Positions 1 through 47,271 of a stretch of 47,271 nucleotides of DNA are shown piece by piece. A program made the position numbers and the translations under genes. Positions within the stretch are counted from its first letter, which is position 1, and the number at the start of each line of letters is the position of its first letter. Source of the DNA: an uncultured Verrucomicrobia subdivision 3 bacterium (GTDB lineage Bacteria > Verrucomicrobiota > Verrucomicrobiia > Limisphaerales > UBA11358); NCBI GenBank assembly GCA_903875465.1, contig CAIQWB010000040.1, forward strand, positions 1 through 47,271, given 5' to 3'. The notes beneath the pieces are model-generated. The model made no database searches. It saw only the letters and a list, made by a program, of their open reading frames with translations, and had not been told where the DNA came from.

Positions 1-1
1 C

Positions 2-2293
2 GGCACGATTGTCCTGCGCGACACGCTCGGGGGCATCAATGGGGGGGCCATCAATGCCACCGGTATTATTTCCGGCAACGGCAGCGGAATCACGGGCCTG
101 AGCGCTTCCCAAATCACCACCGGAACATTTGCCCTGGCCCAATTACCCGGCAACCTGTTAACCAACACCGAAACCGGGGTAACACTGGGTGGCACATTTT
201 TTGGCAATGGGGCCGGCCTGACTAATCTCAATACCGGCGCGACTACCAATCCCCTGCCCGGCACGATTGTCCTGCGCGACACGCTCGGGGGCATCAATGG
301 GGGGGCCATCAATGCCACCGGTATTATTTCCGGCAACGGCAGCGGAATCACGGGCCTGAGCGCTTCCCAAATCACCAACGGCACGTTTTCCCTAAACCAA
401 CTACCCAGCGGCGTGGTCACCAACACCGCGACTAATGTAATTTTAAGCGGTACGTTTTCCGGGAATGGCAGTGGTCTAACCGGATTAACCGCTTCTCAAA
501 TCACAAATGGTATGTTCTCCCTCAACCAAATGCCCGGCAACCTGTTGACCAACAGTGAAACTGGGGTGACGCTGAGTGGTGCTTTTTCTGGCAATGGGGC
601 CGGCCTGACCAATCTCAACACCGGGGCGAACACCAATCCCCTGCCCAACACGATTGTTCTGCGCGACACGCTCGGCGGCATCAATGTCGGGGCGCTCAAA
701 GCCACCGGTGTTATCTCCGGCAACGGCAGCGGCTTGACCGGGCTGACGGCTTCTCAAATTACCAACGGTACGTTCTCCCTGGCTCAACTGCCCGGCAATC
801 TTTTGACCAACACCGAAACCGGGGTAACGCTGAGTGGTGCCTTTTCTGGCAATGGGGCGGGCTTGACCAATCTTAACACCGGCGCGAATACCAATGCCCT
901 GCCCAGCACGATTGTCCTGCGCGACACCCTGGGCGGCATCAATGTGGGTGCCATCAAAGCCACGGGCATTATCTCGGGCAATGGCAGTGGGCTGACCGGG
1001 CTGAACACCTCCCAAATCAACAACGGCACGTTCTCCCTGGCCCAACTGCCCGGCAATTTGTTGACTAACACCGAAACCGGGGTGACGCTGAGTGGCGCCT
1101 TTTTAGGTGATGGTTCCGGCCTGACCAATCTCAATACCGGCGCGAACACCAATCCCCTGCCCAGCACGATTGTCCTGCGTGACTCGCTGGGCGGTATCAA
1201 TGCAGGGGCCATCAATGCCACGGGGGTTATCTCTGGCAATGGCAGTGGGCTGACCGGGCTGAGTACGGCCCAGATTACCAACGGTATTTTTTCCTTAACT
1301 CAACTGCCCAGCGGCGTGGTGACCAACACCGAAACAGCAGTGACGCTCAGTGGCGCCTTTTCTGGCGATGGCTCCGGTCTGACCAATCTCAACACCGGCG
1401 CGAATACCAATCCCCTGCCCAGCACGATTGTCCTGCGCGACACGCTCGGCGGCATCAATGTCGGCGCGCTCAAAGCCACCGGCATCATCTCCGGCAATGG
1501 AAGCGGACTAACTGGCCTGAGTGCTTCCCAAATCACCAACGGCATTTTCTCTCTTACCCAGCTACCCGGTAGCGTCGTAACCAACACCGCCACGAATGTG
1601 ATTTTGAGCGGAACTTTTTCTGGCAATGGGGCCGGCCTGACCAATCTCAACACCGGCGCGACTACCAATCCCCTGCCCGGCACGATTGTCCTGCGTGACT
1701 CGCTGGGCGGTATCAATGTGGGGGCCATCAATGCCACGGGTATTATCTCCGGCAACGGCAGCGGCCTAACGGGTCTGAATGCTGCCCAGATTACTAACGG
1801 CACGTTCGCTCTCACTCAGTTACCAGGCAGCGTGGTCACCAACACCGCCACCAATGTAACCTTGAGCGGTACGTTTTCCGGCAACGGCAGCGGTTTGACC
1901 GGGCTGACGGCCTCTCAAATCACCAACGGCACGTTCTCCCTGGCCCAAATTCCCGGTAGCGTCATAACCAACACTGAAACCGGGGTGACACTGAGTGGCA
2001 CCTTTTCTGGCAACGGTGGCGGTTTGACCAACCTCAATACCGGAGCGAACACCAATCCCCTGCCCAGCACGATTGTCCTGCGGGACACGCTCGGCGGCAT
2101 CAATGTCGGCGCGCTCAAAGCCACCGGCATCATCTCCGGCAACGGCAGCGGATTGACTGGCCTGAGCGCTTCGCAGATCACCAACGGCACGCTCTCCCTC
2201 GCCCAACTGCCTGGCGGCATCATAACCAACACCGAAACTGGGGTGACCTTGAGCGGTGCCTTTTCGGGTGATGGTTCTGGCCTGACCAACCTC
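2..2293 (+). repeat. Tandem 129-nt (43-residue) repeats in the fibre gene
   Basis: Two module types of exactly 43 residues each end in G-x-G-[SAG]-G-L-T-[GN]-L. Type B carries the anchor TIVLRD and starts its anchor near bases 2, 260, 647, 905, 1163, 1421, 1679 and 2066. The spacing is 258 nt, except twice where it is 387 nt because an extra type A module is present. Counting gives 8 B and 10 A modules (the first is cut by the window). DNA identity between copies is high, so copy number may change by recombination. Confidence 0.95.
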
Positions 2294-3787
2294 AACGCCT
2301 CCAGCGCGGATCTCGCGGGCACGCTCGTCAAGCGCGATGCCAGCGGTAGTTTCACGAGCCGCAGCCTTGCCCTCGATGGCAATTTAACCCTGCCCCCGAC
2401 GACGGCCACTTCGGGTATTGTCTATGTTGGCAGCAATTTGCTGCTGCATTCTTACGGCAACCAGAATTTCTATGCCGGCAAAGCCGCCGGTAATCTGACC
2501 ATGACCGGATCGCAAAACGTGGGCCTCGGCTTCGGTGCGCTCAGCAATAACGTGGGTGGTTCCGGCAATGTCGCCGCTGGCAATCAGGCCCTGTTCAACA
2601 ACACGTCCGGAGCCAACAACGTGGCCAATGGCGACTTGGCGCTGTTCGCCAACACGGCGGGGATCGCCAACGTGGCCAATGGTTACGCCGCGCTTTACTA
2701 CAATACGAATGGGGTGGACAACACCGCCAATGGCGTGGAATCGCTTTATAATAATTCCTCCGGCAATAACAACACGGCCAATGGGGCCCAGGCCCTGTTG
2801 GGTAACTTGACCGGCAATAACAACACCGCTAGTGGCGTTCAGGCTATGCTGGGCAATTTGACGGGTAATAACGACACCGCCAATGGCTATCAGGCACTGC
2901 TCTCCAATACCAATGGCAACAACAACACGGCGGATGGTTTCCAGGCGCTTTACTATAACACCGCCGGCAGCTACAACCTGGCCGCCGGCGCGCGCGCGCT
3001 GTACAATAACACTACAGGTAATAACAACACTGCCGTCGGCTACTTTGCGCTTTATAACAATACCAATGGCATGAACCTCACGGCAAATGGCTATCTATCC
3101 CTATACAATAACACCACTGGCGGCAATAATACCGCCAGCGGCAATCAAGCCCTGTTCTCCAACTCCTCCGGCAGTAATAATACCGCCAGTGGCGCCCAGG
3201 CGCTGTACGCGAACTCCACGGGCACCAACAATACCGCCCTTGGTGTAAATGCGCTGAATTTCAACACCACCGGCAACAATAACATTGCCATTGGGTATCA
3301 AGCCGGCCGGAATAACAATGCCACCGCCAGCGGCAACATCGAGATTGGCAATCCGGGACTGGCCACCGATACCAACGTCGTCCGCATCGGCGACACCCAG
3401 ACGGCGACTTATCTGATGGGCACCGTCTATGCCAACAGCGTGGCCTTGACCAGCGACCACAATGCCAAGGAGCATTTCTCGAGCATCAATCCCCAGGACG
3501 TGCTTGCCCGGGTCGCCACCCTGCCTGTGACCAAATGGAATTACAAACGGGACAACCAGGGTGTGCAGCACATCGGCCCCATGGCCCAGGATTTTCAAGC
3601 CGCCTTTGGTTTGGACGGCACCGATGACAAACACATCGCGGTGGTGGATGAAAGCGGCGTGGCACTGGCTGCCATCCAAGGCTTGAACCAGAAACTGGAA
3701 GCAGCCAACCAGGCCAAGGAAGCGGAAATCACCGCCTTGCAGGAGCGACTGGACAAACTGGAGAAATTGCTCCAATCCCAGAAATAA
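2..3787 (+). CDS. Giant repeat-rich surface/fibre protein with C-terminal S74 chaperone (5' end outside window)
   Basis: The frame is open from base 2 with no stop until 3787 (1261 residues). The repeats continue to the left edge, so the true start lies upstream; the GTG at 413 is only internal. Order: eighteen 43-residue modules (residues 1-764), a linker, fifteen 17-residue repeats (838-1092) resembling the head repeats of YadA-like adhesins, then a Peptidase_S74 (intramolecular chaperone of endosialidase) domain from about 1150, ending in a heptad-like coiled coil. Ser1151 and Lys1156 (pattern S-D-x-x-x-K) match the self-cleavage dyad spacing known in that family. In phage tail spikes this domain helps trimerise beta-helical fibres and then cuts itself off, so a trimeric extracellular fibre is inferred. 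It is not clearly phage-derived: no tail or capsid genes are nearby. No terminator is obvious downstream. Confidence 0.85.
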   Translation, partial: GTIVLRDTLGGINGGAINATGIISGNGSGITGLSASQITTGTFALAQLPGNLLTNTETGVTLGGTFFGNGAGLTNLNTGATTNPLPGTIVLRDTLGGINGGAINATGIISGNGSGITGLSASQITNGTFSLNQLPSGVVTNTATNVILSGTFSGNGSGLTGLTASQITNGMFSLNQMPGNLLTNSETGVTLSGAFSGNGAGLTNLNTGANTNPLPNTIVLRDTLGGINVGALKATGVISGNGSGLTGLTASQITNGTFSLAQLPGNLLTNTETGVTLSGAFSGNGAGLTNLNTGANTNALPSTIVLRDTLGGINVGAIKATGIISGNGSGLTGLNTSQINNGTFSLAQLPGNLLTNTETGVTLSGAFLGDGSGLTNLNTGANTNPLPSTIVLRDSLGGINAGAINATGVISGNGSGLTGLSTAQITNGIFSLTQLPSGVVTNTETAVTLSGAFSGDGSGLTNLNTGANTNPLPSTIVLRDTLGGINVGALKATGIISGNGSGLTGLSASQITNGIFSLTQLPGSVVTNTATNVILSGTFSGNGAGLTNLNTGATTNPLPGTIVLRDSLGGINVGAINATGIISGNGSGLTGLNAAQITNGTFALTQLPGSVVTNTATNVTLSGTFSGNGSGLTGLTASQITNGTFSLAQIPGSVITNTETGVTLSGTFSGNGGGLTNLNTGANTNPLPSTIVLRDTLGGINVGALKATGIISGNGSGLTGLSASQITNGTLSLAQLPGGIITNTETGVTLSGAFSGDGSGLTNLNASSADLAGTLVKRDASGSFTSRSLALDGNLTLPPTTATSGIVYVGSNLLLHSYGNQNFYAGKAAGNLTMTGSQNVGLGFGALSNNVGGSGNVAAGNQALFNNTSGANNVANGDLALFANTAGIANVANGYAALYYNTNGVDNTANGVESLYNNSSGNNNTANGAQALLGNLTGNNNTASGVQAMLGNLTGNNDTANGYQALLSNTNGNNNTADGFQALYYNTAGSYNLAAGARALYNNTTGNNNTAVGYFALYNNTNGMNLTANGYLSLYNNTTGGNNTASGNQALFSNSSGSNNTASGAQALYANSTGTNNTALGVNALNFNTTGNNNIAIGYQAGRNNNATASGNIEIGNPGLATDTNVVRIGDTQTATYLMGTVYANSVALTSDHNAKEHFSSINPQDVLARVATLPVTKWNYKRDNQGVQHIGPMAQDFQAAFGLDGTDDKHIAVVDESGVALAAIQGLNQKLEAANQAKEAEITALQERLDKLEKLLQSQK
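2513..3277 (+). repeat. Fifteen tandem 51-nt (17-residue) repeats in the fibre gene
   Basis: The period is exactly 17 residues with consensus N-N-T-A-x-G-x-x-A-L-x-x-N-T-x-G-x. A partial sixteenth copy follows at 3278. One Asn/Thr pair and one Gly per turn suit a stacked beta-roll like adhesin heads (inference). Confidence 0.93.
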
Positions 3788-3970
3788 CCCCAAGGGCACC
3801 GGGGCGGGTGTTACCCAAGGGCGGCTTCACGGTCATACGCGTGGGCGGCATCCGCTTCCGGGTCAGTTTGCCATCGGCATCGGCAAGTACAAAATGTGAC
3901 CAACCCGCCGCACAGGTGGGGCCGCTTCGGGAATTGCCAACCCCATTGGCCCAGCACTATAATTGCAAGC

Positions 3971-4018
3971 ATGTTTTCGCACGTTGTTATTTTATTATCT
4001 TTGGTGACAAAGAAATAA
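3971..4018 (+). pseudogene. Severed 5' end of the Dabb-domain gene
   Basis: Read from the ATG at 3971, the first seven residues are M-F-S-H-V-V-I, the usual start of a Dabb (stress-responsive alpha/beta barrel) protein. The match to the complete Dabb gene at 13721 (F-S-H-I-V-I-F-W) runs up to base 3993; after that the frame enters element DNA and stops at 4018. Joining this piece to 13777 would give M-F-S-H-V-V-I-F-W-T-D-P. This is therefore the original start of the target gene, cut off by integration of the element. Confidence 0.8.
3984..4010. other. Left attachment junction (attL-like)
   Basis: TTGTTATTTT at 3984-3993 is repeated exactly at 13773-13782. GGTGACAA at 4003-4010 is the inverse of TTGTCACC at 13752-13759. 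Each motif lies 15 nt inside the element from the GT at 3986-3987 (13775-13776 on the right). That symmetry is what two phage-type half-sites of a large serine integrase would leave. Calling GT the crossover dinucleotide is inference. Confidence 0.75.
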
Positions 4019-4055
4019 ACAACGCCGTTTGCAGGGTCAAAATTTGCATATTGGG

Positions 4056-4664
4056 TTAATTATCAGCCACTTGCTTCTGCGAATTTACAATTTTGCACAC
4101 GCTGGCAATCGGGATGTTCAATTGGCGTCCAATTTCACGCAATCCAAGCCCCTGCTGCTTCAAGGCCAGAACCTCATCCCGACGGCTGCTCAAGGTAGAT
4201 GGACGGCCAAGGCGAACACCACGAGCACGGGCGGCATTCAATCCGGCGTTCACCCGGTCCTTGATCAGGTTGCGCTCAAATTCACAGACGGCCTTGAGCA
4301 CGTCCAGTTGGAGCTTGCTGGCAGGATTGTTGCCCGATGTATCGATGCCCTGTGAACTGCAAATCAATGGCACCCCAAGGTTGCTCATTTCATCCACCAG
4401 CAAGCACAAGTGGGTCAGGCTGCGGCCAATGCGGTCTAGCTTGAAGGCCACAACTCGTTCCACCTTGCCGCTGCGCATATCCTTTACCATGCGGTCAAGT
4501 GCGGGACGGGTCGCTTTGGCACCGGAAACCTTGTCTGAATAGATTTCCAAATTGGCCCAACCTCGCATCTGGCAGTATTTCTCAACTTCAAGGAGTTGAG
4601 AATCCGTCGATTGCTTACCGTTGGCGGTTGAAACTCGGGCATAGATAGCTGTCTTGCTGCTCAT
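4056..4664 (-). CDS. Small serine recombinase (resolvase/invertase family)
   Basis: A 202-residue protein, the usual size for resolvases and invertases. The N-terminal resolvase domain has the catalytic Ser12 in Y-A-R-V-S and the arginine motif K-L-D-R-I-G-R-S (residues 75-82). A long E helix follows (about 125-150), then a C-terminal helix-turn-helix (about 164-194) for site recognition. It cuts and rejoins two DNA sites through a 5'-phosphoserine link, typically to resolve dimers or invert a segment. It is the outermost gene at the left end of the element. An exact 11-bp inverted repeat overlaps its start codon and may be its site or an operator. It has no zinc-ribbon region, so it differs in class from the integrase at the other end. 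Confidence 0.93.
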   Translation of the reverse strand: MSSKTAIYARVSTANGKQSTDSQLLEVEKYCQMRGWANLEIYSDKVSGAKATRPALDRMVKDMRSGKVERVVAFKLDRIGRSLTHLCLLVDEMSNLGVPLICSSQGIDTSGNNPASKLQLDVLKAVCEFERNLIKDRVNAGLNAARARGVRLGRPSTLSSRRDEVLALKQQGLGLREIGRQLNIPIASVCKIVNSQKQVADN

Positions 4665-4687
4665 AAAACAAATGTATTATGAGCAGC
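4656..4687. repeat. Perfect 11-bp inverted repeat over the recombinase start
   Basis: GCTGCTCATAA (4656-4666) and TTATGAGCAGC (4677-4687) are perfect inverted copies with a 10-nt spacer. The recombinase ATG (4664-4662, minus strand) lies in the left arm. It could be an autoregulatory operator or part of the recombinase crossover site. Confidence 0.8.
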
Positions 4688-4881
4688 GAAACAAAGCAAG
4701 CAAAACCTCAATAAATCGAGGTATTTGATCACGCTTTCAAGGGGGAGGTTTAATGAACACCGGTTCAGGCCGGTTTTAAGGCCTGTGTGGATACAAGTAG
4801 GCCAAAATGGTTAATCCAAGAGACAGCATCGAGACGACGATTGCGGCGATGGCGATTCTGCGGGTGGAGATTCCGCTTCGC

Positions 4882-5762
4882 CTAGTCCATTCGTGTTCTG
4901 CCAGCAAAGGTCTTGGCAATCTGCTCATCCAGTTCCACCCGGTCGGTCACCACCACAAATTTCCAATCTCCAATCAACTTGCGCAGCACCTTTTGAGCGA
5001 AGAATACCATGGAGAAGCTCTTGCCACTGCCTTGGGTTTGCCAGAATACCCCGGCACGACCATGCCCCATTTTGCGAGCCTTTTGCATGGACGCAATGGC
5101 ATTGTTCACGCCCAAGAATTGATGGTTTTGCCCGATTATTTTGACCAGTCCCGCCTTATGTTCGGAGAACAAGGTGAAGTTTTCCACCAAATCCAGCAGC
5201 CGGTTTTTATCGCAAGTACCCCGAATGATTACCTCCAAGGACACCCGGCGTGGTTCGTTCTCCTGCTCAATGCGTTTCCACTCAAAAAAACGTTCCCAAT
5301 CTGCCGTGAGTGACCCCACCCGGCTATCCGTGCCGTTGGAAGCAATCAGCAGGGCGTTGAAAACGAACAGTTGGGAGATGTCGCTTTTGTAGCATTTCAG
5401 GTTGTCATCGAAAGCCGCACGGGCTGGAACTCCCGGCTTTTTCAGTTCAATGACCACCAACGGCAAACCATTGACGAAGCAAACGAGGTCAGGCCGACGG
5501 GTATATAATGCCCCCGTGATGCTGAGTTGGCTGACAAGGAGAAAATCATTGTTGGCCGGATTTTCCCAATCAATCACCCGCAGCCGTTCAGTCTTTTGAC
5601 CGCCGTTAATTTTGTCCGGCACTGAAACCTTGATGCCATCCTTTATCAGCCGATAAATCTCACGGTTGGCTGACGCAAGGCTCATGGCCCCCCGGTCACG
5701 AGTCAATTCATCAACAGCGGCATCAAGGCATCACTTGGCAGAGATTGATTCAACTTCACCAT
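4882..5762 (-). pseudogene. hsdR: Remnant of hsdR, type I restriction endonuclease subunit
   Basis: The encoded segment matches the HsdR N-terminal region: the R-D-R-G-A-M-S block, the nuclease motif P-D...V-V-I-E-L-K-K, and Walker A Q-G-S-G-K-S, followed by V-V-V-T-D-R-V-E-L-D. It then stops after about 275 residues, where complete HsdR has roughly 1000, so the rest of the helicase is missing. The 5' part is also damaged. M-V-K-L-N-Q-S-L-P-S-D-A (from 5762) is in another frame, and adding one C at about 5727-5728 restores a continuous L-P-S-D-A-L-D-A-A-V-D-E-L. No hsdM or hsdS lies nearby. It cannot encode a working restriction enzyme and is probably a decayed cargo gene. Confidence 0.88.
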
Positions 5763-5764
5763 GG

Positions 5765-5797
5765 CAGCCCAGGGCGGGACCAGCCCCGCCCTGGCTG
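5765..5797. repeat. GC-rich stem-loop between hsdR remnant and LamG gene
   Basis: CAGCC(c)AGGGCGGG and CCCGCCCTGGCTG pair over 13 bp with one bulged C and a short loop. There is no T-tract, so an intrinsic terminator is unlikely. It marks the 5' break of the hsdR remnant and may be a REP-like insertion. Confidence 0.6.
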
Positions 5798-5906
5798 CGC
5801 CACGCTTAATGCCAAATTGGGGCAAATGGACCTATGTCTCCCTGACAGCAGAAAACCCCGAACCACCAGAGCAGTGATGCGGGGTTGAGTGTTGCGCATT
5901 TTTACG

Positions 5907-7412
5907 CTATTGCCCTGGCACCACCTGATAAAATTTCTGTGGGCTGTTCGGATTGTGAACGTCACTGCTGTAGTCGCTCCAAATCTGAATGGGTGACGCA
6001 AGCGTAATGTTGGTCACGGTTTGCCATGAATTCGTATTGCTCAAGTCTGTTGTGGCTTGAATGTTGTAGTTGTAGCCAACGGTGCCTTGAATGATGACGC
6101 CAGCGAACAAGCCAAGCGACACGTTGGCAGGATTCACCACCACTGAATATGGTGCGTTGGTCACGCCACCAAGACTGCTGCTAACGACCACGTTGTATTG
6201 ACCAGCGCTGGCAAACTGAATGGCCCCCAGAGGCAGCATTGCGTTTGTGGCACCATCCAGAGCCACACCGTTAAAATACCACTGATAGGCAAGATTGCCA
6301 CTGCCCCATGCTCCCACGGTCAAGGTGTTGGTTTGACCCCAGTAGGTGTCCACACCGACAAATGGCCGGTTCAGGTATGGGTACATGAACAGGTTTGCCA
6401 CACTGCTGGTGATGCTGCCGTAGGAATTGGTGATAGCCACAGTGTATTGACCAACGTTTACCTGTTTGGCCACGACGATGTTTAAAGTGCTGTTGGTGGC
6501 GTTAAGCAAGTTGGTGCCGTTAAACTGCCACTGGTAGGCCATTGGCAGGTTGCCGGTAGCTGCCACGTTGAATGTGGCATTGGAATTTGCGTAAGCAATG
6601 ACGTCCGATGGTTGATTGGTGATGGAGGGGGGTGTTGTTGGGTTTGATTCCAAGGCATACAATGCGGCCACGTCGTCGCCGTTCAAGGCTCGGCTGTAGA
6701 TTCGGATGTCGGTTAAACATCCATTATACGGTGTCTCCGCTGAGCCGTACCAACCGGTAAAACCATTATTGAAATCTGGCGTGTTACCAATATTGAAAGG
6801 CAAATTATCGCCCTGTGACCAATCAAATGCGTTTGTGTAGACCATTTGGCCGTTCAAATAGCAAGTAAACACCTCATTTGTTAATGTCACCACAATATGT
6901 TGCCAAATCCCTGCTGTTGGATTCAATATCACATTTCCGCCACCTCCAGTCCAATAAATCAAGGCATTTGTATAGCCCGGTGCAGACGATGCTCCGGGTG
7001 CTGTTGGCTCAGTAGCAATGCCTAATTCGCCAAAACTTGCATAATAATTTTGTTCACGACCAACAATTGGAGATATACTAAAAGATTGCCCTCCTAGATT
7101 TGGTGGAAATGCGTTTATGTTCATCCAAAAACTATATGTAATTGGCGAATATGGTGAATTATTTAATGTCGGAATCGCTATGCTGCTATTTGTACCATTA
7201 AAACAGGCGGCGCTATTACTCACGCCAAGCATATTGGCAGTATAAATAATCCCAGTTGCCGTGCCATTATTCCCATTGCCGCTGGCGTCGTTGGCATTTC
7301 CATTAAATGGGAAATAAGCAACCAGCCCATTGGTGATAAATGATTGTGCTTGTGTGGTTAGTGTCGCTGCAATAATCGCAACGACCCCGATGATGAATTT
7401 GAGCGACTTCAT
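5907..7412 (-). CDS. Secreted LamG plus Ig-like domain protein
   Basis: 501 residues with a clear Sec signal peptide (K-S-L-K then a hydrophobic run, cleavage near A-Q-A-Q-S, about residue 23). Residues 24-250 form a LamG/concanavalin-like fold opening with L-V-A-Y-F-P-F-N-G-N-A-N-D-A-S-G. Two Ig-like domains follow (about 255-343 and 345-430), each with the Y-Q-W-x-F-N-G core. The C-terminal 70 residues are the Y-N-I-Q-A-T-T-D-L module frequent in secreted Verrucomicrobia proteins. LamG and Ig folds bind glycans or proteins; no catalytic residues are recognisable. It lies inside the integrated element and is probably cargo that alters the cell surface (inference). It shows no truncation. Confidence 0.85.
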   Translation of the reverse strand: MKSLKFIIGVVAIIAATLTTQAQSFITNGLVAYFPFNGNANDASGNGNNGTATGIIYTANMLGVSNSAACFNGTNSSIAIPTLNNSPYSPITYSFWMNINAFPPNLGGQSFSISPIVGREQNYYASFGELGIATEPTAPGASSAPGYTNALIYWTGGGGNVILNPTAGIWQHIVVTLTNEVFTCYLNGQMVYTNAFDWSQGDNLPFNIGNTPDFNNGFTGWYGSAETPYNGCLTDIRIYSRALNGDDVAALYALESNPTTPPSITNQPSDVIAYANSNATFNVAATGNLPMAYQWQFNGTNLLNATNSTLNIVVAKQVNVGQYTVAITNSYGSITSSVANLFMYPYLNRPFVGVDTYWGQTNTLTVGAWGSGNLAYQWYFNGVALDGATNAMLPLGAIQFASAGQYNVVVSSSLGGVTNAPYSVVVNPANVSLGLFAGVIIQGTVGYNYNIQATTDLSNTNSWQTVTNITLASPIQIWSDYSSDVHNPNSPQKFYQVVPGQ

Positions 7413-7420
7413 GGATATAT

Positions 7421-7426
7421 ATTATA
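7421..7426 (-). promoter_or_regulatory. Candidate -10 box of the LamG/Ig gene
   Basis: TATAAT on the minus strand ends 8 nt before the ATG at 7412. No good -35 hexamer stands at normal distance. If used, transcription would begin almost at the start codon, giving a leaderless message. Confidence 0.35.
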
Positions 7427-7478
7427 GCCCATAACCTTTACAAAAAGGCTTTTTCCCGTCAAGCAATAAAGGCACATC

Positions 7479-7501
7479 TGTTCCTAGAACAGCCGTTCCT
7501 A
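7479..7501. promoter_or_regulatory. Candidate operator upstream of the XRE regulator
   Basis: TGTTC-cta-GAACA (7479-7491) is a perfect 5-bp inverted repeat with a 3-nt spacer. Its half GTTCCTA (7480-7486) recurs directly at 7495-7501. The pair ends 19 nt before the XRE start and also lies upstream of the divergent LamG/Ig gene, a normal position for autoregulation by a small Xre-type repressor. Binding is inferred. Confidence 0.5.
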
Positions 7502-7520
7502 TGATTGGCAAAATGAGTGG

Positions 7521-7757
7521 ATGCCGAAAAAAGACTTTGCCGGATGCTTCGCCGAAGTCGTTCGTGACCGGCGCAAGCATCAAAAACTGACGCAGGAATC
7601 GTTGGCAGAAAAAGCTAACATTTCGTGGAAAATGGTGTCCTTGATTGAACGCTGCGAACGGACTCCAAGCATTGCCCTAGCAGAAAAAATCGCAAGTGGC
7701 CTTTCAACTCCACTCTGGCGACTTGTGAAAACCGCAGAAGATATGCGGAAAAAGTGA
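7521..7757 (+). CDS. XRE-family helix-turn-helix regulator
   Basis: 78 residues that are almost wholly one HTH_3 domain (about 12-66): R-D-R-R-K-H-Q-K-L-T-Q-E-S-L-A, turn, then I-S-W-K-M-V-S-L-I-E-R recognition helix. Such small single-domain proteins act as dimeric repressors or as controller proteins of restriction-modification and phage-like modules. It is divergent from the LamG/Ig gene, with a palindromic candidate operator 30 nt upstream, and it is the only plus-strand gene inside the element. Its stop abuts the stop of the next gene, which converges on it. No Shine-Dalgarno of note is present. It probably controls element genes; its target is unknown. Confidence 0.9.
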   Translation: MPKKDFAGCFAEVVRDRRKHQKLTQESLAEKANISWKMVSLIERCERTPSIALAEKIASGLSTPLWRLVKTAEDMRKK

Positions 7758-7943
7758 TTAACGCACAAACCGCAGCAGTTGATTGCCCTTCACCGACTGA
7801 TTTTTGCCAATGTCCTGAGTCCTCCCGTTTCGGTAGGTGGCCACGGTTTTACCAGCGAATTTTGTGACGTAGCCCTGGGTAGCTGTGGTTTGGACTGTGG
7901 CTAGAATCTTGCCCTTGGAATCCCTGATATATTCGGTGCTCAT
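7758..7943 (-). CDS. Small conserved protein with R-D-S-x-G-K repeats
   Basis: I place the start at the ATG at 7943 (61 residues), 13 nt after the stop of the upstream gene; a longer frame from 8033 would overlap that gene. The pattern I-R-D-S-K-G-K-I-L-A-T, then G-K-T-V-A-T-Y-R-N-G-R-T, then G-N-Q-L-L-R-F resembles small bacterial and phage proteins made of short beta repeats of the form R-D-x-x-G-R-x-L/I-G. Their function is not known. It probably shares a transcript with the gene at 7957-8286. Confidence 0.6.
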   Translation of the reverse strand: MSTEYIRDSKGKILATVQTTATQGYVTKFAGKTVATYRNGRTQDIGKNQSVKGNQLLRFVR

Positions 7944-7956
7944 GAATTCGTTTGGA

Positions 7957-8286
7957 TTAACCGTTGATTGGGCTTGGCAGTTCAATGGGGGATTCGCTCC
8001 AGAATGCCGTAGGGTCTTCTGTGGCGTCATCATTGTCCCAGCTCAACTCAAACCGGACATCCCCCTCACAATAATCCAAGTGTAATTCTTTGAAATCGAG
8101 TCCGTGGTCTTTTTTGAAATTCTGCCTCGCACTGCGGATTTTTTCAGCTTCCTCTGCGGAATAGGAGTCCAACTCATAATCCGTGACATCGTAAACACGA
8201 ACGACGATGGGACTACCATTGGTGCACTCTTTGTCAACGTAGAGGTGCCAACCTTCATTAACGGGCTTGCGATTCGTCCAATACAT
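7957..8286 (-). CDS. Hypothetical 109-residue acidic protein
   Basis: I do not recognise the family. It begins M-Y-W-T-N-R-K-P and is rich in Asp, Glu and Trp, with a mixed alpha/beta look: V-V-R-V-Y-D-V-T-D-Y-E-L-D strands, then a Lys/Arg helix, then W-D-N-D-D-A. It has no signal peptide or membrane segment, so it is probably cytoplasmic. It lies on the minus strand directly upstream of the small repeat protein at 7758-7943. The ORF has no competing frame of better quality. Confidence 0.55.
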   Translation of the reverse strand: MYWTNRKPVNEGWHLYVDKECTNGSPIVVRVYDVTDYELDSYSAEEAEKIRSARQNFKKDHGLDFKELHLDYCEGDVRFELSWDNDDATEDPTAFWSESPIELPSPING

Positions 8287-8388
8287 AGATCAATAGTACA
8301 CTATACAACGGATGCCGTCAACCATACGATTGATTAAAATGCCAAATTCATGGGCGAATTGCGATATGTCCCCTGATTCCATTGTGAA

Positions 8389-8862
8389 TTATAGCGAAAT
8401 CAAAACCAAGCTTTTATCCCCGGTGAACTCCAATTCACCATTATTAATTCGGGCATCGTAAATTTTGAATTTAACTGCCCTCAATTCCCCAAGTGCCTTG
8501 GAAATACGTTCCATCTCGTCATCATTGAACTGGCCAAGGCGAACCCGGTGATGGCTGAGTTTCGCCCGGCGCATGACAAGGAATAGAAAAAAGGAAAATG
8601 GGCTGGTCAACCGGCATTTAAAAACCACGGGCATTTCCAACGGAACGATGTGGAACCAAAACTTGTCGAACAACTCGCCGCAGTTGGTGCAATGTTCCAT
8701 GATGGAAGCATCATCAAAATTCTGTTGGGGCGATTCTCCCCAGATTTCGTGCATTTTATCGAGGTTTTTCTGTGAACTGAAATTATCAAGCACATGAGCC
8801 ACCCGGCTAGTTATTGCGTTTCCGGTTATGATCGTTGGATTATTTGCGGTTGTCGTTGTCAT
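8389..8862 (-). CDS. 157-residue protein with a DnaB-helicase-like segment
   Basis: Residues about 104-141 (H-H-R-V-R-L-G-Q-F-N-D-D-E-M-E-R-I-S then K-I-Y-D-A) resemble the DnaB RecA-fold segment R-x-R-x-G-Q-x-x-D-x-x-x-x-R-I-S...Y-I-D-D. P-L-E-M-P at 74-78 recalls the S-L-E-M of DnaB. There is no Walker A or B motif and the length is a third of DnaB, so it cannot be a complete helicase. A C-x-x-C pair lies at 58-61. It could be a degraded replicative helicase or an unrelated element protein. It is immediately downstream of the polymerase-like gene on the same strand. Confidence 0.55.
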   Translation of the reverse strand: MTTTTANNPTIITGNAITSRVAHVLDNFSSQKNLDKMHEIWGESPQQNFDDASIMEHCTNCGELFDKFWFHIVPLEMPVVFKCRLTSPFSFFLFLVMRRAKLSHHRVRLGQFNDDEMERISKALGELRAVKFKIYDARINNGELEFTGDKSLVLISL

Positions 8863-8905
8863 GAAAATAAATAGGCAAGAGCCGGTTGAATCGTGTTTAT
8901 TTATT

Positions 8906-10291
8906 TCACCCGGGACCGATGGTTTGAATCGTTGGCCGTGAAGTTTTCAACGTTGGCTTGAACCCAATTGCCGTCGTCAAATGGTGCTCCATGATTTTGG
9001 TGACCATCGGAATATCCGCCGCAAAACACCCGATGGCATCATGAATGGTGTAGCAATAAATCCCGTGCATCATGAGTTCATTGGCAATGCCATCAATGAA
9101 AATGCCACTTTCAATCTGCTGCAATTTCAACCCAAATTGGCTATGTATCTTCTCCTTGCCCTTGGCGTTGCTCTTCAAAACCTTTGAAATGCCCGTGTCC
9201 CTGATCGTTTTGATTCGGTGAATTTCGGCATAGAGCATTGGGAAATGCTGCTGATATGCCGCCATGATTGCCTTGGCTACAACCTTGCTCACACCCTTGG
9301 GCGGTTGGTTCACATTGCGGCAGTTCAACGCCCCCTTGATGACGCATTGCTTCATGTCATCGGCTGATATGCCTGATCCGGTCAAATCCACGAAACGCTG
9401 ATAAAAATTACCGGACGACCACAAGGCATAATAACGGCTGGCCTCATCTTGAATGGCGGCAGCATCACCACCCGCAATTTGTTGATACAACTTGAGCAGT
9501 AAAAAGGGCTGGCTCGCATGTTGGTCAACCTCCCATACCTCTTGGCCATCAACCCGCAGGAACGCCCTCAAATCCTTGTGAAGGCTGATGACAGGGGTGA
9601 ACAATCTGCCCACACGGTTTTCCCGGGTGAAAAACCACCCACACCGTGTGATACCATCCACAACCTTGGTATCGGCATTAATGGCCTCAATGAGCATCTC
9701 GGCATGAGCCTTTGAACTGTCGTCTGAGCCATGCTTGAATTGCCGGTGATTAACATAATCCATCACGCTGGCATCAAACCGTAATCGGCAAAGGTTTCCA
9801 TATAGCCATTTTTCCAAGTCGGTATGAACCGCAATAATATTGCTCAAGCCCGTGGCAAATGCCTTGGCTTGAGTGTTGGTCAATTGGATTGCAAGAGGAC
9901 AGGGCACGACCTTTTGACGGCGGTATGCCCTGGTAAAGCAATAGCTGCGGGAAAACTTTGCATTCAGAAATTTGGGATTCACCTCGATGACGTCCAAGTT
10001 TTCCAAGGCATCAAGCAAAACTTTCAATTCTGGATTCCGACAGCCACATGCCTTTTCCAATTTGCGGGTGTTCAAGTTGACCCAGTGCTTATGATGGTCC
10101 CGATTTCGACTTTGAATCAACTCGCCCCACTTGATTCGGGAAATGATTATGAAGAGCTTGATGAGGCGAAATTTCACACCGGAAAGCTTACGTTGCTTCA
10201 ATAAAAATGCCTTTTCCTTGGAATTTAGGTTGGCACAATTTGAAACCAAATCGGACAACCCTGCTAATCCAGATGGAACCTTAAATTTCAT
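8906..10291 (-). CDS. Putative family-A-like polymerase of the mobile element
   Basis: 461 residues. The C-terminal half has a polymerase-palm pattern: G-R-L-F-T then L-R-A-F-L-R-V-D-G, then E-V-D-Q-H-A-S-Q-P (Asp256, motif A-like); a basic stretch around K314 (motif B-like); and Y-T-I-H-D-A-I-G (His417-Asp418, motif C-like, as H-D in family A polymerases). The basic N-terminal 120 residues may bind DNA. Standard PolA is about 900 residues with a 3'-5' nuclease domain; this is much shorter and has none. I infer a replication or repair protein of the element. The motif assignment is by eye, so an unrelated fold remains possible. Confidence 0.6.
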   Translation of the reverse strand: MKFKVPSGLAGLSDLVSNCANLNSKEKAFLLKQRKLSGVKFRLIKLFIIISRIKWGELIQSRNRDHHKHWVNLNTRKLEKACGCRNPELKVLLDALENLDVIEVNPKFLNAKFSRSYCFTRAYRRQKVVPCPLAIQLTNTQAKAFATGLSNIIAVHTDLEKWLYGNLCRLRFDASVMDYVNHRQFKHGSDDSSKAHAEMLIEAINADTKVVDGITRCGWFFTRENRVGRLFTPVISLHKDLRAFLRVDGQEVWEVDQHASQPFLLLKLYQQIAGGDAAAIQDEASRYYALWSSGNFYQRFVDLTGSGISADDMKQCVIKGALNCRNVNQPPKGVSKVVAKAIMAAYQQHFPMLYAEIHRIKTIRDTGISKVLKSNAKGKEKIHSQFGLKLQQIESGIFIDGIANELMMHGIYCYTIHDAIGCFAADIPMVTKIMEHHLTTAIGFKPTLKTSRPTIQTIGPG

Positions 10292-10454
10292 CAGTTATAA
10301 TAAAGTAATAAACAACATATTCTTGCAGATGTGATGAAAAAATATGGACCAACCACCCGATCCGTCATGCTGGAAATGCGTCTCCAATGCATGTTGGGGA
10401 TCAAGCACTTGGTCACATACATAAAATTTTAATTTGTGGTAATTTGCATAAACT

Positions 10455-11060
10455 TCAATTTTGGGCCAAAGCACTGGTGCAGAAAAACTGTCCAACAGAC
10501 CTATTCTCCCCCTCCGTTTTGGTAATTGAGATGCCATCAGAAACTTGCTCCATTCCAAGGTATTCAGCATTTGGCGTCATCCAATCTCTGGCTAAATCCT
10601 TGCCCACTCCTTGACGCAAAAGTTCATCGTAATTGGTATATTCGTGACGGTAGTTGTTTCGCATAACAATTTTTAAGAATTTATCAAACTCAATTTCTCC
10701 CATGCTGTATAGACGATACGTCTTTGAATTGTTTCGCACAGCGTAACCAATCGCCTCTTCAACTGAAAGTCGCTCATCTAGCTTGAAGCCGCCTGAATAC
10801 GCCATCGCCACTAATTCATCAATTTGGGCGTCTTTCTCCCGCTCAAGTTTCAAAATGCGCTTTTCTCTGCGATTTTTCCCCTTGGAAATGGTTGTATCAA
10901 TAGCCTCTAACACTTTTGTCTTATCTTTTTCGTCTATTAGGTAACCGATTATTTTCGGGCCATATTTTGTCCACTTCGTATCCGGTTCAATTGGCAATTT
11001 TAGTTTTTTTAGAATGCTCGGTAATCTGTATCTACGATTCGTTTTAATGCAATTTTTCAT
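10455..11060 (-). CDS. Hypothetical 201-residue charged protein
   Basis: No family recognised. The N-terminal third is very basic (K-T-N-R-R-Y-R-L-P, K-K-L-K-L-P) with a likely helical Lys/Arg/Glu stretch at about 60-85 (R-R-E-K-R-I-L-K-L-E-R-E-K-D). The rest holds a mixed region with F-D-K-F-L-K-I-V-M-R-N-N-Y-R. There is no signal peptide. It is upstream of the polymerase-like gene on the same strand, in the most AT-rich part of the element, and may bind nucleic acid (inference from charge only). Confidence 0.55.
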   Translation of the reverse strand: MKNCIKTNRRYRLPSILKKLKLPIEPDTKWTKYGPKIIGYLIDEKDKTKVLEAIDTTISKGKNRREKRILKLEREKDAQIDELVAMAYSGGFKLDERLSVEEAIGYAVRNNSKTYRLYSMGEIEFDKFLKIVMRNNYRHEYTNYDELLRQGVGKDLARDWMTPNAEYLGMEQVSDGISITKTEGENRSVGQFFCTSALAQN

Positions 11061-11476
11061 ATAATATTCGTGTCAAGGCAATGGACTTCCCCACAAGGGC
11101 ACAATGCACCTGTGTTGGTTATTTGGGAGGTTTTGCCTCAATGAGTCTTGCCAGCCATTTCCAGCACCAACCGGAACGGCGAGCAATCTCAAACGGGAAT
11201 CATTATATAGATGAGCAACTTGAAAGTCAAGAATGAAGTCAAGCCTAAATAATGATATTTCGCAAAAAATCTTACATATATGTGATTTCCCGTAAATACG
11301 TATTTATCAACTGGCGATGAATTTTATGCCCCGTGTCCAGATCGTGAATCAGAGCTCGAAATGGGAAAAGTTTCAAAACGAGCCGGGTAATTGCGTCATT
11401 ACGATTTTCCCCATGAAAAACCAGCCCCAATTATTGAACGTATCAGGCCGGGCAAGGGGGTGGCAAAAAGCTCATA
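11061..11476. other. AT-rich non-coding region with two palindromes
   Basis: No convincing gene. It holds ACATATATGT (11274-11283) and, 9 nt on, the perfect 14-bp palindrome TAAATACGTATTTA (11293-11306). It is the longest non-coding stretch of the element and lies upstream of the minus-strand gene at 10455-11060, so a promoter/operator or replication origin is possible. Confidence 0.5.
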
Positions 11477-11800
11477 TCAAGAAGCAGTATGCCGCCATGG
11501 GGGTATGGTCCAAATAGCCTCCCCCTCACTGACCGTGCCAATGATCAGCCCCAGGTATTGTTCCATTTCTTGATGCGACGTGATGACGTAACATGTTGGG
11601 CAGACGCCACAAAAATGCGGCTGGTAGCCACCCTCTGGATTGCGATTGAGGGGTTGAATCGTCCATGCGCATTGCTGGGGCTCAATGTCCCCCAGCAGCA
11701 GGTTCTGGTATTGCTTGGCCTCCTGTGTGCTTGTGAGGAAATAGTTTAATCCCTCGTATCGCTTTACGCAGGGCTGGAATTGTTTTGTCGTTGTCGTCAT
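11477..11800 (-). CDS. Hypothetical 107-residue protein with an internal duplication
   Basis: The start is placed at the ATG at 11800 (M-T-T-T-T-K-Q-F-Q-P-C); a longer frame from 11887 adds an implausible hydrophobic leader. Two similar halves are visible: L-T-S-T-Q-E-A-K-Q-Y-Q-N-L-L-L-G...A-W-T-I-Q-P and I-T-S-H-Q-E-M-E-Q-Y-L-G-L-I-I-G...I-W-T-I-P-P, about 48 residues apart. Between them sits F-C-G-V-C-P-T-C, a possible metal site. The function is unknown. The M-T-T-T-T start recurs in the protein at 8389-8862. Confidence 0.55.
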   Translation of the reverse strand: MTTTTKQFQPCVKRYEGLNYFLTSTQEAKQYQNLLLGDIEPQQCAWTIQPLNRNPEGGYQPHFCGVCPTCYVITSHQEMEQYLGLIIGTVSEGEAIWTIPPWRHTAS

Positions 11801-12059
11801 AATTTTATCGTGGCAATCGGTTGTGTCGCCATATATAAATATTTCCAGTTCCAAGAAATCCCCCAACAAACAAACAGGCCAGAGCATTTAATTTTAATTT
11901 CAGCGCAAACGTTGCCGTATGGGTCCATTCACCCTGAAATTGGCATTATCGTTTTACACTGGGTTGGACTCATGACAAAACCGCACACCGTGAAAATATA
12001 TCAACGTTCAAACGGTGGCCGGTGATATGTATTGAGGTCCGTTCTTCGTTGTCGTGAAA

Positions 12060-12099
12060 AAAAGCCGCAGCGGTCGTTAAAAAAACTGCTGCGGCTTTT
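12060..12099 (-). terminator. Intrinsic terminator of the large serine integrase
   Basis: On the minus strand GCCGCAGC (12095-12088) pairs with GCTGCGGC (12071-12064) across a 16-nt loop and is followed by a run of T. It begins 4 nt after the integrase stop. The A-run and T-run on both sides would let it act in both directions. Confidence 0.9.
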
Positions 12100-12102
12100 C
12101 GA

Positions 12103-13719
12103 TTAAGCGGTCAATTCAGCCATCGTCGAAGGCTTTTTATTAAGGCACCACAATGTTCGCAAACCACCATTTTCCTCGTCTGGGTCCCAATGGCTATTTG
12201 CCACCCACCATTCTTTGCCTTTTCTGTCCCAAGCAATCAAATCCTGACCCTCGTATCCCAAGTTTTTTTTCCAAGCAATCCTCATTTGGCAAAGTTTTGG
12301 GTTAACGACGATTTCATCAATCGCATCCTTTAAAACGGATGAGATTTTTGCACGTCCCAACGGGGTTTTGATGTCATCTTGAATGGTTTCCCCCATTTCC
12401 TCAATTTTGCCGGGTATATTTGTCATGCTGGATTCTTCCAGCACAGCTTTTTGCAGGTCTGCTTGCAATTTTTCCATCTGGGATTCCAATGCAGACATTC
12501 TTTGGGCAATGATTTTTGGCGGAACATCATCGGAAGCCTCAATGATCGCCATCATTTTCGTGAGCTGCTTTTTCACCCCGTCAATCTGCAAGCGTAACGC
12601 ACCAGTGCTCGACGCAGATTGTGGCCGCAATTTCGACAGGAAACGCTTATCGCAAAAAACCCATTCCGTGAAACATTCTTCCAAGATATTGGTTGCCACA
12701 GTTTTATATGAGCACATTTTGTGCTTGTGCGCATTGCCGCACACCAAATAGGTGTACCCGTGGCGGGACCGCACTAGCTGGATTAAGCTGGCTCCACAAT
12801 CGGAGCATTTTATTATGCCAGCAAAAAGGTTGTTGCGATAAGGCGTTTTTGGATTTTTATAACCTGTTCCCTTGTAAGTGTTTCGCTGCTTTAATTTGGC
12901 TTGGACTTGGTAAAACAAGTCGTGTTCAATGATTTGTGGGAAATAATCTAAAATTTTATCCCCATCCTCAATCCGTTTGCCATTGATGTTGGTTTTTGGC
13001 TGGAAATGACCAAGGACTTGTTCTCCGGTCAAGGTGTTGTGAATTATGGCTTTGTTCCAATCTTTTCCATGGAAAGACGCAACCCTTTGTTCGTTAAAAA
13101 TTCGGATGATGGATATGATGCCCAGTCCTTCACTTGAGAGTTTAAAAATGCGCTGGACGGTCTCAACGTGCTTTGGAATCGGCACAATCGTGTCATTTTC
13201 CACCGTTAGCCATCCGGGCAGTTTTTTCGTGTAAATTTTGGTTTTGGAATCGATCCGCTTTTGCTTCCAAGCTGCCTTCCCCCGGTAAATTCGTTTTTGC
13301 CGCTCTTCATTCGCCAGAGTCGTTTTCAACGAGAGAATCAGGAATGACTGCGAACTTTGCCAATTGGCTTTTGTCAGCGTTTGGCCGTCCCGCAGAGAAA
13401 CGATAGTGATACCGCATTCAAGGATTTTTGAAATTAAATTCAAGGAGTCCAAGGGCAACATTCGTGACAGCCTGTCCACATCCTCGATAAGCAGGTATCT
13501 GGGGACCATCCCTTGGTCCAAATCTTCAAGCAGTTCTTTTAAGGCTTTTCTGCCGTCCGCACCCTTCCCCCCTGAGATTCCAAGGTCTTTATAGGTTTTG
13601 ACCAGCTTGGCACCATGCTCCTTGCTCCACTGCTCCGCAGATTGTGTCTGGCGTTGTTCGGATTGACCATCCGCCTGTTCTGCGGTTGAATACCTCAAAT
13701 AGAGTATCGCATTATCCAT
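12103..13719 (-). CDS. Large serine recombinase (integrase) of the element
   Basis: 538 residues from the ATG at 13719; a 13-residue longer frame upstream lacks any domain support. It has an N-terminal resolvase domain with catalytic Ser11 (L-Y-L-R-Y-S) and D-R-L-S-R (82-86), a Recombinase domain (about 165-275), a zinc ribbon with Cys305, Cys308, Cys327 and Cys336, then a long coiled coil (about 370-440) and a tail. This is the standard phage/ICE integrase architecture, which joins short attP and attB sites through a central dinucleotide. It reads inward from the right junction 56 nt away, as expected. It is probably the enzyme that inserted this element into the Dabb gene. Excision would need a directionality factor, not identified here. 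Confidence 0.95.
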   Translation of the reverse strand: MDNAILYLRYSTAEQADGQSEQRQTQSAEQWSKEHGAKLVKTYKDLGISGGKGADGRKALKELLEDLDQGMVPRYLLIEDVDRLSRMLPLDSLNLISKILECGITIVSLRDGQTLTKANWQSSQSFLILSLKTTLANEERQKRIYRGKAAWKQKRIDSKTKIYTKKLPGWLTVENDTIVPIPKHVETVQRIFKLSSEGLGIISIIRIFNEQRVASFHGKDWNKAIIHNTLTGEQVLGHFQPKTNINGKRIEDGDKILDYFPQIIEHDLFYQVQAKLKQRNTYKGTGYKNPKTPYRNNLFAGIIKCSDCGASLIQLVRSRHGYTYLVCGNAHKHKMCSYKTVATNILEECFTEWVFCDKRFLSKLRPQSASSTGALRLQIDGVKKQLTKMMAIIEASDDVPPKIIAQRMSALESQMEKLQADLQKAVLEESSMTNIPGKIEEMGETIQDDIKTPLGRAKISSVLKDAIDEIVVNPKLCQMRIAWKKNLGYEGQDLIAWDRKGKEWWVANSHWDPDEENGGLRTLWCLNKKPSTMAELTA

Positions 13720-13720
13720 T

Positions 13721-14059
13721 ATGAAAGAACAAATACAGGATTCCGGAAAAGTTGTCACCTATTTCTCACACATTGTTATTTTTTGGACAGACCCGGCCCA
13801 GCCCAACGCCATCGCTAAATTGGTGGCCGGGGCAAACAAATACCTCAAGAACATCCCCGGCGTGATTCAATTTCATGTGGGCCAAATGTCCCCCAGTCCC
13901 CGGGCGGTGGTGGACCAAAGTTACCAGGTGGCCTTGAACCTGATTTTCCCCAGCAAACAGGCTGAGCAGGAATACCAGGTGCATCCTCAACACATTGAAT
14001 TCGTCGAGAAAGTCTTTAAGCCCACCTGCAAAAAAGTCCAGATTTTCGATTTCGAGTAA
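13721..14059 (+). CDS. Dabb (stress-responsive alpha/beta barrel) protein, 5' end rebuilt by the element
   Basis: 112 residues. From F-S-H-I-V-I-F-W (about residue 15) onward it is a Dabb ferredoxin-like barrel ending V-F-K-P-T-C-K-K-V-Q-I-F-D-F-E. Dabb proteins usually start at that histidine-containing strand, so the first 14 residues (M-K-E-Q-I-Q-D...) are an addition encoded by element DNA. The normal start M-F-S-H-V-V-I remains at 3971. Integration thus replaced the first codons and the promoter but left an in-frame product. The function of bacterial Dabb proteins is poorly known; they dimerise, and some relatives are enzymes. The start is one base from the divergent integrase start, so expression now depends on element sequence. 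Confidence 0.85.
   Translation: MKEQIQDSGKVVTYFSHIVIFWTDPAQPNAIAKLVAGANKYLKNIPGVIQFHVGQMSPSPRAVVDQSYQVALNLIFPSKQAEQEYQVHPQHIEFVEKVFKPTCKKVQIFDFE
13752..13782. other. Right attachment junction (attR-like)
   Basis: TTGTCACC (13752-13759) is the inverse of the left GGTGACAA. TTGTTATTTT (13773-13782) is the copy shared with the left end. The proposed crossover GT is 13775-13776. The junction lies inside codons of the Dabb gene and keeps its frame. Confidence 0.75.
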
Positions 14060-14075
14060 GCGCCGGCCAGCCGCC

Positions 14076-14094
14076 AGCCACGGTTGGCTTTTTT
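14076..14094 (+). terminator. Intrinsic terminator after the Dabb gene
   Basis: AGCCA-cggt-TGGCT followed by a T-run, 17 nt after the Dabb stop. The stem is only 5 bp, so strength is uncertain. Confidence 0.6.
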
Positions 14095-14115
14095 AGGCAA
14101 ACGCTCTGCCGCAGC

Positions 14116-14868
14116 TCAGGCGAAGCGCAGCCGGGCTTCCAGTTCGCGCAAACTGACGGTGACATTCACTTGCTTGCCGTCGGTAAGCGCGGCGCAATAT
14201 TCCCCGGAACCTTTGGCGTTCAACGCGGCAATCATCCGGAGGTTCACGATGACGGAACGGTTTAAACGGACAAAATCCTTTGGTGCCAGCTCCTGTTCGA
14301 GCGTCGCCAGGGTTTCCCGGATAATATGGCGCTCGGCACCGGCGCTGACCACGACATAATTTCCCGCCGACTCAATCCAGTCGATCTGGCCGGCCTTGAT
14401 GAACACAACCCGCTCACCCGCCCTGGCCATCAGGTGCGAGAGCGTCAGCCGGGGCGGCGTCCCGGCGGCGGGCGCGGGTTTCTCCCCCGGAGTTTCGCGC
14501 ATCGCCGCGAGCTGGTCACGCACGCGCTCGAGCGCCCGCGCGAGGCGTTCCGGCCGGACTGGCTTGAGTAAATAATCCACCGCGCGCGTGTCAAACGCCT
14601 CCACGGCAAACCCATCATGCGCGGTTACGAACACGACGAGTGGCAAAGGCTCGTCGGCGAGGAGGTGGGCGAGCTTTAGGCCAGTCAGGCGGGGCATTTG
14701 CACATCCAAGACCAGCAAATGCACCCCCCCGTTGCTGATTAATTGTTTCGCTTCCGCGCCGGAAGCCGCCTCGCTAATGATTTCAATATCACCATGTTCC
14801 CCCAGCAAATCCCGCAGGCGCGCCCGCGCCAGCGGTTCGTCATCCACGAGAATAGTTTTGATTTTCAT
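14116..14868 (-). CDS. LytTR-family response regulator
   Basis: 250 residues. The receiver domain (about 1-120) has the acidic pocket D9-D10, the phosphoacceptor Asp55 in L-V-L-D-V-Q-M-P, and the conserved L-L-K-P lysine near 102. A linker rich in Pro and Ala leads to a LytTR DNA-binding domain (about 150-248), which includes I-D-W-I-E-S-A-G-N-Y-V and F-V-R-L-N-R-S-V-I-V-N. LytTR regulators bind short direct repeats upstream of targets. The gene follows its histidine kinase with a 12-nt gap in one operon. The efflux operon starting at 16439 on the other strand is the nearest likely target. Confidence 0.93.
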   Translation of the reverse strand: MKIKTILVDDEPLARARLRDLLGEHGDIEIISEAASGAEAKQLISNGGVHLLVLDVQMPRLTGLKLAHLLADEPLPLVVFVTAHDGFAVEAFDTRAVDYLLKPVRPERLARALERVRDQLAAMRETPGEKPAPAAGTPPRLTLSHLMARAGERVVFIKAGQIDWIESAGNYVVVSAGAERHIIRETLATLEQELAPKDFVRLNRSVIVNLRMIAALNAKGSGEYCAALTDGKQVNVTVSLRELEARLRFA

Positions 14869-14880
14869 GCCAGGGTGCGG

Positions 14881-16074
14881 TCAGGCGGTGCGCTGCGGCA
14901 GACTCAGCTCCACGCGGAAGCCACCACCCGCCTGCGGGCCGGATCGAAAGGAATGCGCCGGGCCATACAATGCCGCCAGCCGGTCCCGGGTGTTGGCCAG
15001 GCCAACGCCGGTGCCAGGCGTGCCCATGACCATTTCCGCGCCCGCCCCGTGACGGGTATTGGTCACCTCCAAAACCAGCAGGGACCCGGCCAGCCGGGCG
15101 CACACGGTGATTTGTTCCGGCTGGTCGGACGGTTCCACACCATGCCGGATGGCATTTTCCACCAGCGGCTGGAGCAGCAGCGTGGGCACCAGGAAAGGCA
15201 AGCAGGCCGCGGGCACCTCCAGCTGGCACAACAGCCGTTCGCCAAATCGCAATTTTTGTATATCCACGTAATGGCCCAGCAGTTTGAGCTCCTCGGCCAG
15301 GGCAATTTCCCCCCGCTGGGGATCGCGCAACGTCATCCGCAAGAGGTCGGCGAGGTTCAAAACCATTTCATTCGCGAGCCGGGCATTTTGCGGAATCAGC
15401 GCGGCGATGGAATTCAGGGTATTGAAAAGAAAGTGCGGCTGCAATTGGGTGCGCAAGCCCGCCAGGTGCGCCTCAGCGAGATGCGCGGACAGTGCGGCGG
15501 CCTGTTGTTCCTGCGCGCGCAGGCGGACGGTGGCAAAGTAAGCGTGGGCAAAGAGCAACAACACCGCATAAGGCGGCAGATTCGTGGTGGCGTTGGCCAG
15601 CACCGTGTGCCAGTCGAAGTTCGCCGAACGCAGTTCCAGCGGCAAAAATATCATGGCGGACTGGTCAAACTCATGACCATCCCGTGCGGCCTCGGGAAAA
15701 GCCAGGGCCAGCTGCTGCTTAAACGCCGCGGCAATTTTCGGCTGCAGCGAGACCAGGGTGGCACAGGAAAGCGTCCCGCAGATGAGCCCAAATCCCGCGG
15801 CCGCCACCAAATGCTTCCCGAGATTCGTGCGCCAGGCGGAACTATTAATGGGATAATATTGCGCCATCAAAAACACGGCGGGAGTCATTAACGCAACAGG
15901 CAATAACTTGCCCGCAACGATTTCAAATATCAGCGCCAGCGGACGAAAACCCGCAAGGTAGACGGTGACGTTGATGAACAATAAAAGACCAAGCCAGCCG
16001 ACGGTCACCAGCAGCCAGTACCGGCGCGAGGGAAAGGGGCTGGCTTTGTCACCGGCCTTTTCAAACAGCTTCAT
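14881..16074 (-). CDS. LytS/YehU-type sensor histidine kinase
   Basis: I choose the ATG at 16074 (M-K-L-F-E-K; 397 residues); a 12-residue longer frame has no support. Four or so membrane segments lie in the first 190 residues, then a short coiled linker and a His_kinase domain with the phosphorylated histidine in Q-L-Q-P-H-F-L-F-N (His214). The ATPase has N box L-V-E-N-A-I-R-H-G and G box G-T-G-V-G-L-A-N-T-R-D-R. No extracellular sensing domain is recognisable; the signal is probably read within the membrane. It pairs with the LytTR regulator 12 nt downstream. Confidence 0.93.
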   Translation of the reverse strand: MKLFEKAGDKASPFPSRRYWLLVTVGWLGLLLFINVTVYLAGFRPLALIFEIVAGKLLPVALMTPAVFLMAQYYPINSSAWRTNLGKHLVAAAGFGLICGTLSCATLVSLQPKIAAAFKQQLALAFPEAARDGHEFDQSAMIFLPLELRSANFDWHTVLANATTNLPPYAVLLLFAHAYFATVRLRAQEQQAAALSAHLAEAHLAGLRTQLQPHFLFNTLNSIAALIPQNARLANEMVLNLADLLRMTLRDPQRGEIALAEELKLLGHYVDIQKLRFGERLLCQLEVPAACLPFLVPTLLLQPLVENAIRHGVEPSDQPEQITVCARLAGSLLVLEVTNTRHGAGAEMVMGTPGTGVGLANTRDRLAALYGPAHSFRSGPQAGGGFRVELSLPQRTA

Positions 16075-16438
16075 CGGAAAAATTATCCACCAAAACCGGT
16101 GGTCTGGCAAATACTAGTAGGGCGATGATGCCAAAATAGAGCGCAAATTAAATTTTCCGTTATTCCGCCAGTTCCCGGTAAAATTTCAGACGCCTTTCAT
16201 CCCGCGAATGAACCGGTTCATCCCAAATCCCGGCGGCTCGTCACTATCCGCGTGAAGCCTGCCCGGCGGAGTGCCACGATACTGCCATGAGTATATGGTT
16301 CATGATGATTATTGCCTCCGGCCCGGCTGGGGCCGTGCGCAGGTTCGCAACGACCCGGGCGGCGGCACTCTTCGCCCCACTTAAACTCATTCCATGACCA
16401 TGCCTCATGTGCGGCCCTTCGGGCCCGGGGCAACCAAA
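16075..16438. other. Divergent intergenic region, sensor pair versus efflux operon
   Basis: 364 bp with no gene I can support. It must hold the promoters of both divergent operons and, if the pair autoregulates or controls the pump, the LytTR boxes. I cannot pick out a convincing -35/-10 pair or a repeated LytTR box by eye. Confidence 0.5.
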
Positions 16439-17812
16439 ATGAAATTCACGTCAATCATTATCATCCTGTGTGCCGCGCTTGCGCTGGCCGGCTGCACGCT
16501 GATTCCCCAATATGAACGTCCGGCGGCTCCGGTGGCCGCGCGTTTTCCCGGGACCCAAAACACCAATGCCGCCCCGCCGGTCACCGATCGTTCGTGGCGG
16601 GAAATTTTCCCCGATGCGTGCTTGCGGCGACTCATTGAAATCGCCCTCACCAACAACCTCGATTTGCGCACCGCAATTCTCAATGTCGAACAGAGCCGGG
16701 CGCAGTATCGAATCACCCGGTCGGCGTCGTTGCCGTCCGTCGCGGGCAGCGGCAGCTCCACGCGAGCCGAGGCCAATGGCCACACCGGCAACGAGTGGAA
16801 CGCCAATGTGGGCACCACCGCCTATGAGTTGGATTTATTCGGGCGCGTGCGCAGTTTGAACCAGCAGGCGCTGGCGGCCTTTCTCGCCACCGTCGAGGCA
16901 CAGCACAGCGTGCAACTCTCACTGATTGCCGGAATTGCGAACGCTTACTTCACCCTGCGGGAGGCGCAAATGCAACTGGAACTCGCCACGCAAACCGTGG
17001 CCTCCGTGCAGGAAGCCTATGCGCTGAATCAAGCGACCTTTGCGGCGGGCGCCAGCACCGAACAAGATTTGCGCACGGCTGAAGCCCAGGTGGAGACCGC
17101 GAAAATCAATGTCCTGGAATACCAGCGCCGGGTCGCCCAGTCGCAGCATGCCCTGGAACCGCTCATTGGCCAGCCGTTGCCCGCGGATTTGCCGGAACCC
17201 CTGCCGTTTGCCGATGCGCAATTGGTCGCCGAGGTGCCCGTGGGTTTGCCTTCCGATTTGCTGCAACGCCGGCCGGACATCCTGGCCGCGGAGCACACCT
17301 TGCAAGCAGCCAATGCCAACATCGGCGCGGCCCGGGCCCAATTTTTCCCCGCCATCAAGCTGACCGCTTCGATCGGCGCAACAAGTTCCCAGTTTGACCA
17401 ACTCCTGAGCTCGAGCTCGGGTGTGTGGAGTTTTGCCCCGCAAATAACCGTGCCGCTTTTTACCGGTGGCCAGAACCGGGCAAATTTGGATTCGGCCCGC
17501 ATCAGTGCGCGCATCGACGTGGCCAATTATCAAAAAACCATTCAGACCGCGTTCCGGGAAGTGGCCGACGCCCTCGTGGCCGCCCATAATTACGCCGCAG
17601 AGCTCGAGGCGCAGGTGGTGCTGATCAACGCGCAACGAGTGCGGTTCAACCTGGCCACCGCGCGATACCGCCAGGGCGATGCTGCTTACCTGGAGGTACT
17701 CTCCGCGCAACAAGATCTTTACAGCGCGCAGCAAAGCCAGCTGGCCACCCAATTCAACAAACTCGCCAGCCAGATTTCCCTCTACCAGGCCCTCGGCGGC
17801 GGGTGGCAATAG
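16439..17812 (+). CDS. Outer-membrane efflux lipoprotein (NodT/OprM-type TolC family)
   Basis: 457 residues from the ATG at 16439. That start gives a clean lipoprotein signal with lipobox L-A-G-C (Cys19); an upstream start would add 15 non-signal residues. Two OEP domains follow, each with long helices and the family marks T-N-N-L-D-L-R and R-R-P-D-I-L-A-A-E-H-T-L. It forms the trimeric outer-membrane channel of a tripartite pump. It is the first gene of the operon and is followed 9 nt later by the adaptor gene. Confidence 0.93.
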   Translation: MKFTSIIIILCAALALAGCTLIPQYERPAAPVAARFPGTQNTNAAPPVTDRSWREIFPDACLRRLIEIALTNNLDLRTAILNVEQSRAQYRITRSASLPSVAGSGSSTRAEANGHTGNEWNANVGTTAYELDLFGRVRSLNQQALAAFLATVEAQHSVQLSLIAGIANAYFTLREAQMQLELATQTVASVQEAYALNQATFAAGASTEQDLRTAEAQVETAKINVLEYQRRVAQSQHALEPLIGQPLPADLPEPLPFADAQLVAEVPVGLPSDLLQRRPDILAAEHTLQAANANIGAARAQFFPAIKLTASIGATSSQFDQLLSSSSGVWSFAPQITVPLFTGGQNRANLDSARISARIDVANYQKTIQTAFREVADALVAAHNYAAELEAQVVLINAQRVRFNLATARYRQGDAAYLEVLSAQQDLYSAQQSQLATQFNKLASQISLYQALGGGWQ

Positions 17813-17821
17813 AAATTAACC

Positions 17822-18976
17822 ATGAAACTGAACCAACTACGCATTTTATGTCTGGCACTTGCCACCCTGGTGGCCGCCAGTGGCACGGGTTGCAAGCGCC
17901 CGGCCAGCGCGACGCAATTTGAAACCGTGGCCGTCACGTATGGCGACCTGGTGCAGCACGTCACCGCCAGCGGCACCTTGGGCGCGGTGGTGAGCGTGGA
18001 TGTGGGCAGCCAGGTCTCCGGCAAAATTTGCACCCTCGCGGTGGACTTTAATTCCCGGGTCAAAAAAGGGGATTTGGTCGCCGAGATTGATCCGACCGTT
18101 TACGAGGCCTTGCTGCGGCAGGCCGAAGGGGAACTCGCCAGCGCCAATGCCAGCGTCACCTTGAAACGGCAGAACCTGGAGCGCAAAAAAACCCTGGTGC
18201 CGCTCAAAGCTGCGTCCCAATTTGATCTGGACCAGGCCAATGCGGAATTGTTGCAGGCCGAGGCGACCGTCACCATCAACGAAGCCGCGCTGGCCAGCGC
18301 CCGCGCCAACCTCGGTTACTGCAAAATCACCGCGCCCGTGGATGGGATTGTCATCGCCCGGAAGGTCGACCTGGGGCAAACCGTGACCGCCGGATTCACC
18401 ACGCCCGTGCTCTTCGTCATCGCCCAAGACATTTCCAAAATGAATATCAGCGCGGCCGTTTCCGAGTCAGACATCGGCCAGGTCCGGGAGGGCCAGCCCG
18501 TGGAATTCAACGTGGACGCGTTTCCCGACGAGACCTTTCACGGCATCGTTACCCAAGTTCGCAAGGCGCCCACCACGACACAGAACGTGGTGACTTATGA
18601 GACGATCATCACGGTGGACAACCCCGGGCAGAAACTCTTCCCCGGCATGACGGCAGATGTGGCCATCCTGGTGGCGGAACGGAAGCATGTGTTGGTAATC
18701 CCAAACACGGCGTTGCGTTACACGCCGCCGGAAGGCGTGGTCTACGAAGCCGCGCCGCCCAAAATTTTTGGCCGCACCCAGCGGCTGGTTTATACGCCGG
18801 GGGCGAATCCCGCCACCCTCAAGCCGGTGCTCTTGCAGGGCGGCATCACCGATGGCATCAACACGGAGGTCCTCAACGGCCTGGTGGAACCGATGCGCGT
18901 CGTAACCTCCACCTTGCTCTTTAAAGTCTCTGGCAGCGGTTTCCTACCGCCGTCACCGCCGCAAAATACGCCATGA
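17822..18976 (+). CDS. macA: MacA-like periplasmic adaptor (membrane fusion protein)
   Basis: 384 residues. An N-terminal signal with a possible lipidated Cys (G-T-G-C, Cys24) is followed by a lipoyl half (V-S-G-K-I), a coiled-coil hairpin of about 70 residues (Q-A-E-G-E-L-A-S-A-N...), the second lipoyl half (K-I-T-A-P-V-D-G-I-V), a beta-barrel domain and a membrane-proximal domain. It bridges the inner-membrane transporter to the outer channel. Its stop overlaps the next start by 4 nt (ATGA), showing translational coupling to the ATPase. The gene order adaptor, ATPase, permease fits MacAB. Confidence 0.93.
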   Translation: MKLNQLRILCLALATLVAASGTGCKRPASATQFETVAVTYGDLVQHVTASGTLGAVVSVDVGSQVSGKICTLAVDFNSRVKKGDLVAEIDPTVYEALLRQAEGELASANASVTLKRQNLERKKTLVPLKAASQFDLDQANAELLQAEATVTINEAALASARANLGYCKITAPVDGIVIARKVDLGQTVTAGFTTPVLFVIAQDISKMNISAAVSESDIGQVREGQPVEFNVDAFPDETFHGIVTQVRKAPTTTQNVVTYETIITVDNPGQKLFPGMTADVAILVAERKHVLVIPNTALRYTPPEGVVYEAAPPKIFGRTQRLVYTPGANPATLKPVLLQGGITDGINTEVLNGLVEPMRVVTSTLLFKVSGSGFLPPSPPQNTP

Positions 18977-19737
18977 ATTCCACCCCTCTGATTCAACTGC
19001 GGCAGCTTGCCAAAACCTACCAGACGGGAGACGTCATGGTGCAGGCCGTGCGCGGGGTAACGCTCGATATCGCGCGGGGCGAATTCGTGGCCTTTATGGG
19101 CACCAGCGGTTCGGGCAAATCCACGTTGATGAACACTCTGGGCTGCCTGGACCAACCGACGGGCGGTGATTACTTGCTGGACGGCGCCGGCGTCGCCAAC
19201 CGTAACCGCCAGCAGCTTGCGGTGTTGCGCAACCGTAAAATCGGTTTCGTGTTTCAGAGCTTCAACCTGCTGGCCCGCACCAGCGCCTTGGAAAATGTCG
19301 AACTGCCGATGCTTTACGCAGTGCCGGTGATTTCCCGGCCGGAACGCCGTCAACGCGCCATCGCCGCCCTGGAAAAAGTTGGGCTGGCCCGGCGGCATGA
19401 CCACCATCCCAGCCAGCTTTCCGGCGGGCAGCAACAACGCGTGGCCATTGCCCGCGCCCTGGTAAACCGGCCGGAACTCTTGCTGGCGGATGAACCGACC
19501 GGCAATTTGGATTCGCGCACCAGCATCGAAATCATGGCGTTCTTTCAGGAACTCAACGCCTCCGGCATCACCATCGTCATGGTCACCCACGAACTGGATA
19601 TCGCGGCCTATTGCCAGCGGGTCGTGGTGATGCGTGACGGCGCCGTCCTCAGCGATACCCTCAACGATCAACCCCGCTCGGCCCTTGCGGAAATCATGCG
19701 CCTCAATGACCTCGCACCAGCGGTCAAGCTCTCCTGA
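18973..19737 (+). CDS. macB: MacB-like ABC transporter ATPase
   Basis: 254 residues, a complete ABC ATPase of the LolD/MacB class: Walker [10 protein letters not shown] (about 39-47), Q-loop F-V-F-Q-S-F-N-L-L, signature L-S-G-G-Q-Q-Q-R, Walker B L-L-L-A-D-E-P and H-loop V-T-H. In enterobacterial MacB the ATPase is fused to the permease; here it is a separate gene. It powers the permease by mechanotransmission. It overlaps the adaptor gene and ends 2 nt before the permease. Confidence 0.95.
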
Positions 19738-19739
19738 CC

Positions 19740-20984
19740 ATGCTCACCACCCTCCACGTCTTTTTGCTGCAATCGTGGCAGACCGGGTTTATCGCCCTGC
19801 GGGCGCTGCAGCGCAACCGGTTGCGCTCCAGTTTGACCGCGCTCGGCATCATTATCGGCGTGGCGGCGGTGGTCGCCATGGTCGCCGTGGGCAATGGGGC
19901 GCAAGCCAGCATCACCGCCCAGGTTTCCGCCCTGGGTGAACATTTGCTGACCGTGTTTGCGGGCAGCAAACGTTCCGGAGGTGTCAGCGCCGGCCAGGGC
20001 AGCGCCAGCACCATCACGCTCGCCGACGTCAAAGCCATCCAGCGCGAAGTCACGGATGTCGTCGCCGTCAGCCCGGAGATTTCCACCTCCGTCCAGGCCA
20101 TCGCCAATAGTCGCAACTGGTCAACCACCATCGCCGGCGAATCGCCCGAGTATTTGCAGATCCGCGATTGGAAATTGACCCGGGGCTCCATGTTCACGGA
20201 GCGCGAGGTCCGCAGCGCCGCGAAGGTGGCTGTGATCGGTTCCAAGACGGCGCTGGAATTGTTTGGCCCGCTGAACCCCGTCGGCCAGGGGGTGCGCATC
20301 AAAAACATACCCTTCGTCATCATCGGCCTGCTGGAAAGCAAGGGCGCGGGCATGGGCGGGCAGAATCAGGACGACCGCCTCATTATTCCCTACACCACCG
20401 CCATGAAACGCCTCACCGGTGACCGTTATTTGCGTTCGGTGAACCTGCAAATTCGCGACGCCGGGCGGATGACAATCGCCCAGGACCAAATCACCGGCTT
20501 GTTGCGCCAGCGCCATCGCCTCACCCCGGGCGACAGCGATGACTTCAATATTTTCAACCAAAAAGACATTGCCGAAACAGTCAGCTCGGTCACCGGCATT
20601 GTGAAATTGCTGCTCGGCGCCATTTCCAGCTTGTCCCTCGTGGTCGGCGGGATCGGCATCATGAACATCATGCTGGTGAGCGTAACCGAGCGCACCCGGG
20701 AAATTGGCATTCGTATCGCCGTGGGCGCGCAGCCCGCCGCCATCCGCCTGCAGTTTCTCATCGAGGCCATCACCTTGAGCCTGCTCGGCGGCCTGGCCGG
20801 CGTCCTGCTTGGCATCATTGCCGCGCGGCTCGTCGGGGCCGTCTCCAGCTTCCAGCCCATTGTCACCCTGGATTCCATTGCCCTCGCCTTTGGCGTGAGC
20901 TTTGCCATTGGCGTGTTCTTTGGTTATTACCCCGCCCGCAAAGCCGCCGCGCTCAATCCCATCGAAGCCCTGCGGTACGAATAA
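19740..20984 (+). CDS. MacB-like ABC permease (FtsX family)
   Basis: 414 residues. One N-terminal membrane helix (about 30-52, L-G-I-I-I-G-V-A-A-V-V), a large periplasmic MacB_PCD domain (about 55-265) and three C-terminal helices of an FtsX domain (about 285-400, with G-G-I-G-I-M-N-I-M-L-V-S-V-T-E-R-T-R-E-I-G-I-R). This four-helix topology is typical of MacB. It works with the ATPase, adaptor and outer-membrane channel encoded just upstream to expel drugs, peptides or lipids. The substrate is not deducible. Confidence 0.95.
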   Translation: MLTTLHVFLLQSWQTGFIALRALQRNRLRSSLTALGIIIGVAAVVAMVAVGNGAQASITAQVSALGEHLLTVFAGSKRSGGVSAGQGSASTITLADVKAIQREVTDVVAVSPEISTSVQAIANSRNWSTTIAGESPEYLQIRDWKLTRGSMFTEREVRSAAKVAVIGSKTALELFGPLNPVGQGVRIKNIPFVIIGLLESKGAGMGGQNQDDRLIIPYTTAMKRLTGDRYLRSVNLQIRDAGRMTIAQDQITGLLRQRHRLTPGDSDDFNIFNQKDIAETVSSVTGIVKLLLGAISSLSLVVGGIGIMNIMLVSVTERTREIGIRIAVGAQPAAIRLQFLIEAITLSLLGGLAGVLLGIIAARLVGAVSSFQPIVTLDSIALAFGVSFAIGVFFGYYPARKAAALNPIEALRYE

Positions 20985-20987
20985 ATC

Positions 20988-21008
20988 TCCCGCCTGCGAA
21001 ATGCGGGA
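20988..21008 (+). terminator. Weak stem-loop after the efflux operon
   Basis: TCCCGC and GCGGGA pair across a 9-nt loop just 4 nt after the permease stop. There is no T-run, so it is at best a weak or Rho-assisted end. Confidence 0.3.
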
Positions 21009-21206
21009 TTGCCACCCTCGGACTATCCCCAGCCAACCAGCGACAAGCGACCACCGTGCATAATAGCCTTTGGCGAGGGCCGGATCCTGGACCAGCAGCA
21101 CATTGCTTTGCTTTTGACACGCTGGGGAGTATAGGTTTTTTCAGGGACGGAAAAAATTTAAGAGCGTGCCCAACTCGCCACCAAAACAAACCAATAGCCC
21201 CCTGGC

Positions 21207-21491
21207 TTATGACTTCATATTCATCACCACCAGGTTCATGGTACCGGATCGAACGCGATAAAAAACCAGCCAGCGGGCAAAACCACTCACCCGCCAGGGA
21301 CGAATGCCAGCCGGTGACAGGTCTTTTCGCACCCGCCCAATCGATGGATTTTGTTCAATGAAATCAAGGGTCGCCAGCAGGGCGTCATACCACCGCTCCG
21401 CCACCTCCGCTCCGGCATGGTCCTTCAGACAAAGCATTTCCTTCGCCAAATCCATCAGAAAGCGGGGATGTTTGCGACTGGCATGGCTCAC
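21207..21491 (-). CDS. RelE/ParE-superfamily toxin
   Basis: 94 residues with the ParE fold order: two N-terminal helices (A-E-R-W-Y-D-A-L-L-A-T-L-D-F-I), then N-P-S-I-G-R-V-R, I-R-P-W-R-V and F-A-R-W-L-V-F-Y-R-V, the conserved core strands and arginines. The GTG start (21491) overlaps the stop of the preceding antitoxin remnant (GTGA), the usual coupling in toxin-antitoxin operons. ParE toxins block gyrase and RelE toxins cut mRNA on the ribosome; which applies here cannot be told. As no complete antitoxin is beside it, the toxin may be inactive, neutralised in trans, or barely expressed. Confidence 0.82.
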   Translation of the reverse strand: MSHASRKHPRFLMDLAKEMLCLKDHAGAEVAERWYDALLATLDFIEQNPSIGRVRKDLSPAGIRPWRVSGFARWLVFYRVRSGTMNLVVMNMKS

Positions 21492-21586
21492 TTTTTCCCC
21501 CGCAACACCCGGTCGCGAATGGTGTCCATTTTCTGCCGGGTGGGCGGGGTCGCCGGACCACTGGCAATCGCCTCATCAACCCACTG
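21488..21586 (-). pseudogene. C-terminal remnant of the cognate antitoxin
   Basis: The 32 codons read Q-W-V-D-E-A-I-A-S-G-P-A-T-P-P-T-R-Q-K-M then D-T-I-R-D-R-V, like the toxin-binding tail of ParD-type antitoxins (A-S-G-P-A...T-R). They begin immediately after the TAA of the neighbouring gene, with no start codon in frame except an internal ATG. The N-terminal DNA-binding part is gone. Confidence 0.7.
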
Positions 21587-21904
21587 TTAGTCTCGCTTGG
21601 CCCCTAACGGTCTGCGCACCTCGCTGAAGCGCAGGTCAGCGAGGTCGCCCTGGGAATCCAGGAACCCCTCCTCCATCAACCAGATCAGGCGCTCAGCGCA
21701 ACACGCCGGGGACAATTCCGGATGGCTGGGACGAAGGGCATCCGCGGTGAGGCTGACCACGTGCGCGATTTTAAGCCAGCGACGGGAGCAATGAGCCAGG
21801 ATGGCATTATCGATAACTTGGAGGTCCCCCGCCGTTAATGCGGCGAAGGCCGCCAGCTCGGCGGCGGTCAGTGGTTGGTTGGCTTGGGGAATTTGGTCGC
21901 TCAT
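21587..21904 (-). CDS. DUF3658-like conserved protein
   Basis: 105 residues from the ATG at 21904 (M-S-D-Q-I-P-Q-A-N); a longer open frame to 22030 is unsupported. It matches the pattern P-L-T-x-x-E-L-A-x-x...L-x-x-x-D-x-x-I-L-A-H-C-S-x-x-W-x-K-x-A-x-V-V...E-R-L-I-W-L-M-E-E-G-F-L-D-S-Q-G-D-L...R-F-S-E-V-R, as in the DUF3658 family, whose function is unknown. It is soluble and helical. Its stop is directly followed by the antitoxin remnant, so the deletion that removed the antitoxin start ended here. Confidence 0.65.
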   Translation of the reverse strand: MSDQIPQANQPLTAAELAAFAALTAGDLQVIDNAILAHCSRRWLKIAHVVSLTADALRPSHPELSPACCAERLIWLMEEGFLDSQGDLADLRFSEVRRPLGAKRD

Positions 21905-22080
21905 AGGACAGGAACACCTTCGCGCATGGGATGGTAACAAGCGAGCGCTTTCCAATGAGTGATTTCCTTGATTCATCTGGAGCGGTCCCTCGGCAGCGCG
22001 GCCGTCCCCGGCGGCGGGTTCACGCACCATCCCAGTGACTGTTCATTTAGACCTTGGCGGTTATACTTTGGACCTTGAGT

Positions 22081-24405
22081 TTACGGGGCGGGTTTTAAGT
22101 CCTCCCAGCGAACGGTCCAGGAACCGTCGGCGGGGAAGCCAGGGTTTGGGTGGTTGGGGGCGCCGTCCCAGCCGGCAGCCATCATGCCGACGGCGTAAAG
22201 GAGGCCACCGTTGCCGGGCAGGTAGGGCCCGGGGCCGCCGGTGCAGATGCCGCGTTCATCATAGTGATTTTTGCGCGAGGGATTGAGTAACGCTTCCACG
22301 GCGAGTTGGGGGTCGCCCACGCGGGCGGCGGCCATGGCCATCCAGGGGAAATCCCAGCCCCAAGTGCCGTCCCAATTCCATTGGCGGCCAACTTCTTCGA
22401 CAGTGTTCCGGGCTTTAACCGGGTCCAGTCCCGCGAACGGGGGCAGCATGCCGGCGATGCCGATGTTATCAATATGGTCGAAGGTGCGGAGGGTGAAGGT
22501 GTCGGGCCGGTCATCGCTGAAGATATAGCGACCGTTCTTTTCCGGCAGGGGCGCAAGCCGTCGGGCGACGGCATCCCAGTGGGGCGCGCGCGGGAGACCG
22601 AGGCGCTGACGCCAGGTTTGGGCGAGTTCAAGGGTGACATGCCAGTAACCGAGCTCGAAAACGGTATTCCGGCGCAAGGCGCGGATGCCGCCCTCGCTGG
22701 CGGGCCAGACGGGGTCGAGGTTGTACTGGCCGGTGGCGGCATCCAGCACGGGATAGGACGCCATGAAGTCGGCGGTGCCGAAGACGATATCCTTCCACTT
22801 GGCCAGAGTGGCGGGGGTGGGATGCAGCCGATACTCCAACTCGGCGAAAAAGATGGGGTGCGGCTCTTTCCAAAGGAGAGCCATTTCGGGCGGGAAACCG
22901 TCGTTGAAGCCATCCGGGCCGGTGGACTTGGGCCACATGAGCCCCTGATAGCCGAAGTTTTCGGCAATGGACCGGGCCACGGGGGCCACGCGGGTATAGA
23001 TGCTGAGGGCCTGATCGGCCATGGCCCAGCGGTCCCACAAGGCGTAATGGGCAAGATGCCACCAGATCATTTCAAAATGCCATTTGCCATCCCAAGGATC
23101 GGTGCCGGTGAGGCCGACCTCGGCGGGGGGATTGTCGCCGGCGGAATTGACGGCGAGTTCGTATTGGGAGAGGACAATCCGCCGTTCGAGCTCGGACCAG
23201 CGGGGATCGCGGCTGCCGGACAAATCAATGGCCCCGCCGGTGCTCCAGAAATGGGGCCAGTGCCGGGCGCAGGCCGCTTGGGCGGCCGCAAAGTCGGTGT
23301 GGGGAGCGCCAGCGAGCGTGCGGCCAAAGTAGCACGTAAAATCGATCGAGTCGGTGCCGGCCAAGGGTATGAGGGTGAACCCGTGGGGGGATGGGGGGCC
23401 ACCAATGTTCCACGTTTCATTTTCAGCGAGCCGTTTGGTTCCCCCGACACCGTTCACCCGGTATTGGATCTCCATGCGCTTGACGGAGTGGTACGCGGGA
23501 TCGCCGCCAAAGGTGTTGTTGGCGGTGACGGAACCGTCCGCCTGCAGAGCGTGCGCGACTTGGGTGGTGAGATTGGTCCAGCCGCCGTCCGCAGCCCCAT
23601 AGCGGGCACTGAGTATTTCCGGGTGCTGGGGAACCGGCTGGGTGATCGCAAACCCATGACCGGCGAGGGCCACGGCATAATGGGCATCATCAATGCTGCG
23701 CTGGAGTTCCAGGCGGGCGGGTATTTGGCGAATAATGGTGGTCTGATGATGATCGCGCGTGGTGAAATCACCAACCCAGGCGCCGACGTTTTGGGCGGGC
23801 GCGGGGAAATCGAGCCGAACCCGAAGACGGCCGTCGCGCAGCAAGGGCGACACAACCTGCACGGCCACGGTGTCGCTCGCAGGGTCGACGCAGGTTTGCA
23901 CCGTCACGGCCTCGCCCAAGTACGTGAAGCGGGTGGTCAACAGGCCGGACCACAAATCGAGATAGCGGGAATCCACGTGAACGTCCGCCGCGGTCAGCCG
24001 ATCGCCGGTCCGGCCCACGAAGCCAATCCGGCCGAGGTTCAACGGCTGGGGGTTGTGGCGCTCCCAATCGTAAATCGGCGGAGGTTCGGTGGTGGTGATC
24101 CCGGTGAGGTGGCCTTTGTCCGGTGTGGCCCAAGGGTGGATGGCGTTGGTGGTGACACCGGGCGGGAGCGGAAACCGGTGCCAGCACCAATGGCTCATGG
24201 TGTTACCGCCGACGGTCTCCAGGCCGGTGCCATCGGCGTTGAAGGCAAAATTGCCGTTCCCCAGGGGAATCTGGCCGGCCAGACTGGGCCAGTCGATATT
24301 GTGGCGGGCCACCAACGCATGACGATCAATCGCCGACGACTCAGCGCCCGCCGCTGCCAATTGGCAGCCCAATAAAATAATCCCAGCTATGCCATTAAAG
24401 CGCAT
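22081..24405 (-). CDS. Secreted six-hairpin glycoside hydrolase (GH65/GH95-like)
   Basis: 774 residues with a signal peptide cleaved near A-A-A-G-A-E (about 21). An N-terminal beta-sandwich (about 30-260) precedes a catalytic (alpha/alpha)6 barrel (about 400-750) with W-D-G-K-W-H-F-E-M-I-W-W-H and a late P-G-N-G-G-L-L-Y-A-V. Between them, residues about 262-337 hold a module with G-G-D-P-A-Y-H-S-V-K, also present in the two enzymes upstream. The fold resembles families 65, 78 and 95; I cannot fix the family or the substrate. It starts 7 nt after the GH106 stop in the same operon, so it probably completes breakdown of a rhamnose-containing glycan outside the cytoplasm. Confidence 0.82.
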   Translation of the reverse strand: MRFNGIAGIILLGCQLAAAGAESSAIDRHALVARHNIDWPSLAGQIPLGNGNFAFNADGTGLETVGGNTMSHWCWHRFPLPPGVTTNAIHPWATPDKGHLTGITTTEPPPIYDWERHNPQPLNLGRIGFVGRTGDRLTAADVHVDSRYLDLWSGLLTTRFTYLGEAVTVQTCVDPASDTVAVQVVSPLLRDGRLRVRLDFPAPAQNVGAWVGDFTTRDHHQTTIIRQIPARLELQRSIDDAHYAVALAGHGFAITQPVPQHPEILSARYGAADGGWTNLTTQVAHALQADGSVTANNTFGGDPAYHSVKRMEIQYRVNGVGGTKRLAENETWNIGGPPSPHGFTLIPLAGTDSIDFTCYFGRTLAGAPHTDFAAAQAACARHWPHFWSTGGAIDLSGSRDPRWSELERRIVLSQYELAVNSAGDNPPAEVGLTGTDPWDGKWHFEMIWWHLAHYALWDRWAMADQALSIYTRVAPVARSIAENFGYQGLMWPKSTGPDGFNDGFPPEMALLWKEPHPIFFAELEYRLHPTPATLAKWKDIVFGTADFMASYPVLDAATGQYNLDPVWPASEGGIRALRRNTVFELGYWHVTLELAQTWRQRLGLPRAPHWDAVARRLAPLPEKNGRYIFSDDRPDTFTLRTFDHIDNIGIAGMLPPFAGLDPVKARNTVEEVGRQWNWDGTWGWDFPWMAMAAARVGDPQLAVEALLNPSRKNHYDERGICTGGPGPYLPGNGGLLYAVGMMAAGWDGAPNHPNPGFPADGSWTVRWEDLKPAP

Positions 24406-24412
24406 CCAAAAA

Positions 24413-27400
24413 TCAGGGCAGCGGGGTGGTGGTGGTGAAACAGATGCTCACCGGACCCAACAAACCGGATTTTGGCAAGGGCGAATTCTTGGTAAAGGGT
24501 TCGTAAGTGCTCCAAGTAAAGCGGTTGGTGGCCGGCAAGGCAGCGTCGCCAATCATGCGGTTCGGCCACAAATTGGCCACGCGAATCTCCAGGGCATTGG
24601 CACCGGGTTGCAAAGCACGGGCAATATTCACTTGGAACGGGGCCTTCCACACAATACCGAGGTCCTGGCCGTTCAGGGTCACCTGGGCCATTACTTGCAC
24701 ATCGCCCAGGTCCAGCCAGGTTTCCCGAGAATTGCCAGCGGCTCCGGCCGCCGGTTGCCAGTCAAACGTTTTCCGATAGGTGGCGGTGCCGGAGAAAAAC
24801 CTCACCCCGTCATTCGTGGAATCGCTCAAGGAAGCTAGATGATCCAGAGTAATGTGATCCGGCGCCCCCCATTTCGGCGGAAAGCTCACCTCCCAGGGAC
24901 CGTTGAGTACCAGCGGGGCGGGCACGGCCGTGACCCTGGCGCGGAGTGTTTTACCGCTGACCGCCTTCAATTCATAATTTCCCGGCTGGGTGGCCACGAG
25001 TTGGAGCTGGCCGGACGCGTCACTGCGGAGTTCTGCCGCACGGTTGGGCGCGGCCAGTGCGGCGAGCAGGCTTTTGGTGTCGGGGTCCTGGCCAGTGAGG
25101 GTGAAGGGCTGGCCATCCACGGTGTAGGACACCACCAAAGTTTTTACCGTGCCGTAAGCCGGATCATCGCCTTGGGCCAGTTCAGCCACTTGAAAATCGG
25201 CTTCTTCGCGGTCGGCCATCGCCTGCATTTTGCCTTGCACATTGCGGGTGCGCGCCGCGTCACCGGGCACACCATAGCTGGCTCGGAGAATTTTGATTGC
25301 CGGGCGCTTGGTTTCAACCCCCACGGGTTGCCCATTCCGGGTCAAGCTGGTCACTGCTTCGAACGCCGGGGGCGGAGCGCGGAAGATCACAAATACGGAA
25401 CCGCTTCCGGCCAGACGCAAGGGCACAGTCTCCCCGTCGGCAGTTTCTTGATAAACTGCCAGCGGCGAGATTTCGCCGGTTTCCGGATTCCACAATTCCG
25501 GGCGCAAACCATGCACCCGAAACGTGCAGGCAGATTCCACGGTGGCCGGTTTCGGATTGGCCACAAAATAGACCGGGTGGCCATCCACCTGCCGGTGAAT
25601 CCAATTCAACTTGGTGCTGGAGGTAAAATCGGCCGGGGCCTGCATCTCCGCCAGCACGGAAGCCACGGTCCGGCCCCAAATGATCCGGCCTTTCCCCAAA
25701 TGGTGTTCGGTCACTGTCCGGCCATCACAATCCCCCCAAATTTCGTCCGCGAGCCGGGCCACCCTGGCATCGCAACCGGGGTAATCAGAAAGGCTGGGTG
25801 AGGCGCTGGGACGAGGCCCAACCACCGTGGCGCCCGCTGACACCAAATCCCGGATTTTACCGGCCAGAGCAGGCGTCATGAGCCCGTGATTGGCGGGTAA
25901 CACCAACAACCGGTAACTCATGCCATCCGGCAGCACCAACCGGCCATCTTCGACACTCATCCGGGCAATCAATGCACCCGCACTGCATTCGTCAAACTTG
26001 TAGCCAGTCGGTGCCGCCGGATCCGGGTTGAAATAAGTTTGGTCGGGCGATTCCGGGCGCAAATAGCAAAGGTCCGCGACGAACAGGCCCTGCCGCAGCA
26101 TAAACTGGCACCGGGTGAGGTATTGATGCCAGCGGGTGGACATTTCCCACCAAGTCTGGGTGCGTTCGTAGTGTAATCCCCAAGGCCCCATGGTCACGCC
26201 TGGAAAACGATTGAGATAAGGCTGGTGGGCATAACGATGGATGACAAAACGATTCACCCCCTGGGAAAACTCATAGTCCCCGAGCGCCTTGATCGTGGCG
26301 GGATGCATTTTCCACTGTTCATGGTCGCCGGACGTAAAGGCTTCGGCCCCCACGACATTCCGGCCCATAATGTGCGCGACCGAGGCCATCTGCCGGCACT
26401 TGGTCGCGTTTTCACCCGCCCCGGTCGCCCAGAATTCCGTCATAGGCTCATCGGCGGGCTCCGTGTAGGCCGCTTCATCACCCAAGGGCAAATTATAGCC
26501 TTCGATACTGAGTTGCAGTCCGTGCTGATGCGCCAGCTCCGCCAGGCGCCCCACATAATTGGTGGCCAACAGCTCGGCGATGGTCTGACGAAAATCCCAA
26601 GCAAACCGCCGGGCGATGGCGGGATCGCCAATGGCGACAGGTGCACGTTCACCCGGCCGGGGCTTGGCGGCGATGACATTCGGCAAAAAGCGCAGTGGAT
26701 CGTAGCCCCGGCGACGTAGAAATTCCTCACGAAAAGCCGGCGTCCAGTTTTGCGAACCCACTTCCCAACTATCAATGTGGGTGGTGGTCAACGTTTCGCC
26801 GGCAAGCGGGCCCACTTCCGCGATCAATTTTCCCATCATGTTGGTAAAATGAACATCCATCGCGGCGGCGCTAAGTTTGTCACATTCCAGTCCGTTCCCC
26901 CCTTTGACGGGCGGCCGGGTAGAGGAGCCGGTTGAGGTATGACCCATGCGTAGAATGATCCAATGGCCATCGGGAATCTCCCAGGTTAACTGCCCGTTGG
27001 CGGCAAGCCGGGTGGAGAGATCCAGAACAGCATCCGGAGGGATGAAACCGTTGGTGGTGGCGGGATAGGCGAGCACGGCAACGTCCGCATAATAATCGCC
27101 CACCTCGACTTTACTATCGAGGATATCGGCCCCGCGCCGGTGTCCATTACTTGGCTGGGGCAACACGGTTGAGAAATGCGCCGGGCCGTCCACCAGTAAA
27201 TTGGTAGCCACGAGCATTTGCATCGACATTTCGGGGGTGATCCAAGGACCGCTGCTGCCGCACCAACCGGGGCCATTGGTCATGTTAATTTTCAGTCCCA
27301 AGCGGTGGGCTTCTGAGACCGCAAAACCAAACAAATCCTGCCACTCGGGGTTCATGAAATCGGCCGTGCCCGGCGGCGGCGCGAACCGTTCGACCACATC

Positions 27401-27604
27401 CATGATGATGACCCCGCCAATACCGGCGCGCTGCATGGCTTCCAAATCGGCTGTGATCCCGGCCTTGGTGACATTGCCGTTATTCCAAAACCAATATACC
27501 CAAGGCCGGGCGGCGGCGGGCGGATTAAGAAAGGATGAGGCCAGCTCGTCCGCGTTTACCAGTGCCAGGGAAAAAGCCAGAAGCAGGGCAATGATGAATT
27601 TCAT
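24413..27604 (-). CDS. GH106 alpha-L-rhamnosidase
   Basis: 1063 residues. The ATG at 27604 (M-K-F-I-I-A-L-L-L) is preferred over a TTG 12 nt upstream because it begins a standard signal peptide. The GH106 catalytic region opens with P-W-V-Y-W-F-W-N-N-G-N and continues to H-I-D-S-W-E-V-G-S-Q-N-W (Glu near 281). After it come a beta-rich part, a D-D-P-A-Y-G-T-V-K module (about 772-847) and a C-terminal galactose-binding-like jelly roll (about 890-1055, W-L-D-L-G-D-V...V-T-L-N-G). It removes alpha-linked L-rhamnose from plant or algal polysaccharides. It lies 21 nt after GH78 and 7 nt before the six-hairpin hydrolase. Confidence 0.92.
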   Translation of the reverse strand: MKFIIALLLAFSLALVNADELASSFLNPPAAARPWVYWFWNNGNVTKAGITADLEAMQRAGIGGVIIMDVVERFAPPPGTADFMNPEWQDLFGFAVSEAHRLGLKINMTNGPGWCGSSGPWITPEMSMQMLVATNLLVDGPAHFSTVLPQPSNGHRRGADILDSKVEVGDYYADVAVLAYPATTNGFIPPDAVLDLSTRLAANGQLTWEIPDGHWIILRMGHTSTGSSTRPPVKGGNGLECDKLSAAAMDVHFTNMMGKLIAEVGPLAGETLTTTHIDSWEVGSQNWTPAFREEFLRRRGYDPLRFLPNVIAAKPRPGERAPVAIGDPAIARRFAWDFRQTIAELLATNYVGRLAELAHQHGLQLSIEGYNLPLGDEAAYTEPADEPMTEFWATGAGENATKCRQMASVAHIMGRNVVGAEAFTSGDHEQWKMHPATIKALGDYEFSQGVNRFVIHRYAHQPYLNRFPGVTMGPWGLHYERTQTWWEMSTRWHQYLTRCQFMLRQGLFVADLCYLRPESPDQTYFNPDPAAPTGYKFDECSAGALIARMSVEDGRLVLPDGMSYRLLVLPANHGLMTPALAGKIRDLVSAGATVVGPRPSASPSLSDYPGCDARVARLADEIWGDCDGRTVTEHHLGKGRIIWGRTVASVLAEMQAPADFTSSTKLNWIHRQVDGHPVYFVANPKPATVESACTFRVHGLRPELWNPETGEISPLAVYQETADGETVPLRLAGSGSVFVIFRAPPPAFEAVTSLTRNGQPVGVETKRPAIKILRASYGVPGDAARTRNVQGKMQAMADREEADFQVAELAQGDDPAYGTVKTLVVSYTVDGQPFTLTGQDPDTKSLLAALAAPNRAAELRSDASGQLQLVATQPGNYELKAVSGKTLRARVTAVPAPLVLNGPWEVSFPPKWGAPDHITLDHLASLSDSTNDGVRFFSGTATYRKTFDWQPAAGAAGNSRETWLDLGDVQVMAQVTLNGQDLGIVWKAPFQVNIARALQPGANALEIRVANLWPNRMIGDAALPATNRFTWSTYEPFTKNSPLPKSGLLGPVSICFTTTTPLP

Positions 27605-27625
27605 ATGTAGTTTCAAGAAAAGTCA

Positions 27626-30600
27626 TCAATAATTGCCAGCCAGTCGATAGAATTTTTGCCCAAAATTCGCGATGGAGTTGGTAAAGGAAGTGAGTGTTTG
27701 AGTGGCGGTAAAATTTGTCAGGGTTAGCCACGGACCGGAACCCAGGTTGGTGGTGCATTGCAGTTGGTAGCCCAAACCTATGGACAGGTGGCTGAGATTC
27801 AGCACGAAATGAGTGCGCCCAGTCAACCAAGCCCCGCCTAAAGTCGCAACCACAGTCGATGGCGTGGGGGGGCCAAAGGCGGCCAGTTCCGTGTACCCCA
27901 CACCGCCATTCTGCTGATTGCCCGAGAAACTCCACTGGAGGTAGCGTACGCCCGTCAAATTCGTAACCGTTAACGAAGTTAACGTGCCGCCGGTGCCGTC
28001 CTTCGTCGGATAGGGCGACGGATTATATGCCACGGTGGCAATGGTGTAAAAGTTGGTGCCGTCATTTGAATAGCTGACCAGATAATTCGCGTTCTCCCGG
28101 CCATCGTCCTGCCAGGCGGTGTAGGCATTCAAGTTGGTGATCGTATAGCCTGTGCCATTGGGTCCCGGTCCGAGATTGAAAGTGATCGCCCCGCCACTGA
28201 TTTCATAACTCCGGTTGGTACTCAACGGCGTGCCAATATTTCCGTCATAGAGGGCCGGGCTGGCAATATGATTTTCCGATGCGACGGCCAGGCTGCTGGC
28301 CGTCACCGTCGTGTTGAGGTTGGTTAACAGGTCGCCGGCGGGCAGCGGTGGGAAAGCGCCTCCGGCATACACGGCGTCGGTCTCGGTTACGACCAGCGGG
28401 GGCGGCGGGGCAAAAATGGGAGAGGACCATTGGTAGTTGCCGTAACCAACGTTGAAGATGGCACTGCCATTGGAATTCCCTGCGTAATTGACGCCCGGTG
28501 AGCTGCCGGCCGGCCGGCCGCTTTCCAATATCGCAGCGGCATTGGTGGTGGGCACATAAATTTGGGCGGTGGTATTGGGCGGAATGACCACGTTCATATT
28601 GAAGGTGCCCCCAACATTGGTCCATGCGGTGGAAATGAGTCCACGAGTGGAATTGTAGCTGGTATTGGCCCAGGTCAGTCCCGTACCAGTGACCGGCTGA
28701 ATGAGGATGGATTGGTACCCCGGACTGGCCGGGTTAATGCCGCCAACGGACCCATATAAATACTGCCCCACCGCCCCGAAAGCATAGTGGTTGAATGAAT
28801 TCATGGTAACCGCCTGAAAACCAGCGCCGGGCGTCCAGCCATCCCAACGTTCCCACATGGTGGTGGCTCCCAAAGTCACCTGGTAAAGCCAGGAAGGATA
28901 GGATTTTTGCAGGAGCAGCGCGTAAGCGAGATCATCGCGTCCCGCCAGGTGCAACGCCGGCAGCAGGCGCGGCGTGCCGATAAATCCGGTCGCCAGATGC
29001 AGGCCAAATTGGGCAATGGAATTGGCAAATTGTTGTGCCACCTGGGTCCGCAAGGAGGCGGGCACAAGGTTAAGGGTAAAGGCCAGGGCATAGCCCGTCT
29101 GGCTGCTGCCATCCGTGAAGGTGCCGTCGGGGTTGAAAAAATTGGCAAAGGCAGCCGCGATATTACTGTGCAACGCGGCATAGGTGGCGGCATCGGCCTG
29201 ATTTCCAATGGCCGCCGCCATTTCCGACATGGCCTGCGCGTAATAAGCATAAAATGCCGTGTCCATGACCGTGGCGGTGGCCCCGCCGCCCAAATTCAAC
29301 CAGTCCCCAAAATCCCCCGGCAGGCCAGTAATCACGTAATTCGAGGCGTAGGCGGCATCAAACTGGCCACAGCGCTTGAGGGCGGCATAATGATCCACAA
29401 TGACATTCGTATCTCCATAGGCACGATACATTTGATAGGTGCAAATCCAGGCCGCATCCCCCCAGGCGGTGCCCCCGCTGCCCACCCCCATGTCGGGCGA
29501 CACCACGGCAATGGAACCATCCGCATGCTGAGAATCTTCGCACAAGGTCGTGAGCTGGCGGTGGAAAAATGGCTGCACATCAAAATTATATGCGGCGGTG
29601 GGGACAAAAAATTCGGTGTCGCCCGTCCAGCCCATGCGCTCATCCCGCTGCGGGCAGTCCGAGGGAACTTCCAGATAATTACCTTTCTGGCCCCAAATAA
29701 TATTGCTGTAAAGCTGGTTCACCAGCGGGCTGGAACAGGCGAAATTTCCGGCCGGCGGGAGCGCGGAATGCACCACCACGGCCGCCACCGAACCCAGCGC
29801 GGGGGGTGCGGAGAGTCCCCGCACTTCAATATAGCGAAAACCGTGAAAGGTAAAGCGCGGCTCAAACACCGTGGTGCCATTGGTGGCGAGAATATAATAA
29901 TCGGTGGCCGTGGCGCCGCGCAAATTGGCGGTGTAAAGGGTTCCGTTGGGATTCAGCATTTCTCCATGGCGAACGGTGATGCGCTGACCAGCTGTGCCGG
30001 TCACTGCCAGGCGCACCCACCCCACCAGATTCTGCCCAAAATCAAACGTGTAGCCGCCCGCCACCGGCTGTGTAAGATTGACGGCGGCCAGATTTTCAAA
30101 GCGCTGGCTGGGTTCGGTAACGGCCGCCTGGACTTGCAGCCCCCCATTGCCAGGAAACTCGGCGGCATTGCCATAAAGCGCGTTGATAATGGCCAGGGTC
30201 TGACCGGTGCCCCCAAGATTGACCGTGGCATTTTCGGCAAAGGATTGCGTCTGTGTAACTCCGCCGAGCTGGTAGGTAATTTGTAAGGTTTTAACAATCC
30301 CATAAGCCGGATCGCCACCAAGGCTGGTGTTGCCGGCCAGGAAGTTTAGCTTATTATTCGCCACCAGGGACCGTACCAAGGTGGTCACATTAGTATATTG
30401 TAAAGCGGCGGCGGTCAGACCAGTCAACACCGGAGACCAGGGGCTGTCGTTATAATTGGGGGTATCCCAACCCGGCAATTCCAAGCGCGCGTCATAAGCC
30501 GAGCCCAGCAGCAAGTCCCCGTAGAGGATCGGACCATAACTGGCTTTCCAGGAATTATCGCTAACCACTGTTTGAGTGCTGCCATCCGCCATTTGCAACA

Positions 30601-31894
30601 CCAGTTGCACCAGGAAACGCGGCGTGCCGCCATAGTTGAGCCGGGCGCCTTTGAAAGCCAGAACGCTGGCATACCAGCCGTCACCCAGGATGGCGCTCAG
30701 AGTGTTCGTGCCGTTCTGCACCAGACTGGTGACATCATAGGTTTGGTAATAGACGCGCTTGGCAAACTCCGTCCAGCCGGGGGTCAGCACATCGTGCCCC
30801 ACGGTCTGGCCGTTGAGGTGCAATTCATAGGCTCCCAGGGCAGTGACATACACCATGGCCCGCGTGACAGTCTGGGTAGTCACAAAATTCTTGCGAAGGT
30901 ACGGAGCGGGCACCCGGGCGATATCATTTAGTGACGGCGTGCCCCAAGTGGTGCCCCCATTACTTTGGGCCAAGGTCCAGCCGGAATCATTGAAATTTGT
31001 CTGTGTCCAGCCATTCGGCGGTTGTTGGGCGGCTTTCCAGGTGGCATCCACTGGAATATTCGACACACTCCCCGAGGAGAACTGCACCACCAGCCGGCCG
31101 ATCACCGTCGCCGGTTGGGCATCACTGTTCGTGGCCGCGAGCGCGATGAGATTGGTCCCGGGATGCAACCACGGGGTTAGATTCACCAGGGCGGTGGCCT
31201 CCCAGCGGGCGGCCGCGTTGGTAGCCGGTAGTCCGTTGGCATAAACGGCACAGTAATTATCCGCATACAAAGCCAGAACGGCGTTAGTAATGGCCTGGCC
31301 AACGGGCAAGATGAGTTGCTTGCGCAGGGAGCACTGGTACACCCCGGCGGCGGGCGAGGGAAAACCGATCCAATTCAAATTGGCCGTGTTAAGCAAGGCC
31401 CGGCTGGCGGCTTGTGCGGGCGTCAGTGAATACGCGGCGTCATAGCCAATCCATTGGGCAGACCAATCGGCCGGGCTCAAAAGTCCCATTGACCACTGGG
31501 CCGGCACGCTCCAGCCGGAAACGTTGTTGCTACCGTCATAAACGCGCACCTGCCAGTAACAGGCCTTGCCACTGGTGAGCGGCAGGCCGCCATAATTGAT
31601 GCCGGTGGTGGCCGTGCCAGCCACCTTGCCGCTGTCCCATAAATCCGCCGTGCCCGCGGTGGACCCTACTTGAATTTGCCAGGCGCTTTGCACGGCCCCG
31701 CGTGCGGATGGACCCGTGCTGGTGCTTTGCAACTGCCAGGAAAGCCGAGGGGTATCACCAATACCCAATGGATTCACCCGCTCATCACAGCGCAAATATA
31801 TCGGTTGCAAGGTGCCCTGCGAGCGCGCCTCGTTAATGCGCACCACCAGGCACATGGCTACTAATACCGCCTTGATCAATTGAGTAATATTCAT
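27626..31894 (-). CDS. GH78 alpha-L-rhamnosidase with discoidin-like tail
   Basis: 1422 residues with a signal peptide (cleavage near A-R-S-Q). Order: an N-terminal fibronectin-like domain (P-L-G-I-G-D-T-P-R-L-S-W), beta domains of GH78 (A-Y-E-L-H-L-N-G, T-P-G-W-T), a 'G-G-D-P-A-Y-G-I-V-K' module, the C-P-Q-R-D-E-R-M-G-W-T-G-D motif of GH78 (about 744-757) starting the (alpha/alpha)6 barrel, then M-W-E-R-W-D-G-W. The last 300 residues add a discoidin-like domain and the Y-Q-L-Q-C-T-T-N-L module. It hydrolyses terminal alpha-L-rhamnose. It is longer than most GH78 enzymes because of the C-terminal domains. It is the first of three nearly contiguous hydrolase genes. Confidence 0.93.
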   Translation of the reverse strand: MNITQLIKAVLVAMCLVVRINEARSQGTLQPIYLRCDERVNPLGIGDTPRLSWQLQSTSTGPSARGAVQSAWQIQVGSTAGTADLWDSGKVAGTATTGINYGGLPLTSGKACYWQVRVYDGSNNVSGWSVPAQWSMGLLSPADWSAQWIGYDAAYSLTPAQAASRALLNTANLNWIGFPSPAAGVYQCSLRKQLILPVGQAITNAVLALYADNYCAVYANGLPATNAAARWEATALVNLTPWLHPGTNLIALAATNSDAQPATVIGRLVVQFSSGSVSNIPVDATWKAAQQPPNGWTQTNFNDSGWTLAQSNGGTTWGTPSLNDIARVPAPYLRKNFVTTQTVTRAMVYVTALGAYELHLNGQTVGHDVLTPGWTEFAKRVYYQTYDVTSLVQNGTNTLSAILGDGWYASVLAFKGARLNYGGTPRFLVQLVLQMADGSTQTVVSDNSWKASYGPILYGDLLLGSAYDARLELPGWDTPNYNDSPWSPVLTGLTAAALQYTNVTTLVRSLVANNKLNFLAGNTSLGGDPAYGIVKTLQITYQLGGVTQTQSFAENATVNLGGTGQTLAIINALYGNAAEFPGNGGLQVQAAVTEPSQRFENLAAVNLTQPVAGGYTFDFGQNLVGWVRLAVTGTAGQRITVRHGEMLNPNGTLYTANLRGATATDYYILATNGTTVFEPRFTFHGFRYIEVRGLSAPPALGSVAAVVVHSALPPAGNFACSSPLVNQLYSNIIWGQKGNYLEVPSDCPQRDERMGWTGDTEFFVPTAAYNFDVQPFFHRQLTTLCEDSQHADGSIAVVSPDMGVGSGGTAWGDAAWICTYQMYRAYGDTNVIVDHYAALKRCGQFDAAYASNYVITGLPGDFGDWLNLGGGATATVMDTAFYAYYAQAMSEMAAAIGNQADAATYAALHSNIAAAFANFFNPDGTFTDGSSQTGYALAFTLNLVPASLRTQVAQQFANSIAQFGLHLATGFIGTPRLLPALHLAGRDDLAYALLLQKSYPSWLYQVTLGATTMWERWDGWTPGAGFQAVTMNSFNHYAFGAVGQYLYGSVGGINPASPGYQSILIQPVTGTGLTWANTSYNSTRGLISTAWTNVGGTFNMNVVIPPNTTAQIYVPTTNAAAILESGRPAGSSPGVNYAGNSNGSAIFNVGYGNYQWSSPIFAPPPPLVVTETDAVYAGGAFPPLPAGDLLTNLNTTVTASSLAVASENHIASPALYDGNIGTPLSTNRSYEISGGAITFNLGPGPNGTGYTITNLNAYTAWQDDGRENANYLVSYSNDGTNFYTIATVAYNPSPYPTKDGTGGTLTSLTVTNLTGVRYLQWSFSGNQQNGGVGYTELAAFGPPTPSTVVATLGGAWLTGRTHFVLNLSHLSIGLGYQLQCTTNLGSGPWLTLTNFTATQTLTSFTNSIANFGQKFYRLAGNY

Positions 31895-32064
31895 GATAAA
31901 CCAAACGAGTCAGTGCGGAAGAGCCGGCCACTGGCGTGGCCCGGGCCCGGCTCCCAGCGCGGTATTGTCCCCCTCCCTTGCTCACTTGACCGGGTGCTGG
32001 AAAGCGCCAGGCAACGGGACACGTCCTTCCCTTTCAAATGAGCTAACACCACTCCACATATCAA

Positions 32065-32090
32065 GGCAGGGTCAATAAACTGACCCTGCC
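32065..32090. terminator. Strong stem-loop between the pseudopilin and GH78 genes
   Basis: GGCAGGGTCA and TGACCCTGCC pair perfectly over 10 bp with loop ataaac, 55 nt after the pseudopilin stop on the minus strand. The following T-run is poor (TTGAT), so it may attenuate or protect mRNA rather than stop it fully. Confidence 0.6.
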
Positions 32091-32144
32091 CACTACCCGT
32101 GAACTGGCTTGAGCTGAAAAGCTTTTGAGATTCTTGATCTTGGC

Positions 32145-33005
32145 TTACCACGGACTTCCGGGAGTGCCCGTTGCATAGGTAGCCATCCACACTTGATGCA
32201 GATCGCCGTCTTTGAAAACGCCTGATGAGGCACCGAGTCCTTGTAAATATTGCGTTCTCGGTTGCAACCATTTGATCATGGCCGCGTGACCATCCGCGTA
32301 GGAAAACTGTCCATGATTGCCATGACGGCTGGCCGGAATATTACGCCAGGTTTGTCCCGTGTCGGCAAAATTCACGGCGTAGTAACCATCATCCAGGCTG
32401 TTCTTGGAAGCCGAAGAGGCATCCGTCTGCTCATCCACGAAAAACATCGCACCTGAGGGGTTGGGATCATGAACGGCACTGAATTTTGTGTTTTCCATAA
32501 TCCCGGGATGCGGATTACTGCCACTATTTCTCAGCGTCGTTCCATTATCCCCCATCATGCAATTTAAGGAATAGCTGCGCGCCCGGGGGAGGATGGCCCC
32601 GTTGACGTTCGCCAAATCGCCCGGACAACGATAGGAATTCAGGGCGGTGCAATAAGGGTAAATCATCGAGGCTTTAATGAGCGCGGTATTAGTCCAGTCG
32701 GTGGTAAATCCCCCGCCACCCACATTTCCCAAGACCCAGTCGGTGATCGACGAAGCGGAGGTGTTGGGAATAATGGCATCGTGAAAGTCACCGGCGTAAA
32801 CCTGGGCACCCAGGCCCATTTGTTTTAAATTGTTAAGGCAACTGATGCCATAGGCACGCGCCTTGGCCTTGGACAAGGCCGGCAACAGCATGGCGGCTAG
32901 GATGGCGATAATAGCAATAACCACCAACAGTTCAATCAAAGTAAAGGCTGGTTGCTGCCCCAATTTCCGCCGACCTGGCGCACTCGCGGTTTTGGATGTG
33001 TTCAT
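32145..33005 (-). CDS. Type II/IV-like pseudopilin of the H-X9-DG group
   Basis: 286 residues. The prepilin signal has a basic leader and [19 protein letters not shown] (processing after Ala20, with Glu at mature position 5). The rest includes [12 protein letters not shown] and the C-terminal [14 protein letters not shown]. These proteins are hugely amplified in Planctomycetes, Lentisphaerae and Verrucomicrobia, often beside secreted sugar-degrading enzymes; their role is unproven. Here it lies upstream of the rhamnosidase genes, after a gene for a large secreted protein. Confidence 0.92.
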
Positions 33006-33085
33006 GTTTATTCTAATTTATCACGCTTACTCAACCGGTGAAAGCCACCGGGTGCTCTTTTAAATATTTCGCTTTTCAGGGAAAA

Positions 33086-33114
33086 TGCCCGGGGACGGCA
33101 ATCGTCCCCGGGCA
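33086..33114 (-). terminator. Intrinsic terminator of the 1349-residue surface protein gene
   Basis: TGCCCGGGGAC and GTCCCCGGGCA pair perfectly over 11 bp with a 7-nt loop. On the minus strand a TTTT run follows, 26 nt after the stop. It separates this gene from the pseudopilin gene. Confidence 0.85.
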
Positions 33115-33139
33115 CTACAGAACCAACTCAACCCCAAAC

Positions 33140-36100
33140 TTACGGCAACTGCAAGCGGAAGAAGGTGGGCGGGTTGGTGGCATTCACAGGAATGGCGGTG
33201 GAGAAAGCTCCATTACCATCCAGAAAGCCCGCAGCACTGACTGTCCAACTGCCCAGCGGGGCCTGCAGGTTGGTGGAGATAAGCCAGGTATAATGAGTAC
33301 CCGGCGTGCCGCCGCTGCCACTCAACTGCAGGTTGCCCCCCGAGACCACCACCGGCGCAAGGGTGGGCAAGGTGGGCGGCGCGAGTTGGTCCCCTTGCAG
33401 AATGATCTGCGTATAACCGGACCAGCCGTAGTCCTGTGATCCTTGGGAGGTGAAGTCAAACTTCACTGCCGCCACATTCGCCGCCAGCAGGGTCTGGCCC
33501 GGCGCCGGGGAAATCTGCACCCGGTTGCCCGAGGCCCGGCCATCATGCGGAACAAACGGATTGTACGCCACATTGGCCAGCGGCAGGAACGTGGTCGGGG
33601 CTGCTTCGGTTGAATAGCTCAGTTTATAAAACTGGCCGTCCCGGCCAAAATCATGCCAGAGGGTGTAAACCACGATGTTAGTGAGATTCCAAGCAGCGCC
33701 ATTCGTGGAACTAAAGGTGATCCAGGAAACGGAGCTGTTGGTGTCCGCGCCGAGAGCGGTGCTGTAGGTATTTCCAAAGCCCAGCACCCCGTCAGTCATG
33801 TTCGTGACATTACAACCTTCGCCGGTGAAAACGCCGGGACCTTGACTGCTGGGCAGTTGGCCGGCAATCAGGTTGGGAGTTTCCGGCGTCCAGGTGTTGC
33901 TGGTTTCCTCATGCGTTGCCGTGATCAACGGTCCCGCTGGCGGCGCGGAGGCCGAGGGTGAACCGAAGACGCTGATTTCGCTGTAGCCGGAATATCCGTT
34001 CGGAACGCCTTCAGGGAACTGGAAGTCCACGTAAATGGCGTAAACATTGCTGGCAAGCACCCCGGTGGCCGGCGTGAACGTGGTGCGCACCGTGGTCTGA
34101 ATGCCCGAGCCAGAAGACACCGCTTTACCATTGCCGCCGCCAAGGTTATTACCGGTACTGAGGTTGTTGGCCACCACTGCCAGGGGGAGATAGATGGTGG
34201 GATTGGCCACGGTGGAGTAGAGCACCGTGTAATACTGCGAATCCCGGCCGTTGTCGTTCCAGCCACCGGAGATTTGAATGTTGGTCACGTCATAGCCGTT
34301 GGCGTTGGCACCCAGGGTGTAGCTCACATAATTACCCGCGCGGGGGGCCGGACCGCCAGGACCAGCCGTGGCAAAAGCCGGATGCGGGCCGGAATTGTCA
34401 AACGGTCCGTAACCACCGTCCGTCAGCGCCGTCAACCCACCGGCCTGATTCAGGGCAGTCGGAGTGATGTCCGGATCACTGAAATCACCAATCGTATCAT
34501 AGCTGTCGCCCGGGGGATTCTGGCCGTAAATCAGACTGTTGCCCAAATTGGAGGTGTCCCAAGTGGGGGTAAAGCCGCCCGCCGCCGAGGCTTGATAGGC
34601 CACCGCTGTGATCACATTACCAACAGGTGCGGGGACCGGGTCAACATAAAGCGTGGCCGACGCGGTCACGTTGCTGCCCGCCGAATTGTAGGCTACCAAT
34701 TTGTAACCACCATTCGTGGCTGCATCGCTCAATTTCAGATTCGTGAGGGTCAGGGTCGGACTGGTGGCTTCGGGCAGATTGGTCCCGTTTTTCAACCATT
34801 GATAGCTGGTGGCACCACTGAAACTAGCCGTCAGCACGACCGAGCTGCCCACCACATCTTCAGCCGCAGTCGGCGCGATGTTCGTCAACAAGACGGGCAC
34901 GAAAGGGGAATTATAACCAGCCACCACGATTTCTGAATAGCCTTCCCAGCCGTTTTCGGGACGGGAACCGGCGTTAAAGAAGTTAAATTGGATGGCATAG
35001 ACATTTTGCGCCATGGCTCCGGAAGCCGGCGTGAGAACCGTGCGGGTAGCCGACGGCGTATTGGCGGGAACACCAGCTGGCAGATAATCCACACTCACCA
35101 GATCATTGAAGACGGTGGGCGCAGCCACGGTAGAATAAAGCACCTGATACTTTTGCTCATCCCGGCCGCCGTCACCCCAACCGCCAAAGACAGTGATGTT
35201 GGTCAGACTCCAGCCGTTGCCATTGGCGGAAACCGGCAGCGTGTAGGTGAGGGACAAACCGGCGTCATTGCCGAGGGCATCCAACGTTTGATTGCCACCC
35301 ACATTCGGATAGTAATTTTGATAGCCCGGAGAGCCATCGGACATGATGACTGGGTCGCCATTACAGGCCGATCCGAGCGGGTTATAATTGCCCGCGCCGG
35401 CCGCCACGGTGCCGGGCACGCCGGGACCGCCATCAACGGAACCCAGGATCAGGTCCGTGTTGGTGTTTTCCACCCAGGTCGGATAGAAATTCGTGCTGGC
35501 ATTCACCGGGCTGGGTGCACCCAGACCGAGCTGGCCGGAAGCGGCGATGATCACGTTATTGACCGGGGCCGGCAAACTATTGATGGTGAGCGGAGCCGCC
35601 GTGCTGTAAGAAATGGCCGCCGCCCCATTGGTGGCGTTGAGTCCGGCCAGGCGATAAATGCCAGCGCTGGTCGGTTGCACATTGTTGAGCGTGAGCGTCG
35701 AGGTCACAGTGTCGTTATTGGTGACGTTGACCACGCCGGTGGCAATCACATTCGTCGCCACAGCACCCGTGGTGATCTGCTGCCATTGCGGGGCAACCGG
35801 CGGGAAATTGCTGTAAGTGGCGGAGAAGACGACTTGGTCACCAATGAACGTGACCACGGAAGCCGGCAGGATGTCCTGAACCAGGAGAGCGGACGGCGGG
35901 GGCGGCGGGGCCATGGTATCATGACCTTGCACCACAATTTCCGAATAACCCTGGTAAGCATTATTAAAGTTGCCGGAGGCGGGAGGGCTGGCAAAGTCGA
36001 ACTTGATATTGGCCACGCCGTGGGCCAGGGCACTGCCATCGTTCATGGCGATTCCGACCCGATTGGCCGGGGCGCCGCTGACGGAGGGCAGGTAATAAAC

Positions 36101-37189
36101 CGTGGTAATGGGGACGAAAGTGTTGGGCGCGGCCACGGTGGAATAAGAAACCGTGTAATATTGACCGTCACGGCCACCATCACCCCAGCCGCTGTAAGTG
36201 ACGATGTTGGTGATATCCTCGCCATTGACCAGATTGTTGGTGAGCGAGAAAATAAGTGAAGTGCCACCGCTGGCACCGCACGTGGCAAAGCCGCCAATCG
36301 AGCCGGAACTACCGATGCTGCCATCCGTTAATACCGGAATGCCACCCGCAGACTCCTTGGTGAAAGTGCCGTTCGCCGTGGTTGGCGTCAGACCCAGAAT
36401 CAAGTCAGGTGTTTCCGCTGTCCAAGTGGGGGTAAACGGATTCGAACCGCTTTGATTGGCTGTGGTGACGGCCAGAGCCGGCGAAACCACACTCGACGCG
36501 GCGGTACCGCCCACGGTGATGGCCGCGATGCCGCAATAACCGTTTTCCACGCCGGGGAAATTCAAAACGAATTTCAAGGCGTAAACATTGTTCGCAACCG
36601 CCCCGCCGGAGGCATTGTTAATAACGGCCTTGACTGCGTCCGGCGTGTTGCCTGGAATCGAAGGGTTACTATTAACATAAGCCAAAAACGAAAAAGAGGT
36701 CGGGTTGGCCACTGTGGAATATAAAACCACGTAGGCTTGCTGGTCGCGCCCACTGTTGGCCCAGCCACCATAGACCGAAATATTGGTGACGTTATAGCCG
36801 TTGGCATTGGCCGGCAGGGTGTAAATGAGCTGTGATCCCGCTCCCGAACCATTGCCATAAGTCACATAGTTAAGGCTCGTGGTGTTGCCGGGGTTGACGA
36901 GCCCGATCGTCAGGTTCGTGTTAACCGTCAGAGAGTTGACATTGCGACCGGCGCCTTCAAGGCCCCAATTGCCAGGGGCAGCAGTGGGAACCAAGCCGTT
37001 GATCAAGCTGTCGGCCTGATCCACCACCCAAGCAGAACCGGTCGGGGTGAAGGGCCAGGTATTGGCGGAGCCGGTCTGGTTGGCCGTGGTGACGGTCACC
37101 TGCGCCAAGGCAGAGGTGGCCAGCAGCAGCGAACCGGCCAGGGCCAGGCTCGCCGGGAAAGGCCATTTTGTGTTTTGAGGTTTATTCAT
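33140..37189 (-). CDS. Large secreted protein with five discoidin-like and two Ig-like domains
   Basis: 1349 residues from the ATG at 37189; a longer open frame to 37282 precedes the clear signal peptide (cleavage near A-L-A-Q, about 29). Five copies of a roughly 200-residue domain share N-G-Y-x-V-T-N-I, then G-W-x-x-x-G-R-D-x-Q-x-Y, then L-Y-S-T-V-A-x-P and Y-x-G-Y-S-E-I-x-V-x-G. Two Ig-like domains lie between copies 2 and 3 and copies 3 and 4 (Y-Q-W-L-K-N-G). The C-terminus is a Verrucomicrobia-type P-G-T-H-Y-T-W-L-I-S-T-N-L module. A glycan-binding surface or exported scaffold is inferred. The discoidin-like unit also occurs in the GH78 enzyme downstream. Confidence 0.82.
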   Translation of the reverse strand: MNKPQNTKWPFPASLALAGSLLLATSALAQVTVTTANQTGSANTWPFTPTGSAWVVDQADSLINGLVPTAAPGNWGLEGAGRNVNSLTVNTNLTIGLVNPGNTTSLNYVTYGNGSGAGSQLIYTLPANANGYNVTNISVYGGWANSGRDQQAYVVLYSTVANPTSFSFLAYVNSNPSIPGNTPDAVKAVINNASGGAVANNVYALKFVLNFPGVENGYCGIAAITVGGTAASSVVSPALAVTTANQSGSNPFTPTWTAETPDLILGLTPTTANGTFTKESAGGIPVLTDGSIGSSGSIGGFATCGASGGTSLIFSLTNNLVNGEDITNIVTYSGWGDGGRDGQYYTVSYSTVAAPNTFVPITTVYYLPSVSGAPANRVGIAMNDGSALAHGVANIKFDFASPPASGNFNNAYQGYSEIVVQGHDTMAPPPPPSALLVQDILPASVVTFIGDQVVFSATYSNFPPVAPQWQQITTGAVATNVIATGVVNVTNNDTVTSTLTLNNVQPTSAGIYRLAGLNATNGAAAISYSTAAPLTINSLPAPVNNVIIAASGQLGLGAPSPVNASTNFYPTWVENTNTDLILGSVDGGPGVPGTVAAGAGNYNPLGSACNGDPVIMSDGSPGYQNYYPNVGGNQTLDALGNDAGLSLTYTLPVSANGNGWSLTNITVFGGWGDGGRDEQKYQVLYSTVAAPTVFNDLVSVDYLPAGVPANTPSATRTVLTPASGAMAQNVYAIQFNFFNAGSRPENGWEGYSEIVVAGYNSPFVPVLLTNIAPTAAEDVVGSSVVLTASFSGATSYQWLKNGTNLPEATSPTLTLTNLKLSDAATNGGYKLVAYNSAGSNVTASATLYVDPVPAPVGNVITAVAYQASAAGGFTPTWDTSNLGNSLIYGQNPPGDSYDTIGDFSDPDITPTALNQAGGLTALTDGGYGPFDNSGPHPAFATAGPGGPAPRAGNYVSYTLGANANGYDVTNIQISGGWNDNGRDSQYYTVLYSTVANPTIYLPLAVVANNLSTGNNLGGGNGKAVSSGSGIQTTVRTTFTPATGVLASNVYAIYVDFQFPEGVPNGYSGYSEISVFGSPSASAPPAGPLITATHEETSNTWTPETPNLIAGQLPSSQGPGVFTGEGCNVTNMTDGVLGFGNTYSTALGADTNSSVSWITFSSTNGAAWNLTNIVVYTLWHDFGRDGQFYKLSYSTEAAPTTFLPLANVAYNPFVPHDGRASGNRVQISPAPGQTLLAANVAAVKFDFTSQGSQDYGWSGYTQIILQGDQLAPPTLPTLAPVVVSGGNLQLSGSGGTPGTHYTWLISTNLQAPLGSWTVSAAGFLDGNGAFSTAIPVNATNPPTFFRLQLP

Positions 37190-37709
37190 GGGGTAGGGGC
37201 GGTTGTTTACTTCGTTTTGATACGGTACCAATTGGCGGACAGCATCGGTTTTTACCAATGCATCATTGCATTCGTTTCGCATTTAATCATTGCTTGCCAG
37301 CACACGCGATGACTGAAGATTTCTTCGGAATCGTCAGCGGGTCGCATTCGTGATTTGGATTAAAACCACCTTAGGGCGGAATTCCGAGGGCAGCAATACC
37401 CAAACAAGGTTAAGGGTCTATCACCGAAACAGGTGATGTCGAAACAATGAGGTGCCAATCCCAAGTCAAAATTGCCGACCGGTCTGGCCGGTTCGTTGAA
37501 AGGATGTGGGGCCGAGCCAGCCTCACCAATGGCGAGGAGGGGCAGCGTCACGAGATGCGGGGATGCACGGAGAACTGCAGTGGGCAGACAGGACCGTATC
37601 CAACTGCATACCAAGCCAATGAATTAACTACTCGTTTAACGAGTTACGAGAAACAACTATTTCGGAGGGGTGGCAGCGGTGCTGGTCGGCTCGATCGGCC
37701 GGCAAGCAT
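37190..37709. other. Non-coding stretch upstream of the surface protein gene
   Basis: 520 bp with no convincing gene on either strand. It must hold the promoter of the surface protein gene. AATGCA-tcat-TGCATT (37257-37272) is an inverted repeat 68 nt upstream of the start and could be an operator. Otherwise I see nothing. Confidence 0.45.
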
Positions 37710-37985
37710 TTACCGGGCCGCCGCGCGCAGGCGCTCTTTCTTGTCTTCCAACTGGCTCTGGAGCTTTTTGCGCTCGTGAATCAGTTGTTCGCGGAGGGCC
37801 TGGGCTTTTTCGGGATCATGGGCCGCGCGGGCAATTTCTCCGGCCAGGGCGATTTCCCGTTCGGCGATCTTCGCGGCATATTGGGAATCCAATTCGGCCA
37901 GGTCTTTTTTGAGTTGGGGGGAGACTTTGACGCTGGGGGTGGTCTGGTTTAGACGTTCCATCGCGAGTTCGTAGGCGCTTTTCAT
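37710..37985 (-). CDS. Small helical protein of unknown function
   Basis: 91 residues beginning M-K-S-A-Y-E-L-A-M-E-R-L. It is almost entirely charged helix with coiled-coil heptads (A-E-L-D-S-Q-Y-A-A-K-I-A-E-R and H-E-R-K-K-L-Q-S-Q-L-E-D-K), no membrane segment and no signal. I recall similar small proteins beginning this way in Verrucomicrobia but know no function. It lies 95 nt downstream of the TPR gene on the same strand. Confidence 0.7.
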   Translation of the reverse strand: MKSAYELAMERLNQTTPSVKVSPQLKKDLAELDSQYAAKIAEREIALAGEIARAAHDPEKAQALREQLIHERKKLQSQLEDKKERLRAAAR

Positions 37986-38080
37986 GAATTAGCAGTAAAT
38001 AGTATTAAATTAGGGGGTTTTTGAAGATTTTCCCGCAGGACCGGGGGCTGGCGGCGGGTGATTTAGCTTGTATGCCGGGG

Positions 38081-38536
38081 TTATTTGGCCTTTTTCCAGG
38101 GCTGGTCGGGGAATTTCTCGGGCATTTTGATGACCTGGGGGGGGACCATGGGCCTGGCCATTTGGAGTTCGGGGTCGGTGGCGTTGGGCGCGGCCGGGGT
38201 GCCGGACTTGGCCGCCTGGGCATCCTCGCGCCAGCCGGCGATGCGGGCTTGCAGGCCGTGATGCTCGGCGGTGACTTTGTCCCCGACTTTTTGGTAAAAG
38301 AGGGAGAGGTTGGTGTGCACGAGCTGTTCTTTGGGCCGAAGTTGTTCGGCCTTATGGCCTTCCGCAATGGCGCGGGGGTAATCACCCTGGCGATACCAGG
38401 CCATGCCCAAGGCCAGCTGGGCCTCGTAATGGGCCGGTTCGGCGGCGAGGACCGCCTGGAGGCGGGCAATGGCCGCGGGAAAGTCGCCCTGGCTGAAGGC
38501 GAACATGGCGTCGTCGTAGGATTCCTGCACATTCAT
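38081..38536 (-). CDS. TPR-repeat protein
   Basis: 151 residues. Three tetratricopeptide-like repeats fill about 1-105: A-M-F-A-F-S-Q-G-D-F-P-A-A-I, then A-L-G-M-A-W-Y-R-Q-G-D-Y-P-R-A-I, then L-S-L-F-Y-Q-K-V-G-D-K. A Pro-rich tail follows (P-P-Q-V-I-K-M-P-E). TPRs form a protein-binding groove. There is no signal peptide. It is divergent from korAB and probably co-transcribed with the small helical protein downstream. The partner is unknown. Confidence 0.85.
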   Translation of the reverse strand: MNVQESYDDAMFAFSQGDFPAAIARLQAVLAAEPAHYEAQLALGMAWYRQGDYPRAIAEGHKAEQLRPKEQLVHTNLSLFYQKVGDKVTAEHHGLQARIAGWREDAQAAKSGTPAAPNATDPELQMARPMVPPQVIKMPEKFPDQPWKKAK

Positions 38537-38752
38537 TGGTCAAAGTACTACCCCGCCACGCTAGGCCCGCCGGGCGCGAAGTGCAAGCCGCGTTTACAAG
38601 TGTGCAAAATTAGACAGGATGGACAAAAGATATCCATTTTCTGGAGCCCCTAATTATAACCTATGCTTATGAATGAATTTTGGCCTTCAATCTGGAATTG
38701 GTTAATATTGGCAAGTCGTTGCCGGGCAGTCACATATAACACTTATAAGAAA

Positions 38753-38781
38753 TTGACACATGCCCCCGGCCCAACTATTAT
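38753..38781 (+). promoter_or_regulatory. Near-consensus sigma-70 promoter of korAB
   Basis: TTGACA (38753-38758), 17-nt spacer, TATTAT (38776-38781). The predicted start would be near 38788, giving a leader of about 70 nt. GAGGT at 38852-38856 is a proper ribosome-binding site ahead of the ATG at 38860. Confidence 0.8.
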
Positions 38782-38859
38782 GATAAGGCATCGGTGTCGC
38801 ACTGAACTGTCTTCAGTTGCCCATCTAACAACCATTGCGGTGTTTTTATTCGAGGTCCC

Positions 38860-40674
38860 ATGAGTGATACAATTGAAGCAGCAGCGCCGTCGACTGGCGC
38901 GGCGAAGGTTTTAAAGATTAATGAGGCCGTGATTCGGATCGCGGGCAACTCGCAGGACGGTATTCAGGCCATCGGCGGCTTTCTGGCCCGCCTGGCCGGG
39001 CGGAGCGAGCAGGAAGTCATGACGTTCATGACGATTCCCTCGACGATTTCCGGCGGGCCTTCCATTTTTCAGGTGCGCATCGGCTCCGGCGAGGTGCTGA
39101 GCGCGGGCGACGAGGCGGACATGCTGCTGTGTTTTTACCAGCACAGCTATGAAGACCATATCAAGTCCTTGAAGCTGGGCGGGATCGTGCTGTTTGATGC
39201 CGACCATGTGGTGCCGAACCCGGCGTATGAGGAAAATTACCGTCATGTGGGCGTGAATATTTCGAGCCTGACGGTGGAAGCCATTGGCGGCACGGGCCGC
39301 GACAAGGGCAAAAACATTTTCGCCATGGGTTTGCTGGCCAAGATTTTTGATCTGAATGTGCCGAAGCTGCTGAAGTTGATCGAGGAACGTTTCGGGGGCA
39401 AGGACCCGTCGCTCGTCGCCAATGCCACGACCTGCTTTAACGCGGGGTACATGCACTCGCTGGAAAACCTGCTGAAGACTTTCCAATTTTTTGATCCGGA
39501 GAAGAAGGACCGCCTGCAAGTGGTGATGAATGGCAACGAGGCGCTGGCCTACGGCTTGATCGCCGCGGGCGTGCGGTTCGGCGCGGGTTATCCCATCACC
39601 CCGTGGTCGGATATCATGGAATTGCTGCGCCGCGAGCTGCCCAAATACGGGGGCATGTTCATCCAGACGGAGGACGAAATCGCCGCGGTTTCCATGGCGC
39701 TGGGCGGCAGTTATGCCGGTCGCGTGGCGGTCACCGGTTCCAGCGGTCCGGGCATCAGTTTGAAGACCGAAGCCATTGGCTGGGCTTCCATGGCGGAAAT
39801 GCCGTTGGTGATCGTGGACGTGCAGCGCGGCGGTCCTTCGACGGGCATGCCGACGAACGTGGAGCAATCGGATTTGAACATTGCCTGTTTCGGCGGTCAC
39901 GGCGACTCGCCCCGCGTGGTGCTCGCCCCGGTGAGCGTGGAAGATTGTTTTTACACGGCGATAGAAGCGGTGAACCTTGCCCGCAAATACAGCACGCCGG
40001 TATTTATTTTGACCGACCAGGGCATCGCGACCCGGATCGAAGCCTTTGAGGAGCCGAACTTGGAAAAGGTGTGCCAGGATATCTCCCCGGACTTTACCCC
40101 GGTGGCGGAGCACAAGCCCTATGACTTGTCCAAACCGAACGGCATCACCCAGCACATTGCCCCGGGCACGAAGGTGCTGAGCGGCAAGTACCCGATTGCG
40201 ACCGGGCTGGAACATGATGAACTGGGGCATCCGACGGGTTCCTCCAAACTGCACTCCCTGATGACGGCCAAGCGCCGGAACAAGCTGCGCCAGCTCGCCT
40301 GGGATTTCCCGAAACTCAAGACTTACGGCCCGAACGAAGGTCAAATCCTGCTGGTCAGCTGGGGTTCCGGCCAGGGTCCGGTCCGGGAAGCGGTCGACCG
40401 CGCCCGCAGTATCGGCGAAGCGATTTCGGGCCTGTCCCTCCGTTATATCAACCCGCTGCCCAATGGTTTGGAGCAGATCTTCAAGGGTTTCCACCATATT
40501 TTTGTGGTGGAATTAAACGATGAGGGCACCTATGGCTTCGGCCAGCTGGCCGCCTTGCTGCGCGCCCGGTACTGCGACCCGCGCATTCAGGGGATCACCA
40601 AATCGGACGGCCTCACCTGGAAGGTGAAGGAAATTCTGGACCGCGCCCGCACGCTGGCCTCCGCCAAAGCCTGA
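38860..40674 (+). CDS. korA: 2-oxoacid:ferredoxin oxidoreductase, fused gamma-alpha subunit
   Basis: 604 residues. The N-terminal gamma domain (about 25-190; I-R-I-A-G-N-S-Q-D-G-I-Q) is fused to an alpha part with G-Y-P-I-T-P-W-S-D-I-M-E, E-D-E-I-A-A-V, G-S-S-G-P-G-I-S-L-K and R-G-G-P-S-T-G-M-P-T. This is the KorA layout of 2-oxoglutarate (or related 2-oxoacid) ferredoxin oxidoreductases, which decarboxylate a 2-oxoacid to acyl-CoA and reduce ferredoxin. The beta subunit gene follows 35 nt later. The exact acid cannot be told from sequence; 2-oxoglutarate is the usual choice. The protein is cytoplasmic and oxygen-sensitive enzymes of this class are common in anaerobes and some aerobes. Confidence 0.93.
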   Translation: MSDTIEAAAPSTGAAKVLKINEAVIRIAGNSQDGIQAIGGFLARLAGRSEQEVMTFMTIPSTISGGPSIFQVRIGSGEVLSAGDEADMLLCFYQHSYEDHIKSLKLGGIVLFDADHVVPNPAYEENYRHVGVNISSLTVEAIGGTGRDKGKNIFAMGLLAKIFDLNVPKLLKLIEERFGGKDPSLVANATTCFNAGYMHSLENLLKTFQFFDPEKKDRLQVVMNGNEALAYGLIAAGVRFGAGYPITPWSDIMELLRRELPKYGGMFIQTEDEIAAVSMALGGSYAGRVAVTGSSGPGISLKTEAIGWASMAEMPLVIVDVQRGGPSTGMPTNVEQSDLNIACFGGHGDSPRVVLAPVSVEDCFYTAIEAVNLARKYSTPVFILTDQGIATRIEAFEEPNLEKVCQDISPDFTPVAEHKPYDLSKPNGITQHIAPGTKVLSGKYPIATGLEHDELGHPTGSSKLHSLMTAKRRNKLRQLAWDFPKLKTYGPNEGQILLVSWGSGQGPVREAVDRARSIGEAISGLSLRYINPLPNGLEQIFKGFHHIFVVELNDEGTYGFGQLAALLRARYCDPRIQGITKSDGLTWKVKEILDRARTLASAKA

Positions 40675-40709
40675 GCCCAACCCCGCAACCCACTTTAACC
40701 GAAACGATT

Positions 40710-41681
40710 ATGAGTATTTTAACCTCTCCCACGCCGGCGGCCACGCCCGCACCGGCCAGTGCCACGGCCGCCACACCGCTGACGACGACCACCCCGCCGG
40801 TGACCGGGGAACGCAAAGGTTTGACCAAGAAGGAAATCGCCGCCGATCACCCCACCTGGTGCCCCGGTTGCGGTGATTTCTCGGTGCTGGCGCTGTATTT
40901 CAAGCTGATTGAAAAGCGCAAGATGATCCATGAGCAGATCACGACGATTGCCGGGATCGGCTGTTCGAGCCGGTTCCCGTACTTCGTGCAGGCTCACGGC
41001 GCGCATTTCATTCACGGTCGCGCCCTGCCCTTCGCCAGCGGCATTTCGCTGAGCCGGCCGGACCTGCATGTGTTTGTGTTCGGGGGCGACGGCGATGCCT
41101 TCTCCATCGGCGGCAACCATTTCAGCCACACCTGCCGCAAGAATATCAAGATGACCTACTGCGTGATGGACAACTGGGTGTATGGTTTGACCAAGAAACA
41201 GACCTCGCCCACGTCGCCGCTCGGCTTCAAGAGCAAGACGGATCTCTGGGGTGCGGTGGATTATCCCATCAATCCCATGAAACAGGCGATTGCCGCCGGG
41301 GCGACGTTTGTGGCGCGCACCACGCACACGAACCCGAACCATGTGCTGGCGATGATGGAGGCGGCGATGGATCACGATGGTTTCAGCTTCATTGAATGCC
41401 TGAGCGAATGCGTGGAGTTTTATGAAGGCGCGTTTGACGCCTCGAACCCCCGCAAGGGCGGCGTGTTCAAGGAAGTGCCGAAGGATCACGATGTGACCAA
41501 CGAAGGCGCGGCCTATGCGCTGGCGGGCGACCCGTTCCCGGGATATTTCGGCATTTTCTACAAGAACAGCAAGCCCACGAAGAACGCGAAGGAAGCGGAG
41601 ATCATCAAGGGTTACCAGAGCAAGGTGACCGGCCTGAAAGACTGGCAGATCCTGCAAAAGAATTTCGACCGGATGAAATAG
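40710..41681 (+). CDS. korB: 2-oxoacid:ferredoxin oxidoreductase, beta subunit
   Basis: 323 residues. After a Pro/Ala/Thr-rich N-terminal tail (about 1-40) it has H-P-T-W-C-P-G-C-G-D, cysteines for an iron-sulfur cluster, G-I-G-C-S-S-R, and the thiamine diphosphate motif G-D-G-D-A-F-S-I-G-G-N-H-F. It binds TPP and the cluster and pairs with KorA. The low-complexity 40-residue tail is unusual for KorB. No separate delta ferredoxin gene is adjacent. A strong terminator lies just after the stop. Confidence 0.95.
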   Translation: MSILTSPTPAATPAPASATAATPLTTTTPPVTGERKGLTKKEIAADHPTWCPGCGDFSVLALYFKLIEKRKMIHEQITTIAGIGCSSRFPYFVQAHGAHFIHGRALPFASGISLSRPDLHVFVFGGDGDAFSIGGNHFSHTCRKNIKMTYCVMDNWVYGLTKKQTSPTSPLGFKSKTDLWGAVDYPINPMKQAIAAGATFVARTTHTNPNHVLAMMEAAMDHDGFSFIECLSECVEFYEGAFDASNPRKGGVFKEVPKDHDVTNEGAAYALAGDPFPGYFGIFYKNSKPTKNAKEAEIIKGYQSKVTGLKDWQILQKNFDRMK

Positions 41682-41702
41682 GCCGCGCGAACCAATTCAG
41701 GC

Positions 41703-41732
41703 AAAACGCCCGGGTGCAAGCCCGGGCGTTTT
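41703..41732 (+). terminator. Intrinsic terminator of korAB
   Basis: CGCCCGGG (41707-41714) and CCCGGGCG (41721-41728) pair over 8 bp, extended by A-T pairs, with a 6-nt loop and a following T-run of about nine. It is 25 nt after the korB stop. Confidence 0.95.
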
Positions 41733-41888
41733 TTTTTGGTTATTAGGGGCGCGTAACATTCCCAACCCAATTTACTACCGGGAAGTAGTTATCCAACCAC
41801 GGCCTGGGCGCTGGGGCGACAGCTCAAAGGTGGTCCCATTTGCCAGGACAGGCGAAAGGCCTGGTGAGAAAAATGCGAACCGCGCACG

Positions 41889-44453
41889 CTACTCGCGCGC
41901 GACCACGGTGCTGTAAAGTCCATAGTGCGTCAGACCTTCGTGACTGTCGATGCCCGTGTAGCGAAGCGAGGCATCTTCATAACGACGGAACGCAAACACG
42001 GCCTGATCCATTTGCTCCGTGTTAAATACCTTTAGGCCTACCAACAAATGAAAATCTTTGACGGTCAGGCCCGTCACGGTCTGGAATAATTCCGGCTCAA
42101 GCTTGGTAATGACATCCTTAAGCGTATTCTCACGAAAATCGGTCAGGTACATGAAGGCAGGAATACGCGTGGCAAACTTAATGAGTTTTTCCTGAATCAA
42201 CTTCCGCTTGGATTTGTATTCTTTTTCCTCCTCGGTGAGCTGTTTTTGTTCCTTCTTCGACAACTCTTTGTCCTTGGCCTTGTTTCTCAGGTTCTTCACC
42301 AAATCGCTCTGGTTGATGATCGTTTCGATGATGTTGTCACCAAGCGCACGCCAGCCTTCGATGCGTTCCACCGCGGCCATCGCCTCGGGATTATCGAGGA
42401 TACGTCGCAAGGTGTCGTTGTCAACATTCACCAGATATGCACTCTCCCATTTACGTGCGAGCAATGTAGCCGAGGTTCCGGCCATGGCGATGTCGAGGAT
42501 GGCACCCGCATCAATCTGCGTCATGTTTGCTCCGTCGTAAGCAAGCACGGGCAGGAACGAAACGAGGTCCTTGACGGCATTCTCAGGGTTTGATTCGCCG
42601 GGCGAAAGCCCGATGCCGTATTCCGAGAGTTGCCGTAACGCCCGCGTCGGCGCGAAGTCGAACACGAAGCAAGCTGGCTTCAAGATTTCCTCCTCGTTCG
42701 GGTTATCGCCGTTCGGATTCTTGATGGACCACGGCGATTGCACCCGAAACGCTGCTTGGAAATATGTCTCCGGCGATTTCAGATTCCGCAGCATCAGGAT
42801 GGACGACCACTGTGGGACGGTCACGCCGGTGGTTAGTTTGCCGCAGGAGAGCGTGATGGTCTTGGTGGCGAAGCCGCTGCCGATGGCCTCGCGCACGGGC
42901 GGGAGTGAAGCCAAGCCGATGCCCGCGTTGGCACCGGCGCAAACAATCGCGTCGTAGCCGTGCCAAAAAACATTTTGCTTCTCGGCCAGGAGATTGGCCA
43001 TGGCGTGACAGGCCGCGACATTGGGCAGAAACCAGAATGAATGTTGGAGATACGGCAGCAAGGTGGCGTCGTAATACGGGAACGGAGCGCGCGACCCGGT
43101 CTTGAGTTGTTCCACCGTCTTGGGAGTATAGCCACCACGGATAATCTCCAGCCACTTTTGAACGTCGCTCTGGTGCTTGAACCGGGCTTTCTTCCCCTCG
43201 CCATTGGCTTCGAAGAAGGCGTTCAGGTCAAACTCATCAAACTCTCCAGCACTGGCGACGGCGATCAACTCGGGCGGCATCTGATACGTTAGCAGATGCA
43301 GACGAGGTAGTGCTCCATAAGGATTCCGCTGGCCGGGATTTTTCTGCGCGAACTCTTCCTTCGCGCGCTGTTCGTCCGTATAGGTCCAGTTGAAAATCGC
43401 CTCCTCGATGAACTCGCCCGTGGCGAGCGCCTTGAATGGCGTGCCGGACAGATACAGGTAAGCCTTGGTCATGATGGGCAGGAAATCCGATTCCTTTTCC
43501 AGCGGCTCTTGTTGGTCGGCGATCTTGACTTTGAGCCGGTCCGAAACCGTTTTCTCTTTATTGGCGGCTTCTAGCTCCGCTTCCTCGCGAGCGATGCGTT
43601 CTTCTTCGCCTTCCACCAATTCCTTGGCGGACTCACGCCAGGCACCGAAATGGTATTCATCAAATACGACCAAGTCCCATTTCACCTTATGAATCCATTG
43701 ATTCTTGGGCTTGATGTTGCCGGTGGCTTTATCGCGGCCCAGCAAGTCCTGCAACGAACCGAAATAAACGAGTGGCGTCGCGGCGGAAATTTTTGTCGGG
43801 TCATCGTCGGAATCGCGCGTGAGAAATTGCCAGCCATCAAAATCCACGTGGGATTCCAGGTCGGTCTGCCACGCATCGGCCACGGCGGGCTTGAACGTCA
43901 TCACCAGCACCCGCCTGGCGGCCAGTTTCTTGGCGAGTTGGTACGTGGTGAAGGTTTTGCCAAAGCGCATTTTGGCATTCCACAGAAAGCGGGGCGTGGC
44001 TTTGTTTTTCGTATCCGCCCAGATGGAATTGAAATAGTCGAACGTCTTCGCCACCGCGTCGGCCTGCTCTTGACGCAAACCAAACCGTTCCGTGCGTGTG
44101 CCGGTGAAATTTTTCCCCGTGCGCAATTCCGTCAGCACGGCCTTGACGTCGTTTAGCGTGCAGCGCATCCATTCCAATTCCGTGTTCGCGAACTTCTTTT
44201 TGACGAGGGCGGCGCGCACTTCATGATCGCTGAATGTGGTGGCGTCGTCCCGCTCGGCCACCTCATCCAGCACGATGGTGAAATTCTTGATGTTGGCGGT
44301 CTTGAGTTGTTCGGCGACACGCTGCTTCACGTCGCGCGTGGTCTGGCCGACCTTGAGCAAGCCCGCGTGCGCCGGGTCGTCAATCGAGTAGGCGTAGATG
44401 CGGGGACGCGCTTCCGGCTTCGGCGTTAGGATTTCTTCGATGGTCTTACTCAT
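41889..44453 (-). CDS. GIY-YIG-like nuclease fused to SF2 helicase, restriction subunit
   Basis: 854 residues from the ATG at 44453, which overlaps the upstream stop by 8 nt (ATGAGTAA). Residues about 18-50 (R-I-Y-A-Y-S-I-D-D...L-L-K-V-G-Q-T-T) fit the T5orf172/GIY-YIG-like nuclease group. An SF2 helicase core follows: Walker A-like M-R-F-G-K-T (about 162-167), V-V-F-D-E-Y-H-F-G (about 262-269), L-S-G-T-P-F-K, and later Q-A-A-F-R-V-Q-S-P. C-terminal helices are rich in Lys and Glu. It is the ATP-driven cutting or translocating subunit of a restriction-modification-like operon, with methyltransferases upstream. The specific system type is not settled. Confidence 0.88.
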   Translation of the reverse strand: MSKTIEEILTPKPEARPRIYAYSIDDPAHAGLLKVGQTTRDVKQRVAEQLKTANIKNFTIVLDEVAERDDATTFSDHEVRAALVKKKFANTELEWMRCTLNDVKAVLTELRTGKNFTGTRTERFGLRQEQADAVAKTFDYFNSIWADTKNKATPRFLWNAKMRFGKTFTTYQLAKKLAARRVLVMTFKPAVADAWQTDLESHVDFDGWQFLTRDSDDDPTKISAATPLVYFGSLQDLLGRDKATGNIKPKNQWIHKVKWDLVVFDEYHFGAWRESAKELVEGEEERIAREEAELEAANKEKTVSDRLKVKIADQQEPLEKESDFLPIMTKAYLYLSGTPFKALATGEFIEEAIFNWTYTDEQRAKEEFAQKNPGQRNPYGALPRLHLLTYQMPPELIAVASAGEFDEFDLNAFFEANGEGKKARFKHQSDVQKWLEIIRGGYTPKTVEQLKTGSRAPFPYYDATLLPYLQHSFWFLPNVAACHAMANLLAEKQNVFWHGYDAIVCAGANAGIGLASLPPVREAIGSGFATKTITLSCGKLTTGVTVPQWSSILMLRNLKSPETYFQAAFRVQSPWSIKNPNGDNPNEEEILKPACFVFDFAPTRALRQLSEYGIGLSPGESNPENAVKDLVSFLPVLAYDGANMTQIDAGAILDIAMAGTSATLLARKWESAYLVNVDNDTLRRILDNPEAMAAVERIEGWRALGDNIIETIINQSDLVKNLRNKAKDKELSKKEQKQLTEEEKEYKSKRKLIQEKLIKFATRIPAFMYLTDFRENTLKDVITKLEPELFQTVTGLTVKDFHLLVGLKVFNTEQMDQAVFAFRRYEDASLRYTGIDSHEGLTHYGLYSTVVARE

Positions 44454-46098
44454 CGACATCCTCTTCCACGGAAAACTCATCAAACAAATTGCTGCTCAAA
44501 TCCATTGGGCGAACTATTTTTTCAATGAATGCGATTTCTTTTTCGTTAAGGCCGTATTTCGCGTAGAGGTCAGTGTCTGTCCACTGCTTCGTCCAATCTT
44601 GTGTCGGAACGAAAGTATAGACCTTGCGCGTCGTGTCTTGTGATGGTTTATGCAGTAGAATTAGCAGGCGTGTTAGTCGGCAAGTAAGATATGACAAAAC
44701 GCTTTCGGCTTCACTCTTGGATTCAAGTGGGCCGATGCATAGATAAGTTTCTGAAGAAATGCTTCCAGGCTCGCCGATAAATGGCGTGCTGATAATGCGG
44801 TGTGGATAAGTATCACGATTGCCTGTGCCTGGCGCCGCGCGGCCTACATAGACCTTCCATTTGTCGATTAGTTCAACGCCTGAGGTAATGGATTTTTGCG
44901 GCGTATAGCCAATCCCTCCATTTTGATAGACCAGAACATCATCGACGCGTTTGGTCGCCTTGCCTTGGAACTTAGTCTCAAGCCCAAATGGTTTCCGTGA
45001 ACTGACCAGCTTGTCGAAACGCTTGTCTTCAGGTAAAGACAATGACCGCGATTGGTTGGTTTCGACAGAAATCACCTTCTTCAAAACAGACAAGCCTTCG
45101 TTGAAGCGAATGAATATGTCAGCACCGTCTTCAAGCAACGGACGCGTGGATTTAGAATCAGCCCAATCCTTAAAGTGAGTGGTGACACAGCACAGGCCGG
45201 GATTATCTCGTTCCCATAAGAAGTAGCATACACCGCCTTTCAGCCCGACACCCGGAAACACATCCGCTGCGCTTAAGTAGTCGTCAATTGAACGCGTGCG
45301 CTTGTCAGCGAGCATGCCCTTGCGGAAATCATCCAAACCCTTGCCACCTGCAAACCATCGGGAAGGAATCACGAGTGAGAGATAGCGCGGCTCTAGTTTT
45401 TTCGCCTGCTCCACAAACAACTGATAAATCGGCGCGGCGCTAGTGCCAAAGCCACCGTCGTTTAACTGATACGGTGGATTTCCGATGATGACGTCAAATT
45501 GCATATTGCCTCCAAAAATTTCGGCGAGCCGAGCCTTGATGTTGTCGGTGTGAATGAACGCGTAGGCGTGGGTTTCCAGCCCCGCCGCCCGATCGAAAAC
45601 GGATTTGCCCGCGCCGCAAAACTGGCACTTGCCGCCATCCCAGGTGTGTTTGAGGCGCTGGAACCAGATATTGCCATCGTCACCGGAAAAAGATTTGGCG
45701 ATGGAGTGCTGGCCATTGGCGTGCTTGGAACAATACACGCTGCGCCGCGCTAGCAGGCTGGTGAGCTGGGTGATGCCGATGCCGAATACCTGCCGGGTCA
45801 GAATGTGGTCCACACGCTGTTGTAAATCGGGAATCTCCGGCTCCAATCCCTTGTTGAGTCGGCTGGTGATCTCGCGCAGAAACACGCCGGATTTGGTACA
45901 GGGGTCGAGAAACTTCACTGTCTTGTCGGTCCAGATACTGTTGCCACCATGGCTCGCTGCCCACGCCTCGGCCAACGTGTCGAGCATGCGGTTGGCGAAC
46001 TCCGGCGGGGTAAACACCTCGTCGTTGGAGAGGTTCGCGATGCATGTCAGCACATCGGGGTTGCGGGCGCGCAGGGTGAAGCTGACTTGGTCGGTCAT
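44446..46098 (-). CDS. Eco57I-like DNA adenine methyltransferase
   Basis: 550 residues. Motif I-like F-L-D-P-C-T-K-S-G-V-F-L (63-74), motif IV I-G-N-P-P-Y (205-210) of N6-adenine methyltransferases, and a zinc-finger-like K-C-Q-F-C-G at 157-162 inside a treble-clef-like stretch ending L-E-T-H-A-Y-A-F-I-H. The C-terminal half (about 330-530) is likely the target-recognition region. It shares 4 nt (ATGA) with the gene upstream and 8 nt with the helicase gene downstream. It probably protects host DNA at the recognition site. Confidence 0.9.
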   Translation of the reverse strand: MTDQVSFTLRARNPDVLTCIANLSNDEVFTPPEFANRMLDTLAEAWAASHGGNSIWTDKTVKFLDPCTKSGVFLREITSRLNKGLEPEIPDLQQRVDHILTRQVFGIGITQLTSLLARRSVYCSKHANGQHSIAKSFSGDDGNIWFQRLKHTWDGGKCQFCGAGKSVFDRAAGLETHAYAFIHTDNIKARLAEIFGGNMQFDVIIGNPPYQLNDGGFGTSAAPIYQLFVEQAKKLEPRYLSLVIPSRWFAGGKGLDDFRKGMLADKRTRSIDDYLSAADVFPGVGLKGGVCYFLWERDNPGLCCVTTHFKDWADSKSTRPLLEDGADIFIRFNEGLSVLKKVISVETNQSRSLSLPEDKRFDKLVSSRKPFGLETKFQGKATKRVDDVLVYQNGGIGYTPQKSITSGVELIDKWKVYVGRAAPGTGNRDTYPHRIISTPFIGEPGSISSETYLCIGPLESKSEAESVLSYLTCRLTRLLILLHKPSQDTTRKVYTFVPTQDWTKQWTDTDLYAKYGLNEKEIAFIEKIVRPMDLSSNLFDEFSVEEDVDE

Positions 46099-46739
46099 GG
46101 GATGATCTCCGGGGCCAGTGCGGACAATTCGCCCAGAGTCATGGGCGGGTAGGTCTTGGCGGGCTGGAAAATCTCGTGCTTGCCAAGGTGGGCAAACAGC
46201 GACCCCTCGGCACTGAAGGCCGATGATTGGGTGAGGTTGTCGTAACGGAAGTCACGCCGCTGGAACCGGCCTTTGCCCAGATAGCCCCACTCGGCGAAGG
46301 TGATCGGCAGGGCGTCATGGGTGCGCATCGTCAGGGCGTCGCCATGGACAAGGTTCTGCGACAGCACAAAGAATGAGGCGCGATACAGGTCGTCCGCCGG
46401 AGCCAGGTTCAGATACTCGGCGAAGATTTCGAGCAGGTTTACGCGACACTCGGCAATGTTGTCCGGCAGCAGCTCAATCCCATAAATGCACATGAGCGCG
46501 AGCAGCGCGTAGTGCTGGCGCTCGAAATCGGACCTGGCGTATTTGAGTTCCACGGCAGCGAGTTTGCGCCGCAGGATTTGGGTGAGGAAATTGCCATCGC
46601 CGCACGCCGACTCCAGGAAGCGGGAATCAATGCGCTCAGTCTCACCCTTCACGAGATCAAGCATAGCTTCCACCATCCACGCGGGAGTGAATACCTCCCC
46701 GTGGTCGGCAACGCGTTGTTTTGACTTCACGAGGCTCAC
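46095..46739 (-). CDS. Methyltransferase-like subunit lacking motif IV
   Basis: 214 residues from the GTG at 46739, next to V-S-L-V-K-S-K-Q-R-V. A longer open frame to 47015 adds a Pro/Ser-rich leader that reads through intergenic repeats and is not supported. F-T-P-A-W-M-V-E-A-M-L-D-L-V and F-L-E-S-A-C-G-D-G-N-F-L form the SAM-binding motif I region, followed by Y-G-I-E-L-L-P-D-N-I. The N-P-P-Y motif is absent; L-V-H-G-D-A-L is followed by I-T-F-A-E-W. I recall such proteins next to Eco57I-like enzymes, so it may bind SAM or DNA as a partner without catalysing methylation alone. Confidence 0.78.
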   Translation of the reverse strand: MSLVKSKQRVADHGEVFTPAWMVEAMLDLVKGETERIDSRFLESACGDGNFLTQILRRKLAAVELKYARSDFERQHYALLALMCIYGIELLPDNIAECRVNLLEIFAEYLNLAPADDLYRASFFVLSQNLVHGDALTMRTHDALPITFAEWGYLGKGRFQRRDFRYDNLTQSSAFSAEGSLFAHLGKHEIFQPAKTYPPMTLGELSALAPEIIP

Positions 46740-46992
46740 ACGGGTCTGATACCAAAAAGTCGCGGCAAATGAAACAAAATTGGAGGGCGAAGCATTCAGG
46801 TGGTTGGGCCAATTGGTTTTAGGGGGATTGGTTTCCGGTGGTGTCGTCGCGGTGCTCCTTCCGCCTTCGCGCGGAGCTTCGGCGGACGGGCAACCACCGG
46901 CTACTGGCTGGGAAGCGTGCGGCTTCGGGCATGGGGGGGCCATCGGTGCGGAGGATTCAGGTGGCTGGGGAAAGTCGGGGTTGGCCACAAAA

Positions 46993-47010
46993 GAGCACAG
47001 AGAGCACAGA
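46993..47010. repeat. Short tandem duplication GAGCACAGA x2
   Basis: Two exact 9-nt copies in the intergenic region upstream of the restriction operon. Strings of this type recur between genes in this kind of genome. Confidence 0.6.
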
Positions 47011-47110
47011 GCCAAGATGTTGAACCGGAATACACCCGAAATCCCCCAATGGTTCCTCGCTGGTTTCGGTGGAATTCGGGCTGGCTTGGGCCGTCGGCTG
47101 CTGGATTGCC

Positions 47111-47254
47111 GAATCCCAACGGGATTCCGTCCGCTAGGCCGGGGTTGTCCCGGCAGCGGGACTACCCTGGGTAGGCTGACGCATTTTTATGCAACCCCAA
47201 CGGGGTTGTGTCATGGGGCTGGGCCGGCCAACGGGCACAACCCCGTTGGGGTTG
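47111..47254. repeat. Chain of REP-like palindromes with AAC spacer
   Basis: Three palindromes have 7-bp arms around AAC or its complement: GAATCCC-AAC-GGGATTC (47111-47127), CAACCCC-AAC-GGGGTTG (47192-47208) and CAACCCC-GTT-GGGGTTG (47238-47254). The last two also form a 19-bp inverted pair (47192-47210 with 47236-47254). GTCCCG-gcag-CGGGAC (47147-47162) and CTACCC-t-GGGTAG (47162-47174) lie between. No gene is supported here. Confidence 0.85.
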
Positions 47255-47271
47255 GCGGTCGTTGGGGGGAA

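Follow-up and report, generated by a model that had tools for sequence, protein, structure and literature searches.

The window, a 47,271-nt stretch of DNA from an uncultured Verrucomicrobia subdivision 3 bacterium, contains a gene for a Dabb protein (PF07876) that is split in its 5′ coding end by a 9,789-bp element. The two halves meet the element within codon 6, at putative crossover dinucleotides GT at positions 3986–3987 (attL) and 13775–13776 (attR) of the forward strand. At the left end, the codons ATG TTT TCG CAC GTT GTT ATT (3971–3991) open a stranded native start (3971–4018, forward strand), which reads M-F-S-H-V, continues into the element as V-I-L-L-S-L-V-T-K-K followed by a stop codon, and matches the native starts of relatives. 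A promoter-like site (TTGCCA-18-TATAAT, 11 of 12 consensus bases) lies 5′ of it at 3934–3963 on the same strand, and a promoter scan of the native-start region gave two sites against 0.3 expected from shuffles. At the right end, a start codon and matching N-terminal residues are supplied in frame by the element: the donated start (13721–13774, forward strand) begins with an ATG at 13721, from which a 14-residue leader, MKEQIQDSGKVVTY, precedes F-S-H-I, and the codons TTC TCA CAC ATT GTT ATT TTT TGG (13763–13786) lead into the remainder of the host gene (13775–14059, forward strand). The Pfam Dabb profile matches the remainder from position 10, and from position 2 when the donated residues are included. 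The earlier note had proposed that an element of about 9.8 kb separates a Dabb start at 3971–3991 from its remainder and that, after an ATG and a 14-residue leader of its own, the element repeats F-S-H-I in frame, and both proposals held. Its claim of a sequence shared by the two ends is true of the window, where TTGTTATTTT is present at both, but this 10-bp core is not shared by the whole family: the ends of the related element in genome G006 have little beyond GT in common.

A large serine recombinase (LSR) is encoded on the reverse strand next to the right end (12103–13758), with a likely ATG at 13719–13717. It contains Resolvase (PF00239), Recombinase (PF07508), and zinc ribbon (PF13408) domains in this order, all above the gathering scores. 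R22-Y23-S24 and C318, C321, C340, and C349 are invariant in the three members of the family; we take these to be the R-x-S motif with the catalytic serine and the four zinc-binding cysteines. The rest of the element carries genes for a small serine recombinase of 202 aa (PF00239; 4056–4664, reverse), which is cargo or accessory, a truncated N-terminal fragment of HsdR of type I restriction (4882–5706, reverse), a LamG/immunoglobulin-domain cargo protein (5907–7412, reverse), an HTH_3 regulator (7521–7757, forward), a 461-aa protein (8906–10291, reverse) with a weak match to phrog_4756, a family of unknown function, and a 201-aa protein (10455–11060, reverse) with a weak DUF2293 match below the gathering score. 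Of the 49 genomes searched, none of the 48 others contained a relative of the 461-aa protein. A PHROGs scan of nine element ORFs, which covered neither 5907–7412 nor the smaller ORFs, detected no phage structural genes; the matches were to recombinases, regulators, and unknown families, and four ORFs had no match. No relative of the LSR was found in a viral collection, and two matches to the attR pattern there look like chance, having no credible Dabb or LSR match (best E value, 0.065).

Joining the element ends gives a symmetric attP of the form TTGTCACC-15-GT-15-GGTGACAA, which in the window spans 48 bp and consists of an 8-bp perfect inverted motif placed 15 nt from the central GT on either side. 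The left arm, TTGTCACC (13752–13759, forward strand), doubles as leader codons and is identical in G006, G234, G079, and G117; the right arm, GGTGACAA, lies at 4003–4010 (forward strand), and AGTGACAA occupies the same 15-nt spacing in G006 and G003, which also have GT at the equivalent place. The attP of G006 has the spacing of the window with one mismatch. Its inner 6 bp are symmetric as well (CATATT-GT-AATATG), and part of the H-I codons could therefore reflect recognition by the recombinase. The 15-nt half-site spacing in the window and G006 is close to the zinc-domain motif positions, 16–24, in the consulted part of PMC3783163. By eye, attB showed no clear sign of the 5-bp motif shift described for the Listeria integrase.

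The earlier note predicted an empty site reading M-F-S-H-V-V-I-F-W-T-D-P, which is what the window's host halves give when joined by eye. The closest Dabb homologue, in G012 (90% identical), is uninterrupted and reads exactly so, and it aligns as one gene to window positions 3970–3993 (95.8%) and 13763–14059 (83%). Including this sister, native M-[FL]-S-H was found in 26 of the 35 readable Dabb starts of the genus, a count that omits G008 (contig edge) and G014 (weak paralogue). The possibility that 3788–14059 is a continuous conserved region was rejected, as relatives have both halves joined. In G006, fabD lies 6,641 nt before the crossover, as against 104–117 nt in 10 uninterrupted relatives, and the element there measures 6,542 bp; fabD was located at 475–1412 nt in four further native loci and was not seen in the fetched stretches of the others. 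The insertion pattern is more than chance, given the alignment of the G012 homologue as one gene and the identically arranged locus of G006, whose LSR is 65% identical. The genomes are drafts, two of the named ones metagenome-assembled. A variant native start in G256 was set aside.

Beyond what the earlier note had described, the event recurs and donated starts outlast the recombinase. Two other genomes, G006 and G234, carry a 63–65% identical LSR at the same site together with a rebuilt start, and a start of this kind with no intact LSR next to it is found in another seven. In six of the seven, an LSR stub adjoins the donated start (E values of 1e-63 to 5e-8 with a three-row profile); the same profile gave no value below 2 at any of 38 native starts. 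In the seventh, G003, the two junctions lie 70 bp apart: a stranded start with an arm motif spaced 15 nt from the crossover, then another start. As neither an LSR remnant nor a left arm motif could be recognised in G003, its case is made by the stranded start and the right arm. The ten cases need nine changes on a Dabb tree and thus look largely independent, on an alignment of only 94 columns, and with precise excision some of the gains could instead be losses. Well-supported native sisters were found for four of the ten firm cases (G000, the genome of the window, with G012; G234 with G232; G003 with G017; and G243 with G019). Both the stubs and these sisters argue against the idea that the leader-bearing Dabb is an old native form from which the element end was copied. 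That idea draws on eleven further leader-bearing starts without a significant LSR remnant (G002, G236, G048, G077, G230, and a consistent group of six genomes with MSTP[SA]SQ leaders followed by FSHV), which may have other origins and were not counted as cases; the remnant was borderline in G236 (0.013) and G048 (0.029). We consider this explanation improbable, but an old native leader-bearing form may have been the first source of the element's F-S-H codons.

In a search of 320 genomes of the order at 1e-60, five had an LSR match: three of the family (G000, G006, and G234) and two distant ones (G032 and G095). At 1e-70, only G000 matched among 387 genomes of the phylum; both searches missed short stubs. 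Restriction of the element to the genus was rejected, as three other families contain stubs, in four genomes altogether. The Dabb search of the order had a match in 232 of 313 genomes. Of the 24 loci outside the genus, 13 were chosen because the match to the native protein started after residue 1, so these loci are no random sample; such a late start was counted by hand in 17 of the 150 matches listed, four of the 17 within the genus.

The donated codons specify the native peptide with different DNA. Serine codons of the AGY type occur in six of the ten donated starts but in none of the 38 native ones, and the G006-type arm, TTC AGT CAT, differs from the commonest native codons, TTT TCA CAC, at five of nine bases, all silently (p = 6.5e-5). 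The window arm differs from the commonest native codons at only one of nine bases, so it is the other copies that carry the codon argument. Of the six stub-bearing copies, G079 and G117 preserve TTGTCACC intact; in the other four it is eroded, yet the F-S-H-[IV] codons are still in frame. An in-frame ATG is present in all 21 leader-bearing starts that were read out, a count in which Dabb genes lacking one might be overlooked. The silent differences, the AGY serines, the frame kept in eroded copies, and the in-frame ATGs speak against the view that the likeness of the element end to the gene start is attP/attB recognition sequence only, with the chimeric frame a by-product and Dabb inactivated. 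Recognition would explain why the window arms have most bases in common and why the G006 attP has symmetric inner bases, and the part of PMC3783163 consulted assumes that, beside the crossover, the recombinase domain binds attP and attB in the same way; even so, we regard recognition as the sole cause as very unlikely.

The earlier note also suggested that the interrupted gene is expressible under an element-borne promoter, which the sequence leaves plausible: a standard scan found no promoter for the donated start, and a candidate hexamer pair, TTGACC-17-TTGAAT (13663–13691, forward strand), lies antisense in the 5′ end of the LSR gene. The pair persists in six of the eight decayed rows examined, which include three that are not firm cases (G236, G048, and G002). 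As the comparison was anchored on TTGAAT, which is there in eight of eight by construction, the TTGACC columns alone are informative; they were kept in 6 to 7 of the eight rows versus an average of about 4.6 for the other left columns (by hand), and the 40 rows taken as native include two leader-bearing ones (G295 and G290). TTGAAT is absent 5′ of seven other leader-bearing starts, G003 among them. The element might instead act as a switch of the kind proposed for SpyCI at mutL, integration altering Dabb expression and excision restoring the native promoter. Integration does cut off the good promoter-like site of the host, and with no standard promoter at the new start, expression may drop, as measured for dusA in the consulted part of PMC8409611. 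However, copies with a broken or lost recombinase cannot switch, yet the donated start is kept in them, and a switch seems to us unlikely.

We therefore prefer start replacement, in which a site-specific LSR element replaces the promoter and N-terminus of its target and the replacement can outlive the element (probability about 0.88). The LSR would cross over at the GT of the conserved valine codon in F-S-H-[VI]-V, near the 5′ end of the conserved Dabb gene. Integration would strand the native promoter together with codons 1–5 at one end, in the window as a 15-codon peptide with a stop in the element, and join the rest of Dabb to the element end with its own ATG, a leader that varies from element to element, and F-S-H-[IV] codons. 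Judging from profile and structure alignments, the donated codons probably restore the strand that opens the Dabb fold; an alignment-free AlphaFold model of the chimera had low confidence (mean pLDDT of 68.1) and at most agrees with a strand at residues 10–23. The LSR gene probably starts 1–2 bp from the new Dabb start (1 bp between the likely ATGs in the window), so that the signals of each would lie within the coding region of the other. If transcribed and translated, the donated start would let carriers keep Dabb, presumably to the benefit of the host, and loss of the element's other end or of the recombinase would make the replacement permanent.

In our best reading, the element works like dusA islands and SXT in prfC, from which its serine recombinase, new target, and fossil starts set it apart. 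SXT/R391 is a large conjugative element with a tyrosine integrase. Its target, prfC (as cited in the part of PMC8409611 consulted), differs from Dabb. For dusA-associated islands, including IMEVchUSA3, a replacement beta strand and a new promoter have been proposed or shown; as here, they enter a conserved gene at its 5′ end, replace its start with element sequence, and share an integrase amid highly diverse cargo (PMC4482086 and PMC8409611, in part). They differ in having tyrosine integrases, dusA as the target, and measured expression, whereas the present element has a serine recombinase and a Dabb target, is known from sequence alone, and is thus no dusA-type island in the strict sense. The consulted parts of the two papers contain no decayed copies that left only a start. 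LSR elements with conserved gene targets have the same recombinase class and domain set, and many LSRs aim at a single gene family, but in the portions consulted these targets (e.g., mutT, traG, and hsdM) are called disrupted with no mention of a restored N-terminus (PMC10083194; serine-integrase ICEs, PMC4701971). The satellite SpyCI (as cited in PMC4701971, consulted in part) likewise inserts at the 5′ end of its target, but mutL is switched off when it is integrated, whereas the Dabb start is rebuilt. The main text of PMC10083194, supplements aside, does not contain the word Dabb, and in the limited literature examined Dabb is an unfamiliar target, as the earlier note had remarked.

Target-restoring islands are usually seen as reversible guests. 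At this one site a full series is found, from empty genes through three complete LSR genes with rebuilt starts and LSR stubs to a 70-bp scar, and retention of the donated start while the recombinase decays is natural evidence that the start works. The site also offers a clean system for how an att arm serves both recombinase and reading frame and, for a new family of serine integrases, a predicted attP/attB pair whose crossover is defined. We lean, with less assurance than for start replacement itself, towards the wider reading that one LSR family repeatedly and independently swapped the Dabb promoter and N-terminus across the order, that many lineages kept the new start permanently after decay, and that mobile elements would thus keep a core gene supplied with new promoters and N-termini. 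The start sites of conserved genes may be relics of mobile elements.

The 9,789-bp element lies between the GT dinucleotides at 3986–3987 and 13775–13776 and interrupts codon 6 of a Dabb (PF07876) gene, for whose protein the window genome has a single match at a threshold of E 0.001. As the earlier note had read it, the native start remains at the left end, where ATG TTT TCG CAC GTT GTT ATT is found at 3971–3991 (+), and the right junction is in frame, with TTC TCA CAC ATT GTT ATT TTT TGG from 13763 leading into the Dabb remainder to 14059. The frame is open from an element-borne ATG at 13721, giving the product MKEQIQDSGKVVTY-FSHIVIFWTDP. This chimera matches the Pfam Dabb profile from position 2 (62.1 bits) and the host remainder by itself only from position 10 (56.8 bits); alignments to solved homologous structures begin at the donated residues. 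The empty site that the note predicted, M-F-S-H-V-V-I-F-W-T-D-P, was found in the closest homologue (genome G012, 90% identical), where one uninterrupted gene aligns at its start with window 3970–3993 and over its body with 13763–14059. In a Dabb tree, G012 groups with the window gene as its sister with support of 100/95, and native sisters are likewise placed beside G234 (G232, 96/89), G003 (G017, 99/94), and G243 (G019, 96/83). Within the genus, 37 of 49 genomes gave a Dabb match. Of the 35 starts that could be read, 26 begin directly with M-[FL]-S-H; a contig-edge fragment (G008) and a weak paralogue (G014) were left out. A divergent fabD-like gene lies 104–117 nt before the crossover in 10 uninterrupted relatives, 475–1412 nt before it in four others, and 6,641 nt before it in G006.

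The 551-residue large serine recombinase (LSR) of the window (12103–13758, minus strand) comprises a catalytic, a recombinase, and a zinc-ribbon domain; its likely ATG and the rebuilt Dabb ATG, which lie on opposite strands, are 1 base apart. This gap is 2 bases in G006, which carries an LSR 65% identical to that of the window, a rebuilt Dabb start (MESNLSQVVTRFSHIVIFW), and a stranded ATG TTT TCA CAC ACC GT at the other end of the element, 6,542 bp from the rebuilt start. The LSR of G234 is 63% identical to that of the window and its leader nearly equals the G006 leader; this locus is at a contig end, and its left element end was not seen. Between window 1–20000 and the G006 stretch, the sole DNA match was 12515–14008, comprising the recombinase and the gene. 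The attachment sites are symmetric about the GT, reading TTGTCACC-15-GT-15-GGTGACAA in the window and TTGTCACC-15-GT-15-AGTGACAA in G006. The outer arm motif occupies positions 17–24, counting the crossover base as 1, close to the zinc-domain motif at positions 16–24 of a Listeria integrase (PMC3783163). The 10-mer TTGTTATTTT that the note had reported at both ends is present in the window, but the G006 ends have little beyond GT in common; the 10-mer is therefore longer than the family requires.

Decayed copies retain the donated start. A nucleotide profile of the LSR 5′ end plus attR, built from the three intact copies and applied to as much as 900 nt upstream of each of 59 Dabb genes, detected LSR stubs in G079 (1e-63), G117 (3e-27), G243 (5e-19), G042 (2e-15), G119 (4e-12), and G266 (5e-8); G236 (0.013) and G048 (0.029) were borderline, and G002 was not significant (1.1). 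The best native start gave 2 and the best reversed sequence 3.3. With the LSR portion of the profile alone, five stubs remained significant (E at most 1.3e-8), and the sixth, that of G266, gave a weaker 0.00095. When 12 leader-bearing draft genomes were re-searched with the three LSRs, matches at 1e-10 were obtained in G079, where the match is the stub itself, and in G042 and G002, where the LSR and Dabb are on different contigs; no match at this threshold was found in the other nine drafts. In G003, the stranded start ATG TTT TCA CAC GTC GT is followed by 15 nt and then AGTGACAA, and 70 bp separate its GT from that of a second start, MNQKAFSHIV; neither a recombinase remnant nor TTGTCACC was found between or at these starts. 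Six genomes (loci L113, L114, and L116–L119) bear the leader MSTP[SA]SQ ahead of F-S-H-V, and no trace of a recombinase was found there; the shared leader is either a scar that became fixed long ago or a native form in its own right. The Dabb leader ATG of G002 (L100:4646–5137) is ~43 bp past the stop of a same-strand sulfatase gene, and fabD was not seen alongside.

As judged from sequence comparison, the mimicry of the native start is at the codon level. The G006-type arm encodes F-S-H as TTC AGT CAT, compared with the commonest native TTT TCA CAC, and all five differences are silent; the chance of this among 9-mers with five differences is 6.5e-5, and that of a random 45% G+C arm reading F-S-H-[IV] is ~1.3e-5. 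The window arm differs from the commonest native codons at one of nine bases and is little informative alone. All 38 native starts have a TCN serine codon; an AGY codon is used in six of the 10 firm cases (the three with an intact LSR, the six with a stub, and G003); within the genus, AGY is found in six of nine leader-bearing starts, three of the nine not being firm. Of the six stub-bearing copies, G079 and G117 have TTGTCACC intact; in the other four it is eroded (CTGCCACC, CTGCCGCC, CGACCTCC, TTGACACG) with F-S-H-[IV] kept.

The Dabb tree comprised 59 proteins (38 native, 10 firm, and 11 leader-bearing without a remnant). The firm cases require nine changes, eight of them forced by well-supported branches, and are about as scattered as shuffled labels. 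The alignment is short (94 columns), rows from beyond the genus were picked in part for unusual starts, and a precise excision could be scored as a loss; the nine changes therefore indicate roughly how many insertions took place and do not prove it.

A promoter-like site, TTGCCA-18-TATAAT (3934–3963; 11 of 12 consensus bases), lies directly before the stranded native ATG, and a standard promoter scan gave none before the donated ATG in the window. Among 12 copies, intact or decayed, TTGAAT is located 31–38 nt upstream of the donated ATG in 11 and 59 nt upstream in G266, preceded by TTGACC at a spacing of 17 nt in 10 of the 12; TTGAAT is not present before seven other leader-bearing starts, including that of G003. 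These hexamers double as LSR codons, and the pair is kept in six of eight rows with a broken LSR gene. TTGACC-17-TTGAAT is, with modest confidence, the likely element promoter.

Defence-like cargo is often near the LSR, including an HsdR fragment in the window (4882–5706) and a DruA-like domain in G006 (L062:4187–7348); the reading frame beside the stub of G079 (L107:1–1043) is presumably HsdM-like. Both elements hold a second, small serine recombinase (window 4056–4664; L070:3256–3918, the latter recognized by eye). The 461-aa protein at 8906–10291 has no Pfam family, and a weak phrog_4756 match, and a search of 49 genomes gave no relative in the other 48; it contains short motifs that we take to be reminiscent of family-A DNA polymerase. 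Directly before the element, window 413–3787 encodes a long, repetitive protein with a C-terminal Peptidase_S74 (endosialidase chaperone) domain.

Islands inserted in dusA substitute its 5′ portion and may rebuild a beta strand (PMC4482086), and one such island was shown to provide a promoter, SXT being cited as doing likewise in prfC (PMC8409611). These islands use tyrosine integrases, whereas the window element has a large serine recombinase. Large serine recombinases often have gene targets in common (PMC10083194); streptococcal ICEs can change the upstream DNA with the N-terminus unaltered, and serine-integrase triplets are disruptive to their targets (PMC4701971). A limited literature search returned nothing relevant on Dabb with integrase or attB, or on remnant or replaced N-termini. 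In light of the dusA and SXT precedents and these searches, the principle of restoring the start of a target gene is therefore already known; what appears to be new within the literature searched is the use of a large serine recombinase, the Dabb target, the placing of the two start codons side by side, and donated starts that outlast the LSR.
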